Source: Methanococcus voltae (GTDB lineage Archaea; AGJL01; Methanococci; Methanococcales; Methanococcaceae). Taken from it: DNA of 64,000 nucleotides. The DNA lies in the NCBI RefSeq assembly GCF_017875395.1, contig NZ_JAGGMO010000003.1, positions 62,001 through 126,000 on the forward strand, in the 5' to 3' direction. The position numbers were made by a program, and so were the translations under genes. This document shows, one piece after another, positions 1 through 64,000 of this stretch. Every line of letters starts with the position of its first letter. Position 1 is the stretch's first letter. The notes under the pieces were generated by a model, which ran no database searches, was not told the DNA's origin, and saw nothing but the letters and a program-made list of their open reading frames with translations.

Positions 1-810
1 GGTGAAGTTGTAGGTAACGAAATAGCCACTAATGAAAATGTTAATATGATTTCATTCACGGGCAGTGTAGAAGTAGGTCAAAATATTGCTAAAAATGCTG
101 GCATGAAAAAAGTTGCTCTTGAATTAGGTGGCAATAATCCATTGATAGTATTGGAAGATTGCGATATTGATAAAGCCGTAGAAAATGCAGTTAGAAGCAA
201 ATTTTTAAATTCTGGGCAGGTATGTATATCAGTAGGTAAAGTTTTAGTACATGAACAGATTTACGATGAATTTATTGAAAAATTAGTTGATAAAACGCGT
301 GATTTTAATATAGGAAATCCTCTTGAGGATAGTACCGATATGGGGCCACTCATAACTTCAGAAAATGCAGATAGGGTGGAAAACTTAATAAAAACATCTA
401 TTTCAGAAGGTGGGGAACTAATAACTGGCGGAATGAGGCGAGATTCATTAATAAGTCCTACAATAATTTCGGTTAAAGAAAATAACACATTATTGAATGT
501 TGAAACTTTTGGACCAGTCTTACCAGTTACAAAAATTATAAATATGGAACATGGCCTAGAATTAGCCAATAAAGGCAATTATGGGTTACAAGCGGGCGTA
601 TTTACGCGAGATATAAATAAAGCCATGTATATTGCAGAAAATCTGAATTACGGCGGGGTAATGATAAATAATAGCCCCACGTTTAGACAGGAGAATATGC
701 CTTTTGGAGGCGTCAAGAATAGTGGTTTAGGGAGAGAAGGAATAAAATATACTGTAGAAGAGATGACCGAAGATAAAACTATTGTAATTCACAATGATTT
801 TAGATTTTAG
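1..810 (+). CDS. Aldehyde dehydrogenase, lactaldehyde-dehydrogenase-like (3' part)
   Basis: The reading frame is open from the first base, so the N-terminal 40% or so lies outside the window; about 269 C-terminal residues are visible against a usual 455-480. The visible part has the catalytic-Glu region (LELGG), the nucleophilic Cys in GQVCIS, and the C-terminal GPVLP and MPFGGVKNSGLGREG segments of NAD(P)-dependent aldehyde dehydrogenases. In methanococci the close family member oxidises lactaldehyde to lactate for coenzyme F420 synthesis; assigning that role here is inference. The first in-frame ATG (46) is internal to the fold and is not the start. The gene ends before a 191-nt AT-rich gap. 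Confidence 0.85.
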   Translation, partial: GEVVGNEIATNENVNMISFTGSVEVGQNIAKNAGMKKVALELGGNNPLIVLEDCDIDKAVENAVRSKFLNSGQVCISVGKVLVHEQIYDEFIEKLVDKTRDFNIGNPLEDSTDMGPLITSENADRVENLIKTSISEGGELITGGMRRDSLISPTIISVKENNTLLNVETFGPVLPVTKIINMEHGLELANKGNYGLQAGVFTRDINKAMYIAENLNYGGVMINNSPTFRQENMPFGGVKNSGLGREGIKYTVEEMTEDKTIVIHNDFRF

Positions 811-1001
811 ATTTTAGGGTTAATTTTACTAATTTATTTATTATACATTACATAAAATATTAATAATTTTAAATAAAAAGACGGCTAAATAAGATATATT
901 AAATTATCTTTTAACGATATTAAACATAGTAATATATCAATTATCTTAAACTATATTTAGTTTTAAAAATCAAAATAATTTATAAAAATATTGGTGACAT
1001 T

Positions 1002-2381
1002 ATGGTTTTAAATTTAGATTGTTTGAATGTCGAAAAAATTCAAAAATTACTAGAAAAAGGAACTTATGCAGATATAAGAGTCATTAAAAGTTGTTCTAAC
1101 AACATAGTAATGAAAGATGGGGAAGTGGACGAAATATCCAGTGGAAACTACGGGGGCGTTATCGTTAGAGTGCTTGAAAATAATGGCTGGGGCTTAGCAA
1201 CGTCTAACGACATAAATATGGCCAATATTGAAGAATTATTTACTAGCGCGTATAAAAGTGCCAAATTATCTGATATTCATACTAATAAGGAAGTTATAAT
1301 GAAAGAAGTTCCAATAGTAAGCGATAGGATAAAAACAAAGGTTAAAATAAATCCTTTGGATATTTCAATCGAAGAAAAAAAGGAATATATGAACATAGTA
1401 AATAAAAACCTTAGCGACGAGAATAATCAAATTGTAAGCAAATCCGTTAATTATTCCGATGCAGAGGGTGCTTCTTTACTCCTTACAAGTGAGGGAACAT
1501 GTATTGAAAGTGAAGGGATAAAAACACTTATGAGAATGATGGCAGTTTCAAAAGGGGAATCTTTACAATTTGCATTTGATAAATCAGGTGGCGATGGTTT
1601 TGAAGCCATTTCTGAAGATAATTTAGAAGAAAAAAGTATAAAAGTCAAAGAAAGAGCTTTAAGATTACTTAGTGCAAAACCTTGTCCAAAAGGAGAATTT
1701 AACGTAGTTTTAGACCCTGAATTAGCGGGAGTATTTATACACGAAGCGGTTGGACACGCTACTGAAGCGGACTTGGTTTTATCCAATGATAGCGTATTTA
1801 AAAATAGAATAGGAGACGTAATCGGTAGTGAAGAAGTAACTGTTATTGACGACCCTACAATTGAAGGTTCGTTTGGATTTTATAAATACGATAATGAAGG
1901 TGTTAAGGGAACAAAGTCAACACTTATTGAGAACGGTGTTTTAAAAGGGTATTTGCATTCAAGAGAAACTGCAGGAAGACTCGGTATGGATGTAACAGGT
2001 AATTCTAGAGCTCAAGCACTTAATAAGCCTATCGTAAGAATGAGTAATACATACATAAAGTCTAAAAACTGGAAATTCGACGAATTAATCGAAGATACCA
2101 AAGACGGTATTTACTTAATTGGCTCTAGAGGTGGACAGGTCGACACAGGTAAAGGTTTATTCCAGTTCAACTCCGTAGAAGCATTTATGATTGAAAATGG
2201 AGAATTAACCACGTCACTCAAAGATGCAGGACTTAGTGGCGAAATTATGTCAATTTTACATGACGTAAATGCCGTTACAGATGACTTCTACCTTAGCAAA
2301 GGTTACTGTGGAAAAGGAGGTCAAAGTGTACCGGTAGGAGACGGTGGCGGTTTTATAAGAACCAAAACCACTTTGTGTTAA
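1002..2381 (+). CDS. tldD: TldD/PmbA-family metalloprotease
   Basis: The 459-residue product matches the TldD family in length and motifs. HEAVGH at residues 247-252 is the HExxxH zinc-binding motif, and the C-terminal part is Gly-rich (GYCGKGGQSVPVGDGGG). TldD pairs with TldE (PmbA) as a heterodimeric Zn protease that degrades unfolded peptides; no TldE partner is in this window. The start has a textbook site (GGTGACATT then ATG). It is convergent with the DUF364 gene, and a T-rich run near 2420-2440 probably ends the transcript. Confidence 0.9.
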   Translation: MVLNLDCLNVEKIQKLLEKGTYADIRVIKSCSNNIVMKDGEVDEISSGNYGGVIVRVLENNGWGLATSNDINMANIEELFTSAYKSAKLSDIHTNKEVIMKEVPIVSDRIKTKVKINPLDISIEEKKEYMNIVNKNLSDENNQIVSKSVNYSDAEGASLLLTSEGTCIESEGIKTLMRMMAVSKGESLQFAFDKSGGDGFEAISEDNLEEKSIKVKERALRLLSAKPCPKGEFNVVLDPELAGVFIHEAVGHATEADLVLSNDSVFKNRIGDVIGSEEVTVIDDPTIEGSFGFYKYDNEGVKGTKSTLIENGVLKGYLHSRETAGRLGMDVTGNSRAQALNKPIVRMSNTYIKSKNWKFDELIEDTKDGIYLIGSRGGQVDTGKGLFQFNSVEAFMIENGELTTSLKDAGLSGEIMSILHDVNAVTDDFYLSKGYCGKGGQSVPVGDGGGFIRTKTTLC

Positions 2382-2525
2382 GTTATTCGGTATAATGTAT
2401 AATATATAATAAAATAGCTATTTTTTAATTTTTTTTTATTGTATTAATTATATTTCTGTAAAAATAGAATATATTTAAAAATAAAATTTTAAGAGTTTAA
2501 TATAGAGTTTATTATAATCTATAAT

Positions 2526-3329
2526 TTATAATTTATAATTTTTCACATCTATAGTATATTTAGTTCCTTTTTGGAATAATCCGCATGAAGAGCCTAATTT
2601 TAAATTCATTACGGTATTTTCAACATCGTTTACCATTATAGAACCCATGTGCGTTATTTTTGTTCCTTCCAATAATTCAGGGTGCATTTGTGCCGTAGGT
2701 CCTGTTAAAACATTTATTTTAGAATTTACCGCCCTATCTAATACCATGTCGATTGTATCGTTTACCATGGTTGAGCCAGTTATAAATAAAGCGTCCATTT
2801 CTGGCAATAACCTATATTCAAACGTATCCATTAAGAAACCACCTGAACAACATGAGCCACCTCTATCAAAAACATAGATATTGTAGTCGCCTTTTTTTTT
2901 CAATTCATTTGCAATAGGTGCTATATTTCCAATAAATCCTATGTTTTTTACACCATCTAAGTTTAATATAACTTCTACGGCATCCTGTTTCTTTAAATCC
3001 TGTGCCATTATATAATACTGCGAAATTGCATTTATAGCAGAAATACCCAAAGCTCTGTCAGTGTATGAAAAACTTGAGACTTTTTCTAGTAAATCATATA
3101 AATCTGGTGTTTTGTTCTCCAACTTATTACAGGAGCCCCCCTCATTTAATGTCATACCTGCCCCCAAAACCTCTTTAGAAGTTCCGTCAGTTTTAACAAA
3201 CTCTAAAACCGTATAAGCGTAAGGTATTCCTAGTGCAAAGTCCTTTAAGATTACTTCCTTTAAATTTCCGCTTTCTATGTCTTTTTTTATTAAATTTATT
3301 GCTTTTTCTTTCATTTGTTCTACAATCAT
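2526..3329 (-). CDS. DUF4213/DUF364 putative heavy-metal-chelation protein
   Basis: The product of about 267 residues looks like the two-part DUF4213 (N-terminal) plus DUF364 (C-terminal, Rossmann-like) family. Recognisable segments are FDRGGSCCSGGFLMDTFEYR, with a Cys pair, and ITGSTMVNDTID followed by TGPTAQMHP. Family members are predicted to bind heavy metals or metal cofactors and often lie beside metal ABC importers. Here it follows an iron-complex-type importer on the same strand after a 299-nt gap, which supports a metal role. I chose the internal Met at 3329 because GGTGGC lies just before it; an upstream ATG at 3365 would give 12 more residues with no good binding site. The exact activity is unknown. 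Confidence 0.75.
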   Translation of the reverse strand: MIVEQMKEKAINLIKKDIESGNLKEVILKDFALGIPYAYTVLEFVKTDGTSKEVLGAGMTLNEGGSCNKLENKTPDLYDLLEKVSSFSYTDRALGISAINAISQYYIMAQDLKKQDAVEVILNLDGVKNIGFIGNIAPIANELKKKGDYNIYVFDRGGSCCSGGFLMDTFEYRLLPEMDALFITGSTMVNDTIDMVLDRAVNSKINVLTGPTAQMHPELLEGTKITHMGSIMVNDVENTVMNLKLGSSCGLFQKGTKYTIDVKNYKL

Positions 3330-3628
3330 AGTGCCACCCAGGGGATTTATAATTAAATATGTCACATATGTATTATTATATATTTTATTTCCAAATTTGA
3401 GTTTTGATTTAATTTGATTTAATTTAATTTAGGTTAATTAATTTAGTTAGTTTAGTTAGTTTAATTTTGATTTTAAGTTATATTTTACTTTAGATCATCC
3501 TAAAGTAATTGAATTAGATTATTAATTATTAATTATGAAACTAATATACATTAATATCAATATTTAATTAATATCGGTTACATATAAGAGTTACGAAATG
3601 AATTCGTTAAAAAAATACATGGGGGTAT

Positions 3629-4405
3629 TTATATATTCGGAATCACAATCTTTTTATTGTTGTATTGGAGTATATCAGTGGATAATCCATAAATATCCAT
3701 GAAAGTATCCCTATTAAGTAAATCCTGACCGCCACTATTTACTATTGTTCCGTTTTTCATTGTAAATATCTTATCTGAAAAATATGTTAAATTAGGGTCA
3801 TGTAATGAGAATAAAATTGTTTTTTCATATTCTTTTGAAATTTTTTTGATTACATCCAATATTAATACTTGATTTTTAAAATCTAAAAAACTCGTTGGTT
3901 CATCAAATATCATAACTTTGCTATCTTGAATTAAAGCCCTTGCAATCATTACCAGTCTTTTTTGACCGCCACTTAATGATAAAAAACTTTTGTTTGCCAA
4001 ATGCTCAATTTGTAACTTATTTAATGTTTTATACACTAATTCTTCATCTTCGATAGTTGGACCATTGAAAAAGTTAACATAGGGATTTCTGCCCATTAAT
4101 AATATTTCAAATACTGAATAATTAAAATTAATGCTAAATTCTTGTGCGGAATAAGTTATGAGTTTAGAACGTTCTTTGGGATTTATCTGAGATATTTCTT
4201 TATTTGCTACCTTAACATTACCGGTGTAATTCAATAAACCGGTGATACATTTTAATAAAGTAGATTTTCCTACCCCATTCTGTCCTAAAATACAACCAAC
4301 TTCGCCCTTTTTTAATTCTAAATTACATTTATCCAATACATTGTGGTTTTCGAATTTATAGTTAAAATTAACATTTGAAACGTCTAGCATTAGTTTTTTT
4401 GCCAT
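3629..4405 (-). CDS. ABC transporter ATP-binding protein, iron/corrinoid importer (FecE/BtuD-like)
   Basis: This is a single nucleotide-binding domain of about 258 residues. It has Walker A (GQNGVGKST) near residues 41-49, the ABC signature LSGGQKR, Walker B (VMIFDEP) and the switch His in SLHDPN. That matches the FecE/BtuD type that powers uptake of ferric siderophores, haem or cobalamin. It is the last gene of a three-gene set in the order binding protein, permease, ATPase. The start at 4405 is preferred over 4414 because GGTGG (4416-4420) abuts the earlier ATG but is well spaced from the later one. Confidence 0.88.
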   Translation of the reverse strand: MAKKLMLDVSNVNFNYKFENHNVLDKCNLELKKGEVGCILGQNGVGKSTLLKCITGLLNYTGNVKVANKEISQINPKERSKLITYSAQEFSINFNYSVFEILLMGRNPYVNFFNGPTIEDEELVYKTLNKLQIEHLANKSFLSLSGGQKRLVMIARALIQDSKVMIFDEPTSFLDFKNQVLILDVIKKISKEYEKTILFSLHDPNLTYFSDKIFTMKNGTIVNSGGQDLLNRDTFMDIYGLSTDILQYNNKKIVIPNI

Positions 4406-4517
4406 ATTAATCATCCCACCATTGTCTGATATTAATTTAGTATTTTAATAATTATGAGAATTTAGAAGTTTAGAAATTTAGAAGTTTATAAATTAACAAT
4501 TGTTGATAAAATCAAAA

Positions 4518-5606
4518 TTAAAGCTTATTTTGATTTCTAATCAATATTTTTAACAGTATTGGAACTCCGATTATTGAAGTCATGACACTTAATGGTAATT
4601 CTGAAGGTGTTAAAGAACGCGCTATAGTGTCACATATTAACAACAATGACGCTCCTGTGAACATTGATGCAGGTATTAAACGTCTATTGTCTACACCTAC
4701 AACTAAACGAGCTATGTGTGGACTTACCAATCCAATCCATTGCACCATACCTGCCATTGCAGTAGCGGAAGAAGTCCCAAGTGTTGCAAGTAATATTATA
4801 ATTACGGAGTATTTTTTAACATTTAAACCAAGAGATTTGGCGTTTTCCTCGCCCATTGATAATATATTAAATTGCCATTTTAAGAGGTTTAAACCAATTA
4901 TACATATTATTAAAGGTATTACAGTAATATAAACATCATCCCAACGGATACCAGTAAAACTACCCAATAACCAGTATGTAATTGCTTGTAGTTTGTCAGT
5001 TGGGTTTGCAACGTATTTTATAAGTCCCACACCTGCGGAAAATAGTGCGGAAACTGCGATACCTGCCAAAACCAAGTTTATAATGCTGGATTCGGATTCA
5101 GTTCTTAAACTACCATTTAATTTTTTCCCTACAGTATATGTCAATGCCATTGCTACGATACCAGACAAAAAGGCGGATATCTGTATTGCATAAGGGTTGT
5201 AAGATATCAAAAGAATTGCCAAAACAGCACCAAACGCTGAACCACTTGTTACACCTAATATATTAGGTCCTGCCAAGTAATTTTTAAATAAATTTTGTAA
5301 TGCCACCCCAGATAATGCTAAACAAGCTCCTGACAGCGAAACTGCTATTAATCTAGGTAATCTTACATTTAATAAAATATTTTTTGCTAATGAATCGGTA
5401 AATATACTATTTGGTTCAAACCAAAGTCTTCCAATAAATAATGATAAAATGAAAGAAATTATAAAAATTAAAGGAAATAAGGTTAAAGTATAATTAATTT
5501 TTTTAGTATTTTCTGATTTACCACCCAAATTAAGTGCAATAAGTAAATAATTAATAAATTTAAATTCCTTTGAATTTTTGGTAGATAATTTCTTCATTTT
5601 TTCCAT
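4518..5606 (-). CDS. FecCD/BtuC-type ABC transporter permease
   Basis: A polytopic membrane protein of about 362 residues with roughly nine to ten hydrophobic segments and FecCD motifs: LRLPRLIAVSLSGACLALSG-type segment, NYLAGPNILGVTSGSAFGAV, and GLVSPHIARLVVG near the C terminus. The family forms the homodimeric channel for ferric-siderophore or cobalamin uptake. The first ~35 residues (KLSTKNSKEFKFINYLL) are a hydrophilic extension. The start is the ATG at 5606 with GTGAT at 5611-5615; this binding site touches the stop codon of the upstream binding-protein gene, so the two genes are translationally close. Confidence 0.88.
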   Translation of the reverse strand: MEKMKKLSTKNSKEFKFINYLLIALNLGGKSENTKKINYTLTLFPLIFIISFILSLFIGRLWFEPNSIFTDSLAKNILLNVRLPRLIAVSLSGACLALSGVALQNLFKNYLAGPNILGVTSGSAFGAVLAILLISYNPYAIQISAFLSGIVAMALTYTVGKKLNGSLRTESESSIINLVLAGIAVSALFSAGVGLIKYVANPTDKLQAITYWLLGSFTGIRWDDVYITVIPLIICIIGLNLLKWQFNILSMGEENAKSLGLNVKKYSVIIILLATLGTSSATAMAGMVQWIGLVSPHIARLVVGVDNRRLIPASMFTGASLLLICDTIARSLTPSELPLSVMTSIIGVPILLKILIRNQNKL

Positions 5607-5615
5607 ATTTATCAC

Positions 5616-6725
5616 TTAATTAATTGCGTCTCCGACAATTTTTACTTTGGAAATTTGTTCTGGAGTCATATCGTATACGTCAACATATTGTTGCATTGCT
5701 TCGTCTTTTAATGAAACGTTCATAACTTCAGGGTGGATAACTTTTGCAGTCCACATTAAACCCAATGTAAATTTAGGGCTTAATACATCCCATGAATCCC
5801 CATCGTTTGGCATTCCATAAACTTCACCGTTTTTAACAGCGTTTATCTCTTTCCATCCTTCGTCGTTCATTAATTGATTTTTAGCATCTATTGATGAGAA
5901 ATCTCTCGTATAGGTAATGATAATAATTTTATCAGGATTCCAATTTGAAATTTGCTCTACGTTTACGGGCATTTTACCAGTTTCAAGATCTTTTGAAACA
6001 CTTACCCCACCTGCAATGTCTACCATTTCATTACCCCAGAAATCTCCCCCTGGTGTCCAAAATGAGTTTTTCTTAGCACTGTGTGCCAATACCAATACTT
6101 TAGGTTTTTCGCTGTCTTTTACAGTGTCTTGAATATATTGGATTTTACCTTTATAGTAATCGATTAAATAATCGGATTTTTCGGATTTATTAAACATTTT
6201 ACCCATATTTGATAATAATTTGTAGTAATTAGGTACTGTTTCAATATCTACAAAAAATACAGGTACATCTAAACTGTTCAATTGTGTGTATATACCATTC
6301 TTTTCGTTCCAGTATGGTGCAAAAACGACGTCAGGATTAGTTTTCTTAATTTCCTCTACGTTTTCCGTGTTTACTTGCGCCATATCGTCGAAATTAGGGT
6401 TTAATATTCTTAAAAATTCGTCACTACCCATTATACCCTTACCTGCTTTAAGGGTGTCTTGAGCATCCAATGAATATATTACAGCGGGTACCATTCCATA
6501 TGTAGAAACTACACTATTACAGGGGTAATTTACAGTTACATTATTGTTTAAACCATCTAATAATGAAATAGTTGAAATTTTAGTGATTTCGTTACCTTTT
6601 ACACTTGTATTATCGGTAGTATCAGTTTGTGTAGTAGTACAACCAGACATTGTCAAGATAACGCATAAAAACATTGTCAATATAATAGTTTTTAAAGTCT
6701 TTTTCATATTTTTATTTAGTTTCAT
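5616..6725 (-). CDS. Periplasmic-type substrate-binding lipoprotein of iron/corrinoid ABC importer
   Basis: A 369-residue FecB/BtuF-like binding protein. The N terminus is a lipoprotein signal (basic MKKTLK, hydrophobic stretch, lipobox LTMSGC) followed by a Thr-rich linker, so the mature protein should be membrane-anchored outside the cell. The body has the two-lobe pattern of this family, including NPDVVFAPYW and NPDKIIIITYTRDF. It is the first gene of the three-gene operon. The ligand could be a ferric chelate or a corrinoid; sequence alone does not decide, and the corrinoid enzymes elsewhere in the window make the second option worth testing. The start has GGTG five nt upstream. Confidence 0.88.
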   Translation of the reverse strand: MKLNKNMKKTLKTIILTMFLCVILTMSGCTTTQTDTTDNTSVKGNEITKISTISLLDGLNNNVTVNYPCNSVVSTYGMVPAVIYSLDAQDTLKAGKGIMGSDEFLRILNPNFDDMAQVNTENVEEIKKTNPDVVFAPYWNEKNGIYTQLNSLDVPVFFVDIETVPNYYKLLSNMGKMFNKSEKSDYLIDYYKGKIQYIQDTVKDSEKPKVLVLAHSAKKNSFWTPGGDFWGNEMVDIAGGVSVSKDLETGKMPVNVEQISNWNPDKIIIITYTRDFSSIDAKNQLMNDEGWKEINAVKNGEVYGMPNDGDSWDVLSPKFTLGLMWTAKVIHPEVMNVSLKDEAMQQYVDVYDMTPEQISKVKIVGDAIN

Positions 6726-6837
6726 AAATACACCATTTTATATTTTATAAAGAAACTCCATATTATAGGATATTTAGCATTTAAACCAAAAATTGTAATA
6801 TATTATAATTACATTTGAACTAATAAATTAATATATA

Positions 6838-6854
6838 ATAATTACAGTAATTAT
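6838..6854. promoter_or_regulatory. Candidate operator, palindrome ATAATTAC-a-GTAATTAT
   Basis: Two perfect 8-bp inverted arms are separated by a single base, about 113 bp upstream of the lipoprotein start. Its place before a metal-importer operon would suit a metal-dependent repressor, but both arms are mostly A/T, so chance cannot be excluded. No regulator gene adjoins it. Confidence 0.35.
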
Positions 6855-7026
6855 ATTATGTTAATCTCCTATATAAATATAACAACTTTTGATTACATCA
6901 TAAAAATAGATTAAAAATTGAAAGGCATAAACAATTACAAAATAACCTTTAAATCGATAAATAAATACAAATATTGTGCTAAAAATAGAATTTAAAAAAT
7001 AGTAAAATTGGATAAATAACTAATTA

Positions 7027-7061
7027 CTAATAACTAATAACTAATAACTAATAACTAATTA
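7027..7061. repeat. Tandem repeat of CTAATAA
   Basis: Four perfect copies of the 7-nt unit CTAATAA and a fifth with one change (CTAATTA) lie directly downstream of the NAD kinase gene. It looks like a simple slippage repeat, and no function is inferred. Confidence 0.8.
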
Positions 7062-7088
7062 ATAAGTAAATAGTAAGTAAATAATCTA

Positions 7089-8918
7089 TTATTCCATTAA
7101 ACTTAATTTCTTAACTTTATTATAGAAATTACTTCCCTTTACAAAGTAAGTATACGAATTTGATTTCCTAAACGTAATTTCATCGCCTTTCGACAATAAA
7201 CCTTCTTCTTTACTACCATCAACCACAACCATTGCGGATTTTTTCATCACTTTGAGCTTTATTTCAGAATTTCCGTCTACAACGAGTGGTCGGGAAGATA
7301 ACTTAAATGGGCATATTGGTACTATGATAAAAGCGTCTACAGTCGGTTCTATAATTGGCCCACCTGCGCTTAATGAATAAGCTGTTGAACCATTTGGAGT
7401 TGAAACTATAATACCATCTGCACGAACATTTTCTGCCAATATACCGTTTATATAAACCTCAAAATCCATTATCTTCGCAGGATTATTGGTTGTAATAACC
7501 ACCTCATTTAAGGCGTCAGATATAAACTTCTGTTTATTTGAGTCATTACTATTATCAGCTTTATTAACTCCTTTTAAACCGTAATTTATAAATCCTGACA
7601 ACTTGGTACGCTTTTCAATTGTATAATTACCATTTAATACACTGTCAATTGCATTGTAAACGTCTTCTTTTCCAAATTCAGTTAAAAATCCTACTGTACC
7701 CATATCTACGCATATTATAGGTATTTCATTACCTTCGATCAATTTGGAAGCTCTTAATACGGTTCCATCACCGCCTATCGATATAATATGAGAAATATCC
7801 TGTACTTCATCCATTAAGGTAGCATTTAGCCTATCTTTAAGTGCATTATGGATTCCTTTATCCAATTTATAATCTATCCCCTTATTTTCCAAATATTTAA
7901 CGGTATTATATGCCACATTTAAGGATTCTTCGTTATCATGTCTAGAAATTATTCCTATTTTAGTAGGCTTTAACCTCCATTTGTTTCCAAAGGTACCAAC
8001 TAATTTCTTGTGTAAATCTTTATTAGAGCATATGAATGAGCTTTTTTCAGCGATGTCTAACCTTAAATTCATTGGCATTCCATTTTTAGTGGTTATTTCG
8101 CCACCTGCTTCTTTTAAAATTATGTAACCTGCTGCCATATCACATAAACGAGTTGTTTCGTTGACATTGATATATGCGTCAAGAGAACCTCTTGCTACGT
8201 AACACATTTCTAAAGCTATGGAACCAAATATCCTTATTCTCCTTATTTTACGGTCTTTTATGAAATTTAATGTTTCAGATGATAAACCATATGCAAATAC
8301 ACCCATAGAAGAGTCTTTTAAATTTTTAATATTGGAGATTCCGATTTTTCTTTTTTCGTTTTCTTTGCCATTTTTTAAAACATAAGCTCCTTTGTCCTTT
8401 TCTGCGTAATAAGTGTCCCCAGTGGATATGTTTTTCACAACCCCGATGCTTAAATCATTTATTGTAAAATTTTCTTTTACAAATTCCTTTAAAATTTTAT
8501 TCAAATTTTTTTGGTATTCCTCTAATTCCCCACCAGTGTTATCAATACTAGTTAATTTTTTGATTTTTTCCATTTTATCGTTGCTAATTTTACCCATTGC
8601 TAACGAAACTGAATATATGGGAATATCATTCAAAGCATTATACGTACCGTCGATTGGATCCAAAATTACAATATATTTAGGTGTTCCCCTACCAATTACC
8701 TTAAAACCTATCTCTTCGCTGATTAAGATTGCAGAACAGAACTTTTCAAGGGAACTTATAGCGATATTTTCAGCTATCAAATCTATTCTTTTAGTAGGTG
8801 TTCCATCAGCACCTATTTTCACGATTTCGTTGGATTTTTCCCATCCGATTAACGGGCGAATACTTCTTTCCAAATTTTCTGTTACCTTTATTGCCATTTT
8901 AAGCATTTCTTCAGCCAT
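7089..8918 (-). CDS. Bifunctional inositol-monophosphatase/NADP phosphatase-NAD kinase
   Basis: The product of 609 residues is a fusion. Residues ~1-310 are an inositol-monophosphatase/FBPase fold with the metal-binding motif DPIDGTYNAL near 84-93 and a second aspartate in LCDMAAG. Residues ~325-609 are an NAD kinase with GGDGT near 380 and the NGSTAYSLSAGGP loop. The same fusion is known in methanococci, where it makes NADP from NAD and can also dephosphorylate NADP. Because both catalytic motifs are intact, both activities are expected. The start is the ATG at 8918, with GGTGAAAAGA upstream; the GTG at 8927 is part of that binding site. Confidence 0.92.
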   Translation of the reverse strand: MAEEMLKMAIKVTENLERSIRPLIGWEKSNEIVKIGADGTPTKRIDLIAENIAISSLEKFCSAILISEEIGFKVIGRGTPKYIVILDPIDGTYNALNDIPIYSVSLAMGKISNDKMEKIKKLTSIDNTGGELEEYQKNLNKILKEFVKENFTINDLSIGVVKNISTGDTYYAEKDKGAYVLKNGKENEKRKIGISNIKNLKDSSMGVFAYGLSSETLNFIKDRKIRRIRIFGSIALEMCYVARGSLDAYINVNETTRLCDMAAGYIILKEAGGEITTKNGMPMNLRLDIAEKSSFICSNKDLHKKLVGTFGNKWRLKPTKIGIISRHDNEESLNVAYNTVKYLENKGIDYKLDKGIHNALKDRLNATLMDEVQDISHIISIGGDGTVLRASKLIEGNEIPIICVDMGTVGFLTEFGKEDVYNAIDSVLNGNYTIEKRTKLSGFINYGLKGVNKADNSNDSNKQKFISDALNEVVITTNNPAKIMDFEVYINGILAENVRADGIIVSTPNGSTAYSLSAGGPIIEPTVDAFIIVPICPFKLSSRPLVVDGNSEIKLKVMKKSAMVVVDGSKEEGLLSKGDEITFRKSNSYTYFVKGSNFYNKVKKLSLME

Positions 8919-9164
8919 TCTTTTCACCCATGTGATACATATAATATTATAAGATCGTTATTTTCATATTACATACGAATATAGGTATAAATTACGAATG
9001 TAAATTTATGAGTTTAATTATGTAATTATACTCATATAATATTATTTAATTAATTTACAAATATCGCTAAATTTAAGATATCAAGTAATAAATAATACTA
9101 AAATCAATACTTAATTTAAATGATATATAAATTAATAAAAAAAATAAGATAATAATATAATAAG

Positions 9165-9203
9165 ATAATAAAGGAATAAAATAATAAAATAATAAAATAA
9201 TAG
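9165..9203. repeat. Simple A/T tandem repeat (unit AATAAAAT) before pstK
   Basis: Three to four copies of an 8-nt unit lie between the divergent NAD kinase and pstK genes, ending just before the pstK binding site. It occupies the likely 5' leader of pstK. Repeat-length changes could alter the leader, but no function is visible. Confidence 0.6.
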
Positions 9204-9211
9204 GTGCTAAT

Positions 9212-10027
9212 ATGCTTATTATGCTTGTAGGATTACCATCTGTTGGGAAATCTACTTTTTCAAAGAATTTATCCAAAAAACTCATTGAAAACAATATTGA
9301 CAATGTTATATTAGGAACGGACTTAATTAGGGAAAGTTTTCCCATTTGGAAGGAAAATTACGAAGACTATATAAAAAAAATGAACACTTATCTCATAAGC
9401 AAAGCTTTAGAAGAAGGATTTACCGTAATTGTAGATGACACTAATTATTACAACTCTAAAAGAAGAGATTTGACACACTTGGCGAATTCAAAAGATAAAA
9501 ATTGCATATCTATCTATTTGAAAGCTCCATTAGAGGTTTTACTTGCTAGGAACATAGAAAGAGGAGCTAAAATCCCTAATTCAGTTATTGAAGATATGTA
9601 TTTAAAATTTGACGAAATGGGTACAAAATACAAATGGGACAAACCAGATTTGGAGATAAATACTCATTTGGAAGATATAAATTTTGATGAAATAGTTGAT
9701 AAAATTATTAAATTAGATAATGAAAAATCAAGTATTAACTGCAAGTTTAAATCTAAAGATATTGAAAATTCTGATAACAATGATAATTATAATTTTAAAA
9801 ATAAATTAGATGTAGAAACTAGACATATTGTAGGCGAATTTATCAAAAATAACAAGAATTTATCAAAAGAGAATATTAAAAAATTATCAAATTACCGTAA
9901 AAACTATATTAAAAATTTAAAAGATATTGAAAAAGACGAAATAAATATAAAAAATGAAAGAGAATTTAATGAATATTTACTAACACTTTTGGAAAAATTT
10001 AAAAAAGAAATAAAAAAAGTTATTTAA
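9212..10027 (+). CDS. pstK: L-seryl-tRNA(Sec) kinase (PSTK)
   Basis: This 271-residue protein phosphorylates Ser-tRNA(Sec) to phosphoseryl-tRNA(Sec), the substrate of SepSecS in archaeal selenocysteine synthesis. The P-loop GLPSVGKST is at residues 7-15, and LGTDLIRESFPIWKE and VDDTNYYNSKRRDL match archaeal PSTK. The C terminus is Asn/Lys-rich and helical, as in the family. Its presence implies that the organism makes selenoproteins; I saw no selenoprotein gene in the window. GGTGCTAAT precedes the ATG. The stop codon overlaps that of the convergent deaminase gene within TTAA. Confidence 0.92.
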   Translation: MLIMLVGLPSVGKSTFSKNLSKKLIENNIDNVILGTDLIRESFPIWKENYEDYIKKMNTYLISKALEEGFTVIVDDTNYYNSKRRDLTHLANSKDKNCISIYLKAPLEVLLARNIERGAKIPNSVIEDMYLKFDEMGTKYKWDKPDLEINTHLEDINFDEIVDKIIKLDNEKSSINCKFKSKDIENSDNNDNYNFKNKLDVETRHIVGEFIKNNKNLSKENIKKLSNYRKNYIKNLKDIEKDEINIKNEREFNEYLLTLLEKFKKEIKKVI

Positions 10028-11319
10028 TTTACTAAATTTAAATAAGCTTCTTCTGCTTTTTCATAAACTTTATCTTCATCCATTGTTGTCATTTTTCCAT
10101 TTTCTAAAACTATTTTTCCGTTGATTATAACAGTTTCTACGACGCCGTTGAATGAATATGCTAAATGCGAAATTATATTCTTATTAGGTATTAACGTAGG
10201 ATTTTTTAAATCCAAAATTACTAAATCTGCCCACATACCTTCTTTTATTTCTCCGGAGTTATAGTTTAAAGCTTTACTTGCATTTTTAGTCGCCATGTTT
10301 AAAACTTCAGATACTTTTACAACAGTTGAATCTTGTTGAACTCCTTTGTGGACTGTTGCGCAAGCTTTTATACTTTCGAACAAGTTTAAATTGTTATTAC
10401 TTGCACATCCGTCGGTACCTAATGTAACATTTATATTGTTTTTTAAATATGTTGGAATTGGTGCAATTCCCGAACCCAATTTTAAGTTGCTGAGAGGGTT
10501 GTGTGAAACGTAGATATTTTTGTCTTTTAAAATATTTATTTCATTATCCGATAAGTGAACACAGTGTGCTGCAACTACATTTATATCGTCAAATACACCT
10601 AATGAATTTAAGAATTCGAAAGGTCTCATTCCTGTTTTTTCTTTTATTTGTCTTATTTCATCTTCTGTTTCATTCATATGGATATTCATAGGAATGTTGT
10701 GTTCTTTTGCTAATTCATGAGCGTGTTGCAATAAGTCTGCTGAACATGTATAAGGTGCGTGAGGACCTACTGCTGCATTTATAAGCCCATTTCTATTATG
10801 TGCTTTTTCTAAGGAGTTCAAAACATCTTTTTGTGCCCTTATTTCGGTTTGTTTTTTTTCCTCATCACACAAGTCAATTAATCCATAGGATAATGTACAT
10901 CTCATATTTGCAGTTTCTACGGCTTTTATGATAGAGTCTGTGAAAAAGTACATATCATTGAATGCAACAGTTCCGGTTTTAATCATTTCCATACATCCAA
11001 GCATGGTGCCTGCATAAATTATCTCGTCGTCCAATTTAGCTTCTAATGGCCAAATATGATTACCTAACCAGTCCATTAATGGTAAATCATCCGCTACCCC
11101 CCTAAATATTGTCATAGGTATGTGGGTATGGGTGTTTATCAAACCAGGCATTATTGCTTTTTTAGTACCGTCGATTACTATTGCACCTTCGGGTGTTTTA
11201 AGTTGTCCTGCGTCGCATACTTTGGTTATTATGTTGTTTTCGATTAAAATATCTGATTTTTTACATTTTTGTGGTTCTTCAAAATTATTCAAAACTAATA
11301 TATTTTTAATTGCTATCAT
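10024..11319 (-). CDS. dadD: 5'-deoxyadenosine / S-adenosylhomocysteine deaminase (amidohydrolase)
   Basis: The 431-residue product is an amidohydrolase of the MtaD/SAH-deaminase group. Metal-binding HTH is at residues 64-66, with further ligand or catalytic regions at HMNETEDEI, AAHCVHLS and GTDGCASNNNLN. In methanogens this enzyme deaminates 5'-deoxyadenosine (made by radical SAM enzymes), SAH and methylthioadenosine, which allows their salvage through inosine forms. The gene is convergent with pstK, with a 4-nt overlap. The start follows a GGGAAAAT site. Confidence 0.9.
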   Translation of the reverse strand: MIAIKNILVLNNFEEPQKCKKSDILIENNIITKVCDAGQLKTPEGAIVIDGTKKAIMPGLINTHTHIPMTIFRGVADDLPLMDWLGNHIWPLEAKLDDEIIYAGTMLGCMEMIKTGTVAFNDMYFFTDSIIKAVETANMRCTLSYGLIDLCDEEKKQTEIRAQKDVLNSLEKAHNRNGLINAAVGPHAPYTCSADLLQHAHELAKEHNIPMNIHMNETEDEIRQIKEKTGMRPFEFLNSLGVFDDINVVAAHCVHLSDNEINILKDKNIYVSHNPLSNLKLGSGIAPIPTYLKNNINVTLGTDGCASNNNLNLFESIKACATVHKGVQQDSTVVKVSEVLNMATKNASKALNYNSGEIKEGMWADLVILDLKNPTLIPNKNIISHLAYSFNGVVETVIINGKIVLENGKMTTMDEDKVYEKAEEAYLNLVN

Positions 11320-11492
11320 ATTTTCCCTACGCCTTATAAGTTACTTTAAGATTTAAAATTAAGATTAAGATTAAGATTAAAATTTAAAAGAATGATTTAT
11401 TAAAAAAATTTATTTAATTTATTTAAGTATTATTAGTTTAGGTATTATTATTAGTTTATTTGTATTTAGTAATTTAGTTATTTTACCGATAC

Positions 11493-11942
11493 TTATTGAT
11501 TTGGAGCTTTTCTGCCTCTTTGTATCAATTTTTGTCTTTTTTCAATTTGTTGAGCTCTTTTTTCCAAATCTGCTCTTATATTTGTTATTTCTTGATTTAA
11601 TTTTGCAATGTGCTGATTTATTACATCTTTTGTTTTTTGTAACTCTTCGATACTGTGTTTAAAGTCATCTGCGGCACTTTCCACGTCTTTTTCCATGAAT
11701 ATATCTGAAGCTACTGCTACAATTACTTTTCCCGGTGTTTTAACTTCTGCTTTTACAAAAGCTCCACCACCTAAAGGTATAATAATCTCACCTTCAGTAT
11801 TAGTAGCATACATTGAATCAATACCTTTTTCAAGTTCTGATATCATTACTTCAATACCTGATGATTCTTCTTGTAATTTTTTTACTTGTTCTCCATAAAC
11901 ATCTAATGCCATGAATTGATTTTGAGTTTCTTGATTTTGCAT
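11493..11942 (-). CDS. pfdA: Prefoldin subunit alpha (GimC alpha)
   Basis: The 149-residue product has two coiled-coil arms around a central beta-hairpin region (GEIIIPLGGGAFVKAEV), the layout of archaeal prefoldin alpha. Prefoldin is a hexameric (alpha2 beta4) chaperone that hands unfolded proteins to the thermosome. The tail is Gln/Lys/Arg-rich (KRQKLIQRGRKAPNQ). The beta subunit gene is not in the window. GGTGAAACT precedes the ATG. Confidence 0.9.
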   Translation of the reverse strand: MQNQETQNQFMALDVYGEQVKKLQEESSGIEVMISELEKGIDSMYATNTEGEIIIPLGGGAFVKAEVKTPGKVIVAVASDIFMEKDVESAADDFKHSIEELQKTKDVINQHIAKLNQEITNIRADLEKRAQQIEKRQKLIQRGRKAPNQ

Positions 11943-12367
11943 AGTTTCACCGCTAATATAATTTATACATAGTATGTTTTACATTTATTTATCTTATGCT
12001 ATTGAAGTACTATGAATTACTATTAAAATACTAATATTAAATTATTATCTTATTAAATCATACTTTATGATTATTTGACATTTACATATTTATTAATATT
12101 TATTTTTTCAAGTTATTTGCATTTGTAATTAAATTACTATGGTATTTGTTTATTTAACTTTGCATTTAAAATGAAATAATAATCGAATAGTTTATAAATT
12201 ATCAATCCATATATTTGTATAAATTATAATTATTAATAATTATAAATAATAAGTATAATTAATAATTATATATTACGTGTTACATAATATCATTACATCA
12301 AACGTATGGTTATATTATCAAAGTATCAGTGTTAACTCTCTCGTAAATTTTGTTAAAAGGTGTTATA
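11943..12367. other. 425-nt divergent intergenic region, pfdA / ehbA-like
   Basis: This holds the promoters of the minus-strand prefoldin gene and the plus-strand EhbA-like gene. No small gene, hairpin or repeat stands out from the A/T-rich background. Confidence 0.5.
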
Positions 12368-12670
12368 ATGAAGTTATTGAGTATTTTCGAATATATTTTA
12401 GTTATGATAAAAGCAATAGCAGAGGCTTGGGTGGATGTATTTAAAAGATGTACGAATAACCAAATAAATCCCGAAATAATGGATATCGAAACTGAAATAA
12501 ACAGTTTATACGGTCAGGTTTTATTAGCTTGTAGTATCACCATAACTCCAGGTACTTTAACTATTGATTTAGACCATGATTCAAAAACTTTAAAAGTAGC
12601 TTCAATAAGCCCTAGAAAAAAAGACGAAATAATACCTTTTGAAAAATATATTAAAAATATATTCGACTAA
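12368..12670 (+). CDS. ehbA: MnhE-like membrane subunit, probable energy-converting hydrogenase B subunit EhbA
   Basis: The ~100-residue protein has an N-terminal hydrophobic stretch and the MnhE signature (LLACSITITPGTLTIDL). MnhE-type subunits belong to multisubunit Na+/H+ antiporters and, in methanogens, to membrane hydrogenase Ehb as EhbA. Here it stands alone, without adjacent EhbB/EhbC (MnhF/MnhG) genes, so it may work with subunits encoded elsewhere. The ATG at 12368 is preferred (AAAGGTG then TTATA); an upstream TTG at 12350 lies before that binding site. An antiporter subunit not tied to Ehb is the alternative. Confidence 0.7.
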   Translation: MKLLSIFEYILVMIKAIAEAWVDVFKRCTNNQINPEIMDIETEINSLYGQVLLACSITITPGTLTIDLDHDSKTLKVASISPRKKDEIIPFEKYIKNIFD

Positions 12671-12758
12671 ATTTAAAATAATATATTCGATTATAATTTA
12701 ACATTTTTTTTACATTTGCTATATTTTTATATTTTTATATTTTTTTATAGTTATTTTT

Positions 12759-13148
12759 TTATTGAACAAACCAATTTGGGAATTCATATAATTTATAACC
12801 GCCTAAAGGTCCAGGTTTTGTAGTTATTCCAAATCCCAATTTTCGCAAGTCATTTATTCTGTTGTGTACAGCAACTCGGCTATCTCGTTCAATATAATTC
12901 TTTAAGTATTCTCCAGAAATATATTGTGAATTTTTGGATAAAATACCTTTAGTTCGTAATATTTCAATAATTTCAGTACTTGATAATCCATTCTCAGACA
13001 TTTCTTCACAAAAGTCATTAATATCTAAAAAAACACAAAGAATTTTAAAATGACCCAAATCTAGTTTTAAATTAATTTCAAAAGCTTTTTCAAGAAAAGT
13101 CCAAAATTCAAGCTCTCTTTTCTTATGTATCTCTAATTTATTCAACAT
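12759..13148 (-). CDS. Small winged-helix/HTH protein, likely transcription regulator
   Basis: This 129-residue protein is predicted to be soluble and helical. Residues ~55-125 have a winged-helix pattern: STEIIEILRTKG, then a segment ending RVAVHNRINDLRKLGFGI with a following turn (TKPGPLGGYKLYEF). I do not recognise a named family. It is convergent with the EhbA-like gene. A perfect 6-bp-arm palindrome lies about 44 bp upstream of its start and could be its own operator. GGTGTTGTTTA precedes the ATG. Confidence 0.6.
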   Translation of the reverse strand: MLNKLEIHKKRELEFWTFLEKAFEINLKLDLGHFKILCVFLDINDFCEEMSENGLSSTEIIEILRTKGILSKNSQYISGEYLKNYIERDSRVAVHNRINDLRKLGFGITTKPGPLGGYKLYEFPNWFVQ

Positions 13149-13191
13149 TAAACAACACCAAAAGTTATACAGTCAATATACCTTACACTTA

Positions 13192-13205
13192 GCCATAGGT
13201 ATGGC
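13192..13205. promoter_or_regulatory. Candidate operator GCCATA-gg-TATGGC
   Basis: A perfect palindrome with 6-bp arms and a 2-bp spacer lies about 44 bp upstream of the small HTH gene. It stands out because it is G/C-richer than its surroundings. Autoregulation by the adjacent HTH protein is the simplest guess. Confidence 0.4.
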
Positions 13206-13403
13206 CATGTTTGAATAAAAATATAATTAATAAGTAAATTAAGTATTAATGGCTATTTATAAGTATTGTCAAAAATTATTAAATATGATTTAACTTATCT
13301 TTAATTAAAAATTAAAAGAAGAATTTAGTTTTTTTAACATCTATTAAATTAATATTGTATTAAAAATATTATACGTTATAACTTAAGTTATTGTAACATA
13401 ACT

Positions 13404-14045
13404 TTATTTTCGAACTGAAACCTTATGACTTACCTTACGAGCTACGGCAATTTCACCTATTTTTATTAAACCTGTGAAAAATTTCTCTAAACCGCCACAT
13501 GCCCAAATAGCTTGCCCAAATGTAGATTCTTTAATTCGCGACTCGTATTCTTTACCCGTTATTCGTTCCCCAGTTATTTGTTTCGTTACAATTGCTGCGG
13601 AATCCATTAATTCATCCCATGAAATACCCTTTAATTCAGCATTTAGTGATTTAAATATGTTGTATACGGGTATGTCGTACATTTTTGCCAAAGTTTTAGT
13701 TATATCGCAATTTCTGACTAAACCCACTAATGTACCATCATCCGCTAAAACAGGAATACTAACAACTTTATGTTTTACGATTTTTAAAACTGCATTTTTT
13801 GCAGGTTCTTCTTTATTTAAAACAATTATAGTATCCAGTTTGTGCATAACATCTTTTATTAGTATTTTTTTATCATCTACGACCAATAAATCAATTGAAT
13901 TTACCCAGCCTACTAATTTATCCGTTCTATCAATTATCGGCGTACTAAATTTTTTACGATTGTGCATAATTTTTGAAACGACTTCTACAGTATCCTCAGG
14001 ATATACCTTTATAAATTTTGTGTCCATTAATGCTTTTACTTTCAT
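13404..14045 (-). CDS. CBS-domain-pair protein
   Basis: A 213-residue soluble protein. Residues ~1-120 are two CBS motifs (MDTKFIKVYPEDTVEVVSKI and MHKLDTIIVLNKEEPAKNAV begin the repeats), which usually bind adenine nucleotides or SAM and act as energy sensors. Residues ~125-213 form a C-terminal region I do not recognise. It lies downstream of the Eha/polyferredoxin genes on the same strand after a 280-nt gap. Co-regulation with Eha is possible but unproven. GGAGGCGTAAA precedes the ATG. Confidence 0.75.
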   Translation of the reverse strand: MKVKALMDTKFIKVYPEDTVEVVSKIMHNRKKFSTPIIDRTDKLVGWVNSIDLLVVDDKKILIKDVMHKLDTIIVLNKEEPAKNAVLKIVKHKVVSIPVLADDGTLVGLVRNCDITKTLAKMYDIPVYNIFKSLNAELKGISWDELMDSAAIVTKQITGERITGKEYESRIKESTFGQAIWACGGLEKFFTGLIKIGEIAVARKVSHKVSVRK

Positions 14046-14324
14046 TTTACGCCTCCAACATAGAAAATAAAATTAATTTGTAAACCAATTAATAATTAAT
14101 CGATTAATCAGTTTTAATTATGACTAATAAGTAGTATCATAACTATTTGATTAAGATGTTTTAAATATAGTATTATGAGATGCAGTTATAAATATATTTG
14201 TAAATTATAGGTTATAATTTATTTGGTTTAATATTTTCAATAATGTAATAATGGATAAATAAAAATTATATTTTAAAAAAACTTTAAATTGTAGGGTAAT
14301 TAAGTTATAATTAAATTTTTAGTA

Positions 14325-15086
14325 TTATTTATTAATTATTTTAGATATTGCAGATACTGGACAATTTTTTTCACAAATACTGCAATGTACGCAGGTTTTT
14401 CCATCGATTTCAATTTTTCCATCGTAAGATATTGCAGATACGGGACATAAGTCATAGCAAACCATACAATCGATACATTTATCGTTATTTACCACAAATT
14501 CGTCTTCAAAGTTAATATCGCTTATTTCGTAGTCCACTTTTATTGCGTCAACAGGACATACTTTCTCACAGGCTGTACAACCCATACATAAGTCCTCGTT
14601 TACGTCGATAGATACTTTTCTTTCGACTTTAATAGCTTTAGGGGCACAAAAACGCTCGCAGATTGCACATTTTATACACTTATCCATATCTAAATTATGT
14701 TTTACCAATTTTATTTTACGGTGTTCTACAGGCATTTCCTCAATATTATAAATAACGTTTTCCTTATCGTCATCCAAAAATGCTTCTCCCTTTAAAACTT
14801 CTATTGCCCCCACAGGGCAAGTTTTAGCACAAATTTCACATTTTATACACTTTTCAGGGATTATTTTTGCAGAATTTTTTAAATTTGGTTTTTCAATTGC
14901 GTCAACAGGGCACGCCTCTAAGCATAACTCACAATGTACACACTTTTTAGGTTGGATATATAGGTTTTTTTGCAAAGGAATTTTTAAACCATCTGTTAAT
15001 TGACCCTTAATTTCCTCTTTAGTGTACTTTAAATCTTTAGAAATTACATCCACTAATTCATCAACAGGTTTTTTAATTTTTATCAT
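14325..15086 (-). CDS. Polyferredoxin with six [4Fe-4S] motifs (Eha-associated)
   Basis: The ~253-residue protein carries six CxxCxxCxxxC motifs (CVHCELC, CIKCEIC, CIKCAIC, CMGCTAC, CIDCMVC, CVHCSIC), predicting six [4Fe-4S] clusters. The third is followed by Ala-Pro instead of Pro. It is the last of three consecutive polyferredoxin genes behind the Eha hydrogenase genes and probably carries electrons between the hydrogenase and ferredoxin-dependent enzymes. It resembles EhaP of other methanogens in cluster number. The ATG at 15086 is chosen because GGGTGAAT precedes it; an upstream TTG at 15098 is before that site. Confidence 0.88.
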   Translation of the reverse strand: MIKIKKPVDELVDVISKDLKYTKEEIKGQLTDGLKIPLQKNLYIQPKKCVHCELCLEACPVDAIEKPNLKNSAKIIPEKCIKCEICAKTCPVGAIEVLKGEAFLDDDKENVIYNIEEMPVEHRKIKLVKHNLDMDKCIKCAICERFCAPKAIKVERKVSIDVNEDLCMGCTACEKVCPVDAIKVDYEISDINFEDEFVVNNDKCIDCMVCYDLCPVSAISYDGKIEIDGKTCVHCSICEKNCPVSAISKIINK

Positions 15087-15253
15087 ATATTCACCCAAGG
15101 ATAATAATATATTACACCTAACAATTTCTACATAACTTATACGAATAAATATAAACCCTAATTAAAATTTAAAAGTAATTAATAATAATTAATAAGAATT
15201 ATAATAAACTTATAAATTTAGCTAGTTACTTGTTTAATTACATTTATATTTCA

Positions 15254-15736
15254 TTAATCGTATGTAATTGCACTTGCAGGGCATATTTGACCACAGTGTC
15301 CGCATAAAACACATTTTTCGGTGAATAACATCCTATTTTGACCTTTATCGATATCTATTGCATCAAAAGGACAATTTTTTAGACAGATATTGCACATTAT
15401 ACATTTTTTTGTGTCATAGTTTAGTATTTTATGCTTTTCGTGGCTTTTTTTAATTTTAAGCTCATTATTTTTAATTTTAAGCTTTATTTGTGTAAGGGAT
15501 ATGGCATCAACGGGGCATTCAGATATACAAGTCCCACAATGTACGCATTTTTCATTTATTATAGAATTTTCTGGAAAATTTAAATCTATGGCATCAACAG
15601 GGCATACTTCAGCGCATCTATTGCAAAATACGCATTTTTCACTGTCTATATCGATATAACTCTTAATATATTGATTACTTAAGTTTAAATCGACATTTAA
15701 ATCTCCAAAATATTTTTTTAAAATTTCTGATGACAT
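15254..15736 (-). CDS. Polyferredoxin with four [4Fe-4S] motifs (Eha-associated)
   Basis: The 160-residue protein has four CxxCxxCxxxCP motifs (CVFCNRC, CVHCGTC, CIMCNIC, CVLCGHC) arranged as two 2[4Fe-4S] modules. A Lys-rich linker of about 25 residues separates the modules. It begins 30 nt after the 8-cluster polyferredoxin and is likely co-transcribed. A soluble electron carrier is the expected role. GGTGTTACT precedes the ATG. Confidence 0.88.
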   Translation of the reverse strand: MSSEILKKYFGDLNVDLNLSNQYIKSYIDIDSEKCVFCNRCAEVCPVDAIDLNFPENSIINEKCVHCGTCISECPVDAISLTQIKLKIKNNELKIKKSHEKHKILNYDTKKCIMCNICLKNCPFDAIDIDKGQNRMLFTEKCVLCGHCGQICPASAITYD

Positions 15737-15766
15737 AGTAACACCAATTGCAATTTATGAAATATA

Positions 15767-17029
15767 TTATAAATTTAATTCTTCTTTACCTTTTTCAAGA
15801 ATTTCATCCTTTGCAATAACGTAATTTTTAGCATAATCTTCCAAATCTTTTTCAATCAATAGTTGGAAATTATTTCTAACAGAGCGATATTTACTTAATT
15901 TTTCAGATTCTAACGTTTCAGGGAAATCTATTGCATCTACAGGACATTCTCTGTGACACAAACCACACCTTACGCAATAATATGGGTTTATATAAGGCAT
16001 ATTGGTCTCCAAAGATATGGATATAGCATTTTCAACGTTACAAGCTTTACTACAGATTCTACAGCCGATACATTTGTCTTCATTTACAATATAGCAGTTT
16101 TCTGTATTTAAAGTCTTTTTTACTACCTTCCCAGTTCTAATTGCCATAGTAGGGCATACTTCAATACACAAACCACATTTTACGCATTCTAAAACTTCTA
16201 AGGTATCCAAATCTATTTTTCCAGGACATACATCGGTACAATTATTACATTTGATACAAAGACTTGGCACAATCCTTGGAATTTCATCTATAGAATCAGG
16301 GCGATATTCTTCAGCTACGATAATATGTTTAATATCGCTAATAACTCCGTTATCGACTGATACGTTGTTTTCTTCGTTATTTTCTACATTATCGTTATCA
16401 TTAGTATTATTTTTAAAAGTTTCATATTTTATTTTTTTACTCTTCTTTAAAAACTTTAAATTTTGAGCTCTATTTATTTTTTCAGATAAATTATACTCAT
16501 TATAAACCTTTATTGCGCCTTCTACAGGACAAACAGTTGCACAACGATTACAACCTACACAATCATTGGTTTTTATCCTGTAAACGTTATTATCATAAGT
16601 TATTGCATTAACAGGGCAAGTTCTCTTACAACTATCACATTTTACACATAATTCATCGTCGATTCTGTAGTTGTTTATTTTTGGCACAGTCCAATTATAT
16701 TCTTTAGCTTCTTTTCGTAAAGTACCTTGCTCTAAAACTCCTGTTGGGCAAGTTTCTACACAATTACCGCAAGATATGCAAGAACCTGGGAAAAAAACCG
16801 GTAAAACTTTATCATATTCTTCAGAATACTTCATTTCAATGGCTTCAGAGGGGCAGGATTGATAACAACCATTGCAACTTATACAATTGTCTGGTTGATC
16901 AATGATTACCGGAATTTTTCGGTATCTTTTTGGCGGTATGTACGCTTCTTTCTCTGTTTTTGCGTTTGCAAATCTTTTTAACCATTTTTTCCTTACAAAT
17001 TCGTAAAGATACCAGATTGAAGATGACAT
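15767..17029 (-). CDS. Polyferredoxin with eight [4Fe-4S] motifs (Eha-associated)
   Basis: This protein of about 420 residues carries eight cluster motifs (CISCNGC, CISCGNC, CVKCDSC, CVGCNRC, CIKCNNC, CVKCGLC, CIGCRIC, CVRCGLC). The seventh lacks the trailing Pro. An Asn/Asp-rich linker (around KNNTNDNDNVENNEENN) splits the first four from the last four. It directly follows ehaO and corresponds to the large polyferredoxins (EhaP/EhaQ type) of other Eha clusters. The ATG at 17029 is preferred over an upstream GTG at 17047, based on the GGGA site. Confidence 0.87.
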   Translation of the reverse strand: MSSSIWYLYEFVRKKWLKRFANAKTEKEAYIPPKRYRKIPVIIDQPDNCISCNGCYQSCPSEAIEMKYSEEYDKVLPVFFPGSCISCGNCVETCPTGVLEQGTLRKEAKEYNWTVPKINNYRIDDELCVKCDSCKRTCPVNAITYDNNVYRIKTNDCVGCNRCATVCPVEGAIKVYNEYNLSEKINRAQNLKFLKKSKKIKYETFKNNTNDNDNVENNEENNVSVDNGVISDIKHIIVAEEYRPDSIDEIPRIVPSLCIKCNNCTDVCPGKIDLDTLEVLECVKCGLCIEVCPTMAIRTGKVVKKTLNTENCYIVNEDKCIGCRICSKACNVENAISISLETNMPYINPYYCVRCGLCHRECPVDAIDFPETLESEKLSKYRSVRNNFQLLIEKDLEDYAKNYVIAKDEILEKGKEELNL

Positions 17030-17260
17030 AATACGATTCCCTAACACTTTTATAAATATATGATGATTAGATGATTATATGATAAATAATAAGTAAATTG
17101 TAATTTAATATTAATTAAACACTTGATTAATCAACTATTGAATAAAATTTGCATGATATGTATTATTTTTAAGTTTTTATTAAATTTTATTAAATTTTAT
17201 TATTATATTACTATATTATTTATTAATATATTATTATATTACTTTATTATTGTATTTTTA

Positions 17261-18391
17261 TTAAAAGTCTTTATAATTGGTAGTTTTACCAGTTATTACA
17301 TCTTTTAATACGATTGTTCTTTCAGTGCAGGATACACAAGGGTCTATTGAGGTATAAGTAGCTACAGCATCAGGAACTGTTGGACATGTTTTTAACATGT
17401 ATTTGTAAGCTTCTAGATTCATTACCGTAGGGGTCCTAATAATTATTCTTTTGATTATTCCGCCTTCAGTAATTGCTATTTTATAATAAACTTCACCCCT
17501 GTGGGCTTCGTTTCTATATTCCCCTTCTGCTGCGTGAATAATGGCTTTATTACGTACAGGTCCTGAACATTCTTGGTACATAGTCAATGCTTGCCTTATT
17601 AAGTCAATACTGACTAATACTTCTTCGTGTCTTACCATCATCCTAGCAAAATTATCGCCTTCGCTTCTCCAGCACGGTTTAAACTTATACTGCTTATAAA
17701 GGTCAGATCTAAGTCTCCAGTCACTTTCAGGAATTCCCGAAGCTCTTGCGACAGGTCCTGCAGCCCTTGTTTTCATTAATTCTTTGTATCCGAGCTTTCC
17801 AATGTCCTTGCTCCTCAAATTTATCATAGGTCCAGATCTAAATACTTCAATGATATTGTGGATATCATCTTCGAAGTTATCAAGTTCTTTGATTATTTGG
17901 TCTATTATTTCCTTTTTTAAATCTAAACGAACCCCGCCTACAACGTTATAACCCATATTAACTCTATTACCCGTTATCATTTCTAAAAGGTTCATTACAG
18001 TTTCCCTTGCATTTAACATCCACATTGCAAGAGTTTCGTGCTCGATGGTTAAATTATAAACTGCTGCAGCGATTAAATGACTGTGGATTCTTTCTAATTC
18101 AGTTGTTACAACTCTTAGATGCCCTGCTTTTTCAGGTGTTTCAATATTACAGATGTGTTCAATACATTCTGCAAATGTTTGAGTGTGAATATAGGAGCAT
18201 ATCCCGCAAACTCGTTCAGAGAGGTGTATGCCTTTCATATAACTTTTTCCTTCCATTATACGCTCTATTCCCCGATGTACATACCCCATATCTATTTCGG
18301 CACCTTTTACATTCTCCCCTTCTACTAAAAGCTTTATTCTTAGAGGTTCTTTTAAAATCGGATGTACTGGTCCAATTGGTATTACGTTCAT
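17261..18391 (-). CDS. ehaO: Energy-converting hydrogenase A, large catalytic subunit EhaO
   Basis: The 376-residue [NiFe]-hydrogenase large subunit is homologous to HycE/NuoD. The N-terminal nickel-binding pair is in RVCGIC and the C-terminal pair in DPCVSC, so all four Ni-ligand cysteines are present as Cys, with no selenocysteine. A stretch of about 20 residues follows the last motif, typical of energy-converting hydrogenases that are not C-terminally processed. EhaO forms the active site with EhaN and couples H2 oxidation to ferredoxin reduction. GGAGATACT precedes the ATG. Confidence 0.93.
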
Positions 18392-18523
18392 AGTATCTCC
18401 ATTTAATTAAAATTGGTTATAACATATTATTGAATATTTCAACAATTGATTGATAATTAGGCTAATTATGAGAATTTAGGATAAATTATAAAATATTTTA
18501 AAAAACTTAAAATATTATTTTTA

Positions 18524-19027
18524 TTATTTGTTAGTATCTTGATTATCTTGATTATTATCAGTATCTTGATTATTTTTATTTTTTAATTCCATTTCTTTCA
18601 TCATTTTTTCTTTCATTGCCAATGCTTCTGGGGCAATTGAAACGACTGCTTCTATTATTTCAGAAGGTCTTGGAGGACATCCTGGTAATTTCGCATTTAC
18701 GGGGATTATTTTATCCACAGGTCCGTAAACATGACCTTCCTTAAATATACCACAACTTAATGCGCATGCACCTACTGCAACCACTACTTTTGGCTCAGGT
18801 GTTTTTTCAAATATCTCTTTTAATCTTTCTTTCCAGGGTAAGACTACAGGTCCAGTTACTACTAAAACGTCCGCTTCACGAGGGTTGTTGTGTACATAAA
18901 TACCGTATTGCTCAATATCATATCTTGGTGCTAAAGTGGATACTACTTCTATATCACAACCGTTGCAACCTCCCGTATTCACGATACAGACGTTTATAGA
19001 CCGTTTTCTTGCAAAATCTTTAATCAT
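18524..19027 (-). CDS. ehaN: Energy-converting hydrogenase A, small subunit EhaN
   Basis: The 167-residue NuoB-like small subunit holds the proximal [4Fe-4S] cluster with Cys in [19 protein letters not shown] and PGCPPRP. It passes electrons between EhaO and the polyferredoxins. The last ~20 residues are a low-complexity tail built on NQD/NKN repeats and encoded by repetitive DNA, which looks like an extension beyond the family core. The start has GTGGTAAT upstream. Confidence 0.93.
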
Positions 19028-19211
19028 ATTACCACTTGTAATATTAATAATTATTATAGATTAATATAAATTATATGTAGTATATACTTATATAAATTAA
19101 ATAAACATTATTTAACCTGTTATTTTGCTAAAATAAGTATATTTTAAACATTTTTATTTTTAATTTTCCTAATTTTATCTTTATTTTTAATTTAATTATA
19201 TTAATAGTAAA

Positions 19212-19625
19212 TTATTCTTTCATTAAAGCTATGGTCAATTTACGCCCTTTATCGAGTGCTTTTTCATAATCAATCTTATTGATTAACGTATCTTCCACAA
19301 CTTTTTTTCTAATTAAGTCTGCGTCATTTTTAGAAATTATTCCTAAAAAATCAGATAGCCAGCATAAACCTAAATCAATATCCACCTTTCTGCCCAAACA
19401 ACCCATTTTTGCTTGTTCAATGTAAGCATGAATCTCATATAATGAGATACCATCATAATGACTTGCAAATATTCCGACAACATCATCAATCGGTAATTTT
19501 AGGGCTCTTGCAATTGGCATAATTGCGTCTTCCATTATGTACCGATTATCCTTTATTATATTGTATTTTTGTGCTAAACTGTCCTTATCATAATTTTTAT
19601 CAACATAATTGTCTTCTTCAGCCAT
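19212..19625 (-). CDS. ehaM: Energy-converting hydrogenase A subunit EhaM (DUF1959 type)
   Basis: This soluble, mostly helical 137-residue protein sits between the EhaN gene and the small membrane subunit EhaL. The family is found only in Eha-type clusters and its specific role is unknown. It has two Cys residues (GCLGRK, LCWLS) but no cluster motif. The letter is assigned by gene order: 15 genes run from the upstream end, with the recognisable subunits at positions H, J, N and O. GGTGAAATC precedes the ATG. Confidence 0.82.
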
Positions 19626-19688
19626 GATTTCACCATAATTATAGATTGATTAAAATCAATGATTTGACATAACCAATTGTCATATTAA

Positions 19689-19982
19689 TTATATAATCAA
19701 TGTTAAGAAATACGCTAGCAAAGTGATTAAAATACCAGTATAAAACTCTTTTGAGCCATAACCTCCCCTCATACCTAAAGGAAATGAGAGAAATGCTATT
19801 GATAACGGCATGTATATATTAAACAATATGGCACCGAGTAAAGCTATCGATAAAGCTAATTTATCAAGTTTTTTTTCAGAATATGGACTACTGTATTTTT
19901 TGTAACTGTATGATAATCCAAAGGAAGAACCAATTATAAATGCTATTACACAGTATAGTAAATAATAAGGTACTGTAACCAT
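19689..19982 (-). CDS. ehaL: Energy-converting hydrogenase A membrane subunit EhaL
   Basis: The 97-residue protein has about three hydrophobic segments and a conserved-looking loop FPLGMRGGYGSKEFYTG. It is one of the small integral subunits unique to Eha; individual function is not established. It begins 4 nt after ehaK ends, indicating one transcript. GGGTGATTAA precedes the ATG. Confidence 0.8.
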   Translation of the reverse strand: MVTVPYYLLYCVIAFIIGSSFGLSYSYKKYSSPYSEKKLDKLALSIALLGAILFNIYMPLSIAFLSFPLGMRGGYGSKEFYTGILITLLAYFLTLII

Positions 19983-19986
19983 TTAA

Positions 19987-20226
19987 TCACCCTAATAACG
20001 TAAAACCTGCGTATATAAATGCTAAAAATACCAAAAACATTAATAAATGTTCCAAATTTTCTAATTTATGGGCTATTTTTAATTTAGGTATCATTAATGC
20101 AATTAGTGCTAAAGCCGTAAATATAGCCAATGCCCAGGTTACGTCAATTTGTATAGTATTCACAGATAGTACCATTAAAAATACTACTATAGATGCTAAT
20201 CCAATCATATGGCCGTATTTTTTCAT
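19987..20226 (-). CDS. ehaK: Energy-converting hydrogenase A membrane subunit EhaK
   Basis: The 79-residue membrane protein has two to three hydrophobic helices and short polar ends. It is assigned by position between ehaJ and ehaL in the conserved order. Its specific role is unknown. CGGTGTTATT precedes the ATG. Confidence 0.78.
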   Translation of the reverse strand: MKKYGHMIGLASIVVFLMVLSVNTIQIDVTWALAIFTALALIALMIPKLKIAHKLENLEHLLMFLVFLAFIYAGFTLLG

Positions 20227-20362
20227 AATAACACCGGGTTATTTTTTTATATAATATTAGTCGGTCTTTAATTGTATATTTGATAAATTATTTAATTTAT
20301 TTAAATTAGATAATTTAGTGATTTAGTAATCTAATAATTTAAAATATTATTTTAAAATTTAT

Positions 20363-21238
20363 TTAATGAATTAATCTGTATGCTAAATCAATTAATGTAA
20401 GCGAAGCAATTGAAATTTGAATCATTACTGAATGGTGTGGCGTTAACAGTGGCGATAATGCACAGATGAATGAAACTATAAAAGTTAATACTACCATGCT
20501 TAACAGGGCTACAGCAGGATTTAACACTAAAGGTCCTAGGAATAATGCTATAAACAACCATAATAGTACGAACCAGGCTAAAGCGTCACCTATCATAATT
20601 ATACCATGTAATAATCCATAATGTTCCGTCATATAACCGCTTACGATATCTTTACCTTTTACAATACCAAAAGGGCTAAAAGGAGCTTTTGAAACCACCA
20701 ACACAAATAATGCAAATGCACAGAGTGGTAATTGGAAAATTAAAGGACCATTTATAACTTGGTAATTAATAATATCTCCAATCATTAAAGTGTTTGTAAC
20801 TATGTAGATTATACCAACTGCTGCAAAAAGTGGCACTTCTGCCGCTGCTGAGAAAACACTTCTCACACCACCCATTTTTCCGTAAGGGGAACCACTACTT
20901 AACCCGCATCCGTGTTCAACGATTTTTTGAAGGATATATAGCCCAATCATAATTAAGAGGGACGATTGGAATATTACGGCGATAGATAGAGCACTCATCC
21001 ATACCATCATATCCATAAGCGCTACAAAAACATACAACGGATTACCTGCAGTTGAAGGAAAGGTAATTTCTTTGAAGTAAAATTTAGTTGTTTGTATCAA
21101 ATACTGGATTATTGGAGGTCCTGGCCTTCCTTGTATACGAGCTATCACTTTACGATGGAATCCGAGTAGGGTGCCACCTATTAAAAAAGCATATAGCGTA
21201 TATGCCAAAGAATTTATCATATAACTGATAGTTTCCAT
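20363..21238 (-). CDS. ehaJ: Energy-converting hydrogenase A membrane subunit EhaJ (NuoH/HycD-like)
   Basis: This polytopic protein of about 291 residues is homologous to NuoH/HycD, the subunit linking the hydrogenase module to the ion-translocating membrane arm. Family segments are RIQGRPGPP and the acidic loop VSGYMTEHYGLLHG. Roughly eight membrane helices are visible. GGGGGTGGTAATT precedes the ATG at 21238, so the GTG at 21247 is rejected. Its binding site overlaps the 3' end of ehaI, which suggests translational coupling. Confidence 0.92.
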   Translation of the reverse strand: METISYMINSLAYTLYAFLIGGTLLGFHRKVIARIQGRPGPPIIQYLIQTTKFYFKEITFPSTAGNPLYVFVALMDMMVWMSALSIAVIFQSSLLIMIGLYILQKIVEHGCGLSSGSPYGKMGGVRSVFSAAAEVPLFAAVGIIYIVTNTLMIGDIINYQVINGPLIFQLPLCAFALFVLVVSKAPFSPFGIVKGKDIVSGYMTEHYGLLHGIIMIGDALAWFVLLWLFIALFLGPLVLNPAVALLSMVVLTFIVSFICALSPLLTPHHSVMIQISIASLTLIDLAYRLIH

Positions 21239-21240
21239 AA

Positions 21241-21453
21241 TTACCACCCCCTAAATGGAATTTTGCCCATTTCTTTCCGTTTAGTACTTGGGTTTAATAA
21301 AATTCCTATTCCATATATTAAAAATGGTGTAGATACCGCCATTCCTAAATAAGAAAACAAATCGCCCAAATTTGCCAAATAAATATATAAATAGCCTACA
21401 ATTCCGATTATAAGAGCAATTATACCACTTTTGAATTCTGGAGTCAATTTCAC
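21241..21453 (-). CDS. ehaI: Energy-converting hydrogenase A membrane subunit EhaI
   Basis: The 70-residue protein has two hydrophobic helices and a polar C terminus (NPSTKRKEMGKIPFRGW). It starts with GTG, supported by GGTGAAAAT directly before it. Its stop lies 2 nt before the ehaJ start. It is assigned by order, and its function beyond being a hydrogenase subunit is unknown. Confidence 0.78.
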   Translation of the reverse strand: MKLTPEFKSGIIALIIGIVGYLYIYLANLGDLFSYLGMAVSTPFLIYGIGILLNPSTKRKEMGKIPFRGW

Positions 21454-21670
21454 ATTTTCACCAAAATGATGAGTACTTGTAATTTTATTTGTAATTTACT
21501 TATAATATAGTTGTAATTTAAGTTGTAATTTATTCATAACTTATTTCTAATAAGTAATTTTATAAATTTTAATATTGTAAGTAGTTATTATTTTAAAGTC
21601 AATATTGTTTACAGTGATTAATTCGATAGATTAGGATAAATCTCATATATTTAATTTATTTAATTATTAA

Positions 21671-22333
21671 TTATGATATAGTCAATAAAATTTCTACAGT
21701 TCTTATAATTATCAGCAATGATGACAAGTGTATCATAAGAATATAAGGTGCCCCGGGAGCCCTAAACATTTCTGCTTTTGCTGCATAAAATGGTGCAACT
21801 CCAGTTTCCCCAACCATGCCTATCGCATATATTGCCTTTTGGAATAATAAATCATTATTTTGTTTTGCTAACTCTAAAATTGACAAGGTACCTGATTTTG
21901 CCAATATTAAAGCTGCTGCACCGAATAAAGGTAGTGAAGAAATCATTGCTATGATTCCGTAATGGAAAGCCGCATTTAAAACCCATTCTTTTTTTACTGC
22001 TGCTACAATACCTATGTTAGATAATCCAATTACTGCCAAAAATAGGGCAAAATTGAATATGTCACAGGTTAGCATTGCGAAAGCTGTTGCAACACCACAT
22101 ATAACCGACATTAGTCGTCTAATCTTTAATTCATTCGGAGTTACGTAATTATACTTATCTCCAAAACTGTTAAATTGGGCTACAACTTGTTTTTCAGGTT
22201 TTGAGAAATAAACTATTATTGTAAAAATAATAGAAACAATGAAGCCAATTATAGAGAAATCAGTTACATAAAACCGGATATCGCCAAGAGGTATGATTCC
22301 GTAGAGAAATCCAGAAATTGTACTAAACACCAT
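21671..22333 (-). CDS. ehaH: Energy-converting hydrogenase A membrane subunit EhaH (NuoL/M-like)
   Basis: This protein of about 220 residues resembles a fragment of the antiporter-like NuoL/NuoM family; GVAPFYAAKAEMFRAPGAPY is the recognisable segment. It probably forms part of the ion path. It has about five to six helices and is far shorter than a full antiporter subunit (about 450-600), as is normal for EhaH. The ATG at 22333 is chosen by the GGTGATTTG site; an earlier ATG (22351) lies upstream of that site. Confidence 0.88.
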   Translation of the reverse strand: MVFSTISGFLYGIIPLGDIRFYVTDFSIIGFIVSIIFTIIVYFSKPEKQVVAQFNSFGDKYNYVTPNELKIRRLMSVICGVATAFAMLTCDIFNFALFLAVIGLSNIGIVAAVKKEWVLNAAFHYGIIAMISSLPLFGAAALILAKSGTLSILELAKQNNDLLFQKAIYAIGMVGETGVAPFYAAKAEMFRAPGAPYILMIHLSSLLIIIRTVEILLTIS

Positions 22334-22503
22334 CAAATCACCAATAAACACTTAAAACTTAAAAAGTGTTCAATATCAACAATATATTTAGGTTATAACA
22401 ATTATTTGATATTTTAATTAATATAATGTCCAATATAATGGAATATATTAATAATGAATAATTAATATTTATCAATAATTTAAGTAATAAAGGATAATTA
22501 AAG

Positions 22504-23214
22504 TTAAGGTTTCCAAATGTGACCTATTAGTCCTAATTTAGAACCTACCTTCAATACAAGCCCTAATGACGCAACTAAAAGGAATACGGGCCATTTTGAA
22601 GGCATTATAAAAAAGCCCAAAAAGCCCAATACCCAAAGTGCCCATGCAATACCTGAAAACGAGATAAAACCATCCCATATGTTCAAAAAGTCTGCTTTAG
22701 TAATCTGTTCACCAAGCACTCGCTTTGAAAGTAAATAATAAATTAAACCTGACGCCATTACCGCCCCGCCCGTGAAACCACTCAATATTGCCCCATATAT
22801 TATTAAAATTACTGCTAAAAATTTAGGACTTGTTTCCAAAATTTGCATTTTGGTAAAATTCACGTTTAAATTGGGACTTTCTTTGATTGTAAATTCTTCT
22901 AATAACTTAACCTTTCGGGATTTTGATTTACATCGTATTTTCTCGTCAGAAATATTTTTCCTAGAAATATATATCTCTGAAACGGCCAATAATTCTGCCA
23001 TACCTACAACCAAACCAGGGAGGATTAAAGCTTCAGCAAGGTCGGAACCTACAGACGCTACAATTATTAGCATAGCCAATTCAACGACGTCACTAAGTAT
23101 TATCATATTTACATCCCATTTTTCGCGAGAAATGGCATATAATGAAATAACACCAACAATTATGCCTACTATTATCGAATTACTATAAAACATACTTACA
23201 ATGTCGAGTGGCAT
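22504..23214 (-). CDS. ehaG: Energy-converting hydrogenase A membrane subunit EhaG
   Basis: A 236-residue integral membrane protein with about six helices and a basic cytoplasmic loop near residues 85-115 (SRKNISDEKIRCKSKSRKVK). It is one of the Eha-specific subunits, assigned by order. A basic loop of this kind could contact the peripheral arm, but that is inference. GGTGTAAAA precedes the ATG. Confidence 0.82.
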   Translation of the reverse strand: MPLDIVSMFYSNSIIVGIIVGVISLYAISREKWDVNMIILSDVVELAMLIIVASVGSDLAEALILPGLVVGMAELLAVSEIYISRKNISDEKIRCKSKSRKVKLLEEFTIKESPNLNVNFTKMQILETSPKFLAVILIIYGAILSGFTGGAVMASGLIYYLLSKRVLGEQITKADFLNIWDGFISFSGIAWALWVLGFLGFFIMPSKWPVFLLVASLGLVLKVGSKLGLIGHIWKP

Positions 23215-23285
23215 TTTTACACCTAATCGTAAATCTAATTACTTGTATTCTTATCTTATTATATTCTTATTTCCTTATTTTCGTA

Positions 23286-23321
23286 TTTTATTATTTTATT
23301 ATTTTATTATTTTATTATTTT
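23286..23321. repeat. Tandem repeat TTTTATTA between ehaF and ehaG
   Basis: About four copies of an 8-nt A/T unit lie in the 175-nt gap between ehaG (starts 23214) and ehaF (ends 23390). It is one of the few larger gaps inside the hydrogenase cluster. No function is inferred. Confidence 0.7.
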
Positions 23322-23389
23322 AGTAGCCTATAATATTTTAATATTTATTTAAAGAATTATTAATGGTTATTTTTTTATTTAAAATTATT

Positions 23390-23893
23390 TTATACTTTAT
23401 TATCTATTTCTTCCATGTTTTCGTCTTCATCCCTATTCCTATTTACGTATAACCATCCAAATACCATAAATGAGATTAATAGTGTTGAGGATTCAAGTAC
23501 TGTATCCATACCTCTTGTATAGTACAATATTTCATCCAATATTCCACCAGGAGTTGAAACTATGGTTGTTCCGAAATAATTAGTATTTTGAGAAATCCAA
23601 GTTGCTAAAGGGGTTAGATATGCAGTTATTTGCCCCAAAATTGGTTCATTTTCAGGATATTGAGACTTTATATTTGCAGGCTCTTCGAGAGGTATCCCAC
23701 CTCTATCATAGGGTGCCAATGGCGTTTTTAAAACCTGGCTCTGAATATCTGCCTTAGGATATAACTGGTCGCTGTTAAATTCAAGGGGCATAAAAACCAT
23801 TATAAATAACGACAAACACAGAAAACCTGAAAATAATCTTGAAACAGTACTTGGTTTTGAAATGTAGTTCCAAGCGTCATTTATTTTTTTCAT
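23390..23893 (-). CDS. ehaF: Energy-converting hydrogenase A membrane subunit EhaF
   Basis: A 167-residue protein with an N-terminal helix, a long extracytoplasmic loop (about residues 40-110) containing [16 protein letters not shown], and a second C-terminal helix with an acidic tail ([13 protein letters not shown]). This resembles MnhB/MbhF-like small subunits. Only 1 nt separates it from ehaE. CGGAGGAATAAC precedes the ATG. Confidence 0.82.
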
Positions 23894-23894
23894 G

Positions 23895-24152
23895 TTATTC
23901 CTCCGTATTTTCTACTGTTTTTATAACTGCCCTAATTAAAACCAAACCAATTGCTGCATTAACTGCTAAAAAGGTCATTAATGCCAATGTATGATTATAT
24001 GCAAGCAATATAAGACTAAGACCTATCGAAGGGACTTCCACATTTAGAAGTTTTTTTATGGGATCCTTTGACATTGGACCCATTACTGCCCCTATTGTGC
24101 CCAATATTAACAAAATATAACCTGTATATAAGGTATATTGCACAAGTTCCAT
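23895..24152 (-). CDS. ehaE: Energy-converting hydrogenase A membrane subunit EhaE
   Basis: The 85-residue protein has two to three helices and ends in an acidic tail. It is assigned by order in the cluster. The stop is 1 nt before the ehaF start, consistent with coupled translation. TTGTGATATC precedes the ATG. Confidence 0.8.
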
Positions 24153-24243
24153 GATATCACAATTTTAGCGAGTTTTGAGATTATATGTTTTTTATTTTAG
24201 ATATTTTTAATTAAATTGATTGTTTAATTAAGTATTCGATTAA

Positions 24244-24522
24244 TTACTTAGTCAACACAGGAATTTCTTTCGAATATCTTTTCTTATTTTTCAAAATATA
24301 TTCGTATTTTACAATACCTAATAAAAGTATCACAGTTCCGATTGGTTCTAGAAGAGATGAAACAATTGCCACGTCCAAATACCTAAAAGAAACTATAAGA
24401 CCTATTAAACCAGTTTCTAATAATGCAAACATTATTATTTTATTAATATTATCTGTGTGAACTATGGTACCAATACCTCCAAGCAAACAGCAAGCAATTG
24501 CGACTATAGCCAATAGTTCCAT
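24244..24522 (-). CDS. ehaD: Energy-converting hydrogenase A membrane subunit EhaD
   Basis: The 92-residue protein has three hydrophobic segments and a basic C terminus (YILKNKKRYSKEIP). Its size and helix pattern resemble NuoK/MnhC-type small subunits, but I cannot confirm this by eye. It is assigned by order. GGTGATTAA precedes the ATG. Confidence 0.78.
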   Translation of the reverse strand: MELLAIVAIACCLLGGIGTIVHTDNINKIIMFALLETGLIGLIVSFRYLDVAIVSSLLEPIGTVILLLGIVKYEYILKNKKRYSKEIPVLTK

Positions 24523-24691
24523 TTAATCACCAAAATCATTATTTGTGTATAATTATCCATATTATGAATATTAATGTGATTATTGTTATTATTTTAATAT
24601 TATCGATAAAAATCGATTTAATTGGTAAAGAATTGATAATTATAGATATTTATTGAGTTTAAGTATTGATTTAATTTCTAATTTTAAGATA

Positions 24692-24982
24692 TTATTTGAA
24701 AAATTCATCGTCGTCTTTTTCAAATTTATCAATATCTTGAAATTTATCTAATTCACCAATTGTATGAGCTATTGCATTACTCGATAAGGTAGCAAATACG
24801 AAGTAAATTATCGAAACTAATGCTCCCATTGGTGAATTTATGTATAGCGCAATTAGTGCTGCAATTGCAAAATTTAAACAACAAAGTATTGGCAATTTTA
24901 ATGCCCTACTCTTTGTTAAAAACATCCTTGCAACACAAATTATGCCTATAAACCCTATTGTTAGAATTACTAAGCTTTCCAT
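24692..24982 (-). CDS. ehaC: Energy-converting hydrogenase A membrane subunit EhaC
   Basis: The 96-residue protein has three helices and an acidic C-terminal tail (DKFQDIDKFEKDDDEFFK). It is assigned by order. The internal ATG at 24982 is preferred to the one at 24994 because the GTGTGATAGT site lies between them. Confidence 0.78.
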   Translation of the reverse strand: MESLVILTIGFIGIICVARMFLTKSRALKLPILCCLNFAIAALIALYINSPMGALVSIIYFVFATLSSNAIAHTIGELDKFQDIDKFEKDDDEFFK

Positions 24983-25096
24983 ACTATCACACATGATGAT
25001 ATTTAATGTATTTATTTACTGTATCAACAATTATTCTAAGAATATTACTAATTTTTATTAAATTACTAAGATTATCAAGTTTATAAAATTATAAAT

Positions 25097-25603
25097 TTAC
25101 AAAACTTTTAAAGTTTTACCTACAGAATATAGTACTTTAGAAGCTTTTTCATGGCTTAAACCTTGTATTGTAAATATTGCAACCACCATTCCTGCAATAA
25201 AATACTGGGGTTCTACTAAACCGGTCAAACCACTTAATAAATATAGTATAAAAGTCATTGTGGTGGCTCCGATAGTTCCTGCATAACCAGTATCGTGGCA
25301 TAGCCTATTTCCGATATATATCAAAAATATGGCGATTAATCCACCTTCTACGCCCATTGTGTAATAAAAGATTGAGGCCATAAGCGTACCTGCCGAAGCA
25401 TCTGGTGAGCATACGATATTACCCATGAAATACCCGCCATTTAGGTTTCCACCGATTGATTGTATTTTTTTTCCAATTACATCGGCACCTTGAACACCTG
25501 GGGCCTTTGGAAGTCCAAAAATTGTATCAACAGTTACAAAATTAAACCAACATATTATAGATGCCATAAGAATATAGCCCGCTTCTAAAAGTATTGATGA
25601 CAT
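25097..25603 (-). CDS. ehaB: Energy-converting hydrogenase A membrane subunit EhaB
   Basis: A 168-residue integral membrane protein with about four helices. It has a loop near residues 30-70 with [17 protein letters not shown] and a Cys-containing segment ([13 protein letters not shown]). It is the second gene of the Eha series, and its function within the complex is not known. GGGTGTTTAA precedes the ATG, and the gene starts 23 nt after ehaA ends. Confidence 0.8.
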
Positions 25604-25625
25604 TTAAACACCCTTAATAAAGCCA

Positions 25626-25862
25626 TTAAAAGATTTTATTAACATATTTTGAAAATATGCCGGAAATAATTCCAATAGATACTGCAACAACTACATCTAT
25701 CTCGATGAATCTGTGCATTATTGCAGTTAAACCGACGGCTACGAATGGAGTGGGAAATAAAGCCGTAGATTCGAAAGAATTCATATCATAACTAATTTTT
25801 AGCTTCAATAAGTACGCAATTGTCATTGAAACTAAAACTGCTATAACAAATAATTCTACCAT
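25626..25862 (-). CDS. ehaA: Energy-converting hydrogenase A membrane subunit EhaA
   Basis: The 78-residue protein has about three short hydrophobic helices. It is the first gene of the Eha series, directly downstream of the XRE-type regulator gene. The promoter region before it contains two overlapping inverted repeats. GGTGTAATC precedes the ATG. Confidence 0.8.
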   Translation of the reverse strand: MVELFVIAVLVSMTIAYLLKLKISYDMNSFESTALFPTPFVAVGLTAIMHRFIEIDVVVAVSIGIISGIFSKYVNKIF

Positions 25863-25926
25863 GATTACACCATTTAATAAAATTTAATATATTTATGATA
25901 TTTGAAATATTTATCATTTTATTACA

Positions 25927-25961
25927 TAGATATGTTTGATATCTAACACTTGGAATGTTAG
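25927..25961. promoter_or_regulatory. Two overlapping inverted repeats upstream of ehaA
   Basis: TAGATAT-gtttg-ATATCTA (25927-25945) and CTAACA-cttggaa-TGTTAG (25943-25961) share three bases, so as RNA only one could fold at a time. As DNA they could be tandem operators. They lie 65-100 bp upstream of ehaA, where a promoter for the hydrogenase genes is expected. The nearby XRE-type protein is the obvious candidate to bind. Confidence 0.4.
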
Positions 25962-26002
25962 TATTTTATAATTGAATTATAATAATTCGCTATATCATTA
26001 AT

Positions 26003-26650
26003 TTACCAACAATGTAAGATTATACAATCTCCCCTGCACGAATATATCGGCGGAAGTTCGGATTTTGGAAATATTTGAATTATAGTCTTATTTTTTAAAG
26101 TATTGGAAACTTTTTTCTCCAATCTCCTAATATCTGCACAATCTAGAAGTACCACTTCCTTTTTATCAAAGTGTTTACCCTCAATTCTCATTTTTCCCCT
26201 GAAAAAATCTACTTTTTCAATTTCGATTACATCTACTCTTTTTTTCAATTCTTCAGAAAAATATTTTTTATCAATGATGTAAACCGGGTATCCTTCTACC
26301 TCTCGGCGACATTTGTGGTTTTTCTCATGCGTAATATCATATATAAACTCAACTATAGCAGATTCTAATTTAGTAAGTGATAATACATCCAGTAAATAAG
26401 ATATGGGGTCTTCTTTAGATAGTGCAGTAGAGGATTTCAGCAAACCCAAGGTTAATGCCGCCGCATGGGCTTCCCCTATCTCCCTTTTACCTTTTTCAAG
26501 CATACTAAGATGTGATTGACTAACACCACTTTCATCTGCTAATTTAGATTGGGTTATTTTTAGTTTATTTCTAAATACTTTTATGTATTTTGGGTCGAGT
26601 AAAATTACTCTTTCAATAATATTAAGCTTAGAATACATATTATCTTCCAT
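26003..26650 (-). CDS. XRE-type HTH regulator adjacent to the Eha genes
   Basis: This 215-residue protein has a Cro/C1-type HTH near residues 22-70 (FRNKLKITQSKLADESGVSQ, then HLSMLEKGKR). A C-terminal half of about 110 residues, which I do not recognise, ends in a Cys-rich tail with C205, C209 and C214. Three closely spaced cysteines could bind a metal or Fe-S cluster or sense redox state. The gene lies immediately upstream of ehaA on the same strand (140-nt gap), so control of the hydrogenase genes is likely but inferred. The binding site before the ATG is weak. Confidence 0.75.
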   Translation of the reverse strand: MEDNMYSKLNIIERVILLDPKYIKVFRNKLKITQSKLADESGVSQSHLSMLEKGKREIGEAHAAALTLGLLKSSTALSKEDPISYLLDVLSLTKLESAIVEFIYDITHEKNHKCRREVEGYPVYIIDKKYFSEELKKRVDVIEIEKVDFFRGKMRIEGKHFDKKEVVLLDCADIRRLEKKVSNTLKNKTIIQIFPKSELPPIYSCRGDCIILHCW

Positions 26651-27092
26651 AATACTCAGTAACTTCTTTTATAGGATTAATTACGCGTATTCTTCAATTA
26701 TACCTAATTTAATAATACAATTTATACTATTTTGAAAGTATTATCATATTTGGGTTATGTCCTTGAAATATGTGTAAATATTATTTCCTAAGAATATTAA
26801 TATTCTTGTAGGATGTTGTATATATAATTTTTTACTTAAAATTCGGTAATATTTAATTGAAAATTAGTATTATGACCCATTTAATTATCATTAATTAATA
26901 TCTAATTATATTTGATCCGATAAAGTAGATGATGACTAATAAAAATAAAAATAAAAATAATAAAAATACAAAGTATAATATGTTAATTTAATATGTTAAT
27001 TTAATATAATATTTAAATAGAAATATGAATATTATTTATAAACTATTATTGTTAGTAATTATTGTTATTACTATTATTTTATGGGTGAAAAT
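26651..27092. other. 442-nt divergent intergenic region, Eha regulator / ZPR1 protein
   Basis: It carries the promoters for the XRE regulator (minus) and the zinc-finger gene (plus). The one feature that stands out is the perfect 18-bp palindrome at 26790-26807. The remainder is A/T-rich, with a short A/T repeat near 26940-26960. Confidence 0.5.
26790..26807. promoter_or_regulatory. Perfect 18-bp palindrome AAGAATATT/AATATTCTT
   Basis: Two 9-bp arms meet without a spacer, about 140 bp upstream of the XRE regulator and 285 bp upstream of the ZPR1 gene. CCT and AGG flank the arms, extending the symmetry with a 2-nt bulge. It is a candidate operator for the adjacent regulator. Confidence 0.4.
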
Positions 27093-27710
27093 ATGGAATC
27101 TAAAAAAGATGAGAATATAAAAAGCGGAATTAATCAAGTTAGCGTTATGGATTGCCCCATATGTCATGCGGAAAATGGCTTAAAAATGGTAACTCAGGAA
27201 TTAGAGATACCTTATTTTGGAAAGGTTATAGAAACTACATTATTTTGTAAAAATTGTAACTACAAAAAAAGTGACATCTTCCCTTCAGAAGTTAAAGAAC
27301 CTAAAAGATTTATAATAAAAATAAGCGAAGAATACGATTTAAACAAAAGAGTAATTAGAGGTTCCACAGGTCATATTTTAATCCCCGAACTTGGATTTGA
27401 AGTTTCCCCAGGACCAGCTTCAGAAGCTTACGTATCCAATGTAGAAGGCGTACTTACAAGATTAGAAGATGCCTTAAAAACACTTATTGGCTGGGTAGAA
27501 GATGAAAATGAAATAAAAAAAGCTAATGAACTTGTTGATAAATTAGAATTGGTTAAAAAAGGTAAATTATCAGTTACACTTATCATAGAAGACCCCCTAG
27601 GGCATAGCGCAATAATTGGGGATGGAGTTATCGAAGAAGATTTAACTGACGAAGAAATAGCAAAACTAACACATGATGTAGCAATTATGGAAAATGGCGT
27701 TCATGAATAA
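27093..27710 (+). CDS. ZPR1-type zinc-finger protein
   Basis: The ~205-residue protein has a four-Cys zinc ribbon (CPICHAENG, then CKNCNYKKSD about 30 residues later) followed by the conserved ZPR1 domain (RGSTGHILIPELGFEVSPGP). Archaeal proteins of this kind have one ZPR1 module, where eukaryotic ZPR1 has two. The eukaryotic protein binds translation factor eEF1A; the archaeal role is unproven. The ATG at 27093 is used because GGGTGAAAAT precedes it; an ATG at 27081 lies upstream of that site. A hairpin terminator follows. Confidence 0.88.
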   Translation: MESKKDENIKSGINQVSVMDCPICHAENGLKMVTQELEIPYFGKVIETTLFCKNCNYKKSDIFPSEVKEPKRFIIKISEEYDLNKRVIRGSTGHILIPELGFEVSPGPASEAYVSNVEGVLTRLEDALKTLIGWVEDENEIKKANELVDKLELVKKGKLSVTLIIEDPLGHSAIIGDGVIEEDLTDEEIAKLTHDVAIMENGVHE

Positions 27711-27765
27711 CTAATGATAAAATAAAATGAATTATAGTGTAAAATATAAAATTGTATAAAATTTT

Positions 27766-27806
27766 AAATTTAAGATGAAACTTAAATTTTAAAATAACTT
27801 TTTTTT
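27766..27806 (+). terminator. Hairpin plus T-run terminator of the ZPR1 gene
   Basis: A 9-bp perfect stem (AAATTTAAG / CTTAAATTT, loop ATGAAA) is followed ten bases later by eight consecutive T residues at 27799-27806, about 55 nt after the stop codon. This is one of the clearest terminator-like structures in the window. Confidence 0.6.
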
Positions 27807-28414
27807 AAAAATAAAATTTTAATGTGTAAATTAACTTTAAGTGTGTAAATCTATGAAAATGTTTTTAAATTATTTTAGGCATGTAAATTTATAAATGAAT
27901 ATTTCGTATCTTTTTAAACTTTTTTGATTTCAAACTTTATAATACTTGGAGGAATATTATAAAATATTAAAGGATAACTTAAAATATCCATTTATTTAAG
28001 TTTTTGTAAATTTATTTAATTTTCTATTTTTTATTTTTTATTTTTTTATATTATCTAGTGTTGTCTAGCTTTCTATTTAGCATATGTATTTATTCTTTGT
28101 ATTCTTTTGAAATAGCAATAGTTTATAGATAAGCATCAGCTTATTGTTCCCATATGGTATGTATATAGAGAGTGTGTTTTAATTAGATAGGTATAGGTTT
28201 TCAATAAGTAGATATAGTACGTTTTAATCTATCTTTGATTATATGGCATAGTTTAGTGTTTCTGTGTAAATTCATTTATACGCATGTCCTATTATGTAAT
28301 GTAATACAACCAATTTATACATAATATATTAAACTAAAATCTATTATAATTCAATAATAGAGGTTTTGTGTAAATATTGTCCTTAATTCATATTTTAATT
28401 ATGATAATACTTTA
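27807..28414. other. About 0.6 kb without a recognisable gene
   Basis: No convincing reading frame, tRNA or G/C-rich RNA gene is visible on either strand. It contains scattered GTGTAAA words and a small tetraloop-type hairpin, ATAAGC-atca-GCTTAT, at 28129-28144. Base composition is less extreme than in other gaps between 28100 and 28280, so a small RNA cannot be excluded. Confidence 0.4.
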
Positions 28415-28786
28415 TTAGAATATTGAACCGATTGCTGATTCAATCGCTCCTACATCGTTATTTTTTTGATTACGGTTGTTTTTATAGTTGTGTTGGTAGT
28501 TGTTGTTTTTAAATTCACTTCTATTTTCACAGTTGTAATCGCAGGTACAGTTTGCATTATTTAAATTGTATTTGTGCTGATAGTTATGATTATAATTATG
28601 ATTATAATTATTTTCATAATTTTGACAACCTTCTGTGCCTGATTGGGTACAATCACAATTTTCAATTTGTAAAGCATTTGTTTTCATTCTTTGACCGTTT
28701 GAATTGTCAAAGCCATTTGCAAAAACTCCTGCAAGGCAAATTGATATGACCAATAAGGACGCTGTAATCTTTGTAAATTTACTCAT
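28415..28786 (-). CDS. Secreted Asn/His/Cys-rich low-complexity protein
   Basis: I do not recognise a family for this 123-residue protein. Residues 1-24 look like a signal peptide (MSKFTK, hydrophobic core, cleavage near VFANG). The mature part has six Cys (CDC, a single C, CTC, a single C) and four spaced His within Asn/Tyr repeats (NHNY, NHNY, QHKY, QHNY). This composition would suit extracytoplasmic metal binding, but that is inference. The leader carries a G/C-rich hairpin, and GGGGGCC replaces the usual GGTG binding site. Isolated gene, minus strand. Confidence 0.6.
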   Translation of the reverse strand: MSKFTKITASLLVISICLAGVFANGFDNSNGQRMKTNALQIENCDCTQSGTEGCQNYENNYNHNYNHNYQHKYNLNNANCTCDYNCENRSEFKNNNYQHNYKNNRNQKNNDVGAIESAIGSIF

Positions 28787-29096
28787 TTATTGGCCCCCGG
28801 GACTTACTCCCGAAGAATACTTGGTTGAAACACTATATTATAAACTCTATTTTATAAATTATTTTTAAAATACACTAAATTTTCAAAAATAATGCTAGAA
28901 ATTGGTTAAAATACAACTAAATCGTTAAGTATATAATATATAAGTTAGTAATTACTTTTAAAAATTAAAAATATAGACTCGTTTCAGTTATTTTGTAATT
29001 TAGAATAGTGGTTTCAAGATTTAAAATTACTCAAAACTCGTTTCAACATAACGTATAAAGTGTATTTCACCCTAAATATGCTGGGAGGTAAATAAA
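28787..29096. other. 310-nt divergent region with G/C-rich leader hairpin
   Basis: It holds the promoters of the secreted Cys/His-rich gene (minus) and the secreted-protein gene at 29097 (plus). At 28798-28815, read on the minus strand, CGGGA-gtaag-TCCCG forms a 5-bp stem with GGGGCC directly after it, 7 nt before the ATG. This is the most G/C-rich short stretch in the neighbourhood. Confidence 0.5.
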
Positions 29097-29732
29097 ATGA
29101 AGAAAATAATTCTTGTAACCTTAATATGCATCATTGCATTTGTTAGTGGAGCAATGATATCTGCCAACATATTATGGAATGTATTTGGAGAGAATCTGGA
29201 TGAAAATTTCAAAGACATTTCACCCCCATATACGGTTGGTAGTGGAGAACTATATGTATCCACAATACCTGGAGATTCTTTAGATGTAGAAATAAAGTAT
29301 GCACTCATAAATATTTCTGAAGAAGACCCTGATAGTGTGGCTTATGATGCACAAGGTAACATACACATCATGAACAAATCGGTTTATGAAAAATTAAATA
29401 AGATGTTGAAAAAAGATGATAAAGAATTAAATTGGGTTTTAGTGCCAGATATTGAATATAGTAAAAATTCATCAGCACATCATATCATATATAGAATTTA
29501 CACCTATGAAGATATAAGTAATTTAAATTTATCAAAACAACAAATGGAAAAAATATTTGAAATTTATCAGTTTGTTTCATTATCTGATGAAGAAATTAAT
29601 CAATTAAACCTATCGAGTGAACAAAAGGAATATTTAAACAACACTGTTCAAAAAAATTTAAATCCTCAAACTCAAAACCATAATGCAAAAGGTTATGGAA
29701 ATACAAAAATGAATAATCAATATAGCAACTAA
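29097..29732 (+). CDS. Membrane-anchored or secreted protein of unknown function
   Basis: The 211-residue protein has an N-terminal hydrophobic segment (residues 4-25), then a soluble part with Asn/Gln-rich ends. No known domain is recognised. Residues ~60-130 look like mixed alpha/beta. Two similar motifs, NLNLSKQQMEKIF and QLNLSSEQKEYL, suggest an internal repeat near the C terminus. The gene is 29 nt upstream of a membrane-anchored HTH gene, so the two probably share a transcript and a task. GGGAGGTAAATAAA precedes the ATG. Confidence 0.6.
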   Translation: MKKIILVTLICIIAFVSGAMISANILWNVFGENLDENFKDISPPYTVGSGELYVSTIPGDSLDVEIKYALINISEEDPDSVAYDAQGNIHIMNKSVYEKLNKMLKKDDKELNWVLVPDIEYSKNSSAHHIIYRIYTYEDISNLNLSKQQMEKIFEIYQFVSLSDEEINQLNLSSEQKEYLNNTVQKNLNPQTQNHNAKGYGNTKMNNQYSN

Positions 29733-29761
29733 CATATTATAAATCATAACTAAGTGGTAAT

Positions 29762-30562
29762 ATGAACAAAAAAGATTTGGCATATGCGGTTATACTAGCA
29801 GGTTCGGTATTCTCCATATCAATTATGCTGTTTTCAAAAGGAATCACTTCCGTTTCAGTAGCCATTGGTAACGGAGACCCTGTAGCAATAGCCACGCCAA
29901 AAATGTATCCGCTTAATGAAGTAATATTGATGTTAGCGCTTTCAGCTATTGCCACGAATTGCTTTTCAAAACTTACCTGCATTGGTGACATTAAATATGA
30001 GCTAATAAAGAGTTTAGATGGTAGAAACCTTAAAACCAGTGAAAATTTAGATGAAGCACAATTTAAAAACAAGAGTACTGTTGAATCACTACCGCTTCAA
30101 ATCGGCGGTGCAGGAACTGTAGGGACTGTAAAAACTGTGGAAAACGAAAATTTGAATTATTTTGAAGAAGAACCTTCACATCTAGAATTTGAAGAAAATG
30201 CCGAATTTGAAAATTTGGAAAATACCAATATTGATAAGAACTTTAACGAAGAATCGGAACCACTACAAACAATTGAAACTGAAAAAGAAGTTGAAAAAGA
30301 AACTAAAAAGGAAATTGAATTTAAAGTCGATGAGAAAAAATTGAAGAATTTAAAAGAAGATGAATTAAAAATATATAATTTATTGTACGATAGTGAAAAT
30401 AAGGAATTACTACAAAATAAAATTGTTTTGGAAACAGGATTTTCAAAAGTAAAAGTTTCGAGAACCATTAGAAAATTAGAATTATATGGGCTGATAGTTA
30501 GAAAACCTTATGGAAATACCAATCGAATATCATTAAAAGGATACGATAAAAACGATATTTAA
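29762..30562 (+). CDS. Membrane-anchored winged-helix transcription regulator
   Basis: This 266-residue protein has two N-terminal membrane helices (residues ~8-28 and ~55-75), with GNGDPVAIATPKMYPLNE as the loop between them. An acidic Glu/Lys/Asn-rich linker (~100-190) leads to a C-terminal winged helix (LYDSENKELLQNKIVLETGF, then SRTIRKLELYGLIVRK). The layout suggests a one-component regulator with its DNA-binding domain in the cytoplasm and a sensing loop outside. The co-transcribed upstream protein may be its partner. GTGGTAAT precedes the ATG. Confidence 0.72.
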   Translation: MNKKDLAYAVILAGSVFSISIMLFSKGITSVSVAIGNGDPVAIATPKMYPLNEVILMLALSAIATNCFSKLTCIGDIKYELIKSLDGRNLKTSENLDEAQFKNKSTVESLPLQIGGAGTVGTVKTVENENLNYFEEEPSHLEFEENAEFENLENTNIDKNFNEESEPLQTIETEKEVEKETKKEIEFKVDEKKLKNLKEDELKIYNLLYDSENKELLQNKIVLETGFSKVKVSRTIRKLELYGLIVRKPYGNTNRISLKGYDKNDI

Positions 30563-30589
30563 AGTAAAAAAATAATTATTTTACTTTAA
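30559..30589. terminator. Bidirectional terminator hairpin shared by convergent genes
   Basis: An 11-bp perfect inverted repeat, arms TTAAAGTAAAA and TTTTACTTTAA, surrounds a 9-nt loop. Stop codons of the plus-strand HTH gene and the minus-strand methyltransferase gene both lie in the arms. On either strand the second arm is T-rich, as expected for a two-way terminator. Confidence 0.6.
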
Positions 30590-31513
30590 CTCATAAATTG
30601 TACTATTTTTTAATCTGGAACGTGTCTTTTTTATGCACGCATTAGCCAATACGGTAGTTGTCTTATTTTTATCTGCATCATTTGAATTGGTGATATCCAA
30701 TAACACTTCACCATAATTTTTAGTAGTAGTATTGCAATCCACAGGACATTGTGAATACATATCAACATTTTCAAATGAGCAAGATAACTTACCACAAACA
30801 TGTAATATCGGATTATAACTTGGTAATCCTTCCATGATTGATTTATATTGTTCAATTATTCTTTTATTAGATATTCCGCTATAATTTTTAAAAATTCTAG
30901 GTCCTACGATATCTAAGGTACCTACAGAATCAGAATAGGATATAATTTTAGCGCCGCTTTTCGCTCCTTCCACCATATAATTTACGATACCGTCTTCAAT
31001 GTAATTTAATAGCTTCTTAGCATTTTCTGGATTTTTTCTAAGTTCTTTATAGAATATTTTAGGATCCATTAATGCAGAAACTACGGTAAAAGGTCCACAA
31101 ATGTTCAATATTACATACTCTCCCGAATTAACTAATTCCTGAGCTGCAGTTATTACGTTATTTATCCTACCTTTTTTCATACTCAAATCTATATCCAAAA
31201 TACTTTCAAAATCAGCCAATTCCTCATTTGAACTTATTAAATACTTATCAACTCTTGGACCGTATTTATTATCGCCCAATTTAATAATTGCACCAAATGC
31301 TTCAGCTTCTATAGTATTACAAAAAGGAAGTCTGCAAAACATGTCTTTTTTAACTTCTTTCATGGCCTTTGATAAGTTAATCATGTCCTGGAGGTTGTTG
31401 TGTGCTTCAGGAAACTTAAAATCACTGGCTATAGAATCAGGTATTGTTTCGAAATTATCACTAATACATTTAAAATCCGAATTTTCTTTATTATTTGTAT
31501 TCATATTATCCAT
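30581..31513 (-). CDS. Degenerate MtaA/UroD-like methyltransferase-family protein
   Basis: The 310-residue protein aligns by eye with the MtaA-like protein at 36527-37594 (shared PEAHNNLQDM, EAEAFGA and NICGPFTVVSALMDP-type segments). It lacks the first ~35 residues of the family and has a shortened C terminus. The Zn-binding His-x-Cys pair is present (LHVCGK, near residue 235), but the third ligand, in the SPACG motif of its neighbour, is missing. It may be inactive, regulatory or altered in activity. It is the most downstream gene of the methyl-transfer locus. GGTGAAATT precedes the ATG. Confidence 0.75.
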   Translation of the reverse strand: MDNMNTNNKENSDFKCISDNFETIPDSIASDFKFPEAHNNLQDMINLSKAMKEVKKDMFCRLPFCNTIEAEAFGAIIKLGDNKYGPRVDKYLISSNEELADFESILDIDLSMKKGRINNVITAAQELVNSGEYVILNICGPFTVVSALMDPKIFYKELRKNPENAKKLLNYIEDGIVNYMVEGAKSGAKIISYSDSVGTLDIVGPRIFKNYSGISNKRIIEQYKSIMEGLPSYNPILHVCGKLSCSFENVDMYSQCPVDCNTTTKNYGEVLLDITNSNDADKNKTTTVLANACIKKTRSRLKNSTIYELK

Positions 31514-31747
31514 AATTTCACCAACTTAAACAATAACGCCATTAATTGTTTAAATTCTAATCTTATACGTATATACTTAAAATTAAGTAAAAAATAAATA
31601 AAAATAAAAATAAAATTTTGGGGTATAATTATGATTTATTTGAATTAATAACATGGGGGGTTGATTTGAAATAATTTAGGGGTTGCTATAATCTTAATTA
31701 ATTTTTAATCAATTTAATCATGTTATATTATTAGCAAATATCATTAA

Positions 31748-33079
31748 TTATAAACCCTTTTCTTTTGAGAAGTACACTGAAACAGTTGCTATTGCCATAC
31801 CTATAGCTAAAGTTAACCATGCTGTTTGGTAACCTGCTATTGTAAAGCCACCTGCTGCTGTTATACCGTAACTTGCAATTATAGCACCACAAACTTGTTG
31901 TAATACTGCACCACCCACGAATGGGAAGAAGTTTAAGATAGCTGTTGAAGTACCTGCAATTGATATTGGGAATAATGATTTTACCTGACCATATGATACA
32001 ACGAAGAAACCACCGAAGAAACCAAATAAGAAGTATAAAACTTGGTAAATCAAAGGATTATCTACGCCAGTTAAAGCCCATATTGCAAACCATAATGCAG
32101 TGTAGAGTACTGTACCAATTATTAATGTCTTTTTTCTTGATTTTAAAACTTTATCTGCTAAGTAACCTGCAACAGGGCATCCAAAGATAAGACCAAGACC
32201 TATAAACATTAAAAGTCCTGCATATGTTAATTTATCCCAGCCTAGTACATCTTGGAAGTATGGGCCTGCCCATAAACCTTGATAAGCCATTAAAGAGCCG
32301 TAGAAGAAGAAGAACCAAATACCTAATGCCCAGAATGATTTTTCTTTAACTACCATTTTCATAGCATCTTTAATACCAATAGTATCTTCAGCTTTAGGTG
32401 CTTCAGCCTTTTGAGTTTCTACAGCTAGTTTTGAAACCTCTTTACCGCTTTCTAAAGCTTCAACTTCTGCTATTGTTGGGAATCCCTTATCTGAAGGTTT
32501 ATCTTTAATGAAAACGTAGGATAAAACTGCCAATAATACTGAAAATCCACCCAATCCTAAGAATACGGTTTGCCAACCTAATGAAGTGTTTAACATAGCT
32601 AAAGGAGCCGCTGCTGATAAAGCACCGATGTTACCTACAGCTAACATCACACCACTTTGTGTTGCAAACTCGTTTTTTCTGAACCAGGTTGCAAGTACCT
32701 TCATAATTGGAATATATACTGCTGCTACACCAATACCAATTAATAATCTACCTAAGATTACCATATTAAAATCTGTTGCTATACCAGTCAATAAAGCACC
32801 AATAGCAGCTACTAAGGTGAATACTGAAACAACCTTTTTAGGTCCATACTTATCTGCCAAAACACCGGAAGGTATCTGCATTAACGCATAAGCATAGAAG
32901 TATACTGAACCTAATAATGCTATTTGTCCAGCACCTACGCCGAAAGTGCTCATTAAATCTCCAGCCATAACTGCAAGAGATGTTCTGTGGAAGTAAACAA
33001 AGAAATAAACTATTGCAAGAACTGCAAACATTACCCATCTGTATTTCATCATTTTAGATATATTTTCTTTCGATAACAT
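31748..33079 (-). CDS. Major facilitator superfamily transporter
   Basis: The 443-residue protein has about twelve membrane helices in two halves. The MFS loop motif ADKYGPKK follows helix 2, and a central hydrophilic loop of ~45 residues (EALESGKEVSKLAVETQKAE) divides the halves. Segment FHRTSLAVMAGDLMSTFG resembles organic-anion and sugar-acid importers. It lies inside the corrinoid methyl-transfer locus on the same strand, so import of the methylated substrate, or export of the demethylated product, is a plausible role. GAGGTACTATT precedes the ATG. Confidence 0.88.
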   Translation of the reverse strand: MLSKENISKMMKYRWVMFAVLAIVYFFVYFHRTSLAVMAGDLMSTFGVGAGQIALLGSVYFYAYALMQIPSGVLADKYGPKKVVSVFTLVAAIGALLTGIATDFNMVILGRLLIGIGVAAVYIPIMKVLATWFRKNEFATQSGVMLAVGNIGALSAAAPLAMLNTSLGWQTVFLGLGGFSVLLAVLSYVFIKDKPSDKGFPTIAEVEALESGKEVSKLAVETQKAEAPKAEDTIGIKDAMKMVVKEKSFWALGIWFFFFYGSLMAYQGLWAGPYFQDVLGWDKLTYAGLLMFIGLGLIFGCPVAGYLADKVLKSRKKTLIIGTVLYTALWFAIWALTGVDNPLIYQVLYFLFGFFGGFFVVSYGQVKSLFPISIAGTSTAILNFFPFVGGAVLQQVCGAIIASYGITAAGGFTIAGYQTAWLTLAIGMAIATVSVYFSKEKGL

Positions 33080-33311
33080 AATAGTACCTCAAAATTGAAT
33101 TAAGCTATGATTAATCAATTTTCGGTTCAATAATTGTTATCACCAAGTCTCTCGTAATTCTATTATATCTAACTAATATATATAATATGGGCATTAGATT
33201 TATTAATAACTAAAAATTGATTAAATTAAAAAATAAAGTAAAAAATAATATAAAAATAATATAAAAATAAGTAAAAAAAATAATATAAGATAATGTAAAG
33301 ATAATATGAAA

Positions 33312-34256
33312 TTAAAAATTAAATAAATCGATGATTTCTTTTTCGTTTAAATCTTTACCAATTATGCAAATTTCAGAAGATTTTTTAGTATTTAAATTTT
33401 CAAGTTCGTAGTTATTTCCAACATAGTTAAATTCTGCATAACGTTGAACTTCTGGATTTTTCTCATCGATGTAATTAATATATCCTTTTCCCCGCATAAT
33501 TAATCCATAATCATTAGATTTTAAAGATTCTACAGCATTTTTAAAAGATTCTACATTTAAAGGATTGTTAAAACTAACTAAAACACTTGAAACGCCTTGC
33601 ATAGCCTTGTGGACATCTCCGATATAAAGTTCTTTTGAAATTGTTTCTTTACTATCATCAATGACTTTTAAAAACTTATCAGAGTCTATATCATCCCAAT
33701 TTTCAGAAATAATTATTGCATTATCATTTGTTTCTTTTAAAGAATTTACAATATTATCTAATTCATTTTGAGTTATATACTGAGATTTACTGATAATTAA
33801 CTTGTCTGCATTCTTTATTTGGTCGTTGAAAAAATCACCGAACAATTCAACTTGATCCAGGTAATTTTCACCATCAATTACAGTAATTGCAGAATTTAAC
33901 GTACAATTATCTTGAATCTCTTTGTTATTATCGTCAAGTACAATCCCAATTATTTGGCTTAAAAGACCCATTCCTGTAGGTTCTACAATGATTCTAGTAG
34001 GTTTCATGTATTCAATGATATTTTTAAGAGATTTTAAAAAGTTTAATTTTAAAGTACAGCAGATACAACCTTTTTCAAGTTCTACAACATCTAAACCTTT
34101 ATCTCTTAAGATATCACCATCGATACCAATATCCCCAAATTCATTCTCTATGATTACAATTCGTTCATTTTCTGTAGATTTAACCAATTTTTGAATAAAT
34201 GTAGTTTTGCCAGAACCCAAATACCCAGATATTACGTCTATTTTTATTTTGTTCAT
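33312..34256 (-). CDS. CobW/COG0523-family GTPase (metal or corrinoid maturation)
   Basis: This 314-residue G3E-family GTPase has the P-loop GYLGSGKTT at residues 11-19, the family metal-binding motif CICC at 64-67 and the downstream VEPTG motif. A C-terminal CobW_C-like region follows (residues ~220-314). Such proteins deliver metals such as Zn or Co or assist cofactor insertion. It begins 64 nt after the RACo-like gene ends, so a role in loading or maintaining the corrinoid or Zn methyltransferases is a reasonable inference. GGGGTGTAAT precedes the ATG. Confidence 0.85.
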   Translation of the reverse strand: MNKIKIDVISGYLGSGKTTFIQKLVKSTENERIVIIENEFGDIGIDGDILRDKGLDVVELEKGCICCTLKLNFLKSLKNIIEYMKPTRIIVEPTGMGLLSQIIGIVLDDNNKEIQDNCTLNSAITVIDGENYLDQVELFGDFFNDQIKNADKLIISKSQYITQNELDNIVNSLKETNDNAIIISENWDDIDSDKFLKVIDDSKETISKELYIGDVHKAMQGVSSVLVSFNNPLNVESFKNAVESLKSNDYGLIMRGKGYINYIDEKNPEVQRYAEFNYVGNNYELENLNTKKSSEICIIGKDLNEKEIIDLFNF

Positions 34257-34320
34257 ATTACACCCCTTAATTTCAAATTAATTTAAATAATTCGTATTTT
34301 AATTTATATTTTATTATACA

Positions 34321-36393
34321 TTATTTGTTAAAATTTAAAGCTTTGATAAATAAGTCTTCATACCCATCTTTCGTAGATAATTCACAATATTTTATTTTAT
34401 TTGCTACGTTTTCCATATTTTTTCTAGAATCTTTAGATAATAAGCACATTAGCGCACCCATTTTGGAAGAATTACCAATGTATCGAACTTTATTCTTTAA
34501 TTCTTTCGGAATTATGCCACTTCCCGCTAAGCTTTCTTCACTCAGGTGTTTTCCAAATTGCCCTGCAACTATAACTTCATCTAAATCTTGCATTGAAACG
34601 TTTAATTCATTTAATAAAGCTTCAAAACCTGATACAATTGCTGCTTTAGCCAATTGTACTTGCCTAATATCGTTTTGAGATATATAGATGTCTTTATGGT
34701 TTGAATTTGGATTAGCGTAAATTAATATGGCTCTTTTGCCATCTTTTTCGATAATACTATTTTTATAAATATCATCTACAGTATTTGGCGATTTTATACG
34801 TCCTGTCTTATTAACTAATCCAACTCTTACGATTTCAGAAATGATATCTAAAATACCGCTACCACAAATTCCCAAAGGTTCACAGTCCCCAATTACTTTT
34901 ATATCCACGTTTAATTCGTTTGTGTCATTAGACTCATTATTGTCAGCTTCTTTGAATTTAAAACCTTCTATTGCACCGTTTGCTGCCCTCATACCACAGC
35001 TAATATTCATACCTTCTAATGCAGGACCGGCTGCACAAGAACATGCAGATAATTCGCCATGATTTGATAAAACTATTTCCCCATTAGTTCCAATGTCGAT
35101 AAATAATACTAATTTATCGGTTTTTTCCAAATCAGATACTTCTACGCCAGCAACTATGTCTGAACCGATGTATCCAGAAACTCCGGGTAAACAATATATG
35201 TTACCAAATTTTGAGATATCAATATTTAAATCGGTTGCTTTCAAATACTTTGAATTTAAGAATATCGGTAAATAAGGGGATTTACCAATGGTTTTGGCAT
35301 CAATATTTAGTAAAAAATGCAACATTGTAGTATTTGCAGATATTATAACTTCGTAAATATATTCTTTAGATATTCCTTGTTTTTTAGCTAAATCGGTTAT
35401 CATTTCATTAATACATGCAATTATACTATCATGTAATAACTTTAGACCTTTTTCATTCTTTTTTGTAAAATCTATCCTTGAAAGTACGTCTAATCCGTAT
35501 TGTTTTTGTGGATTGATTCTACTTTCTGAACAAAGTTCTTTTTCATTTTGTATATCGATTAAAGAAGACACTACAGTAGTTGTTCCAATGTCTATGGCTA
35601 CTCCGTAGCAATTTGAACTAGAATTTAAAATTGAATCCGAATTTAAATCTGAATTTGAATCTATATTTTTTGAGTTATTTTCGTTTAAATTTTCGTTATC
35701 CCGAATTTCTATTCCTAATAAGTTATTTTCTGAAAAAATTACGTCAACAGCTATTTCTGATTCAGGGTTTAAATTTTTAGATAGTAATTCAGACAATCTT
35801 TGTACTGATGTTAAGATACCCAAATCATTTAAATTAAAATGTAATTTATTAACATCTAAACAATATCCATCATTTTTATCCATATTATTAACAGTATCAT
35901 TTAATAATTTTAAAAATATTTCTTCAAAAGTTTTAATATTTTTATTCGTTAAATTTTCAATATCCATCATTTTTAGCGTATCTTTTGTTATAGGACAAGA
36001 TATTTTCATAATGTTTGGATTATAGTTAAATTCTGGGATATATCCATCTGCTAAAATTTTATGGGAGCTACTCTCTTCATTGTTAGATAAATTAGCGTCA
36101 TGTAGTAAATCTACTGTTAAATCATCATAAACATAAGTTAAACAACTTAAACGAACTCCAGAACTTAATTCATCTTCTGAAAGGTATTTTAATTCCTCAG
36201 GGGAAGGTTTTGAAACATTGTTTTCATTTTGATTTAAAATTTTAACTTTACATTTTCCACAAGTTCCGGCACCGCCACATGGACTTTCTACCTTTAAACT
36301 ATTACTTTGGAGAATATTAAGCAGTAATTCACCATTGTAAAATTTTAAAACATTATTTTCAATGTTTGAATTAATTACTGTAATTATTGCCAT
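34321..36393 (-). CDS. RACo-like reductive activator of corrinoid proteins
   Basis: The 690-residue protein has an N-terminal plant-type [2Fe-2S] ferredoxin domain (Cys 39, 45, 48 and 84), a linker region, and an ASKHA ATPase domain from about 262 (DIGTTT at 268-273, later FIDIGTNGE and GSGILD). This is the layout of RACo/RamA-like activators that use ATP to reduce inactive Co(II) corrinoid to Co(I). Residues ~233-262 are a low-complexity Asn/Asp/Ser linker. Its place among the corrinoid methyltransferases agrees with this. RamA itself has a different ferredoxin layout. AGAGGCTTAAA precedes the ATG. Confidence 0.88.
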   Translation of the reverse strand: MAIITVINSNIENNVLKFYNGELLLNILQSNSLKVESPCGGAGTCGKCKVKILNQNENNVSKPSPEELKYLSEDELSSGVRLSCLTYVYDDLTVDLLHDANLSNNEESSSHKILADGYIPEFNYNPNIMKISCPITKDTLKMMDIENLTNKNIKTFEEIFLKLLNDTVNNMDKNDGYCLDVNKLHFNLNDLGILTSVQRLSELLSKNLNPESEIAVDVIFSENNLLGIEIRDNENLNENNSKNIDSNSDLNSDSILNSSSNCYGVAIDIGTTTVVSSLIDIQNEKELCSESRINPQKQYGLDVLSRIDFTKKNEKGLKLLHDSIIACINEMITDLAKKQGISKEYIYEVIISANTTMLHFLLNIDAKTIGKSPYLPIFLNSKYLKATDLNIDISKFGNIYCLPGVSGYIGSDIVAGVEVSDLEKTDKLVLFIDIGTNGEIVLSNHGELSACSCAAGPALEGMNISCGMRAANGAIEGFKFKEADNNESNDTNELNVDIKVIGDCEPLGICGSGILDIISEIVRVGLVNKTGRIKSPNTVDDIYKNSIIEKDGKRAILIYANPNSNHKDIYISQNDIRQVQLAKAAIVSGFEALLNELNVSMQDLDEVIVAGQFGKHLSEESLAGSGIIPKELKNKVRYIGNSSKMGALMCLLSKDSRKNMENVANKIKYCELSTKDGYEDLFIKALNFNK

Positions 36394-36526
36394 TTTAAGC
36401 CTCTAAATGTAGTTATATAGAAAAATTTAAATTAGATATTTAATTATTAAATATCTAAGTATTTTTATTTGATTTTATTTGATTTTATTAGATTTTATTA
36501 GATTCTATTTTTATTATTGTGACATT

Positions 36527-37594
36527 TTAATCTTTTAAATTCGAATCCGAATTTTTTGCCGTATTTACCATTGCTTGGATATTTTCTAATTTCGTCCTAA
36601 CGCCAATACCGCACGCAGGGGATAAAATATCTACTCCGAATTTTATACAAGCGTTGCTCATTCTACCTATTGATTCAGGGTTACCATTTTCTAAAGCAAA
36701 TGTACTCACATTACCCATAATTGCTTTACCTGGCACATTCTCAACAACTTGCTTTACATCAGTTATTGAATCAAAACTGATTGCATCACTTTCTAAAGTT
36801 TTTATTTCGCCGTATATACTTTTTAATCTACCGCAAATGTGAATTATAGTACCAGTTTGAGCATAATCCTGTGTTTCTTCTACCAATTTATTTAAATAAG
36901 GCATAGCATATTCTTTAAACATTTTAGGTCCTAAAATTTCACCAGTACCACTTGGGTCAGAAATTGCCAAAACGTCAGCACCTGCTTTTAATTGAGCTTT
37001 ACCAAATTTTATTAAATTATCTGTAACAAAATCCATGTATTCATGAACTTTTTCCGGTTTAGATCTAAGTTCTTTATAGTATGTAATTGGCTCCATTAAT
37101 GATGAAGCTACACTTATAGGGCCAGTTAAATTTGCAACCACAGGTACATCTTTGTCTTTATTCTTTAAAATTTGTATAGAGTCCAATATTACTTTTTCTC
37201 TGCTTATATTTCCTTTTTCATCTTTTTCATCGTTTTTAGTCGATAAAATTTCATTTAAATTCGTGTATTCGGTTACTGAATTTATTGGATATTCTGTAAC
37301 TCTTGGTTCAGTTGTTTCAGTACCCATTTTAACTTTAGCGCCCATTGCTTCTGCTTCTACAGTCATACAAAAAGGAACGCCGACATTTTCAAATCCGCCA
37401 TTTTTATATAATCCATATGTTAAATCCGCCATTTTTTGGGGGTCATTGTGAGCTTCTGGCCAATATATGTTTGTAATATCCATGATATCTTTAACTATCA
37501 TATTCATCATACCGCCAGGACATATACAAGGAGGCCTATCTACGGTTTCTTTCTCTTTTAAAACTGTTTTTAATCGTTCTTTAGGGGATATCAC
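36527..37594 (-). CDS. MtaA/MtbA-like methylcobamide:coenzyme M methyltransferase
   Basis: A 355-residue UroD-superfamily protein. The N-terminal KERLKTVLKEKETVDRPPC is typical of MtaA/CmuA. The Zn ligands His-x-Cys (IIHICG, near residues 250-252) and a later Cys (SPACGIG, near 326) are intact. MtaA-type enzymes move the methyl group from methyl-Co(III) corrinoid to CoM-SH. A CoM acceptor is the natural inference in a methanogen. The start is GTG with GGTGATTAT directly before it. It lies between the second UroD-like gene and the RACo-like gene. Confidence 0.82.
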   Translation of the reverse strand: MISPKERLKTVLKEKETVDRPPCICPGGMMNMIVKDIMDITNIYWPEAHNDPQKMADLTYGLYKNGGFENVGVPFCMTVEAEAMGAKVKMGTETTEPRVTEYPINSVTEYTNLNEILSTKNDEKDEKGNISREKVILDSIQILKNKDKDVPVVANLTGPISVASSLMEPITYYKELRSKPEKVHEYMDFVTDNLIKFGKAQLKAGADVLAISDPSGTGEILGPKMFKEYAMPYLNKLVEETQDYAQTGTIIHICGRLKSIYGEIKTLESDAISFDSITDVKQVVENVPGKAIMGNVSTFALENGNPESIGRMSNACIKFGVDILSPACGIGVRTKLENIQAMVNTAKNSDSNLKD

Positions 37595-37828
37595 ATAATC
37601 ACCGTAACATGTTGTATGGTATATTGTATATATGTATAATATGGTATGTTGTAATTGTAATCATAATTTTAATTGTAAGTTAGAATACTTTTAAGTAATT
37701 AAGTAAATTTGAAATAAATTCTTTAAAATACATTAAAAATAATCTAATTTTAATAAAAATATTAAAATTAAAAATAATAAATTAAATATAGTCATAAAAT
37801 TTCATTCTGAAATCAAATTAATTGCAAA

Positions 37829-38914
37829 TTATTCTTCGTATTTGTTAATGCTTAACAAATATTCTAATTTTTCATCAGTTACTGGCCATCCTATTTCTCT
37901 AGCAGTATCCATCATAACGTCTATGTTTTCAATAGGTGTTTCTACAGGTAAACCACATCCTGACATGATTCCGTAGCCTTTTTTAGCTTTGTAACCTTGT
38001 TGAACGGATTTTATAACAGCTTTTCTTACTTCTTCTTTAGTTCCTGCGTACATTACTGCGGAAGGATCAACATTACCTGTTACTACCATTCTATCGCCTA
38101 TTGTGTTAACACAATCTTCCATATCTGCTATATCATCAATACTAAATGCGTTAATACCCATATCTGCTATATCAGTCCATATTGCTTTAGTTTGACCGCA
38201 AATGTGAATTGAAACCCCATTGAGTTTTGATTTTATAAAGTCTACATATTTTGATAAATATGGAGCACAGTATTCTCTGAAGTGTTTAGGGCTTATAACA
38301 GTACATGAAGCCATAGGTTCTGCAATGCTTATGCCTACGCCAGTTTTTATAGCTGCGTCGGTGAATCTGATACAGTTTTCGAGTGATATTTCACATAACT
38401 TGTGAACTGATTCAGGGTCTTTTATCATTAATTTGGTCATTTTTTCAACGCCGATGATAAAACAAGCATTTGTAAATGGACCTACAATAAGTGCAGTACA
38501 TGGAACTTCGTCTTTTAATTCTTCATGAACGTATTCCATTGCTTTTAAGTGAATAGGCAATCTTGCATCATTGTAAGGGTCAATTAAAGGTATTTTATCA
38601 ATTTCTGAGATATCGTTTATTGCAGGCTCTAATAAATCAACTGTATCATCGTCAGGCATTTTCATTTTAGCGCCCATTGCTTCTGACAATAAAAATAAAT
38701 CGGTGAATACTTTGGCACCGTCTGCACCAAATCTTCTATAGGTTGCAATAACTGCATCAGCCAAAGCTCTTGGATCTTTATTAAAATCTGAAATTTTACA
38801 ACCTGAAATTCTTGCAATACCGTTTGAAAGGTTAGGGTTGCAAGGTAATCTATCAACTGGTTCGCCGTTTGCTTTTGCTCTAGCTCTTTGAAGAGGAGTC
38901 ATCTTATCTTTCAT
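37829..38914 (-). CDS. UroD-superfamily substrate:corrinoid methyltransferase, paralog 2
   Basis: The ~361-residue protein begins MTPLQRARAKANGEPVDRLP like corrinoid-linked UroD-family methyltransferases. The probable Zn or substrate ligands IHICG (near 236) and SGCGLP (near 316) are present. It is a clear paralog of the gene at 39209-40297, with long shared segments such as DPESVHKLCEISL and CTVISPKHFR. A pair of such enzymes next to a corrinoid protein suggests two related methyl donors or a heteromer. True uroporphyrinogen decarboxylase activity is unlikely here. The ATG at 38914 follows GAGGCAAAC. Confidence 0.8.
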   Translation of the reverse strand: MKDKMTPLQRARAKANGEPVDRLPCNPNLSNGIARISGCKISDFNKDPRALADAVIATYRRFGADGAKVFTDLFLLSEAMGAKMKMPDDDTVDLLEPAINDISEIDKIPLIDPYNDARLPIHLKAMEYVHEELKDEVPCTALIVGPFTNACFIIGVEKMTKLMIKDPESVHKLCEISLENCIRFTDAAIKTGVGISIAEPMASCTVISPKHFREYCAPYLSKYVDFIKSKLNGVSIHICGQTKAIWTDIADMGINAFSIDDIADMEDCVNTIGDRMVVTGNVDPSAVMYAGTKEEVRKAVIKSVQQGYKAKKGYGIMSGCGLPVETPIENIDVMMDTAREIGWPVTDEKLEYLLSINKYEE

Positions 38915-39208
38915 AGTTTGCCTCATGCTACTAGTAAGTAATTTTTCGTATGTTTTGTTAATTGAAATTAAAATAAAATTAAAATTAAAAATTAAACCAA
39001 AACTAAAAAATTCTTTAAATGAATGGATATTTATTGGGAGTATTTAAAATATGTAAAATATGGATTTAAATTGTTTAAATTACTATTGAATTAATATTTA
39101 GGAGTATTAATGTTATATTTAAAGATTGAGAGACTTAAATAATAACAATATATGTTAAACCAATAATTTTTTTAATCATTATTTTGATTTTTGATTTTTG
39201 ATTTTAAA

Positions 39209-40297
39209 TTACTCGTATTTTGTAATAGCCATTAATTTTTCTAATTTTTCATCAGTTACTGGCCATCCTACTTCCCTTACTGTATCCATCATCGTTTGTA
39301 TGTTTTCAATAGGGGCTTCTACAGGTAAACTACATCCTGACATTATAATAAAGCCTTTTTTAGCCTTGTAACCTTCTTTAATACTTTTTAAAGTTGCTTT
39401 TCTAACTTGTTCTTTGGTTCCTGCAAACATCACTGCAGAAGGGTCGACGTTACCGGCTACAGCCATTTTATCGCCCACTCTATCAGCACAAAGTTTTAAA
39501 TCAGCAATATCGTCAATACTTAATACATTGACACCCATATCTACCAAATCATCCCATATTGGATCAGTTTTACCGCAGATGTGTAATACAATATTTCCTA
39601 CACCTTTTGATTTCATATAATCAATCAAACGTTTAAGGTATGGTGCGGAATAATTTCTAAAGTGTTTAGGGCTTATTACAGTACAAGAAGATAATGGTTC
39701 TGAAATTGTAACACCCACGCCTTGTTCCAAAGCCGCGTCAGTTAATTTCATGCAGCTTTTTAATGAAATTTCGCATAACTTGTGAACTGATTCAGGGTCT
39801 TTTAATAACATTTTAGTCATTTTTTCGATGCCTATTAAAAAGAAGGCATTTGTAAATGGACCAACAACTGAAGCCGTTACTGAAACTTCGTCGCCAATTT
39901 CATCCTTAACTTTTTTCATGGCCCTTAAATGTACAGGTATTCTGCCATCGTTGTACGGGTCGATTATCTTTAAATCGTCTATTTTTGAAATATCGTCAAT
40001 TGCAGGTTCTTCCAAATCTGCAGTGTTATCTTCAGGTTTATTAACCTTTGCACCCATTGCTTCAGCTATTAAGAACAAATCGGTAAAAACTCTTGTACCA
40101 TCCATTCCAAACATCTTGTAAGATTTTATAACAGCATCCGCTAAAGCATCAGAATTACTATTAAACTCTGAAATTTTGTACCCTGCAATTCTTGCAATAC
40201 CATTTCCAATGTTTGGGTTACAAGGTAACCTATCAATTGGTTCACCGTTTGCTTTTGCCTTGGCTCTTTGAGCAGGGGTCATTTTGTCGCTAATCAT
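39209..40297 (-). CDS. UroD-superfamily substrate:corrinoid methyltransferase, paralog 1
   Basis: The 362-residue paralog of the next gene has the same N-terminal signature and the ligand motifs LHICGK (near 237) and SGCSLP (near 317). It starts 100 nt after the corrinoid-protein gene ends. B-component proteins of this superfamily demethylate O- or S-methyl compounds onto Co(I) corrinoid; the actual donor is unknown. Replacement of SGCG by SGCS next to the ligand Cys is one visible difference between the paralogs. GTGATATAG precedes the ATG. Confidence 0.8.
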   Translation of the reverse strand: MISDKMTPAQRAKAKANGEPIDRLPCNPNIGNGIARIAGYKISEFNSNSDALADAVIKSYKMFGMDGTRVFTDLFLIAEAMGAKVNKPEDNTADLEEPAIDDISKIDDLKIIDPYNDGRIPVHLRAMKKVKDEIGDEVSVTASVVGPFTNAFFLIGIEKMTKMLLKDPESVHKLCEISLKSCMKLTDAALEQGVGVTISEPLSSCTVISPKHFRNYSAPYLKRLIDYMKSKGVGNIVLHICGKTDPIWDDLVDMGVNVLSIDDIADLKLCADRVGDKMAVAGNVDPSAVMFAGTKEQVRKATLKSIKEGYKAKKGFIIMSGCSLPVEAPIENIQTMMDTVREVGWPVTDEKLEKLMAITKYE

Positions 40298-40397
40298 CTA
40301 TATCACAATCTAATTAGATTTAATTACTTAATTATTAAATTAAATGCTAATGCTAAATATTACTATCAATTTTAAACTTAAAAATAAATTCAAAAAA

Positions 40398-41069
40398 TTA
40401 ATTTAATTTTGAATCTTTTAATTTTGAAACTAATTCTTTTGCAATTCTTGCAGATTTTGAAGCTTCAGGAGCATAACCGTCTGCGCCAATTTTATCAGCA
40501 AAGCTTTGTGAGATAGGACCGCCACCAACCATTACGATGGTATTGTCTTTCATTTTTTGTTCTTTTAAGATGTCAATAACAACTTTCATGTTATCCATTG
40601 TAGTTGTCATAAGTGTTGACAATCCGATTACATCTGCATTTACTTCTTTAGCTTTCTCTACGAATTCAATAGGTGGTACATCCCTACCTAAATCGTAAAC
40701 TTCGAAACCTTGTGTTTCTAACATTATTTTAAACAAGTTTTTACCGATGTCGTGAGTATCCCCTTCTACAACACCTACTACTGCTTTCATTTTTTCATCA
40801 TTTTCTGAATATTTTAAATGAGGTTTTAAAATATCCAACCCTTTGTACATCGCGTCAGAACATACTAATAATTCAGGTATGAAGTATTCCTCTTCTTCGT
40901 ACATAACACCTGCTCTATTCATTCCATCTGCTAATCCTTTTGAAATTCCTTCAAATGCGTCGTATCCATTTTTAATATATGCTTCAGATAATTCTTCTGT
41001 TAAATCTTCATCCATTTCTAAAACGGCATCTGAAAGTTGCTTTATCATATTTTCTTGTGACTCTGTCAT
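40398..41069 (-). CDS. Methyltransferase cognate corrinoid protein
   Basis: The 223-residue protein has the two-part MtaC/MtbC/MttC layout: a helical cap domain (~1-90) and a B12-binding Rossmann domain (~94-220). The cobalt-ligand motif DTHDIG is at residues 104-109 (His106 as lower axial ligand), followed by LSTLMTTTM and VGGGPIS. It would shuttle the methyl group between the UroD-type donors and the MtaA-type enzyme. The ATG at 41069 is used (GAGGCCAAAT); an ATG at 41081 precedes that site. First large gene of the locus. Confidence 0.92.
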   Translation of the reverse strand: MTESQENMIKQLSDAVLEMDEDLTEELSEAYIKNGYDAFEGISKGLADGMNRAGVMYEEEEYFIPELLVCSDAMYKGLDILKPHLKYSENDEKMKAVVGVVEGDTHDIGKNLFKIMLETQGFEVYDLGRDVPPIEFVEKAKEVNADVIGLSTLMTTTMDNMKVVIDILKEQKMKDNTIVMVGGGPISQSFADKIGADGYAPEASKSARIAKELVSKLKDSKLN

Positions 41070-41494
41070 ATTTGGCCTCATATATTAAGATTTTTAATAG
41101 GGTAATCATATTTATTAATGTTTAGATTATAGCACCCCATATTATGGTAATCAATATATTTATAATTTTCATTAGAAAACATAATATCGAATAAGGATGT
41201 AAAGAAATCTATTAAGAAGTACTTTAATTAAAATAAAGTTAGTTTTAATATATTTTTAAAAATGATAATATTTGAGGGATTAAATCGTCAAAAAATAGGA
41301 TAAACTATAAAGAAATTATTGAGATTAGTATATTTAAATAAACAAATACTATTAGTTAAAATTTAAAAATACGGAATAAATAATAAGTTAATAATATTGT
41401 AATATAACAAATAGATTATTTATTTTGTATAGAACAATATTAGTAAGTCATGTAATGGTATAATTAACTAATTAATCAATAGTTAAGTAATTAA
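41070..41494. other. 425-nt control region upstream of the corrinoid-protein gene
   Basis: No gene is seen. It carries one copy (41319-41341) of a 23-nt exact direct repeat whose other copy precedes the regulator gene. It also has a spaced TTTGA / TCAAA pair (41271-41275 and 41288-41292). The corrinoid-protein promoter must lie here. Confidence 0.55.
41319..41341. repeat. 23-nt direct repeat, copy 1 (palindromic core TATTTAAATA)
   Basis: This sequence is identical over 23 nt to 41781-41803. The core TATTTAAATA is self-complementary and could be a TATA box or an operator. The two copies flank the small Cys-rich gene in the same orientation. Confidence 0.75.
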
Positions 41495-41644
41495 TTAATT
41501 GTCACAACAATTGCAGAGTTTTGCCATACAGTATACGGGAGTACCGCCTTCTAAATGTGCATTAATACAGTCTTTACAGTTACCATAGTGAGGACACTCT
41601 GTGTTAGGGCAATTACAATTTTCATTCTTTATACAACATTCCAT
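41495..41644 (-). CDS. Small Cys-rich protein, 49 residues
   Basis: The predicted protein is 49 residues with 10 Cys, starting MECCIKNENCNCPNTECPHY and ending CNCCDN. The pattern of Cys pairs resembles small Cys-rich proteins of the DUF6485 type found in anaerobes, which are presumed metal binders; that match is by eye only. A perfect GGTGAAATT site precedes the ATG, so I consider it real. It lies between the regulator and the corrinoid protein of the methyl-transfer locus. A Zn, Co or Fe-S binding accessory role is possible but unproven. Confidence 0.72.
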   Translation of the reverse strand: MECCIKNENCNCPNTECPHYGNCKDCINAHLEGGTPVYCMAKLCNCCDN

Positions 41645-41704
41645 AATTTCACCAAAATATTTTTTATATTTCAATATTATTCATTTATTTTTAAAATTTT
41701 CTTG

Positions 41705-41740
41705 ATTTGAAATATCAAATACTTGAATTATATATTCAAG
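41705..41740. promoter_or_regulatory. Tandem inverted repeats with TTGA half-sites
   Basis: ATTTGA-aata-TCAAAT (41705-41720) is followed one base later by CTTGAAT-tatat-ATTCAAG (41722-41740). They lie in the 259-nt divergent promoter between the Cys-rich gene and the regulator. Shared TTGA/TCAA half-sites suggest cooperative binding of one regulator. Confidence 0.45.
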
Positions 41741-41780
41741 GAAGTACACATATACTTAATTGTCAGCGAAATATTCAATT

Positions 41781-41803
41781 TTGAGATTAGTATATTTAAA
41801 TAA
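41781..41803. repeat. 23-nt direct repeat, copy 2, upstream of the regulator
   Basis: This is an exact copy of 41319-41341, about 100 nt before the regulator ATG at 41904. That is a sensible position for a TATA-type promoter or autoregulatory site with a leader of moderate length. Confidence 0.75.
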
Positions 41804-41903
41804 CCCTATTAAAATATTAGATATTATAAAATTATAGAATAAAATATTAAATTTAAAAATAAAATAAACTTAAAATAATTGATATCAAAATCTCGGGTAG
41901 ACT

Positions 41904-42665
41904 ATGAAACAAGAACGAGAATACAATTCAGACTATGAATCAATAAAAGATATTAAAAAAGATATAGTAACGTTATATGGGAAATTAAATAAATTAATAG
42001 AAAATATGGAGTTAACTACACTTGAAGAAGATGAAGGTGGCAAAAAAAGTATAATAAGCGATTTTAAGAATAATGAATATAAGGAAGATAAAGAAGATAA
42101 TGACGATGAATTATACATAAATATTCAGAATGAAGAAAAGTTGAAAAAAAAGTATATGGGAGAGTTTAAAAAATTTTTAAAGAAAAACAAATTTTTAGAC
42201 TTTGAAGGTGAAAGCCCCGATGAGATCATAGAACATTATAAACATAGAAGTACACTTAGCAAAAAAATACCACTATTTAACAAAGAATGTAACTATGAAA
42301 ATAGTGACGCCCTTGAAAAACAGCACGCACTTATAAAATCATTAGGCGTTAAAGATACGGAAAATGAAATCAAAGAATTTATAAATATAGGGGAAAAAGA
42401 AACCTACGAAATATTAGAACCAATTTCAAACATTCACAGGTTAAAAATTGCAAAATCACTATTATATGCAAATCATAGTTTTTCAGAACTTTCAAACATT
42501 ACAGGACTAAAATCTGGCAATTTATTATTCCATTTACAAAAACTGCAAAATTCGGGTATTATATTTCAAAAATTCGAAAAAGGAAATTACTATTTATCAA
42601 AAAAAGGAGAATATATTATAAAATCGCTTTTTAAAATTGTAAACGTATCTAAATTACTAGAATGA
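41904..42665 (+). CDS. Winged-helix regulator divergent from the methyl-transfer genes
   Basis: The 253-residue protein has an N-terminal acidic, helical region (~1-70, poly-Glu/Asp/Lys), a middle domain that I do not recognise, and a C-terminal ArsR-like winged helix (~170-250). The winged helix runs LYANHSFSELSNITGLKSGN, then LLFHLQKLQNSGIIF and a wing ending in KKGEYI. It is the only gene of the locus on the plus strand and faces away from the Cys-rich and corrinoid genes. That geometry suggests it regulates them. GGGTAGACT precedes the ATG. Confidence 0.75.
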   Translation: MKQEREYNSDYESIKDIKKDIVTLYGKLNKLIENMELTTLEEDEGGKKSIISDFKNNEYKEDKEDNDDELYINIQNEEKLKKKYMGEFKKFLKKNKFLDFEGESPDEIIEHYKHRSTLSKKIPLFNKECNYENSDALEKQHALIKSLGVKDTENEIKEFINIGEKETYEILEPISNIHRLKIAKSLLYANHSFSELSNITGLKSGNLLFHLQKLQNSGIIFQKFEKGNYYLSKKGEYIIKSLFKIVNVSKLLE

Positions 42666-42808
42666 ACTAAATAAGTTAAATATATTGGATATAATATAGA
42701 TTAGATCATACATTACTATATAGATTAGATTACGTGATAAAAAAAATAATAATAATTTGGAAAATAAGTTATATAAAAAAGATAATCAAATATAAAATAA
42801 CTATTCAA

Positions 42809-42964
42809 TTATTTTTTAAGGTTTTTTCTTCTCCAGTTTCTCATTTTTGGGTGGCTTCTTACTGCACCTTTTGTTTTAGCTACTGCGAATAAAGGTACTC
42901 TTCTGTTTTGATTTAAAGCTTTAGCCAATCTTATTTTTTTACCTAATGGTTTATTGCTTGCCAT
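42809..42964 (-). CDS. rpl39e: Ribosomal protein L39e
   Basis: The protein has 51 residues, [20 protein letters not shown] at the N terminus and [13 protein letters not shown] at the C terminus. This is the very basic, highly conserved L39e of archaea and eukaryotes, which lines the peptide exit tunnel. It starts 5 nt after the upstream PP-loop ATPase gene ends. GAGGTGAATTTT precedes the ATG. In many archaea L31e follows; here a convergent regulator gene follows, so the usual string is interrupted. Confidence 0.95.
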
Positions 42965-42969
42965 AAAAT

Positions 42970-43590
42970 TCACCTCTTTTTTAATCCGACCACTCTTGAT
43001 TGGATGTGTTTAGGGAAGTAATCCAAAGGATTTTCGCCTCTTGACCTCAATACTGCCCTTATTTCGGTTTCATAATCCGATTTTAAGAGTTCTTCACTCT
43101 CTTTTTCTGAAATTTCGAAATAATTATTAACAAGATTTCTTAAAGTTTTATGTCCGAAACCCATAAGTGGAGTTATATACTGAATATTCTTTCTCATCTC
43201 TAAACTTTGAACTTCTGCGTGGCTTAACTTAGGGACTCTGTCGTCTCTCCTCGTACCATCTGCAATAACCTCAAAATCATCAGAAATAATATTCAATGTT
43301 TCTTTGTGAATGTATTGTATTCCATTTGATGGGAATCCATCATTTAAGATAATATCAACAGATTTTTCAAGAATTTCGCTATCCAAGCTTATAACCTTAT
43401 GAGAATAATTTAATATTTTAGCAGTATTTTGAGCATGAATATAGGAATCCAAAACTCCAAAATTTATGGTCACTAATTCTATATCGTATCCTAGATTATT
43501 TAGAATTATAGCCGATAAGGAACTATCTTTACCGCCGCTAAACAATACATGGGCCTTACTATCCATATTATTGGTATTAATTGCATCCAT
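42970..43590 (-). CDS. PP-loop superfamily ATP-pyrophosphatase-type protein
   Basis: A 206-residue soluble protein with the PP-loop motif SGGKDSS near residues 18-24 and a conserved ADGTRRDDR segment. PP-loop enzymes adenylate carbonyls, as in tRNA thiolation or amidation; the substrate of this archaeal family is not known to me. Its fixed place between the PDCD5-like gene and L39e suggests a translation-related job. It starts 12 nt after the PDCD5-like gene ends. TTGTGAGACA precedes the ATG. Confidence 0.82.
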
Positions 43591-43602
43591 TGTCTCACAA
43601 AG

Positions 43603-43956
43603 TTAACGTCTTGTTATGCTGAAACTTCTTTTAGGTTTAGCGCTTTCATGAATTTTATCAAGAATAACTCTAAAGTTGTTATCGTCTAAAGGAATAGGCA
43701 ATCTTCCAGATTGTGCTAATTGAATTAATTGGTACTCAACTTGTTCTGCAAATTGAGGTTTTGCCATTTTTATCCTTGCCAATCTTGACCTTGCTTCCTC
43801 AGATAATATTTGTCTCATTATCTTTTGTTTTTGCATTTCTTGTTGTGCCCTTTGTTCTTCAAGTTGCTGTTGCATTTGTGCTTGAGCTTCAGGGTCATTC
43901 TGAATTCTTTGTTGCATTTCTGCTAACTTTTGCCTTTTTATCTCTTCAGGATCCAT
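43603..43956 (-). CDS. PDCD5/TFAR19-like DNA-binding protein
   Basis: A 117-residue helical protein of the archaeal PDCD5 family. A charged Gln-rich N-terminal helix (QRIQNDPEAQAQMQQQLEEQ) leads into the conserved core (SRLARIKMAKPQFAEQVE) and ends KRSFSITRR. Family members bind nucleic acid, and in archaea the gene sits with S19e and L39e genes, as here. The ATG at 43956 follows GGTGATTAT; an upstream GTG at 43974 precedes that site. Confidence 0.9.
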   Translation of the reverse strand: MDPEEIKRQKLAEMQQRIQNDPEAQAQMQQQLEEQRAQQEMQKQKIMRQILSEEARSRLARIKMAKPQFAEQVEYQLIQLAQSGRLPIPLDDNNFRVILDKIHESAKPKRSFSITRR

Positions 43957-44208
43957 ATAATCACCAACTACCAATCAATAATTGCATAATATTGAATTTA
44001 TTATGTTACATTAATATAATTATACCGTAACTCTTGTATTATAATTATCTATGTAACTATATAATATTAGCCATTTAAATAATTAAAAGCTTTAAAGTTG
44101 TAATTACATATTTGCTAATATTATGGCAGTATTTTAAATTTAAAAGTTTATTTAAATGTTTAATTAAAAATTTAAATTTAAATGCAATCATTTTGTAGTG
44201 TTGAATAA

Positions 44209-44634
44209 TTATTCGTTTGAAGCGTCTGAAACTTTTTTAGCTACGTTGTCTAATAATGCGTGTCCTTTTGGTGAAATGATTCTACCGCCATTTTCAGCTT
44301 TTAAGATTAACTCTTTTGCTTCTAATGCCTGTAAAGCTTTTCTGATGATGTTACCGCTACCTTTTACAAATCTTTCAGGAGCACATCCTCTGTTTTTTCT
44401 TCCGCCGTAAGCACTTCTTAATCTTTCAACGCCAACTGGTCCGTTCATGTTAACTTTTCTTAAGATTGAAGCACATCTTACAAACCACCAGTCTGAATCG
44501 TCTGGTCTTCTTTCTTTGTGTGCACCTGTTTTAACATATAATGCCCATTCTGGCTCTTGAACGCCCATTTCTTTTAATTCTTCTGCTAATTTTTCAATTA
44601 ATTCGTTTGGAGATACTTCGTAAACTGTTACCAT
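44209..44634 (-). CDS. rps19e: Ribosomal protein S19e
   Basis: The 141-residue S19e (MVTVYEVSPNELIEKLAEEL, then YVKTGAHKERRPDDSDWWFV, and YGGRKNRGCAPERFVKGSG) is a component of the small ribosomal subunit in archaea and eukaryotes. It is the first gene of the S19e, PDCD5, PP-loop and L39e series, separated by 252 nt from PDCD5. AGAGGTGTTTAC precedes the ATG at 44634. A hairpin lies 25-55 nt upstream of the start and a duplicated 17-nt element further up. Confidence 0.95.
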   Translation of the reverse strand: MVTVYEVSPNELIEKLAEELKEMGVQEPEWALYVKTGAHKERRPDDSDWWFVRCASILRKVNMNGPVGVERLRSAYGGRKNRGCAPERFVKGSGNIIRKALQALEAKELILKAENGGRIISPKGHALLDNVAKKVSDASNE

Positions 44635-44658
44635 GTAAACACCTCTTTTTCTAATATG

Positions 44659-44690
44659 ATCCATCGTTCGAATAGCTGACGATCATGGAT
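44659..44690 (-). promoter_or_regulatory. Hairpin in the S19e leader
   Basis: The arms ATCCATCGT and ACGATCATGGAT pair over 6 + 3 bp with a 3-nt bulge and an 11-nt loop. The structure ends just before the S19e binding site. A leader hairpin before a ribosomal protein gene could be a target for feedback control, which is inference. Confidence 0.4.
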
Positions 44691-44841
44691 TCGTAGAACT
44701 AATAAATATATTATTAATCTTTCCTAAATACCGAGCAGTTTTACTATGTAGTACAAGTATATAATAGTTTCCCCCATCTAATAATAGTGATATAATATTG
44801 ATATAATTGAGATATAATGGACATACACCAAATTATAAGCC

Positions 44842-44887
44842 ATTATCTGATAAATTAAGCTTTGATAGCTATTATCTGATAAATTAA
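44842..44887. repeat. Duplicated 17-nt element with palindrome TTATCTGATAA
   Basis: Two exact copies of ATTATCTGATAAATTAA start 29 bp apart, roughly 210-250 bp upstream of S19e. The centre is a symmetrical 11-mer. It looks like a pair of binding sites, but the controlled gene is uncertain. Confidence 0.6.
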
Positions 44888-44988
44888 AAGTTTTTGATTC
44901 GTTAAAAAATTTTATAATGCCGTTGTTATATCATTGTTATTATAAGCTTATTAAAAAAATATGACATAAAAATAATAAATAAAAAAAT

Positions 44989-45147
44989 TTAGAAAATACC
45001 CAATACAAAATGAGCTATAACTAATACAATAACCAAAATTAAAGCAACTTTAATCATTAGCTTCATTGTTTTGAAGAATAAACTTAATAATACCCAAACT
45101 ATAATTGCTACGATGAGTACTCCTATTATAGATACAAAATCAAACAT
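44989..45147 (-). CDS. Small two-helix membrane protein of unknown function
   Basis: The product of 52 residues is almost entirely hydrophobic (SIIGVLIVAIIVWVLLSLFF, then Lys-rich turn, then ALILVIVLVIAHFVLGIF), giving a helical hairpin. I do not recognise a family. GTGATAAC precedes the ATG at 45147, which supports translation. It stands between aksA and S19e without close neighbours. Confidence 0.65.
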   Translation of the reverse strand: MFDFVSIIGVLIVAIIVWVLLSLFFKTMKLMIKVALILVIVLVIAHFVLGIF

Positions 45148-45310
45148 GTTATCACAATTACTTTTTATAAATATCATATTAATTACGATAATTCTATATA
45201 ATATTTAATTAATTCCCCTATTTATAATAATATTATATGATAAATGTATTTAATAAATAGATATGTAATAAATATTAAATATCTTACAGTATATTCGCAA
45301 TTTACGTAAA

Positions 45311-46480
45311 TTATTTTTTATCATCCAATATTTGATGTACAATGTCCTTAAATACATTGTCTGTTATTTCTACGCCACTTTCGCGGGTTTCTTTAGTTTT
45401 TTTAACAATTTCCCATAAATGCTCCCTATCTGTTTCAATTCCTTGTTCCATTAATCGGCTTGCTACTGCCTTGCAACCAGAATGTTTACCCAATATGATT
45501 TTTCTCTCTTGTCCAACTACTTCAGGCAATACTGGTTCATATGTTAATGGATTTTCTAAAACGGCGTCTACATGAATTCCACTTTCGTGATAAAATACAA
45601 TATTACCAACTATTGGCTTATTTTCTGCTAACTTTATTTTAGAATATTCTTCAACAGTTTGAGACAATGATTTTAATTTTTCAGTTTTTAAACCCATATC
45701 ATGCTCGTAAAGTGCCTTTAAAGTCATTACGAATTCTTCTAAAGGTGCATTTCCTGCACGTTCTCCTAAACCATTTATGGTAGTTGATACAGCTTTTGCC
45801 CCACCCATAAGTCCATATATGGAGTTAATAGCTGCTAAACCAAAATCATTATGGCAATGTACGCCAATATGTGCTTTTTTAAGAGTATTACTTAATTCTG
45901 AACATATAAAATTCATAGCTTGAGGTGTAGCACATCCCACAGTGTCTGCTACGTGCACCCTATTTGCTCCGTGCTCTTCTGCATTTTTATGAATTCTAAG
46001 TATGTCTTCAATAGGAGTCCTTGTTGCGTCCTCTGCTGAAAAAGCCACGAAAAGTCCGTGGTCTTTCGCATATTCAATGGCATCCATTCCCATTTGCTCT
46101 ACTTCATCCAATTCTTTGTGTAATTTATATTTCAAGTGCATAGGAGATGTTGCAATAAATGTGATAATACCATCTACATCGCATTCTAAAGCCTTATCGA
46201 TGTCATCCTTTACAACCCTACAAAGCGCCAAAATTTCTGCATTTAAGCCTTCAGAAGATATGCTCTTGATAATATCTCTTTCAGAAGCAGATACTACGGG
46301 GAAACCTGCTTCAATCTGTTTAACACCCATATCATCAAGCTTTTTAGCAATATCCAACTTATGCTCTTTTGTAAAGCATATTCCCGGTGTTTGTTCACCA
46401 TCTCTAAGTGTTGTATCGTATAAATAACAGTCCTTTAAATCTAATTTAGGATTATAAGGACATGTGGCTTTCCATTCCAT
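45311..46480 (-). CDS. aksA: Homocitrate synthase AksA (coenzyme B pathway)
   Basis: The 389-residue protein condenses 2-oxoglutarate, and then its chain-elongated homologs, with acetyl-CoA. This starts the elongation that gives the 7-mercaptoheptanoyl part of coenzyme B. The DRE-TIM barrel signature TTLRDGEQTPG is near residues 23-33, the metal-binding HCHND follows, and KHSGCKAV lies near the C terminus. The N terminus WKATCPYNPKLDLKDCYLYD closely follows methanococcal AksA. Isopropylmalate or citramalate synthase is the alternative but fits less well. GGGAGGAATTCTTT precedes the ATG. Confidence 0.9.
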   Translation of the reverse strand: MEWKATCPYNPKLDLKDCYLYDTTLRDGEQTPGICFTKEHKLDIAKKLDDMGVKQIEAGFPVVSASERDIIKSISSEGLNAEILALCRVVKDDIDKALECDVDGIITFIATSPMHLKYKLHKELDEVEQMGMDAIEYAKDHGLFVAFSAEDATRTPIEDILRIHKNAEEHGANRVHVADTVGCATPQAMNFICSELSNTLKKAHIGVHCHNDFGLAAINSIYGLMGGAKAVSTTINGLGERAGNAPLEEFVMTLKALYEHDMGLKTEKLKSLSQTVEEYSKIKLAENKPIVGNIVFYHESGIHVDAVLENPLTYEPVLPEVVGQERKIILGKHSGCKAVASRLMEQGIETDREHLWEIVKKTKETRESGVEITDNVFKDIVHQILDDKK

Positions 46481-46737
46481 AAAGAATTCCTCCCAATTCT
46501 TGCAATTACTGTTTAAATTAATTTGACAATCACTTAATTAGTGTTTTAATTATTGTTTTAATTATTGTTTCATATTTTAAAATAGCTTAAATATTTATAA
46601 AAATAATAGCGAAGTTAAAAAATATTTTAATGTTTAGAAATAATGTTTATTAAATATCAAAATGATGTTTAATAGTATTAATAATTTTTCATAAGGTAGA
46701 AATTAGAAATATAACTATAAATATAAATATAATTATT

Positions 46738-48279
46738 TTATTCAATTTCCTCGTATATGTATATTTCATCTTTTGGTTTTAAACTTTTTAAAACACTTTC
46801 ATTTTTCACAATTTCGCCCACAATGTTCGTACCTTCGAAAGTTTCCCCGGTAGGTCCATATTTATCACTACTACTAGTCCTAATTCCCGCATATCCCTTA
46901 TATTTCTTAACCATATTTGTAATAGCAATTTTATTTCCATCTAATTTTTCTTTTGGTGTATTTTCAGGCAATAAAGCTTTTGCATACTCCAAATTTCTTT
47001 CAAACATCGCCATATCTTGGTGTGTAAAGTATGTCTTGAGAACACCTATTCTTTTAGTAGTTAGTCCGGTTAATTTTCTAAAGTACCAGGCACTTTTTGG
47101 TGCTTCTTTATCATATATCCTTATATGAAGTATATTATCAGGATTAACTGCTTTTATGGAGACTTTTTTGGCATCCAATAAATCTAAGGTATAATTTGGA
47201 GTTTGCTCCACAATTATTTTTTCGGCATCTGAATCTGAGAAATCTTCCTTATTCTCTAATTCAATTTTATACTCATTTAAAACCTTTAAAGCGTCTTTTA
47301 TGGATTTTCCAATTAAATTAATACGTTCAGGCTTAGAAATTGTTGTAATAATACCGTCTGTTGAGAAATTAACCAATTCTTGACCATTTATAACTTTTCC
47401 AATATTTGTATGAGATAATGAAGAAGTTCTGCTTTCTTTGTAGATGTATACCTTACCCATACCTACACCCGTATTTCTAACGGTTATTGTACCTTTTTCA
47501 CGAGGTAAAGTATTTAAATCATCTATTTTTAAAGTTTGTAGTCTTGAATCAGATATAAACGTATTGGAACTTTGAGAAACTTCGATATATCCATTTTCAA
47601 AGATAGATAGCGCGTGCTCTGTTGTTTTAGCAGGACCATTTAAGTTTAATTCACAATATGTATAAATTTCCCAGCCATCTTCTATTATAGTACTTAAATC
47701 ATTTGTAACTTCATAGTCCACAGATTCTTTTGATTCCCTTAGTAAATCTATTGATATAATTTTGTCAGAAGGTTTCAAATTAGCCAATTGTCTTTTACCG
47801 CCGATTAAAATTCCTAATTTAGGATTGTGAAGACCATAAGCTTCAGTATTATCTTTTCTCATAAATACTAAGTGTCCTTCTGATTTATCAAGACCTGAAA
47901 TACTTAATAATACATCCCAACGTTCAAAATCCGCTGATTCCGTATTTACATCTAACTCAATTGTTATATTACCAAAAGCTACATCAGAAACTGATTTCCA
48001 TCGTAAATTTTTATCTTCAAATTTTTTATAATTTTTATTCCAAAAGTCAACTACTGAGCTTTCTTCAGTTACTTTTAATATAAAAGCCCCCCCTGTAGTT
48101 TTTACCCTGTATTTCATAGCACTTTCGGATATTTCCTGTTTAATTCCTTTAACTATGGCTATGTTCGAATTTTCGAGATAAGGCTCCCCTTCGATAATTT
48201 CTCCTAATGTTAAGGAGCCCTTAGATTCCAACTCTTTTTCTACATCGTTTAATTTTATTTTAATTTTTTTATTTGCCAT
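46738..48279 (-). CDS. Methanogenesis marker protein 3 (UPF0288 family)
   Basis: The 513-residue soluble protein matches the methanogenesis marker 3 family in length and segments, from the short N-terminal KIKIKLNDVEKEL module to YFRKLTGLTTKRIGVLKTYF and the C-terminal GEIVKNESVLKSLKPKDEIY. The family is restricted to methanogens, and a biochemical function has not been firmly established. It is divergent from the YhbY-like gene. GGGAGCGGTTAAT precedes the ATG. Confidence 0.85.
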   Translation of the reverse strand: MANKKIKIKLNDVEKELESKGSLTLGEIIEGEPYLENSNIAIVKGIKQEISESAMKYRVKTTGGAFILKVTEESSVVDFWNKNYKKFEDKNLRWKSVSDVAFGNITIELDVNTESADFERWDVLLSISGLDKSEGHLVFMRKDNTEAYGLHNPKLGILIGGKRQLANLKPSDKIISIDLLRESKESVDYEVTNDLSTIIEDGWEIYTYCELNLNGPAKTTEHALSIFENGYIEVSQSSNTFISDSRLQTLKIDDLNTLPREKGTITVRNTGVGMGKVYIYKESRTSSLSHTNIGKVINGQELVNFSTDGIITTISKPERINLIGKSIKDALKVLNEYKIELENKEDFSDSDAEKIIVEQTPNYTLDLLDAKKVSIKAVNPDNILHIRIYDKEAPKSAWYFRKLTGLTTKRIGVLKTYFTHQDMAMFERNLEYAKALLPENTPKEKLDGNKIAITNMVKKYKGYAGIRTSSSDKYGPTGETFEGTNIVGEIVKNESVLKSLKPKDEIYIYEEIE

Positions 48280-48716
48280 ATTAACCGCTCCCAGATACTA
48301 AAAATAAACTTTAATAATTGAAAAATATAATTTTATATAATATTATATAATTTTATATAATTTTTATATGATTATATGTTTATATACTAATTTTATAATA
48401 TATAGATTGGAATAAATGTTTAACTTAAATATTTTAAATAATCGCAATTTTCAATAAGAATATATAATTAAACATACATTGTTTATATAATAATATTATT
48501 TTGATATTAATTTATAAGTATCAACTGTATATTATATATATTATATAATAAATAATTATAGAAATAATTCTACTATACTATGTCTATTATATTAAAATCT
48601 AACTTGTTATTTGCAATACGTCAAATAACGGCGGTTAAGACTTTAAAATTAAATATGTTAATTTATTACTTTTATAATAAGTTATATTAAAATTATAGTT
48701 ATTTATCGGTGATAAT
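48280..48716. other. 437-nt divergent region, marker protein 3 / YhbY-like gene
   Basis: Mostly A/T-rich sequence with promoters for both flanking genes. One clear structure is the inverted repeat at 48606-48629. No gene is seen. Confidence 0.5.
48606..48629. promoter_or_regulatory. Inverted repeat GTTATTTG ... CAAATAAC upstream of the YhbY-like gene
   Basis: Two perfect 8-bp arms surround an 8-nt spacer (caatacgt), about 88 bp before the YhbY-like start and next to a locally G/C-rich ACGGCGG. It could be an operator or a leader hairpin. Confidence 0.45.
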
Positions 48717-49115
48717 ATGGATTCAAAAGAAAATAACAAAGTTATAACCTCAAAAGCTAAAAAAATACTCAGAAGCCAGTCCCAGGCTATAGAACCAGTT
48801 GTTTGGGTTGGAAAAGAAGGCGTTGAGAAGGTTATAGAAGAAGTAAGAAGGCAATTAAAAGATAAAAGCCTTATAAAAGTTAAAATCAGAAAAAGTGCAA
48901 TAGAAGGCATGGAAAAAGACGAAATTGCCAAAATAATAACGGATTCAACAGATTCAGAAGTTGTTTCAATCGTAGGTAATGTTGTTACATTATTTAAGCC
49001 AAAAGAAGGCTGGAAAAAATACACGACATGCAAGCCAAAAACTGCTAAAACTGGAGATAAATATATCGAAGAATTCGAGAGTTTACGTTCAAGAAAACAC
49101 CTTATGGATAGATAA
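48717..49115 (+). CDS. YhbY/CRM-domain RNA-binding protein
   Basis: The 132-residue protein has a CRM (YhbY-like) domain at ~14-105, with the GxxG-type loop in VWVGKEGVEK and the segment LIKVKIRKSA. Bacterial YhbY associates with pre-50S ribosomes, so a role in ribosome assembly is likely. The C terminus is basic and helical. GGTGATAAT precedes the ATG. A run of nine Ts about 40 nt after the stop may end transcription. Confidence 0.88.
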   Translation: MDSKENNKVITSKAKKILRSQSQAIEPVVWVGKEGVEKVIEEVRRQLKDKSLIKVKIRKSAIEGMEKDEIAKIITDSTDSEVVSIVGNVVTLFKPKEGWKKYTTCKPKTAKTGDKYIEEFESLRSRKHLMDR

Positions 49116-49346
49116 TAATAACCAATTAATCAAATCCAACTTAAAATAAACTTTTTTTTTACAATATTTATTTTACTTTAATTTATATTAATTTATTATA
49201 ATTTATATTAATTTATATTAATTTATCATATATTTTTATATCATTTTATAACTTAATTTTAAGTTTTTTAAAATAGATATAACAAAAAAGATTGGGTATA
49301 TTTTATTTTATTTATTTTTCAGATTAGCCATAACCAATTTATGGTA

Positions 49347-50696
49347 TTAGAACGGCCAAATTAATGGTGTTACTGTTATTACCAATATTCCACAAATTAA
49401 CTGTAATGGCCAGCCTGCTTTAAAGTAATCTTTGAATTTATAACCGCCAGGCCCCAAAACTATCATATTTGGTGGCGTAGCAATTGGCGTAAGGAAACAA
49501 GCTGAAGCCGCCATAGCTATTGCTATTAATATTGGTTTAGCGCTTACATCAAACGCATCTGCCAAAGCTAACCCTATTGGCATTACCAAAGCTGCTGTAG
49601 CAGTATTCGACATGAAGTTAGTAATTATTGCCGTTAATACATATGTAACCGCCAATAAAGCCATTGGTGATGTAATATGTGCAACACAGATGTTTGCAAT
49701 CATTGCTGCCGCACCCGTATTTGTTAATGCGATACTTAATGACAACATACCTGCAAATAAGAATATAGTTGTCCATGAAATACTATTAAAGGCTTCTTGC
49801 ATTGTTATACAGCCTGTTATAACTACTAAACAAGCCCCTAACATAAATGCCGTAGTAATTGGAATTACATTGTAAACCGTTGCCAATAATACAAACAAGA
49901 ATATAAGCATAGAAACCCACATTTTTTCTCGCCTATATACAATATCTCCTTCCTCAAATGTAGATTCAGAATCTGAATCAGGTAAAAATTTATGCCCTAT
50001 TAACGCATAATACAAAATTCCTGCAACAAATAGTACGAGACCCATCTGTGCGAAGTCAAAGAAACTTAATTGTGCCAATCCTGCTTGTTCTAACGTACTA
50101 TTTACAAGACCGTTTGGTGGCGTACCTACTAAAGTCATAGTACCACCCAAAGACGCTGCAAAAGCCATCGGCATCAATATTTTACCCGGCCTTATACTTG
50201 CAGAAGCACATATTCCCATTACTATAGGAATGAATACCGCAGTAGTTCCAGTATTTGATAAAAATGCTGACATTCCACCGACTGCTGTCATAACTAATAT
50301 TAATAATAAATTTTTATTTTTTCCCGCACCTTTAACGGTTAATTGTCCAACTTTATCTGCAAAGCCGGTTCTAAACACAGCGTCACCCAATATAAAGGCT
50401 GCCATGAACAATACTACCCATTTATTCCCAAATTGGCTGAATGCGTCTGCACTCGATAGTATATCTATCCCGGGAAAACTCAGCGCTACGGGCACTAACA
50501 TCGCGGTTACTGCCAATGGTGCTGCTTCGGTAAAAAACATTGCTGCTGCAACTACTAAAATTATAAGTGTTAATATTGCTTTTTCCTGATGAAAGTCGCC
50601 AGCTTTTAAGTCCTCGGTACTTTCCCCACTAAATGCGTATTTTGTGGCTCCTATGGCCAATAAAAATATTATAAAAAATACTATTGCTTTTTTCAA
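49347..50696 (-). CDS. DASS/SLC13-type sodium:anion symporter
   Basis: The 449-residue protein has about eleven to twelve membrane helices. Two SNT motifs, FLSNTGTTAVFIP and FMSNTATAALVMP, sit at equivalent places in the two halves; these form the Na+ and substrate sites in the family. Substrates are di/tricarboxylates, sulfate or phosphate; the exact one cannot be read. The start is TTG, supported by a very strong AGGAGGTG site seven nt before it; the pair stands out from the GGTG-ATG pattern of the window. Confidence 0.85.
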   Translation of the reverse strand: MKKAIVFFIIFLLAIGATKYAFSGESTEDLKAGDFHQEKAILTLIILVVAAAMFFTEAAPLAVTAMLVPVALSFPGIDILSSADAFSQFGNKWVVLFMAAFILGDAVFRTGFADKVGQLTVKGAGKNKNLLLILVMTAVGGMSAFLSNTGTTAVFIPIVMGICASASIRPGKILMPMAFAASLGGTMTLVGTPPNGLVNSTLEQAGLAQLSFFDFAQMGLVLFVAGILYYALIGHKFLPDSDSESTFEEGDIVYRREKMWVSMLIFLFVLLATVYNVIPITTAFMLGACLVVITGCITMQEAFNSISWTTIFLFAGMLSLSIALTNTGAAAMIANICVAHITSPMALLAVTYVLTAIITNFMSNTATAALVMPIGLALADAFDVSAKPILIAIAMAASACFLTPIATPPNMIVLGPGGYKFKDYFKAGWPLQLICGILVITVTPLIWPF

Positions 50697-51679
50697 ATTT
50701 ACACCTCCTTTATTCTATACCATATGTCCATTTCACCTCGAATTTATAATTCAATTGAATAATAAAAATTATACGCCATCTTTTACAGTTTAATTATTTT
50801 AATTATTTTAATTATTTTAAATATATTAAGAATTTTTTTAACTAGGTTACATAGTTTAGTTTATTTAACTTAATTTATTTTTAATATTGTCTCTATTTTT
50901 ATTATTTTATAGGACGATATTTTTATATATTACTATTTTGTTTCAGAAGTAAATATTAAATTAAATTTAATTAGTATATTCTTTTTTATATTTTAAATGC
51001 CCTTAAATTCACAAAAATGCGAATTTTTTTAAATTAATGGTTTAAAATTCACTTTTATAGCCTAAAACTTCGAAAATATTAATATTTCACAGTTTAAATC
51101 TCAGAATAATAACAAAATTAATAATCTTAAGTATATTTCAATTAAAGAATATACGGATTAATTTATTACTCATATGCTTATAAGTAAGTTAGCAATCTAA
51201 AGATTTTAATTATAATAGTTACTATATTCAAGAAATTGTTTTGACATTTTTCGATACTATCCACTGTAATCACCCCGGATTACAAATTCATAGCATAGAA
51301 AGATAACAAATTCAAAACAGAAAAATTAGCGACGTTTTAAAACATCTAATATAACATTGTGCTAATAATATATATTATTATTTATTTAATTTCACTATTT
51401 TTATGAAATATCATTCTAAAAATAATACAAAACGAATAAAAATTCCAAAATAGTAATATTACTAAAATAAAATATCGGAGATAGTATTATTATAATACTA
51501 TTTTATTATAAATTTATAGATTTATAAATATAAATAAAAGAATTAAAACTAATATTTAAACTACGACTGAGGTAGAATAAACTAAATTAAATTAAACGAA
51601 AAAATCAAAAATAGTAAACAAATATGATAATAGTTAATAAAAAATATAAAAATTAGTAATTATATTCAAAGTAGCTCGA
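50697..51679. other. Nearly 1-kb intergenic region between the anion symporter and L40e
   Basis: This is the longest gap in the window. It contains a tandem TAATTATTTT repeat (50791-50820), an inverted repeat GTATATT / AATATAC (51131-51154), a possible 28-codon ORF (51178-51264, minus) and the inverted repeat TGTAATC-accccg-GATTACA (51265-51284). No larger gene or RNA gene is visible. Confidence 0.5.
51178..51264 (-). CDS. Possible 28-residue membrane peptide
   Basis: GTG start with GGGGTGATTACA upstream, followed by 28 codons: a short polar N terminus (DSIEKCQNNF) and then a hydrophobic run (LNIVTIIIKIFRLLTYL). The binding site is good, but the frame is short and the start is not ATG, so this is only a candidate. 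If real, it would be a single-helix membrane peptide. Confidence 0.25.
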   Translation of the reverse strand: MDSIEKCQNNFLNIVTIIIKIFRLLTYL

Positions 51680-51823
51680 TTATGCTCTTGCTTCTTTAGC
51701 TTTAGGTCTTAAATTTGAGTAACCGCATTTTCTACATTTTGTAGCTTTCCAAGCATTTCTTGCGTTACATTTCATGCAAATCTTTTTTGTAAAAACTCTT
51801 TTTATAGCTTCGTCAAATGCCAT
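51680..51823 (-). CDS. rpl40e: Ribosomal protein L40e
   Basis: The 47-residue product [20 protein letters not shown]... continues to [19 protein letters not shown]. The four Cys (CMKC and CRKC) form the zinc ribbon of archaeal L40e, a large-subunit ribosomal protein. GGTGAAATT precedes the ATG. It stands alone between two long A/T-rich gaps. Confidence 0.95.
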
Positions 51824-52194
51824 AATTTCACCATTTAATTGTGTTTTATTCAATATCTATTATTATATCCAATTTTAAATTTTGTTCAGACTTAAAATTC
51901 AAAATTATATGCTAAATCATAATTTATCATTGTTTATAATAAATATACACGTCCAATATAAATAAATATTGTATAACAATTGTATAGCAATATAATGTAT
52001 AATAAATATCTTCATAGGTATTGTTTCATAAGATATTTAAACATTACCATTGTACTATATAAGTATTACTTAAAGTGTACCAATATTATTAATTTAGTAA
52101 GATATTATCCATTATAATATATAAATAATATTATTGCTAAAAATTAATAAAATGTATTTTTGATTAAAAATTTGTATTTATTATATTTTTTAGG
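51824..52194. other. 371-nt region upstream of L40e
   Basis: A/T-rich; it holds the L40e promoter. An inverted repeat AATATCTT / AAGATATT with a 17-nt spacer lies at 52005-52037. No gene is seen. Confidence 0.45.
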
Positions 52195-52704
52195 TTATTT
52201 AACATCCTTTAAAAGCTCTTTTTGGAATTCAATAATTTCATCAGACGTTTTACCACAGTAAAAGTCCAACAATTTTTTATTTAATTCTATAAAGGTGTGA
52301 GCCCACTTAAAACCATTTAAAAGTTCATAAGCTTCCTCTTTATAATCTGCAATATATAAAGTGGCTATTGTAGCTTCCAAAGTCGTGAGTTTACAAGGTT
52401 TACCATAATTTACTGGATTTCCTGCAACTAAAAAAGGTAAACTACGTTGTGTTTTCGAATTTGTCTTTTTAAATACTTGTTCAGCTTGTTTCCAAGAGCA
52501 ATCTAATGCCATAATCCCATTTTTTTCGATAATATCCCTATCTTCAAAAGATACTGTTTTCTCAGCATAGGGGTTAAGTAATATGGCATTCCTCGGTAGT
52601 CTTTTAGGATTTGTAAGTATTTTTGCATACCCCATCCTACCCATTTTTAAAGCGGTGCAACGTTTTGGGTCACATTGCTTAGCGTGATAAATGTATAAAT
52701 TCAT
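52195..52704 (-). CDS. tsr3: Tsr3-like rRNA aminocarboxypropyltransferase (DUF367)
   Basis: The 169-residue SPOUT-like protein contains MNLYIYHAKQCDPKRCTALK, RLPRNAILLNPYAEKTVS, LDCSWKQAEQVF and LPFLVAGNPVNYGKP, the conserved segments of Tsr3. The enzyme moves the aminocarboxypropyl group of SAM to a hypermodified uridine of small-subunit rRNA. The ATG at 52704 is chosen (AAGGGATTTT); a further upstream start at 52743 is not supported. Confidence 0.9.
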   Translation of the reverse strand: MNLYIYHAKQCDPKRCTALKMGRMGYAKILTNPKRLPRNAILLNPYAEKTVSFEDRDIIEKNGIMALDCSWKQAEQVFKKTNSKTQRSLPFLVAGNPVNYGKPCKLTTLEATIATLYIADYKEEAYELLNGFKWAHTFIELNKKLLDFYCGKTSDEIIEFQKELLKDVK

Positions 52705-53006
52705 AAAATCCCTTATTAAGTGTATTAGTAGATTATAAGTCAAGATATGATATTATAGTATTATAATATTACGATATATTCTACTAAGATTTAAGTTATT
52801 GTAAATTATACTAAATTGTATGTATTTTTTATTAATTATTATATTTCTATTATAAATTACACATATTTAAAGAATTATATATATCATGTAGTATATCATT
52901 ATTGTTAAACAATTATACGATTCATTATTATTAAAATATAATACATTTATGAATTATACAATTTAAAATTTATATTAAATATATATTAAATATAATTGGT
53001 GCAAAT
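52705..53006. other. 302-nt divergent region, tsr3 / tRNA methylase
   Basis: A/T-rich promoter region for both flanking genes; nothing else stands out. Confidence 0.4.
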
Positions 53007-54266
53007 ATGGACATATTATCTAATAACACGGAATTAACTAAATCAGACGATTTTAAAAATAAAATAGGAAATTTAAATAAATTTAATTATAAAACTGCTT
53101 TTTTATTAAGCGGTGAGCATATTGAACTGCCATTTGCAGAGCTAAAAGCACTTTTAGAACTTAATATATCAGATGATTCAAAAAAAATAGCCAATTCTGA
53201 AGGAAATTCTGAAGGATTAAGCATTCAAAAATATATTGAAGATAATTTATTTTGTAATTTTTCAGATAATGCAGTACATAACAAAGAAAACCCGAATAAG
53301 TCAAACTATGTAATATACAATGAAAATTTAAGTTGTGAAACATTAGTTAAAATTATAAATAGGGCAGGTTATGTAAATGAAGCTCATAAAATACTATATG
53401 AATCAGAATATTGTGAAAATGAAGATATTAATGATTCAAACGTACTAAGTGCAGATGATGTTGTAAATAACATTTATGAATTGCTTGAAAATATGGAAAT
53501 TCCAGAAATAAGCGGTTCTTTTGCAGTTAGGGTCCAAAAATTGTATAAAAATAGTACTTTAAAAACTATGCCTATTGAAAGACATATTGGGAGCATAGTA
53601 AGCCAAAAAATGCAAGGAAATTTAAAAGTCAACTTGAAAAATCCCGACTGGATAGTTAAAGTTATGGTATTAAAAGATAGGATTTATTTATCTATAGTTG
53701 TGTCAAAACGAGATGTTGAGTATTTTGAGCATAATAGACCCCACATGCGTGCTTATTTCCATCCTGGTTGTATATTGCCAAAATTAGCCCGATGTATTGT
53801 TAATCTATCTCGCGTTAATGAAAATGATGTATTGTACGACCCATTTTGTGGAACTGGCGGTTTTTTAATAGAAGCTGGATTGATAGGTTGTAACTTAATA
53901 GGTAGTGATATAGACTATCAAATGGTGAATGGTACCAAATTAAATTTAGAAACATATGATTTAAACGATAAAGTAATTTGTATAAAGCAACTCGATGCAA
54001 ATGAGGCTAAATCATATATTAACTCTTTGGGGATATCCGAAGTAGATTCAATGGTTACCGACCCACCTTATGGTATTTCGACATCTAAAAAAGGAGACAT
54101 GTCTGAAATATTTGATAAATTATGTTTATTATTAAAAAAAGGCGGTTACATGTCCTTTGCAGCACCATGTATCATGGATTTAAACTTAGAATTAGTAGAA
54201 CTGTATTCTATAAAAGTACATAAAAGTTTAACTAGATATATACATGTCTATAAAAAATTAGAGTAA
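53007..54266 (+). CDS. trmG10: tRNA (guanine-N2)-methyltransferase, Trm-G10/Trm11-like
   Basis: The 419-residue protein has an N-terminal region (~1-170) with a likely THUMP fold, then a Rossmann methylase. The SAM-binding motif is in DPFCGTGGFLIEA (near 280), and the catalytic TDPPYG is near 350. That matches the archaeal enzyme that methylates guanosine 10 of tRNA. The N-terminal part is longer than in close archaeal relatives, with an Asn/Glu/Ser-rich insertion at ~58-145, so it may carry a lineage-specific extension. GGTGCAAAT precedes the ATG. Confidence 0.82.
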   Translation: MDILSNNTELTKSDDFKNKIGNLNKFNYKTAFLLSGEHIELPFAELKALLELNISDDSKKIANSEGNSEGLSIQKYIEDNLFCNFSDNAVHNKENPNKSNYVIYNENLSCETLVKIINRAGYVNEAHKILYESEYCENEDINDSNVLSADDVVNNIYELLENMEIPEISGSFAVRVQKLYKNSTLKTMPIERHIGSIVSQKMQGNLKVNLKNPDWIVKVMVLKDRIYLSIVVSKRDVEYFEHNRPHMRAYFHPGCILPKLARCIVNLSRVNENDVLYDPFCGTGGFLIEAGLIGCNLIGSDIDYQMVNGTKLNLETYDLNDKVICIKQLDANEAKSYINSLGISEVDSMVTDPPYGISTSKKGDMSEIFDKLCLLLKKGGYMSFAAPCIMDLNLELVELYSIKVHKSLTRYIHVYKKLE

Positions 54267-54282
54267 TTATACAATTACTCTA
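54259..54282 (+). terminator. 3' hairpin of trmG10 across its stop codon
   Basis: TAGAGTAATT-atac-AATTACTCTA is a perfect 10-bp stem with a 4-nt loop. The stop codon is in the first arm. No T-run follows, so it may stabilise the 3' end rather than terminate. Confidence 0.55.
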
Positions 54283-54573
54283 TTGATAATATAATTTACT
54301 ATAATTTACAATCTATCACATTCTAATTAAGATTAATTTCTATTTTAAAGTATAATTTAAAGTTTTAAAAAATTATAAATAAAATCATAGCATATTAATA
54401 TAGCATATTAATTATGCCAAATAGTAACAATTTACATAAATATATAATTTACATAATCTACATATATACAAAAAATTATATTATAGCGTATTATAAAGTT
54501 TATAATAATTTCTACGTTTACATTATGATTAGGAACACTATTAAAGACAGTTTCTAATGGAGGGTGTGATAAC
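54267..54573. other. 307-nt region between trmG10 and the FAD oxidoreductase
   Basis: The 3' hairpin of trmG10 lies at its start. A leader hairpin, TTAGGAAC / GTTTCTAA (one G-U pair, 13-nt loop), lies at 54529-54557, just before the strong GGAGGGTGTGATAAC site of the oxidoreductase. The middle is A/T-rich with nothing visible. Confidence 0.5.
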
Positions 54574-55983
54574 ATGAAAATCATAGTTGTAGGAGGAGGA
54601 ACCTCCGGAATACTTTCAGCATTAGCCCTTGAAAAAGAAGGTCATGACGTATTAGTACTTGAAAAAAACGATAAAATCGGAGGATTATGTCGAAGTGAAA
54701 CTATTGACGGATATACTGTAGATATTGGAGTTCATGCAATAACGATGCTAAATAACGGACCGTTAACTAGACTTTTAGATAAGTATTCTCAATATCTTCC
54801 AAACTTCAAACCTTATGGAGAATACTATATAAGAACAGATCAACTTCATAAGATACCTGTTTCTATGCACGAATGGATGACTACAGCCGTAATACCTCAC
54901 AAAGATAAATTATTAGTTACTTCAAAAATTATAGACCTTATGACCGTTGGATTTGATAAAGAAGCTTCGGTATATGATATTGTTAAAGATTTAAATCTTA
55001 GTGATCCTACGTTGGAATTTTTTGACACGTTCTCGTACTTCTTAAGTGGTGAAGGAATGGATAAAACGCCCCTTTGGAGATTGTTCACCGGTGCGGGTTA
55101 CATTCCAGAAGATGATATAATCCCATTTATATATAATGATTTAAGGATAAATCCATTACGTAAATCAATTTCTAAGAAATTTGATTCAGGAAGACTTTGG
55201 AATATGGTGGATGATGGACTATTAAAATCGATTAAAAATAAATCTAAAAAATATATTACTAAATTTATGGGCGAAGCTAGATTTGGTAGCCAAGGCTATC
55301 CAATGGGTGGCGTTCAATCCATTTGCGATTGTGTATGCAATTCTATGAGAAATACAACTTTAAAAACCAATGAAGAAGTTTTAAAAATCATTCAAGAAGA
55401 AGATACGTATTATGTATACACTAAAAACGATATTTATAAAGCAGATGTCATAATTTATTCCGCACCTGCTGTTACAATCCCTAATGTTGTTAAGAATGTT
55501 GAAGAAGTCAACAAATATGATGAAAAATTCAAAAATATTAAATTTTCAGAATCTACCACTATATGGGTGGGCGATGAAGAAAATTACTTCCCGTATATTG
55601 GTTCTGAGGTTTGGGTTGATTATCCGTGTTGGGCTACAACCACATCCAATTATGACCCATGGCTTGCTCCAAAAGGAAAACATTTGATGGGCTTCTCATT
55701 TGTAAATAGCAAAGAAGAAGATGCAATTATGTCAATTGAAACTAAATTAAATATTAATCTTGATAAGGTTGATATGTTACATATTCAGAAAACAATTCCC
55801 GAACACGCCTCTTGTGCAATAGATCAGTTCTTTGTATATCCCAAAATTAAAAATAACTTCTATGTGGTAGGTACAGATTCAGACCCTCGTAGTATGGGCG
55901 TAACTAGGGCTTCGTACTCTGTTGAAATGATGCTTTCGGAATTCAAAAACACTTATCAAAATAATTTACCACCTAAATTATAA
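54574..55983 (+). CDS. FAD/NAD(P)-dependent amine-oxidase-like oxidoreductase
   Basis: The 469-residue protein starts with a dinucleotide-binding fold (IIVVGGGTSGILSALALEKE, GxGxxG at residues 7-12) and an IGGLCRSE segment, as in phytoene-desaturase, protoporphyrinogen-oxidase and UDP-galactopyranose-mutase-like flavoproteins. The C-terminal FYVVGTDSDPRSMGVTRAS carries the second FAD contact. The substrate is unknown; isoprenoid or sugar-nucleotide chemistry is possible. The binding site GGAGGGTGTGATAAC is unusually long, suggesting strong translation. Confidence 0.8.
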   Translation: MKIIVVGGGTSGILSALALEKEGHDVLVLEKNDKIGGLCRSETIDGYTVDIGVHAITMLNNGPLTRLLDKYSQYLPNFKPYGEYYIRTDQLHKIPVSMHEWMTTAVIPHKDKLLVTSKIIDLMTVGFDKEASVYDIVKDLNLSDPTLEFFDTFSYFLSGEGMDKTPLWRLFTGAGYIPEDDIIPFIYNDLRINPLRKSISKKFDSGRLWNMVDDGLLKSIKNKSKKYITKFMGEARFGSQGYPMGGVQSICDCVCNSMRNTTLKTNEEVLKIIQEEDTYYVYTKNDIYKADVIIYSAPAVTIPNVVKNVEEVNKYDEKFKNIKFSESTTIWVGDEENYFPYIGSEVWVDYPCWATTTSNYDPWLAPKGKHLMGFSFVNSKEEDAIMSIETKLNINLDKVDMLHIQKTIPEHASCAIDQFFVYPKIKNNFYVVGTDSDPRSMGVTRASYSVEMMLSEFKNTYQNNLPPKL

Positions 55984-56190
55984 TATAACAATATTTATAT
56001 TTTTTAATATTATAGAAAAGTTTAAAAATGTTTAAATATATCTTACTGTATTCGTATATTATTCGTATATTTTTGAAATTAATAAAGATAACTTATTTAA
56101 TATCTGTTTTAGAATTTTAAAAATAATTAAAAGTACTCGAAAAGTACCGAATATGAACAAAATTTTGCATTAATTTAAACTGGTGAAAAT

Positions 56191-56754
56191 TTGAAAAGAG
56201 TTTTAGATGAAACATTGGAAAGTTCCCCTATAATCCAAAGAGGAGAGTATAACTACTTCATACATCCCATAGCTGATGGCGTGCCTTTATTCACATCAGA
56301 TTTATTGAGAGATGTTGCTACAAGAACAATTAAAAAAATAGATACTAACATTGACAAGATAGTAACTGCAGAAGCTATGGGAATTCCTATTGCTACAGCT
56401 ATTTCAATGTCGACAGACATTCCTTACGTAGTTATGAGGAAAAGACAGTATTTCTTAGAAGGGGAAGTTCCTGTTCATCAAGAAACCGGATACAGTAAAG
56501 GAGAATTGTATTTAAACGGTGTTCAGAAAGGAGATAGAGTTACAATCGTAGACGATGTTTTATCAACCGGTGGAACATTAATTGCAGTCATCAGAGCCCT
56601 TGAAAGAGCAGGTGCTGAAATAGTAGATATTGTTTGCGTAATTGAAAGAGGAGATGGAAAAGCAAAAGTTAAAGAAGTAACTGGCTACGATGTACAAACT
56701 TTAGTTAAAATAGAAGTTACAGAAAACGGTGTAGTAATTTTAGAATCAAAATAA
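56191..56754 (+). CDS. hpt: Hypoxanthine/guanine phosphoribosyltransferase
   Basis: The 187-residue archaeal purine phosphoribosyltransferase has the PRPP-binding motif [14 protein letters not shown] (acidic pair at residues 121-122, STGGT at 125-129). The [20 protein letters not shown] region is typical of archaeal Hpt. It salvages hypoxanthine and guanine to IMP and GMP. The start is TTG, well supported by GGTGAAAAT directly before it. It stands alone on the plus strand. Confidence 0.92.
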
Positions 56755-56996
56755 TTATTTAAATCTAATATATTTGTACATATAACTTCTAATTTATTTT
56801 TAATTAATTTATTATATTTTAATTTTATTTCTATTTTATTTCTATTTTATTTATATTATTTTTGCCATAATTCTATTTTTGCCATATATTGAGTATTTTA
56901 ATTATTTTAAACAATATTTGACTATTTGACTATTTAATTCACCAAATATTTATATCAAAAATCAAATAATTTAATATATAAATAGTAGGTGATACT

Positions 56997-57515
56997 ATGG
57001 AAGCAATTTTTGAAAGAAGGAGCATAAGAAAATATCTTGAAAAGCCGATATCAAAAGAATTAATTCTTGATTTGCTAAAAGCAGGTATGTATGCCCCTAC
57101 AGCATGTAATCAACGACCTTGGGAGTTTTTAGTAATTGATAACCCCGAAACTCTGTTAAAAATTACAGAAGTTCACCCATATTCTCAAATGCTAAAGGAA
57201 GCTCCAGTTTGCATTGCTGTTTGTTGCAATAAAGACAGAACCAATAAAATAGGAGATCCATTTTGGGATCAGGATTGTGCTGCAGCTACAGAAAATATAT
57301 TGCTTGAAGCACAAGATAAAGGATTAGGTGCGGTTTGGTTAGGTGTTTATCCAAAAGAAAATCTTATGAGTGATTTGAAAAGAATTTTAGGAATTCCTGA
57401 AAACGTAATACCTTTTGCATTGATTTCATTAGGTTATCCTGCAGAAAAACCAGAATATGTTGAGAAATTTGATAGTTCTAGAGTTTATTATAATGATTGG
57501 AAACATAGATATTAA
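56997..57515 (+). CDS. Nitroreductase-family FMN oxidoreductase
   Basis: The 172-residue protein has the family N terminus (FERRSIRKYLEKPIS), the FMN contact APTACNQRPWEF and the C-terminal GLGAVWLGVYP and ISLGYPAEKPE. These flavoproteins reduce nitro compounds, quinones or F420-like acceptors with NAD(P)H; the natural substrate is not deducible. GTAGGTGATACT precedes the ATG. It is convergent with glyS. Confidence 0.88.
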   Translation: MEAIFERRSIRKYLEKPISKELILDLLKAGMYAPTACNQRPWEFLVIDNPETLLKITEVHPYSQMLKEAPVCIAVCCNKDRTNKIGDPFWDQDCAAATENILLEAQDKGLGAVWLGVYPKENLMSDLKRILGIPENVIPFALISLGYPAEKPEYVEKFDSSRVYYNDWKHRY

Positions 57516-57625
57516 TGATATTTAAAAAATAAAAAATAAAATAAAAAATAATTAAAAAGTAAAAATAAAAAGTAAAAAATGATAATTAATTACAATAAAA
57601 TAATTAAAATAAAAATGAATATTAA

Positions 57626-59380
57626 TTATTTTAAAGAATTAGCGATGTAATCGCCTAATTCTTCAATTTTTAATCTTTTTTGATTTCTTTCATCCCTTTC
57701 ACGGATTGTAACGGTTCCACTATCTAATGATTCACCATCAACAGTGATACAGAACGGAGTACCTACTTCATCCATTCTTAAATATCTTCTACCGATAGCA
57801 CCACTGTCATCATATTCTGCGATTATTCCAGAATTTCTAAGTGTTTCTTCGATTTCTTTTGCAATGATTGGCATTTGCTCTTTATTTACCAATGGGAAAA
57901 CACCTGCTTTGATAGGTGCCACAGCTGGTGCCAATTTCATGAATGTTCTATCCTCTTCTTCGTTGAAAGAGTGTTCAATAACAAAGTAGGTTATTCTATC
58001 AACACCATATGATGGCTCAATAACGTGCGGAATTACCTTTTCCCCAGTTATCTTTTTAGTTACTTTTTTAGCTCCGACATATTCGCTTGTTAATTCAAAC
58101 TCTTTACCATCGTCTGCTTTTAATAAGTATTTGTTATCTTTTTCCGAATTTTCAATATCTGAAACCATTTCTTCGATTTCTTTATAATCCATCTCTGAAA
58201 TCAACTTTTGAATTACTTTTGAATCCCCTTTAAAGGTTTTTCCCAATGCTTTAAAGTTTAATTCGATATCAAAAGTTTCAATTTCTTTAGGTTCTGCATA
58301 TTCAACAAATACACTTAAATCTTCACCGCTTGTAGCCATGTGTGATTTTAAATCGTAATCTGTCCTATCCGCTACCCCTACACATTCAACCCAACCAAAT
58401 CTATCAGAATAAAGTTCTGCGTCCCAACAATCTGAAGCATAGTGTGCCATTTCGTTTGGTAAGTGTTGTCTAAATCTCATTTTATTTGCGTCAATTCCTA
58501 CGTCGAGTAAGAAATTAGCAGTTACTGAAATAAAGTACGCAATAGCTTTGTTTTTTACGACGCCTTTTTCTACAGCTTCGCCCAAGGTCATTTTAACGAT
58601 TTTTTCATCTGCAACTAATGTTTCGTCTTCTTGGTTTGTTGAAGGTAATAATGGTAAAACCATATCTTTTACACGTTCGAACTTCTCATAGTTCTTTTTA
58701 TCAGGGTGTATGAAAAATTCAGCTTCAGCTTGGCTAAATTCTCTAAGTCTTATAACTCCCTGTCTTGGCGAAATTTCATTTCTGTATGATTTACCAATTT
58801 GAACAGCTCCAAACGGTAATTTATTTCTAAAAAACTGATTTATTCTTTTAAATTGGATAAATATACCTTGTGCAGTTTCTGGCCTCATAAAAGCTACTCT
58901 TTTACCACTTGGACCAATTGATGTTTTGAACATTAAGTTAAAGGTATCAACGTCTTTAAACTCGCCACCACATAATGGACATTTTATATTATTTTCAATG
59001 ATTAATGCCTGCAATTCTTCGAGTGTCTTACCTTCAGTATCTACGTCCACGTTTTCCTCGATTATGTGGTCTGCTCTGAATGATTCATTACATTCTTTAC
59101 ATTGCACTAATGGGTCTGTGAAGTTATCAACGTGTCCAGATGCCTTTAAAACTTCGTAAGGGTTTATTGTAGGTCCCTCTATCTCATAAAATCCTTCATT
59201 AATAATATAATGCTTTCTCCAAGTATTTACAATATTATTCTTTAAAATTGCACCTAATGGACCATAATCAAAGAAACCTGCAATTCCCCCGTAAATTTCA
59301 AAGGAATTCCATAAATAACCTCTTCTTTTAATTAAATCCATTATTTTATTATATTTTTCATTTTTATCTATTTTTTCCAT
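57626..59380 (-). CDS. glyS: Glycyl-tRNA synthetase (class II, archaeal/eukaryotic type)
   Basis: The 584-residue protein is a single-chain glycyl-tRNA synthetase that charges tRNA(Gly). It has the N-terminal KRRGYLWNSFEIYGGIAGFF, the zinc motif CKECN / CPLCGG (~96-140), motif 2 in RQGVIRLREFSQAEAEFF, and an anticodon-binding C terminus (AVAPIKAGVFPLVNKEQMP). Length and motifs are normal for archaea. GGTGATTAA precedes the ATG. Confidence 0.95.
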   Translation of the reverse strand: MEKIDKNEKYNKIMDLIKRRGYLWNSFEIYGGIAGFFDYGPLGAILKNNIVNTWRKHYIINEGFYEIEGPTINPYEVLKASGHVDNFTDPLVQCKECNESFRADHIIEENVDVDTEGKTLEELQALIIENNIKCPLCGGEFKDVDTFNLMFKTSIGPSGKRVAFMRPETAQGIFIQFKRINQFFRNKLPFGAVQIGKSYRNEISPRQGVIRLREFSQAEAEFFIHPDKKNYEKFERVKDMVLPLLPSTNQEDETLVADEKIVKMTLGEAVEKGVVKNKAIAYFISVTANFLLDVGIDANKMRFRQHLPNEMAHYASDCWDAELYSDRFGWVECVGVADRTDYDLKSHMATSGEDLSVFVEYAEPKEIETFDIELNFKALGKTFKGDSKVIQKLISEMDYKEIEEMVSDIENSEKDNKYLLKADDGKEFELTSEYVGAKKVTKKITGEKVIPHVIEPSYGVDRITYFVIEHSFNEEEDRTFMKLAPAVAPIKAGVFPLVNKEQMPIIAKEIEETLRNSGIIAEYDDSGAIGRRYLRMDEVGTPFCITVDGESLDSGTVTIRERDERNQKRLKIEELGDYIANSLK

Positions 59381-59629
59381 TTAATCACCAATTATTAAAA
59401 ATTAGATTAAATCAATTTGATTAATATTATAATTTTATCAGAATTAATAAACTCATTAAAATTAATAGAATAATTTATTATATTTTCCATTATAGTTTAT
59501 ATTATAATTTCCTATTGTTATATTTGTTTATTATATTTGTTTATATTATTTAATTATATTATTTAATTCTAACATTTACCCTCATAACATAAATATAAAC
59601 CTTAATTTTCTATTTTTAGACATTAATTA

Positions 59630-60589
59630 TTATAAAAGTATTGTTTTATTGGACAAAATTCTATCAATTAAATAAATAAATAATGCTGACGCCATTAAAT
59701 CTGCAGTAGTCCCAGGATTTAATTTATTTGATTCTTGTGATAAATACGTGTCAAAATCCAAAATTACGGTTCTATCGCCAGTTTTTTTAAAGTTTTTGAG
59801 TGTCTCTTTTGCCTTTTCAGAAACTAACTTTGAAAATTCGATGCCTTTTTTCCTTGCTATTAATGTATCAGGATATTTTGAAAGAATTTCTAAAAATGTA
59901 AGCGTTACCGCTTCGTGTATTTCCTTGCAATTCTCATAATTATTCTTTAAAAGTTCATAACCTTCATAAGATATTTTAAAATTGGAAACCCATTCTTTGG
60001 AAATGGTATCCCATTCTTTAGATATATTATAAACGTCATACAAGTTTAAATTCTTTTCAACGAGTTCCTTTTTTGAATCATTATTTTTAACGTCCGGACC
60101 CTCTTCAGGAGGATTTACATATGCCATTCCAATTTCTATTGCTTCGTATACTGCTATTGCATCATCTACGGTAGTATTATTTGTAATATATTCCGTCCAT
60201 TTTTTTAATTCTTCCAAATTAAAATTTTCTAATTTTGAAGCCGCCATTGCAATTGGAGTATGTAACATGATAATGCCCAAATTTGCGTTGGAAGGTGACC
60301 ACTTTACGGATTCGACTACTGCCTCTTTTATGGCTTTACCAACATTTATTTGAAAATCGCTGGATTCTTTTAAATCTGAATTTGAATCTAACTCTATACT
60401 TATATCCTGGTCTTTAAACATGTTTGAAGCAGAATATATGGCATTTCCAAAAGCTATTCCTGAAGTTATAAAATGATGATATTTTATGTCATGATAATCA
60501 CGGGTTCGGTGAACGTTTCCCGGTTTAAAACTACTTACTTCTAAGCAACAAGCCATTTGTGATGCTTTCATAATATCAAAAGGATTCAT
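59630..60589 (-). CDS. CitG/MdcB-like triphosphoribosyl-dephospho-CoA synthase family protein
   Basis: A 319-residue protein with the family N-terminal motif [20 protein letters not shown] and the C-terminal [17 protein letters not shown]. Bacterial relatives make the citrate-lyase or malonate-decarboxylase prosthetic-group precursor from dephospho-CoA and ATP. Methanogens lack those enzymes, so this archaeal branch probably does another ribosyl or phosphoribosyl transfer; its true role is open. GGGTGTATAAC precedes the ATG. Confidence 0.8.
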
Positions 60590-60919
60590 TGTTATACACC
60601 CATTTAATTAATTCTATAATAATTTACTAATTTACTAATTTACTAATTTTATAGCAATTGTACATTTTAAACGTAATTCATAATAAAAATATAATCTTTA
60701 TTTAATTTATTTAAATAACACGCTGTTTTATTATAAAATATTTGGTAAAAATTGCATTAAAAATAATATAATTGCAGGTAAAAATACATATCTTTAAATA
60801 TGTTATAAGGAATATAATATATTATATAATTTGATATATCATATGATATATTATTTAGAATAGTTAAAATTCAAAATATAAATTACATCAAATAATTAAA
60901 TTATAAAATATGGGTAACT
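60590..60919. other. 330-nt divergent region, CitG-like gene / PadR regulator
   Basis: It contains promoters of both genes and a perfect 18-bp palindrome at 60835-60852, close to the PadR start. The rest is A/T-rich. Confidence 0.5.
60835..60852. promoter_or_regulatory. Perfect palindrome centred on CATATG before padR
   Basis: ATATATCATATGATATAT is self-complementary over 18 bp, about 68 bp upstream of the PadR-type regulator. PadR proteins commonly bind A/T-rich palindromes in their own promoters. The low complexity weakens the case. Confidence 0.4.
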
Positions 60920-61378
60920 ATGAAAACAAAGAAAAAAGAACTTATGGAATATTTAATACTTTATCACATCAGTGAAAAGCCATACCATGGTTATAAATTA
61001 ATTTGCGATATTTCGGAAGATATTGGAGTACCTAAAGTATCCCCAAGCTTCGTATATCCAGTTTTATCAAAATTTACTAAGAAAAAATACATCCAAGTAA
61101 TTTTACATGACGATAAAAAAGTTTATGAAATTACCGATTTAGGTTTGGGATATCTGAAGGAAAATTCTGAAAAATTAGAAAAAATTCTAAAAACTAAAGA
61201 TGATATTCGAGAATTTCATTTATCAGGCGGTACAAAATTGAGAAGTATATTAGAGGTATTGCACTCTGAATATTTCAATTTAGATTCTGAAGAACGGTTG
61301 AAAATTGGCAAATGTATGTTAAATTTTGCAAATGAATTGGAAAAAATAATTTACGAAGCTAAATTAAAAAAAATATAA
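60920..61378 (+). CDS. PadR-family transcription regulator
   Basis: The 152-residue protein has an N-terminal winged helix (MEYLILYHISEKPYHGYKLI, then PSFVYPVLSKFTKKKYIQ and a wing ending KKVYEITDLGLGYL) and a helical C-terminal dimerisation part. PadR repressors often sit beside the drug or metabolite exporters they control; the MATE exporter starts 26 nt downstream. GGGTAACT precedes the ATG. Confidence 0.85.
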   Translation: MKTKKKELMEYLILYHISEKPYHGYKLICDISEDIGVPKVSPSFVYPVLSKFTKKKYIQVILHDDKKVYEITDLGLGYLKENSEKLEKILKTKDDIREFHLSGGTKLRSILEVLHSEYFNLDSEERLKIGKCMLNFANELEKIIYEAKLKKI

Positions 61379-61404
61379 ATTAGATAACTAAAGGTGGGAT
61401 GATC

Positions 61405-62790
61405 ATGAAAACTAAGGGAGTAACTAATTTATTAGGGGACCCTAAAAAGGCAATAGTTAAAATAGCTACGCCTTTAATGCTTGCAATGTTAATTCAATCA
61501 TTGTACAATTTAGTAGATACCATATGGGTTGCAGGATTAGGTGACAGCTCACTTGCTGCTGTAGGGGTATTTTTCCCAGTGTTTTTTATGCTATTGGCAA
61601 TTTCCGGAGGTATGGGTATAGGCACTAGCTCTGCTATTTCCAGGCGTATTGGACAGGAAAACAGAAATAAAGCATCTCAAATAGCAGAACAGGGGATACT
61701 AGTATCGCTATTAATAGGTATTTTAGCACTTTTTACAATACCATTTTTAAACATCATATTTTCACTAATGGGCGTTGATGCTGATGTTGTCGGTCTTGCA
61801 TATGATTACGGAAGTATTATTATTATGGGTGCCATTTTACTTTTCTTTACCGATATGGGTTCCGCAATATTGAGGGGCGAAGGAAATGCTAAAAAACCTA
61901 TGTATGCCATTATAACAGGTTCTATTATTAACATAATACTTGATCCTATCTTTATATACATTTTAGGGTTTGGGATTAAGGGTGCTGCAATAGCCACCAT
62001 AATTTCTATGTCAATCACGAGTATAATGTTTGCATATTGGTTGCTCATTAAACAAAATAATTATATAAATATAAAATTCTCAAAAGAAAACTTAAAATTA
62101 AATTATGAAATAATTAAAGAGATATTTAAAGTAGGGTTACCCTCCTCACTTTCACACGTATCTATGTCATTATCCATGTTTGGAATGAACTATATCCTAG
62201 CTCTTGTTGCAGGTACTGCAGGAGTTGCAATATTTTCAATAGGTTGGAAAATATCTTCTATGGGGGTTATTCCACTTCAAGGGATTGGGGGTAGTCTTGT
62301 AGCAGTTACGGGTGCTGCGTATGGTGCTTGTAAACCTGAAAAAATTGAAGAAGCCTATAAATATGCGATAAAATTTGCCGTATTCATAGAATCCATAGTT
62401 GCAATTGTTATATTGGCATTGGCACCTCAAATTACATATTTATTTACCTATTCGGAAGGTTCCGCATATTTGTATGAAGGAACTATACTATTCCTAGAAT
62501 ATATGACTTTATTCTACCCTACAGTTCCATTAGCTATGCTATCTTCTGCATTATTCCAAGGAATTGGTAAAGGTACTACATCACTTATTATGACTACCTT
62601 TAGAGCATTATTTATGCAGTTGTTAGCCTCTTACGTATTCGGATGCGTATTGGGATATGGATTAGAAGGTGTTTGGATGGGTATAATCGTTGGAAATCTA
62701 ATATCTGTTATAATAATATTTGCAGTTGGACTTAATACCATAAAGAAATTAAAAAATATATTACATAAAGAAGAAGAAATTGAATTTTAA
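61405..62790 (+). CDS. MATE-family efflux transporter, copy 1
   Basis: A 461-residue exporter with about twelve helices in two halves, starting MKTKGVTNLLGDPKKAIVKI, with LVDTIWVAGLGDSSLAAVG and SAILRGEGNAKKPMYAI as typical MATE segments. It likely expels organic cations or other toxic compounds with Na+ or H+ exchange. It is probably co-transcribed with the PadR gene. The ATG at 61405 is preferred over 61399 because GGTGG (61393-61397) abuts the earlier codon. It shares two long identical DNA stretches with copy 2. Confidence 0.9.
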   Translation: MKTKGVTNLLGDPKKAIVKIATPLMLAMLIQSLYNLVDTIWVAGLGDSSLAAVGVFFPVFFMLLAISGGMGIGTSSAISRRIGQENRNKASQIAEQGILVSLLIGILALFTIPFLNIIFSLMGVDADVVGLAYDYGSIIIMGAILLFFTDMGSAILRGEGNAKKPMYAIITGSIINIILDPIFIYILGFGIKGAAIATIISMSITSIMFAYWLLIKQNNYINIKFSKENLKLNYEIIKEIFKVGLPSSLSHVSMSLSMFGMNYILALVAGTAGVAIFSIGWKISSMGVIPLQGIGGSLVAVTGAAYGACKPEKIEEAYKYAIKFAVFIESIVAIVILALAPQITYLFTYSEGSAYLYEGTILFLEYMTLFYPTVPLAMLSSALFQGIGKGTTSLIMTTFRALFMQLLASYVFGCVLGYGLEGVWMGIIVGNLISVIIIFAVGLNTIKKLKNILHKEEEIEF

Positions 62791-62978
62791 TATATTAATA
62801 TATAAATATATAAATATAAAATTTTCAAGTAAAAATAACATTCTAAAATATCAATACTATTACTTTTTTATATTTCTAAGAAATTTACTATAATATTGGA
62901 GTATAAATTTAACAATAGTAATATAAGAATTGAAATTAGAAAATATAAAAAACTAATTAATTAAAAAAGGGGGAAAGT

Positions 62979-64000
62979 ATGGAAACACAAGGCGTAACTA
63001 ATTTACTAGGGGACCCCAAAAAAGCGATTCTTAAGATATCTACACCTTTGATAGTTGCTATGTTAATTCAGACACTATACAACCTAGTAGATACAATATG
63101 GGTTGCAGGTCTAGGTGACAGCTCACTTGCTGCTGTAGGGGTATTTTTCCCATTCTTCTTTATACTGATGGCTGTATCCAATGGTGTAGGAGTGGGTGCT
63201 AGTTCTGCCATATCAAGGCGTATTGGTCAAAATAATCGAGAAAAAGCGTCGGTAATAGCCGAACAAAGTATAATATTATCATTTATAATTGGCATATTAG
63301 TAATAGTTACCATACCGTTCTTAAAAGCGATGTTCTTAGGGCTAGGATTTGAAGAGGATGTCTCAAATCTTGCTTATGATTACGGTAGCATTATGATTTT
63401 AGGTTCTGTAATATTATTCTTCACTAATATGGGTTCTTCAATACTTAGGGGGGAAGGAAACACTAAAAAACCTATGTACGCGATAGTTATAGGTTCCATC
63501 ATAAATATAATACTTGATCCTATCTTTATATATGTATTAGGCTGGGGAATTAAAGGTGCTGCAATTGCAACGGTTATTTCAATGTTAGTTACTGCTTTGT
63601 TATTTGCATATTGGATATTTATTAGTAAAAACAATTATGTAAACATGAAATTCTCAAAAGATCGATTAATACCCGAATATTCAGTATATAAAGAAATATT
63701 TAAAGTCGGAATACCTGCGTCACTTGCTCAAATTTCGATGTCACTATCAATGTTTGCCATGAATTATATTATTGCAATTGTGGGAGGTACTGCAGGGATT
63801 GCAATATATTCCACAGGCTGGAGAATAGTATCTTTGGGAGTTATTCCACTTCATGCTATTGCTGCGGGTGTTGTAGCAGTTGCGGGTGCTGCATATGGTG
63901 CTTGTAAACCTGAAAAAATTGAAGAAGCCTATAAATATGCTATAAAATTTGCAGTAGTTTGTGAAACAGTTGTGGCAGTTGTAATATTACTATTAACGCC
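62979..64000 (+). CDS. MATE-family efflux transporter, copy 2 (5' part)
   Basis: The frame runs from ATG at 62979 (GGGGGAAAGT before it) to the window edge without a stop, giving 340 residues of an expected ~460. It starts METQGVTNLLGDPKKAILKI and follows copy 1 closely in order and motifs (SSILRGEGNTKKPMYAI). It is a tandem duplicate, 188 nt after copy 1. Parts of the two genes are identical at DNA level while others have diverged, suggesting gene conversion. Substrate unknown. Confidence 0.9.
   Translation, partial: METQGVTNLLGDPKKAILKISTPLIVAMLIQTLYNLVDTIWVAGLGDSSLAAVGVFFPFFFILMAVSNGVGVGASSAISRRIGQNNREKASVIAEQSIILSFIIGILVIVTIPFLKAMFLGLGFEEDVSNLAYDYGSIMILGSVILFFTNMGSSILRGEGNTKKPMYAIVIGSIINIILDPIFIYVLGWGIKGAAIATVISMLVTALLFAYWIFISKNNYVNMKFSKDRLIPEYSVYKEIFKVGIPASLAQISMSLSMFAMNYIIAIVGGTAGIAIYSTGWRIVSLGVIPLHAIAAGVVAVAGAAYGACKPEKIEEAYKYAIKFAVVCETVVAVVILLLT

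Follow-up and report, generated by a model that had tools for sequence, protein, structure and literature searches.

SdmABC of Methanococcus voltae is among the described systems closest to the locus analysed here. In that Methanococcus, too, a corrinoid protein is accompanied by two UroD-type methyltransferases (Mlp2) that are closely related to each other, and the system has been tied genetically to dimethylselenide use (Niess & Klein 2004, as relayed in PMC10418091), the sdmC (Mlp2) mutant no longer using dimethylselenide. The relaying source, a preprint by Kountz & Balskus, counts Methanococcus, Methanothermococcus and Methanotorris among the holders of type 1 mlp clusters, places Mlp2 as sister to MtaA-type proteins, Mlp1 and Mlp3, reports a methylcobalamin:selenide activity for a clostridial Mlp2 (ClMlp2) that is 4.3-fold slower with sulfide than with selenide, and assigns part of the mlp clusters to methyl-sulfur. 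For M. maripaludis, PMC11097638 reports that selenium depletion raises MMJJ_01650-70 by 5.6-7.8 log2 and MMJJ_01610, a SauU-like MFS transporter, by 6.3 log2. Bacterial type 1 mlp clusters also combine a corrinoid protein, Mlp2, Mlp3 and a RACo-type activator, often with a compact UroD protein; a methanogen has coenzyme M as a candidate methyl acceptor. MtaABC / MtbA of Methanosarcina are alike in their zinc-activated substrate, corrinoid carrier and MtaA-type second methyltransferase, with RamA as activator where the present locus has a RACo-like protein.

The window, by which we mean the whole 64,000-nucleotide stretch of M. voltae DNA that was analysed, contains a locus at 30581-42665 that an earlier note had described as a locus for corrinoid-based methyl transfer in a genome of Methanococcus type, listing a corrinoid protein with a DTHDIG motif, UroD-type methyltransferases, an MtaA-like enzyme, a RACo-like activator, a CobW GTPase, an MFS transporter and a winged-helix regulator. 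Both the description and the parts list hold, as every named part is an intact open reading frame lying where it had been placed and all exceed their Pfam cut-offs in a profile search of the window proteins (Table 1). The core genes all sit on the minus strand. At least one Mlp2 and at least one Mlp3 stand together with a corrinoid protein and an activator of the Ram/RACE class, with His-Cys-Cys zinc sites, as in type 1 mlp clusters. With a probability of about 0.88, we identify the locus as the sdm or "type 1 mlp" cluster, which would free selenium from its methylated forms (dimethylselenide, methylselenol); it is thus a cluster already known from M. voltae and M. maripaludis, and not a route for an undescribed methyl donor. 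The suggestion that the locus scavenges a methylated compound was right, and the statement that its donor is unknown is outdated, given the reported dimethylselenide use in M. voltae and selenium-depletion induction in M. maripaludis (PMC10418091, PMC11097638).

Table 1. Features of the cluster and its surroundings, in window positions
Feature	Position	Strand	Basis
Compact UroD-type protein (probably Mlp1), 310 aa	30581..31513	-	URO-D; His-Cys-Cys retained
MFS transporter	31748..33079	-	MFS_1
CobW/COG0523-type GTPase, GCICCTL motif	33312..34256	-	cobW + CobW_C
RACo-type ATP-dependent reductive activator ([2Fe-2S] + ASKHA)	34321..36393	-	RACo_C_ter + Raco_middle + Fer2
Mta, MtaA-like methyl-cobamide methyltransferase (Mlp3)	36527..37594	-	URO-D; His-Cys-Cys
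U2, UroD-type methyltransferase (Mlp2 paralogue; putative SdmC by gene order)	37829..38926	-	URO-D; His-Cys-Cys
U1, UroD-type methyltransferase (Mlp2; putative SdmB by gene order)	39209..40297	-	URO-D; His-Cys-Cys
Corrinoid protein, SdmA-type, MtbC/MtgC-like, DTHDIG	40398..41081	-	B12-binding + B12-binding_2 (Pfam)
Operon promoter/leader, conserved, 160 bp	41082..41241	-	Identity in G019, G020
23-bp exact repeat, copy 1, upstream of corrinoid gene	41319..41341	+	
Cys-rich ORF, 49 aa, neighbour rather than core part	41495..41644	-	Between regulator and operon
23-bp exact repeat, copy 2, between Cys-rich ORF and regulator	41781..41803	+	
Winged-helix regulator, divergent	41904..42665	+	HTH_5

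Compared by description, SdmABC as named comes without the wider set found here (Mlp3, compact UroD, RACo, CobW and MFS). The seven gene kinds of the window appear to recur in M. maripaludis JJ at MMJJ_01610-01670, judging from the locus-tag count and from the layout in G015, one of three relatives (G015, G016, G017) that we took as M. maripaludis type. The G015 set reads MFS-compact UroD-CobW-RACo-Mta-U-corrinoid; it differs from the window in having the MFS and compact UroD genes on the other strand and in being without the regulator and Cys-rich pair, and its frc hydrogenase genes lie about 9 kb away. U1 and U2 are 66% identical to each other, and the single Mlp2 copy in each of these three genomes is an orthologue of U1 (73-75%), with no U2 orthologue found in any of them. 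Because M. maripaludis-type genomes keep one of the two paralogues, equating the third gene of the M. maripaludis cluster with SdmC looks doubtful, and for the same reason position in the cluster is no safe basis for carrying gene roles over from one Methanococcus genome to another.

The corrinoid protein is 97% identical in G019, 90% in G020 and 81-82% in the three M. maripaludis-type genomes, and still 70% identical in Hathewaya and Lutibacter sp. B2; the start codon of its gene is possibly the ATG at 41069, which follows a GAGG, and not 41081. The core gene order of the locus recurs in Hathewaya massiliensis, and U2 is 68% identical to its Hathewaya counterpart. Of 40 bacterial loci, several of them truncated by contig ends, 20 combine a corrinoid protein, Mlp2, an MtaA-like protein and RACo. 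We infer that the cluster came to be shared with anaerobic bacteria through horizontal transfer, probably into Methanococcus. The host genome carries the SepSecS gene of selenocysteine synthesis; co-occurrence is uninformative here, because SepSecS is found in all 36 Methanococcales genomes whether the cluster is present or absent.

In profile searches, Mta scores 469 bits against the methylcobalamin:CoM methyltransferase subfamily model NF004889 (cut-off 244) and 247 bits against the MtaA/CmuA subfamily model TIGR01463 (cut-off 235); U1/U2 (202 and 203-204 bits, respectively) and the compact UroD (155 and 78 bits) fall below both cut-offs. Mta also matches the MtaA structure 4ay7 (E 4e-47), and remains below the MtaA (methanol) equivalog NF040654 (256 bits, cut-off 400), which none of the 36 Methanococcales genomes covered by a phylum-wide search reaches, and below the MtbA equivalog NF041608 (215 bits, cut-off 600). 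No cluster protein reaches the MtaC or MtbC equivalog cut-offs, and a search of the cluster with the MtaB, MtmB, MtbB and MttB models gave no match, so the locus is not a member of the Methanosarcina MtaABC / MtbA systems. The activator matches 3zyy (E 1.4e-99) and carries RACo Pfam domains, scoring only 114 bits against the RamA model TIGR04270 (cut-off 500). CmuA is a fusion of UroD and corrinoid domains; here the two are encoded by separate genes.

Pfam recognises the four proteins only as URO-D, which leaves room for reading them as uroporphyrinogen decarboxylases of the haem pathway. They score 27-108 bits against the hemE model TIGR01464 (cut-off 303), and in a wide alignment all four carry His-Cys-Cys at positions where Rhodoblastus HemE has F-R-H, so a grouping with true decarboxylases, raised by the earlier note as grounds for rejecting its reading, is not borne out; the corrinoid and RACo neighbours also speak against it. 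They are the only URO-D matches in their own genome. In our tree, U1/U2 fall inside a 47-row Mlp2 clade (100/99) and Mta joins MtaA-like proteins of bacterial clusters in a group of 11 rows (90/94), so that the UroD proteins of the window group with bacterial cluster proteins; the names Mlp2 and Mlp3 were assigned from gene context and PMC10418091 rather than by its reference sequences. The 26 MtaA-like rows do not make one fork, and 4ay7 is the sole characterised CoM methyltransferase row of a tree built without MtbA, MtsA, OdmB, VdmB and MtoB. The only HemE branch does not stand apart and sits between MtaA and Mlp2, which could be counted for the haem reading; since this branch is very long, the tree cannot decide the question. 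We likewise drew nothing from the attachment of 4ay7 and this HemE row on the Mlp2 side, which departs from the published tree, both being long branches. Given the model scores and zinc sites, a haem-pathway role has a practically negligible probability.

The zinc sites also bear on the methyl donor. OdmB/VdmB-type O-demethylases have carboxylate or missing zinc ligands according to PMC10418091; all four window proteins have His-Cys-Cys and no carboxylate in their metal sites, and O-methyl donors are disfavoured by these sequences for that reason. His-Cys-Cys sites suit sulfur as well as selenium, and together with the slow sulfide activity of ClMlp2 and the methyl-sulfur assignment of some mlp clusters (PMC10418091) they would allow a cluster that mainly demethylates methanethiol, dimethylsulfide or methylthio compounds to salvage sulfur or methionine, with selenium as a side substrate. 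We consider this quite unlikely, as both the reported M. voltae genetics and the M. maripaludis induction indicate selenium and ClMlp2 itself favours selenide. True methylotrophy, in which an undescribed donor carrying an O-, S- or N-methyl group would yield methyl-coenzyme M for methane formation and growth, could draw on the MtaA-like protein, the RACo-type activator and the similarity of the gene set to methylotrophic clusters. Against it stand the carboxylate-free metal sites and the presence of like clusters in many bacteria, most of which are not known to synthesise coenzyme M. Adding the selenium phenotypes reported for the clusters in M. voltae and M. maripaludis, we judge this reading very improbable; growth on an undescribed donor, as the earlier note had entertained, finds no support, and the cluster probably does not represent a novel mode of growth on a methyl compound.

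A fourth URO-D gene, with which the range given in the earlier note begins, is omitted from its text. We rejected the possibility that this compact gene is a pseudogene: in each of the five other cluster-bearing Methanococcus genomes it is likewise one uninterrupted frame, of 291-315 aa. Homologues of 248-453 aa also occur in 16 of the 40 bacterial loci. Its two Cys ligands are invariant in all 15 aligned rows; its last Cys, which a first small alignment had set beside another Cys of the MtaA-like protein, is the third zinc ligand in the wide alignment. The predicted structure (pLDDT 89, pTM 0.89) resembles MtaA best (Z 19.8, rmsd 3.0, 235 residues), and the protein belongs to a clade supported at 100/100 in a tree without the ClMlp1 sequence. 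It is probably Mlp1, an optional member of type 1 mlp clusters.

The CobW/COG0523-type GTPase, a probable metal chaperone, is encoded in the clusters of G015, G019 and G020 and in 5 of the 40 bacterial loci, with none seen in the stretches of G016 and G017 examined. The MFS transporter shares 77% identity with its G015 homologue, and its place in the gene order would make it the counterpart of MMJJ_01610 "SauU". According to PMC11097638, sauU deletion altered the response to selenocyanate and selenocystine only, and the selenocyanate effect was lost in most double mutants, so the case for an MFS role is weak.

The divergent HTH_5 regulator, presented earlier as part of the locus, is not a conserved part of it. 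Its orthologue adjoins the cluster only in the host genome (G000) and in G019, and G020 has an intact cluster with neighbours and no regulator, so conservation does not support it as the sdm regulator. It is instead paired with the 49-aa Cys-rich protein, which has an 88% identical counterpart in one close relative and no match in Pfam or NCBIfam at E up to 1; in one relative a pair of this type is placed elsewhere. The exact 23-bp repeat has two copies and no other site with fewer than 3 mismatches in the host genome. One could imagine that the regulator and the Cys-rich protein make up a mobile switch, responsive to selenium or a metal, which this lineage captured at its sdm promoter; the 23-bp element would bring both the sdm operon and the Cys-rich gene under its control, and the Cys-rich protein would act as a selenide or metal carrier. 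We regard this idea as unlikely. If true, it would offer a handle on selenium sensing in methanogens, called unknown in PMC11097638.

Conservation of the operon leader is a new but minor detail. Its 160 bp are 97% (G019) and 84% (G020) identical; for the seven gaps within the cluster the respective figures are 47-87% and 30-62%. It holds an imperfect inverted repeat adjoining the TATA box, perfect in G017 (AGTTTTC-N5-GAAAACT). A selenium box common to the sdm promoter and the selenium-controlled frc/vhc promoters was not found. The sdm repeat (gaps 3-6, at most 2 mismatches) has no match in the frc/vhc loci L194-L198, and alone it is weak here: the window sdm site itself needs 2 mismatches, and positions 49080 and 62075 of the 64 kb also match. 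Allowing up to 2 mismatches, the repeat-plus-TATA pattern gives 6 matches across 7 genomes, and 4 of these are the sdm site; recovering the sdm site of G000 and G019 takes 3 mismatches, at which a reversed control gives more matches than the pattern. Of 200 shuffles in G000, 3 for one strand and 23 for the other equalled the local alignment of sdm with frc/vhc upstream regions; in G020 the numbers were 56 and 84, so the alignment is not reproducible between the two genomes. No structured leader RNA was detected (z +0.9), and at gathering thresholds Rfam has no match in the window. Our literature searches returned no paper that we recognised as treating this cluster's CobW gene, its regulator/Cys-rich pair or its leader.

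Most likely, the cluster strips methyl groups from methylated selenium compounds for use when selenium is scarce. U1/U2 would transfer the methyl group of a zinc-bound methyl-selenium compound to Co(I) on the corrinoid protein, a step that rests partly on published work (the M. voltae mutants and clostridial Mlp2 methylcobalamin:selenide activity) and here on homology and the active site. The MtaA-like protein would then move the methyl group from cobalt to a thiol, most likely coenzyme M, for exit as methane, and the RACo-type protein, by its family, would re-reduce corrinoid that has slipped to Co(II). Freed selenide would pass to selenophosphate and selenocysteine synthesis, for which the SepSecS gene is present. 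CobW may supply metal, perhaps Zn or Co, the MFS protein may import a selenium species or related anion, and the compact UroD may be a further methyl-transfer enzyme acting on another methyl-selenium or methyl-sulfur compound.

For specialists, the compact UroD enzyme, conserved with a full zinc site, and the absence of one Mlp2 paralogue from some Methanococcus genomes are the points to note, and the conserved operon leader offers a defined starting point in the search for the selenium-responsive factor. More broadly, the locus explains the presence of a "methylotrophic" gene set in a hydrogenotrophic methanogen, where it serves to supply a micronutrient and not to yield energy.

All of the parts that the earlier note had assigned to a corrinoid methyl-transfer locus were confirmed here by open reading frames (ORFs) and profile matches, as was the locus itself, and a compact UroD-type protein (probably Mlp1), missing from the note's list, joins them. 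Together with the two UroD-type methyltransferases U1 and U2 (both Mlp2) and the MtaA-like methyltransferase (Mlp3), it accounts for every URO-D match in the organism's own genome, which is 97% complete.

Cluster genes, adjoining features and neighboring gene sets in the window
Feature	Position	Strand	Remark
Corrinoid protein	40398-41081	-	1st in transcription order
U1, UroD-type	39209-40297	-	2nd
U2, UroD-type	37829-38926	-	3rd
MtaA-like	36527-37594	-	4th
RACo-type activator	34321-36393	-	5th
CobW GTPase	33312-34256	-	6th
MFS transporter	31748-33079	-	7th
Compact UroD-type	30581-31513	-	8th
Cys-rich ORF, 49 aa	41495-41644	-	between regulator and operon
Winged-helix regulator	41904-42665	+
23-bp element	41319-41341, 41781-41803		flanks Cys-rich ORF
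DUF7411 / PRK14561	42970-43590		weak QueC and TtuA matches
Hydrogenase-like set	14325-23214	-	energy-converting type
Two polyferredoxins	14325-15098, 15767-17047	-	hydrogenase-like set
Complex1_49kDa/NiFe-type subunit	17261-18391	-	hydrogenase-like set
NADHdh-type membrane protein	20363-21247	-	hydrogenase-like set
DUF2105 membrane protein	22504-23214	-	hydrogenase-like set
DUF364 'heavy-metal chelation' protein	2526-3365
FecCD-type permease	4518-5615

The function of clusters of this kind is already published. According to PMC10418091, which defines type 1 mlp clusters and names Methanococcus among their holders, Mlp1 and Mlp3 of M. voltae had previously been overlooked, and a clostridial Mlp2 transfers methyl groups from methylcobalamin to selenide. 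PMC11097638 reports that in M. maripaludis JJ selenium depletion raises MMJJ_01650-70 by 5.6-7.8 log2 and MMJJ_01610, a SauU-like MFS transporter, by 6.3 log2, and that deletion of MMJJ_01610 makes a reporter fivefold higher on selenocyanate, an effect missing in most double mutants. In G015, a genome that from its layout we take, with G016 and G017, to be of M. maripaludis type, seven genes span the MFS transporter to the corrinoid protein, with the frc genes about 9 kb further; by our own mapping, this arrangement appears to match the spacing implied by the JJ locus tags 01610-01670 and 01770-01800. The window's cluster is of the same kind, in a lineage retaining both Mlp2 copies. Scavenging, one of two purposes suggested by the earlier note, stands, while its unknown donor and the alternative of growth on an undescribed one have been overtaken by what these two papers report. 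The locus is of a known kind, and our additions to it are small.

U1 and U2 share 66% identity, and all four UroD-type proteins reach only 27-108 bits against the hemE model (cut-off 303). The MtaA-like protein, whose closest solved structure is MtaA 4ay7, exceeds NF004889, a methylcobalamin:coenzyme M methyltransferase subfamily (469 bits, cut-off 244), and TIGR01463 (247, cut-off 235), and lies below the equivalog cut-offs for MtaA (256 vs. 400) and MtbA (215 vs. 600). The activator combines Fer2 with the RACo Pfam domains, aligns to RACo 3zyy across the ASKHA part (E 1.4e-99), and falls far under the RamA cut-off (114 vs. 500 bits). At the MtaA zinc positions of an alignment with 106 UroD-type rows, we found His-Cys-Cys in all four window proteins, in 26/26 MtaA-like rows, in 45 of 47 Mlp2 rows (the other two being frames that run off contigs and lack the third position) and in 16 of 19 compact rows, the remaining three lacking the His; the one HemE row has F-R-H instead.

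Within Methanococcales, URO-D matches above cut-off occurred in 9/36 genomes, with a sub-cut-off match in one further genome, and none of the 14 genomes of the other family gave a match at E ≤0.001. Of seven genomes from the same genus as the window, locus comparison placed the cluster in six (G000, the window's own, and G015, G016, G017, G019 and G020) but not in G018. Outside this genus, G022 (L048:6002-11228), G033 (L049:3917-9142) and G035 (L050:3799-8941) each have a diverged version that encodes a corrinoid protein, an activator and three UroD-type proteins of about 336, 270 and 314 aa. SepSecS was found in 36/36 genomes, so the host makes selenocysteine, but the marker does not discriminate. 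G015 also has a second Mlp-like gene (L051:5013-6071), perhaps the counterpart of MMJJ_16960, with a corrinoid gene upstream (L051:4346-5013) that is split across two reading frames, by either a real interruption or a sequencing mistake.

Scanning named genomes with a U1/U2 alignment returned 69 loci, of which 40 bacterial ones (L053-L092) match at 51-61% identity. Of these 40, at least 35 include a corrinoid protein, 24 an MtaA-like protein, 20 an activator, 16 a compact UroD, 5 CobW and 2 a weak MFS match; all six counts are lower bounds because many loci end at contig edges. Hathewaya massiliensis (L065) keeps the window's order of corrinoid protein, U, Mta, RACo, CobW and compact UroD, at 70, 68, 63, 46, 38 and 46% identity, respectively.

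In a tree of the 106 rows (near-duplicates G017, G019 and G033 excluded; four bacterial rows <200 or >420 aa removed), the 19 compact proteins form one clade (support 100/100) and the 47 Mlp2 proteins another (100/99), with MtaA-like rows between them and one single fork not resolved. The six Methanococcus Mlp2 rows group together (100/99) inside a ten-row group (100/96) with Hathewaya, two Clostridium and Lutibacter sp. B2, and the four Methanococcus MtaA-like rows (100/99) lie within an 11-row group that includes bacterial ones (90/94). The tree is best explained by horizontal transfer between Methanococcus and bacteria; its direction we can only infer, because the root served for drawing only. 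MtaA 4ay7 and the only HemE row, whose branch is 3.55 long, join the Mlp2 side, a placement that drew a long-branch warning from the program and differs from the published tree. UroD-type proteins of G022 and G035, two of three kinds on long branches, join the additional Mlp-like protein of G015 in a position outside Mlp2.

The 160 bp 5' of the corrinoid gene are 97% identical in G019 and 84% in G020, compared with 47-87% and 30-62%, respectively, for seven intra-cluster gaps, which argues that the block is under constraint. It contains an imperfect inverted repeat next to a TATA box, perfect in G017; the repeat alone also matches two other places in the window, and had no match at the selenium-controlled frc/vhc promoters. 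RNA folding of the block gave no outstanding fold. The block may provide the operon's own control.

The regulator has a cluster-adjacent orthologue only in G019, G020 having the same flanks without it. The Cys-rich ORF occurs in 3/36 genomes (G000, G019 and G017), and in each it is transcribed divergently from a regulator belonging to this family. The G017 regulator is 35% identical, and the pair there is located far from the sdm cluster beside other genes. Regulator and ORF look like a separate two-gene module. Regulator homologues without the ORF occur in G022 and as second copies. In G017 (L233:3067-4063) the regulator homologue has several Cys and the divergent ORF 47 aa; the window regulator has one Cys. 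The exact 23-bp element has one further copy, with 3 mismatches, elsewhere in the strain's genome, and none at up to 3 mismatches in G019, G020 or G017; it could conceivably bring the operon under the regulator's control. The DUF7411 / PRK14561 gene adjoins the cluster in G000, G019 and G020. Elsewhere in the window, the hydrogenase-like genes are putative Ehb genes, and DUF364/FecCD (2526-5615) is a set for metal or cobalamin uptake that might serve a corrinoid pathway.

These comparisons also bear on which genes are sdmB and sdmC of the M. voltae dimethylselenide system. In PMC11097638, SdmC is the coenzyme M methyltransferase and MMJJ_01670-50 are placed alongside SdmABC; in PMC10418091, SdmC is an Mlp2. 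G015, G016 and G017 each have a single Mlp2, orthologous to U1 (73-75% to U1 vs. 64-66% to U2), followed by the MtaA-like gene. Should G015 represent M. maripaludis, the operon's third gene there would be the MtaA-like Mlp3, and U2 would have no orthologue in that species, which yet uses dimethylselenide. Were sdmB and sdmC U1 and U2 by order, the paralogue needed in M. voltae would be one that M. maripaludis lacks. In either species, the coenzyme M step is more plausibly assigned to the MtaA-like gene.
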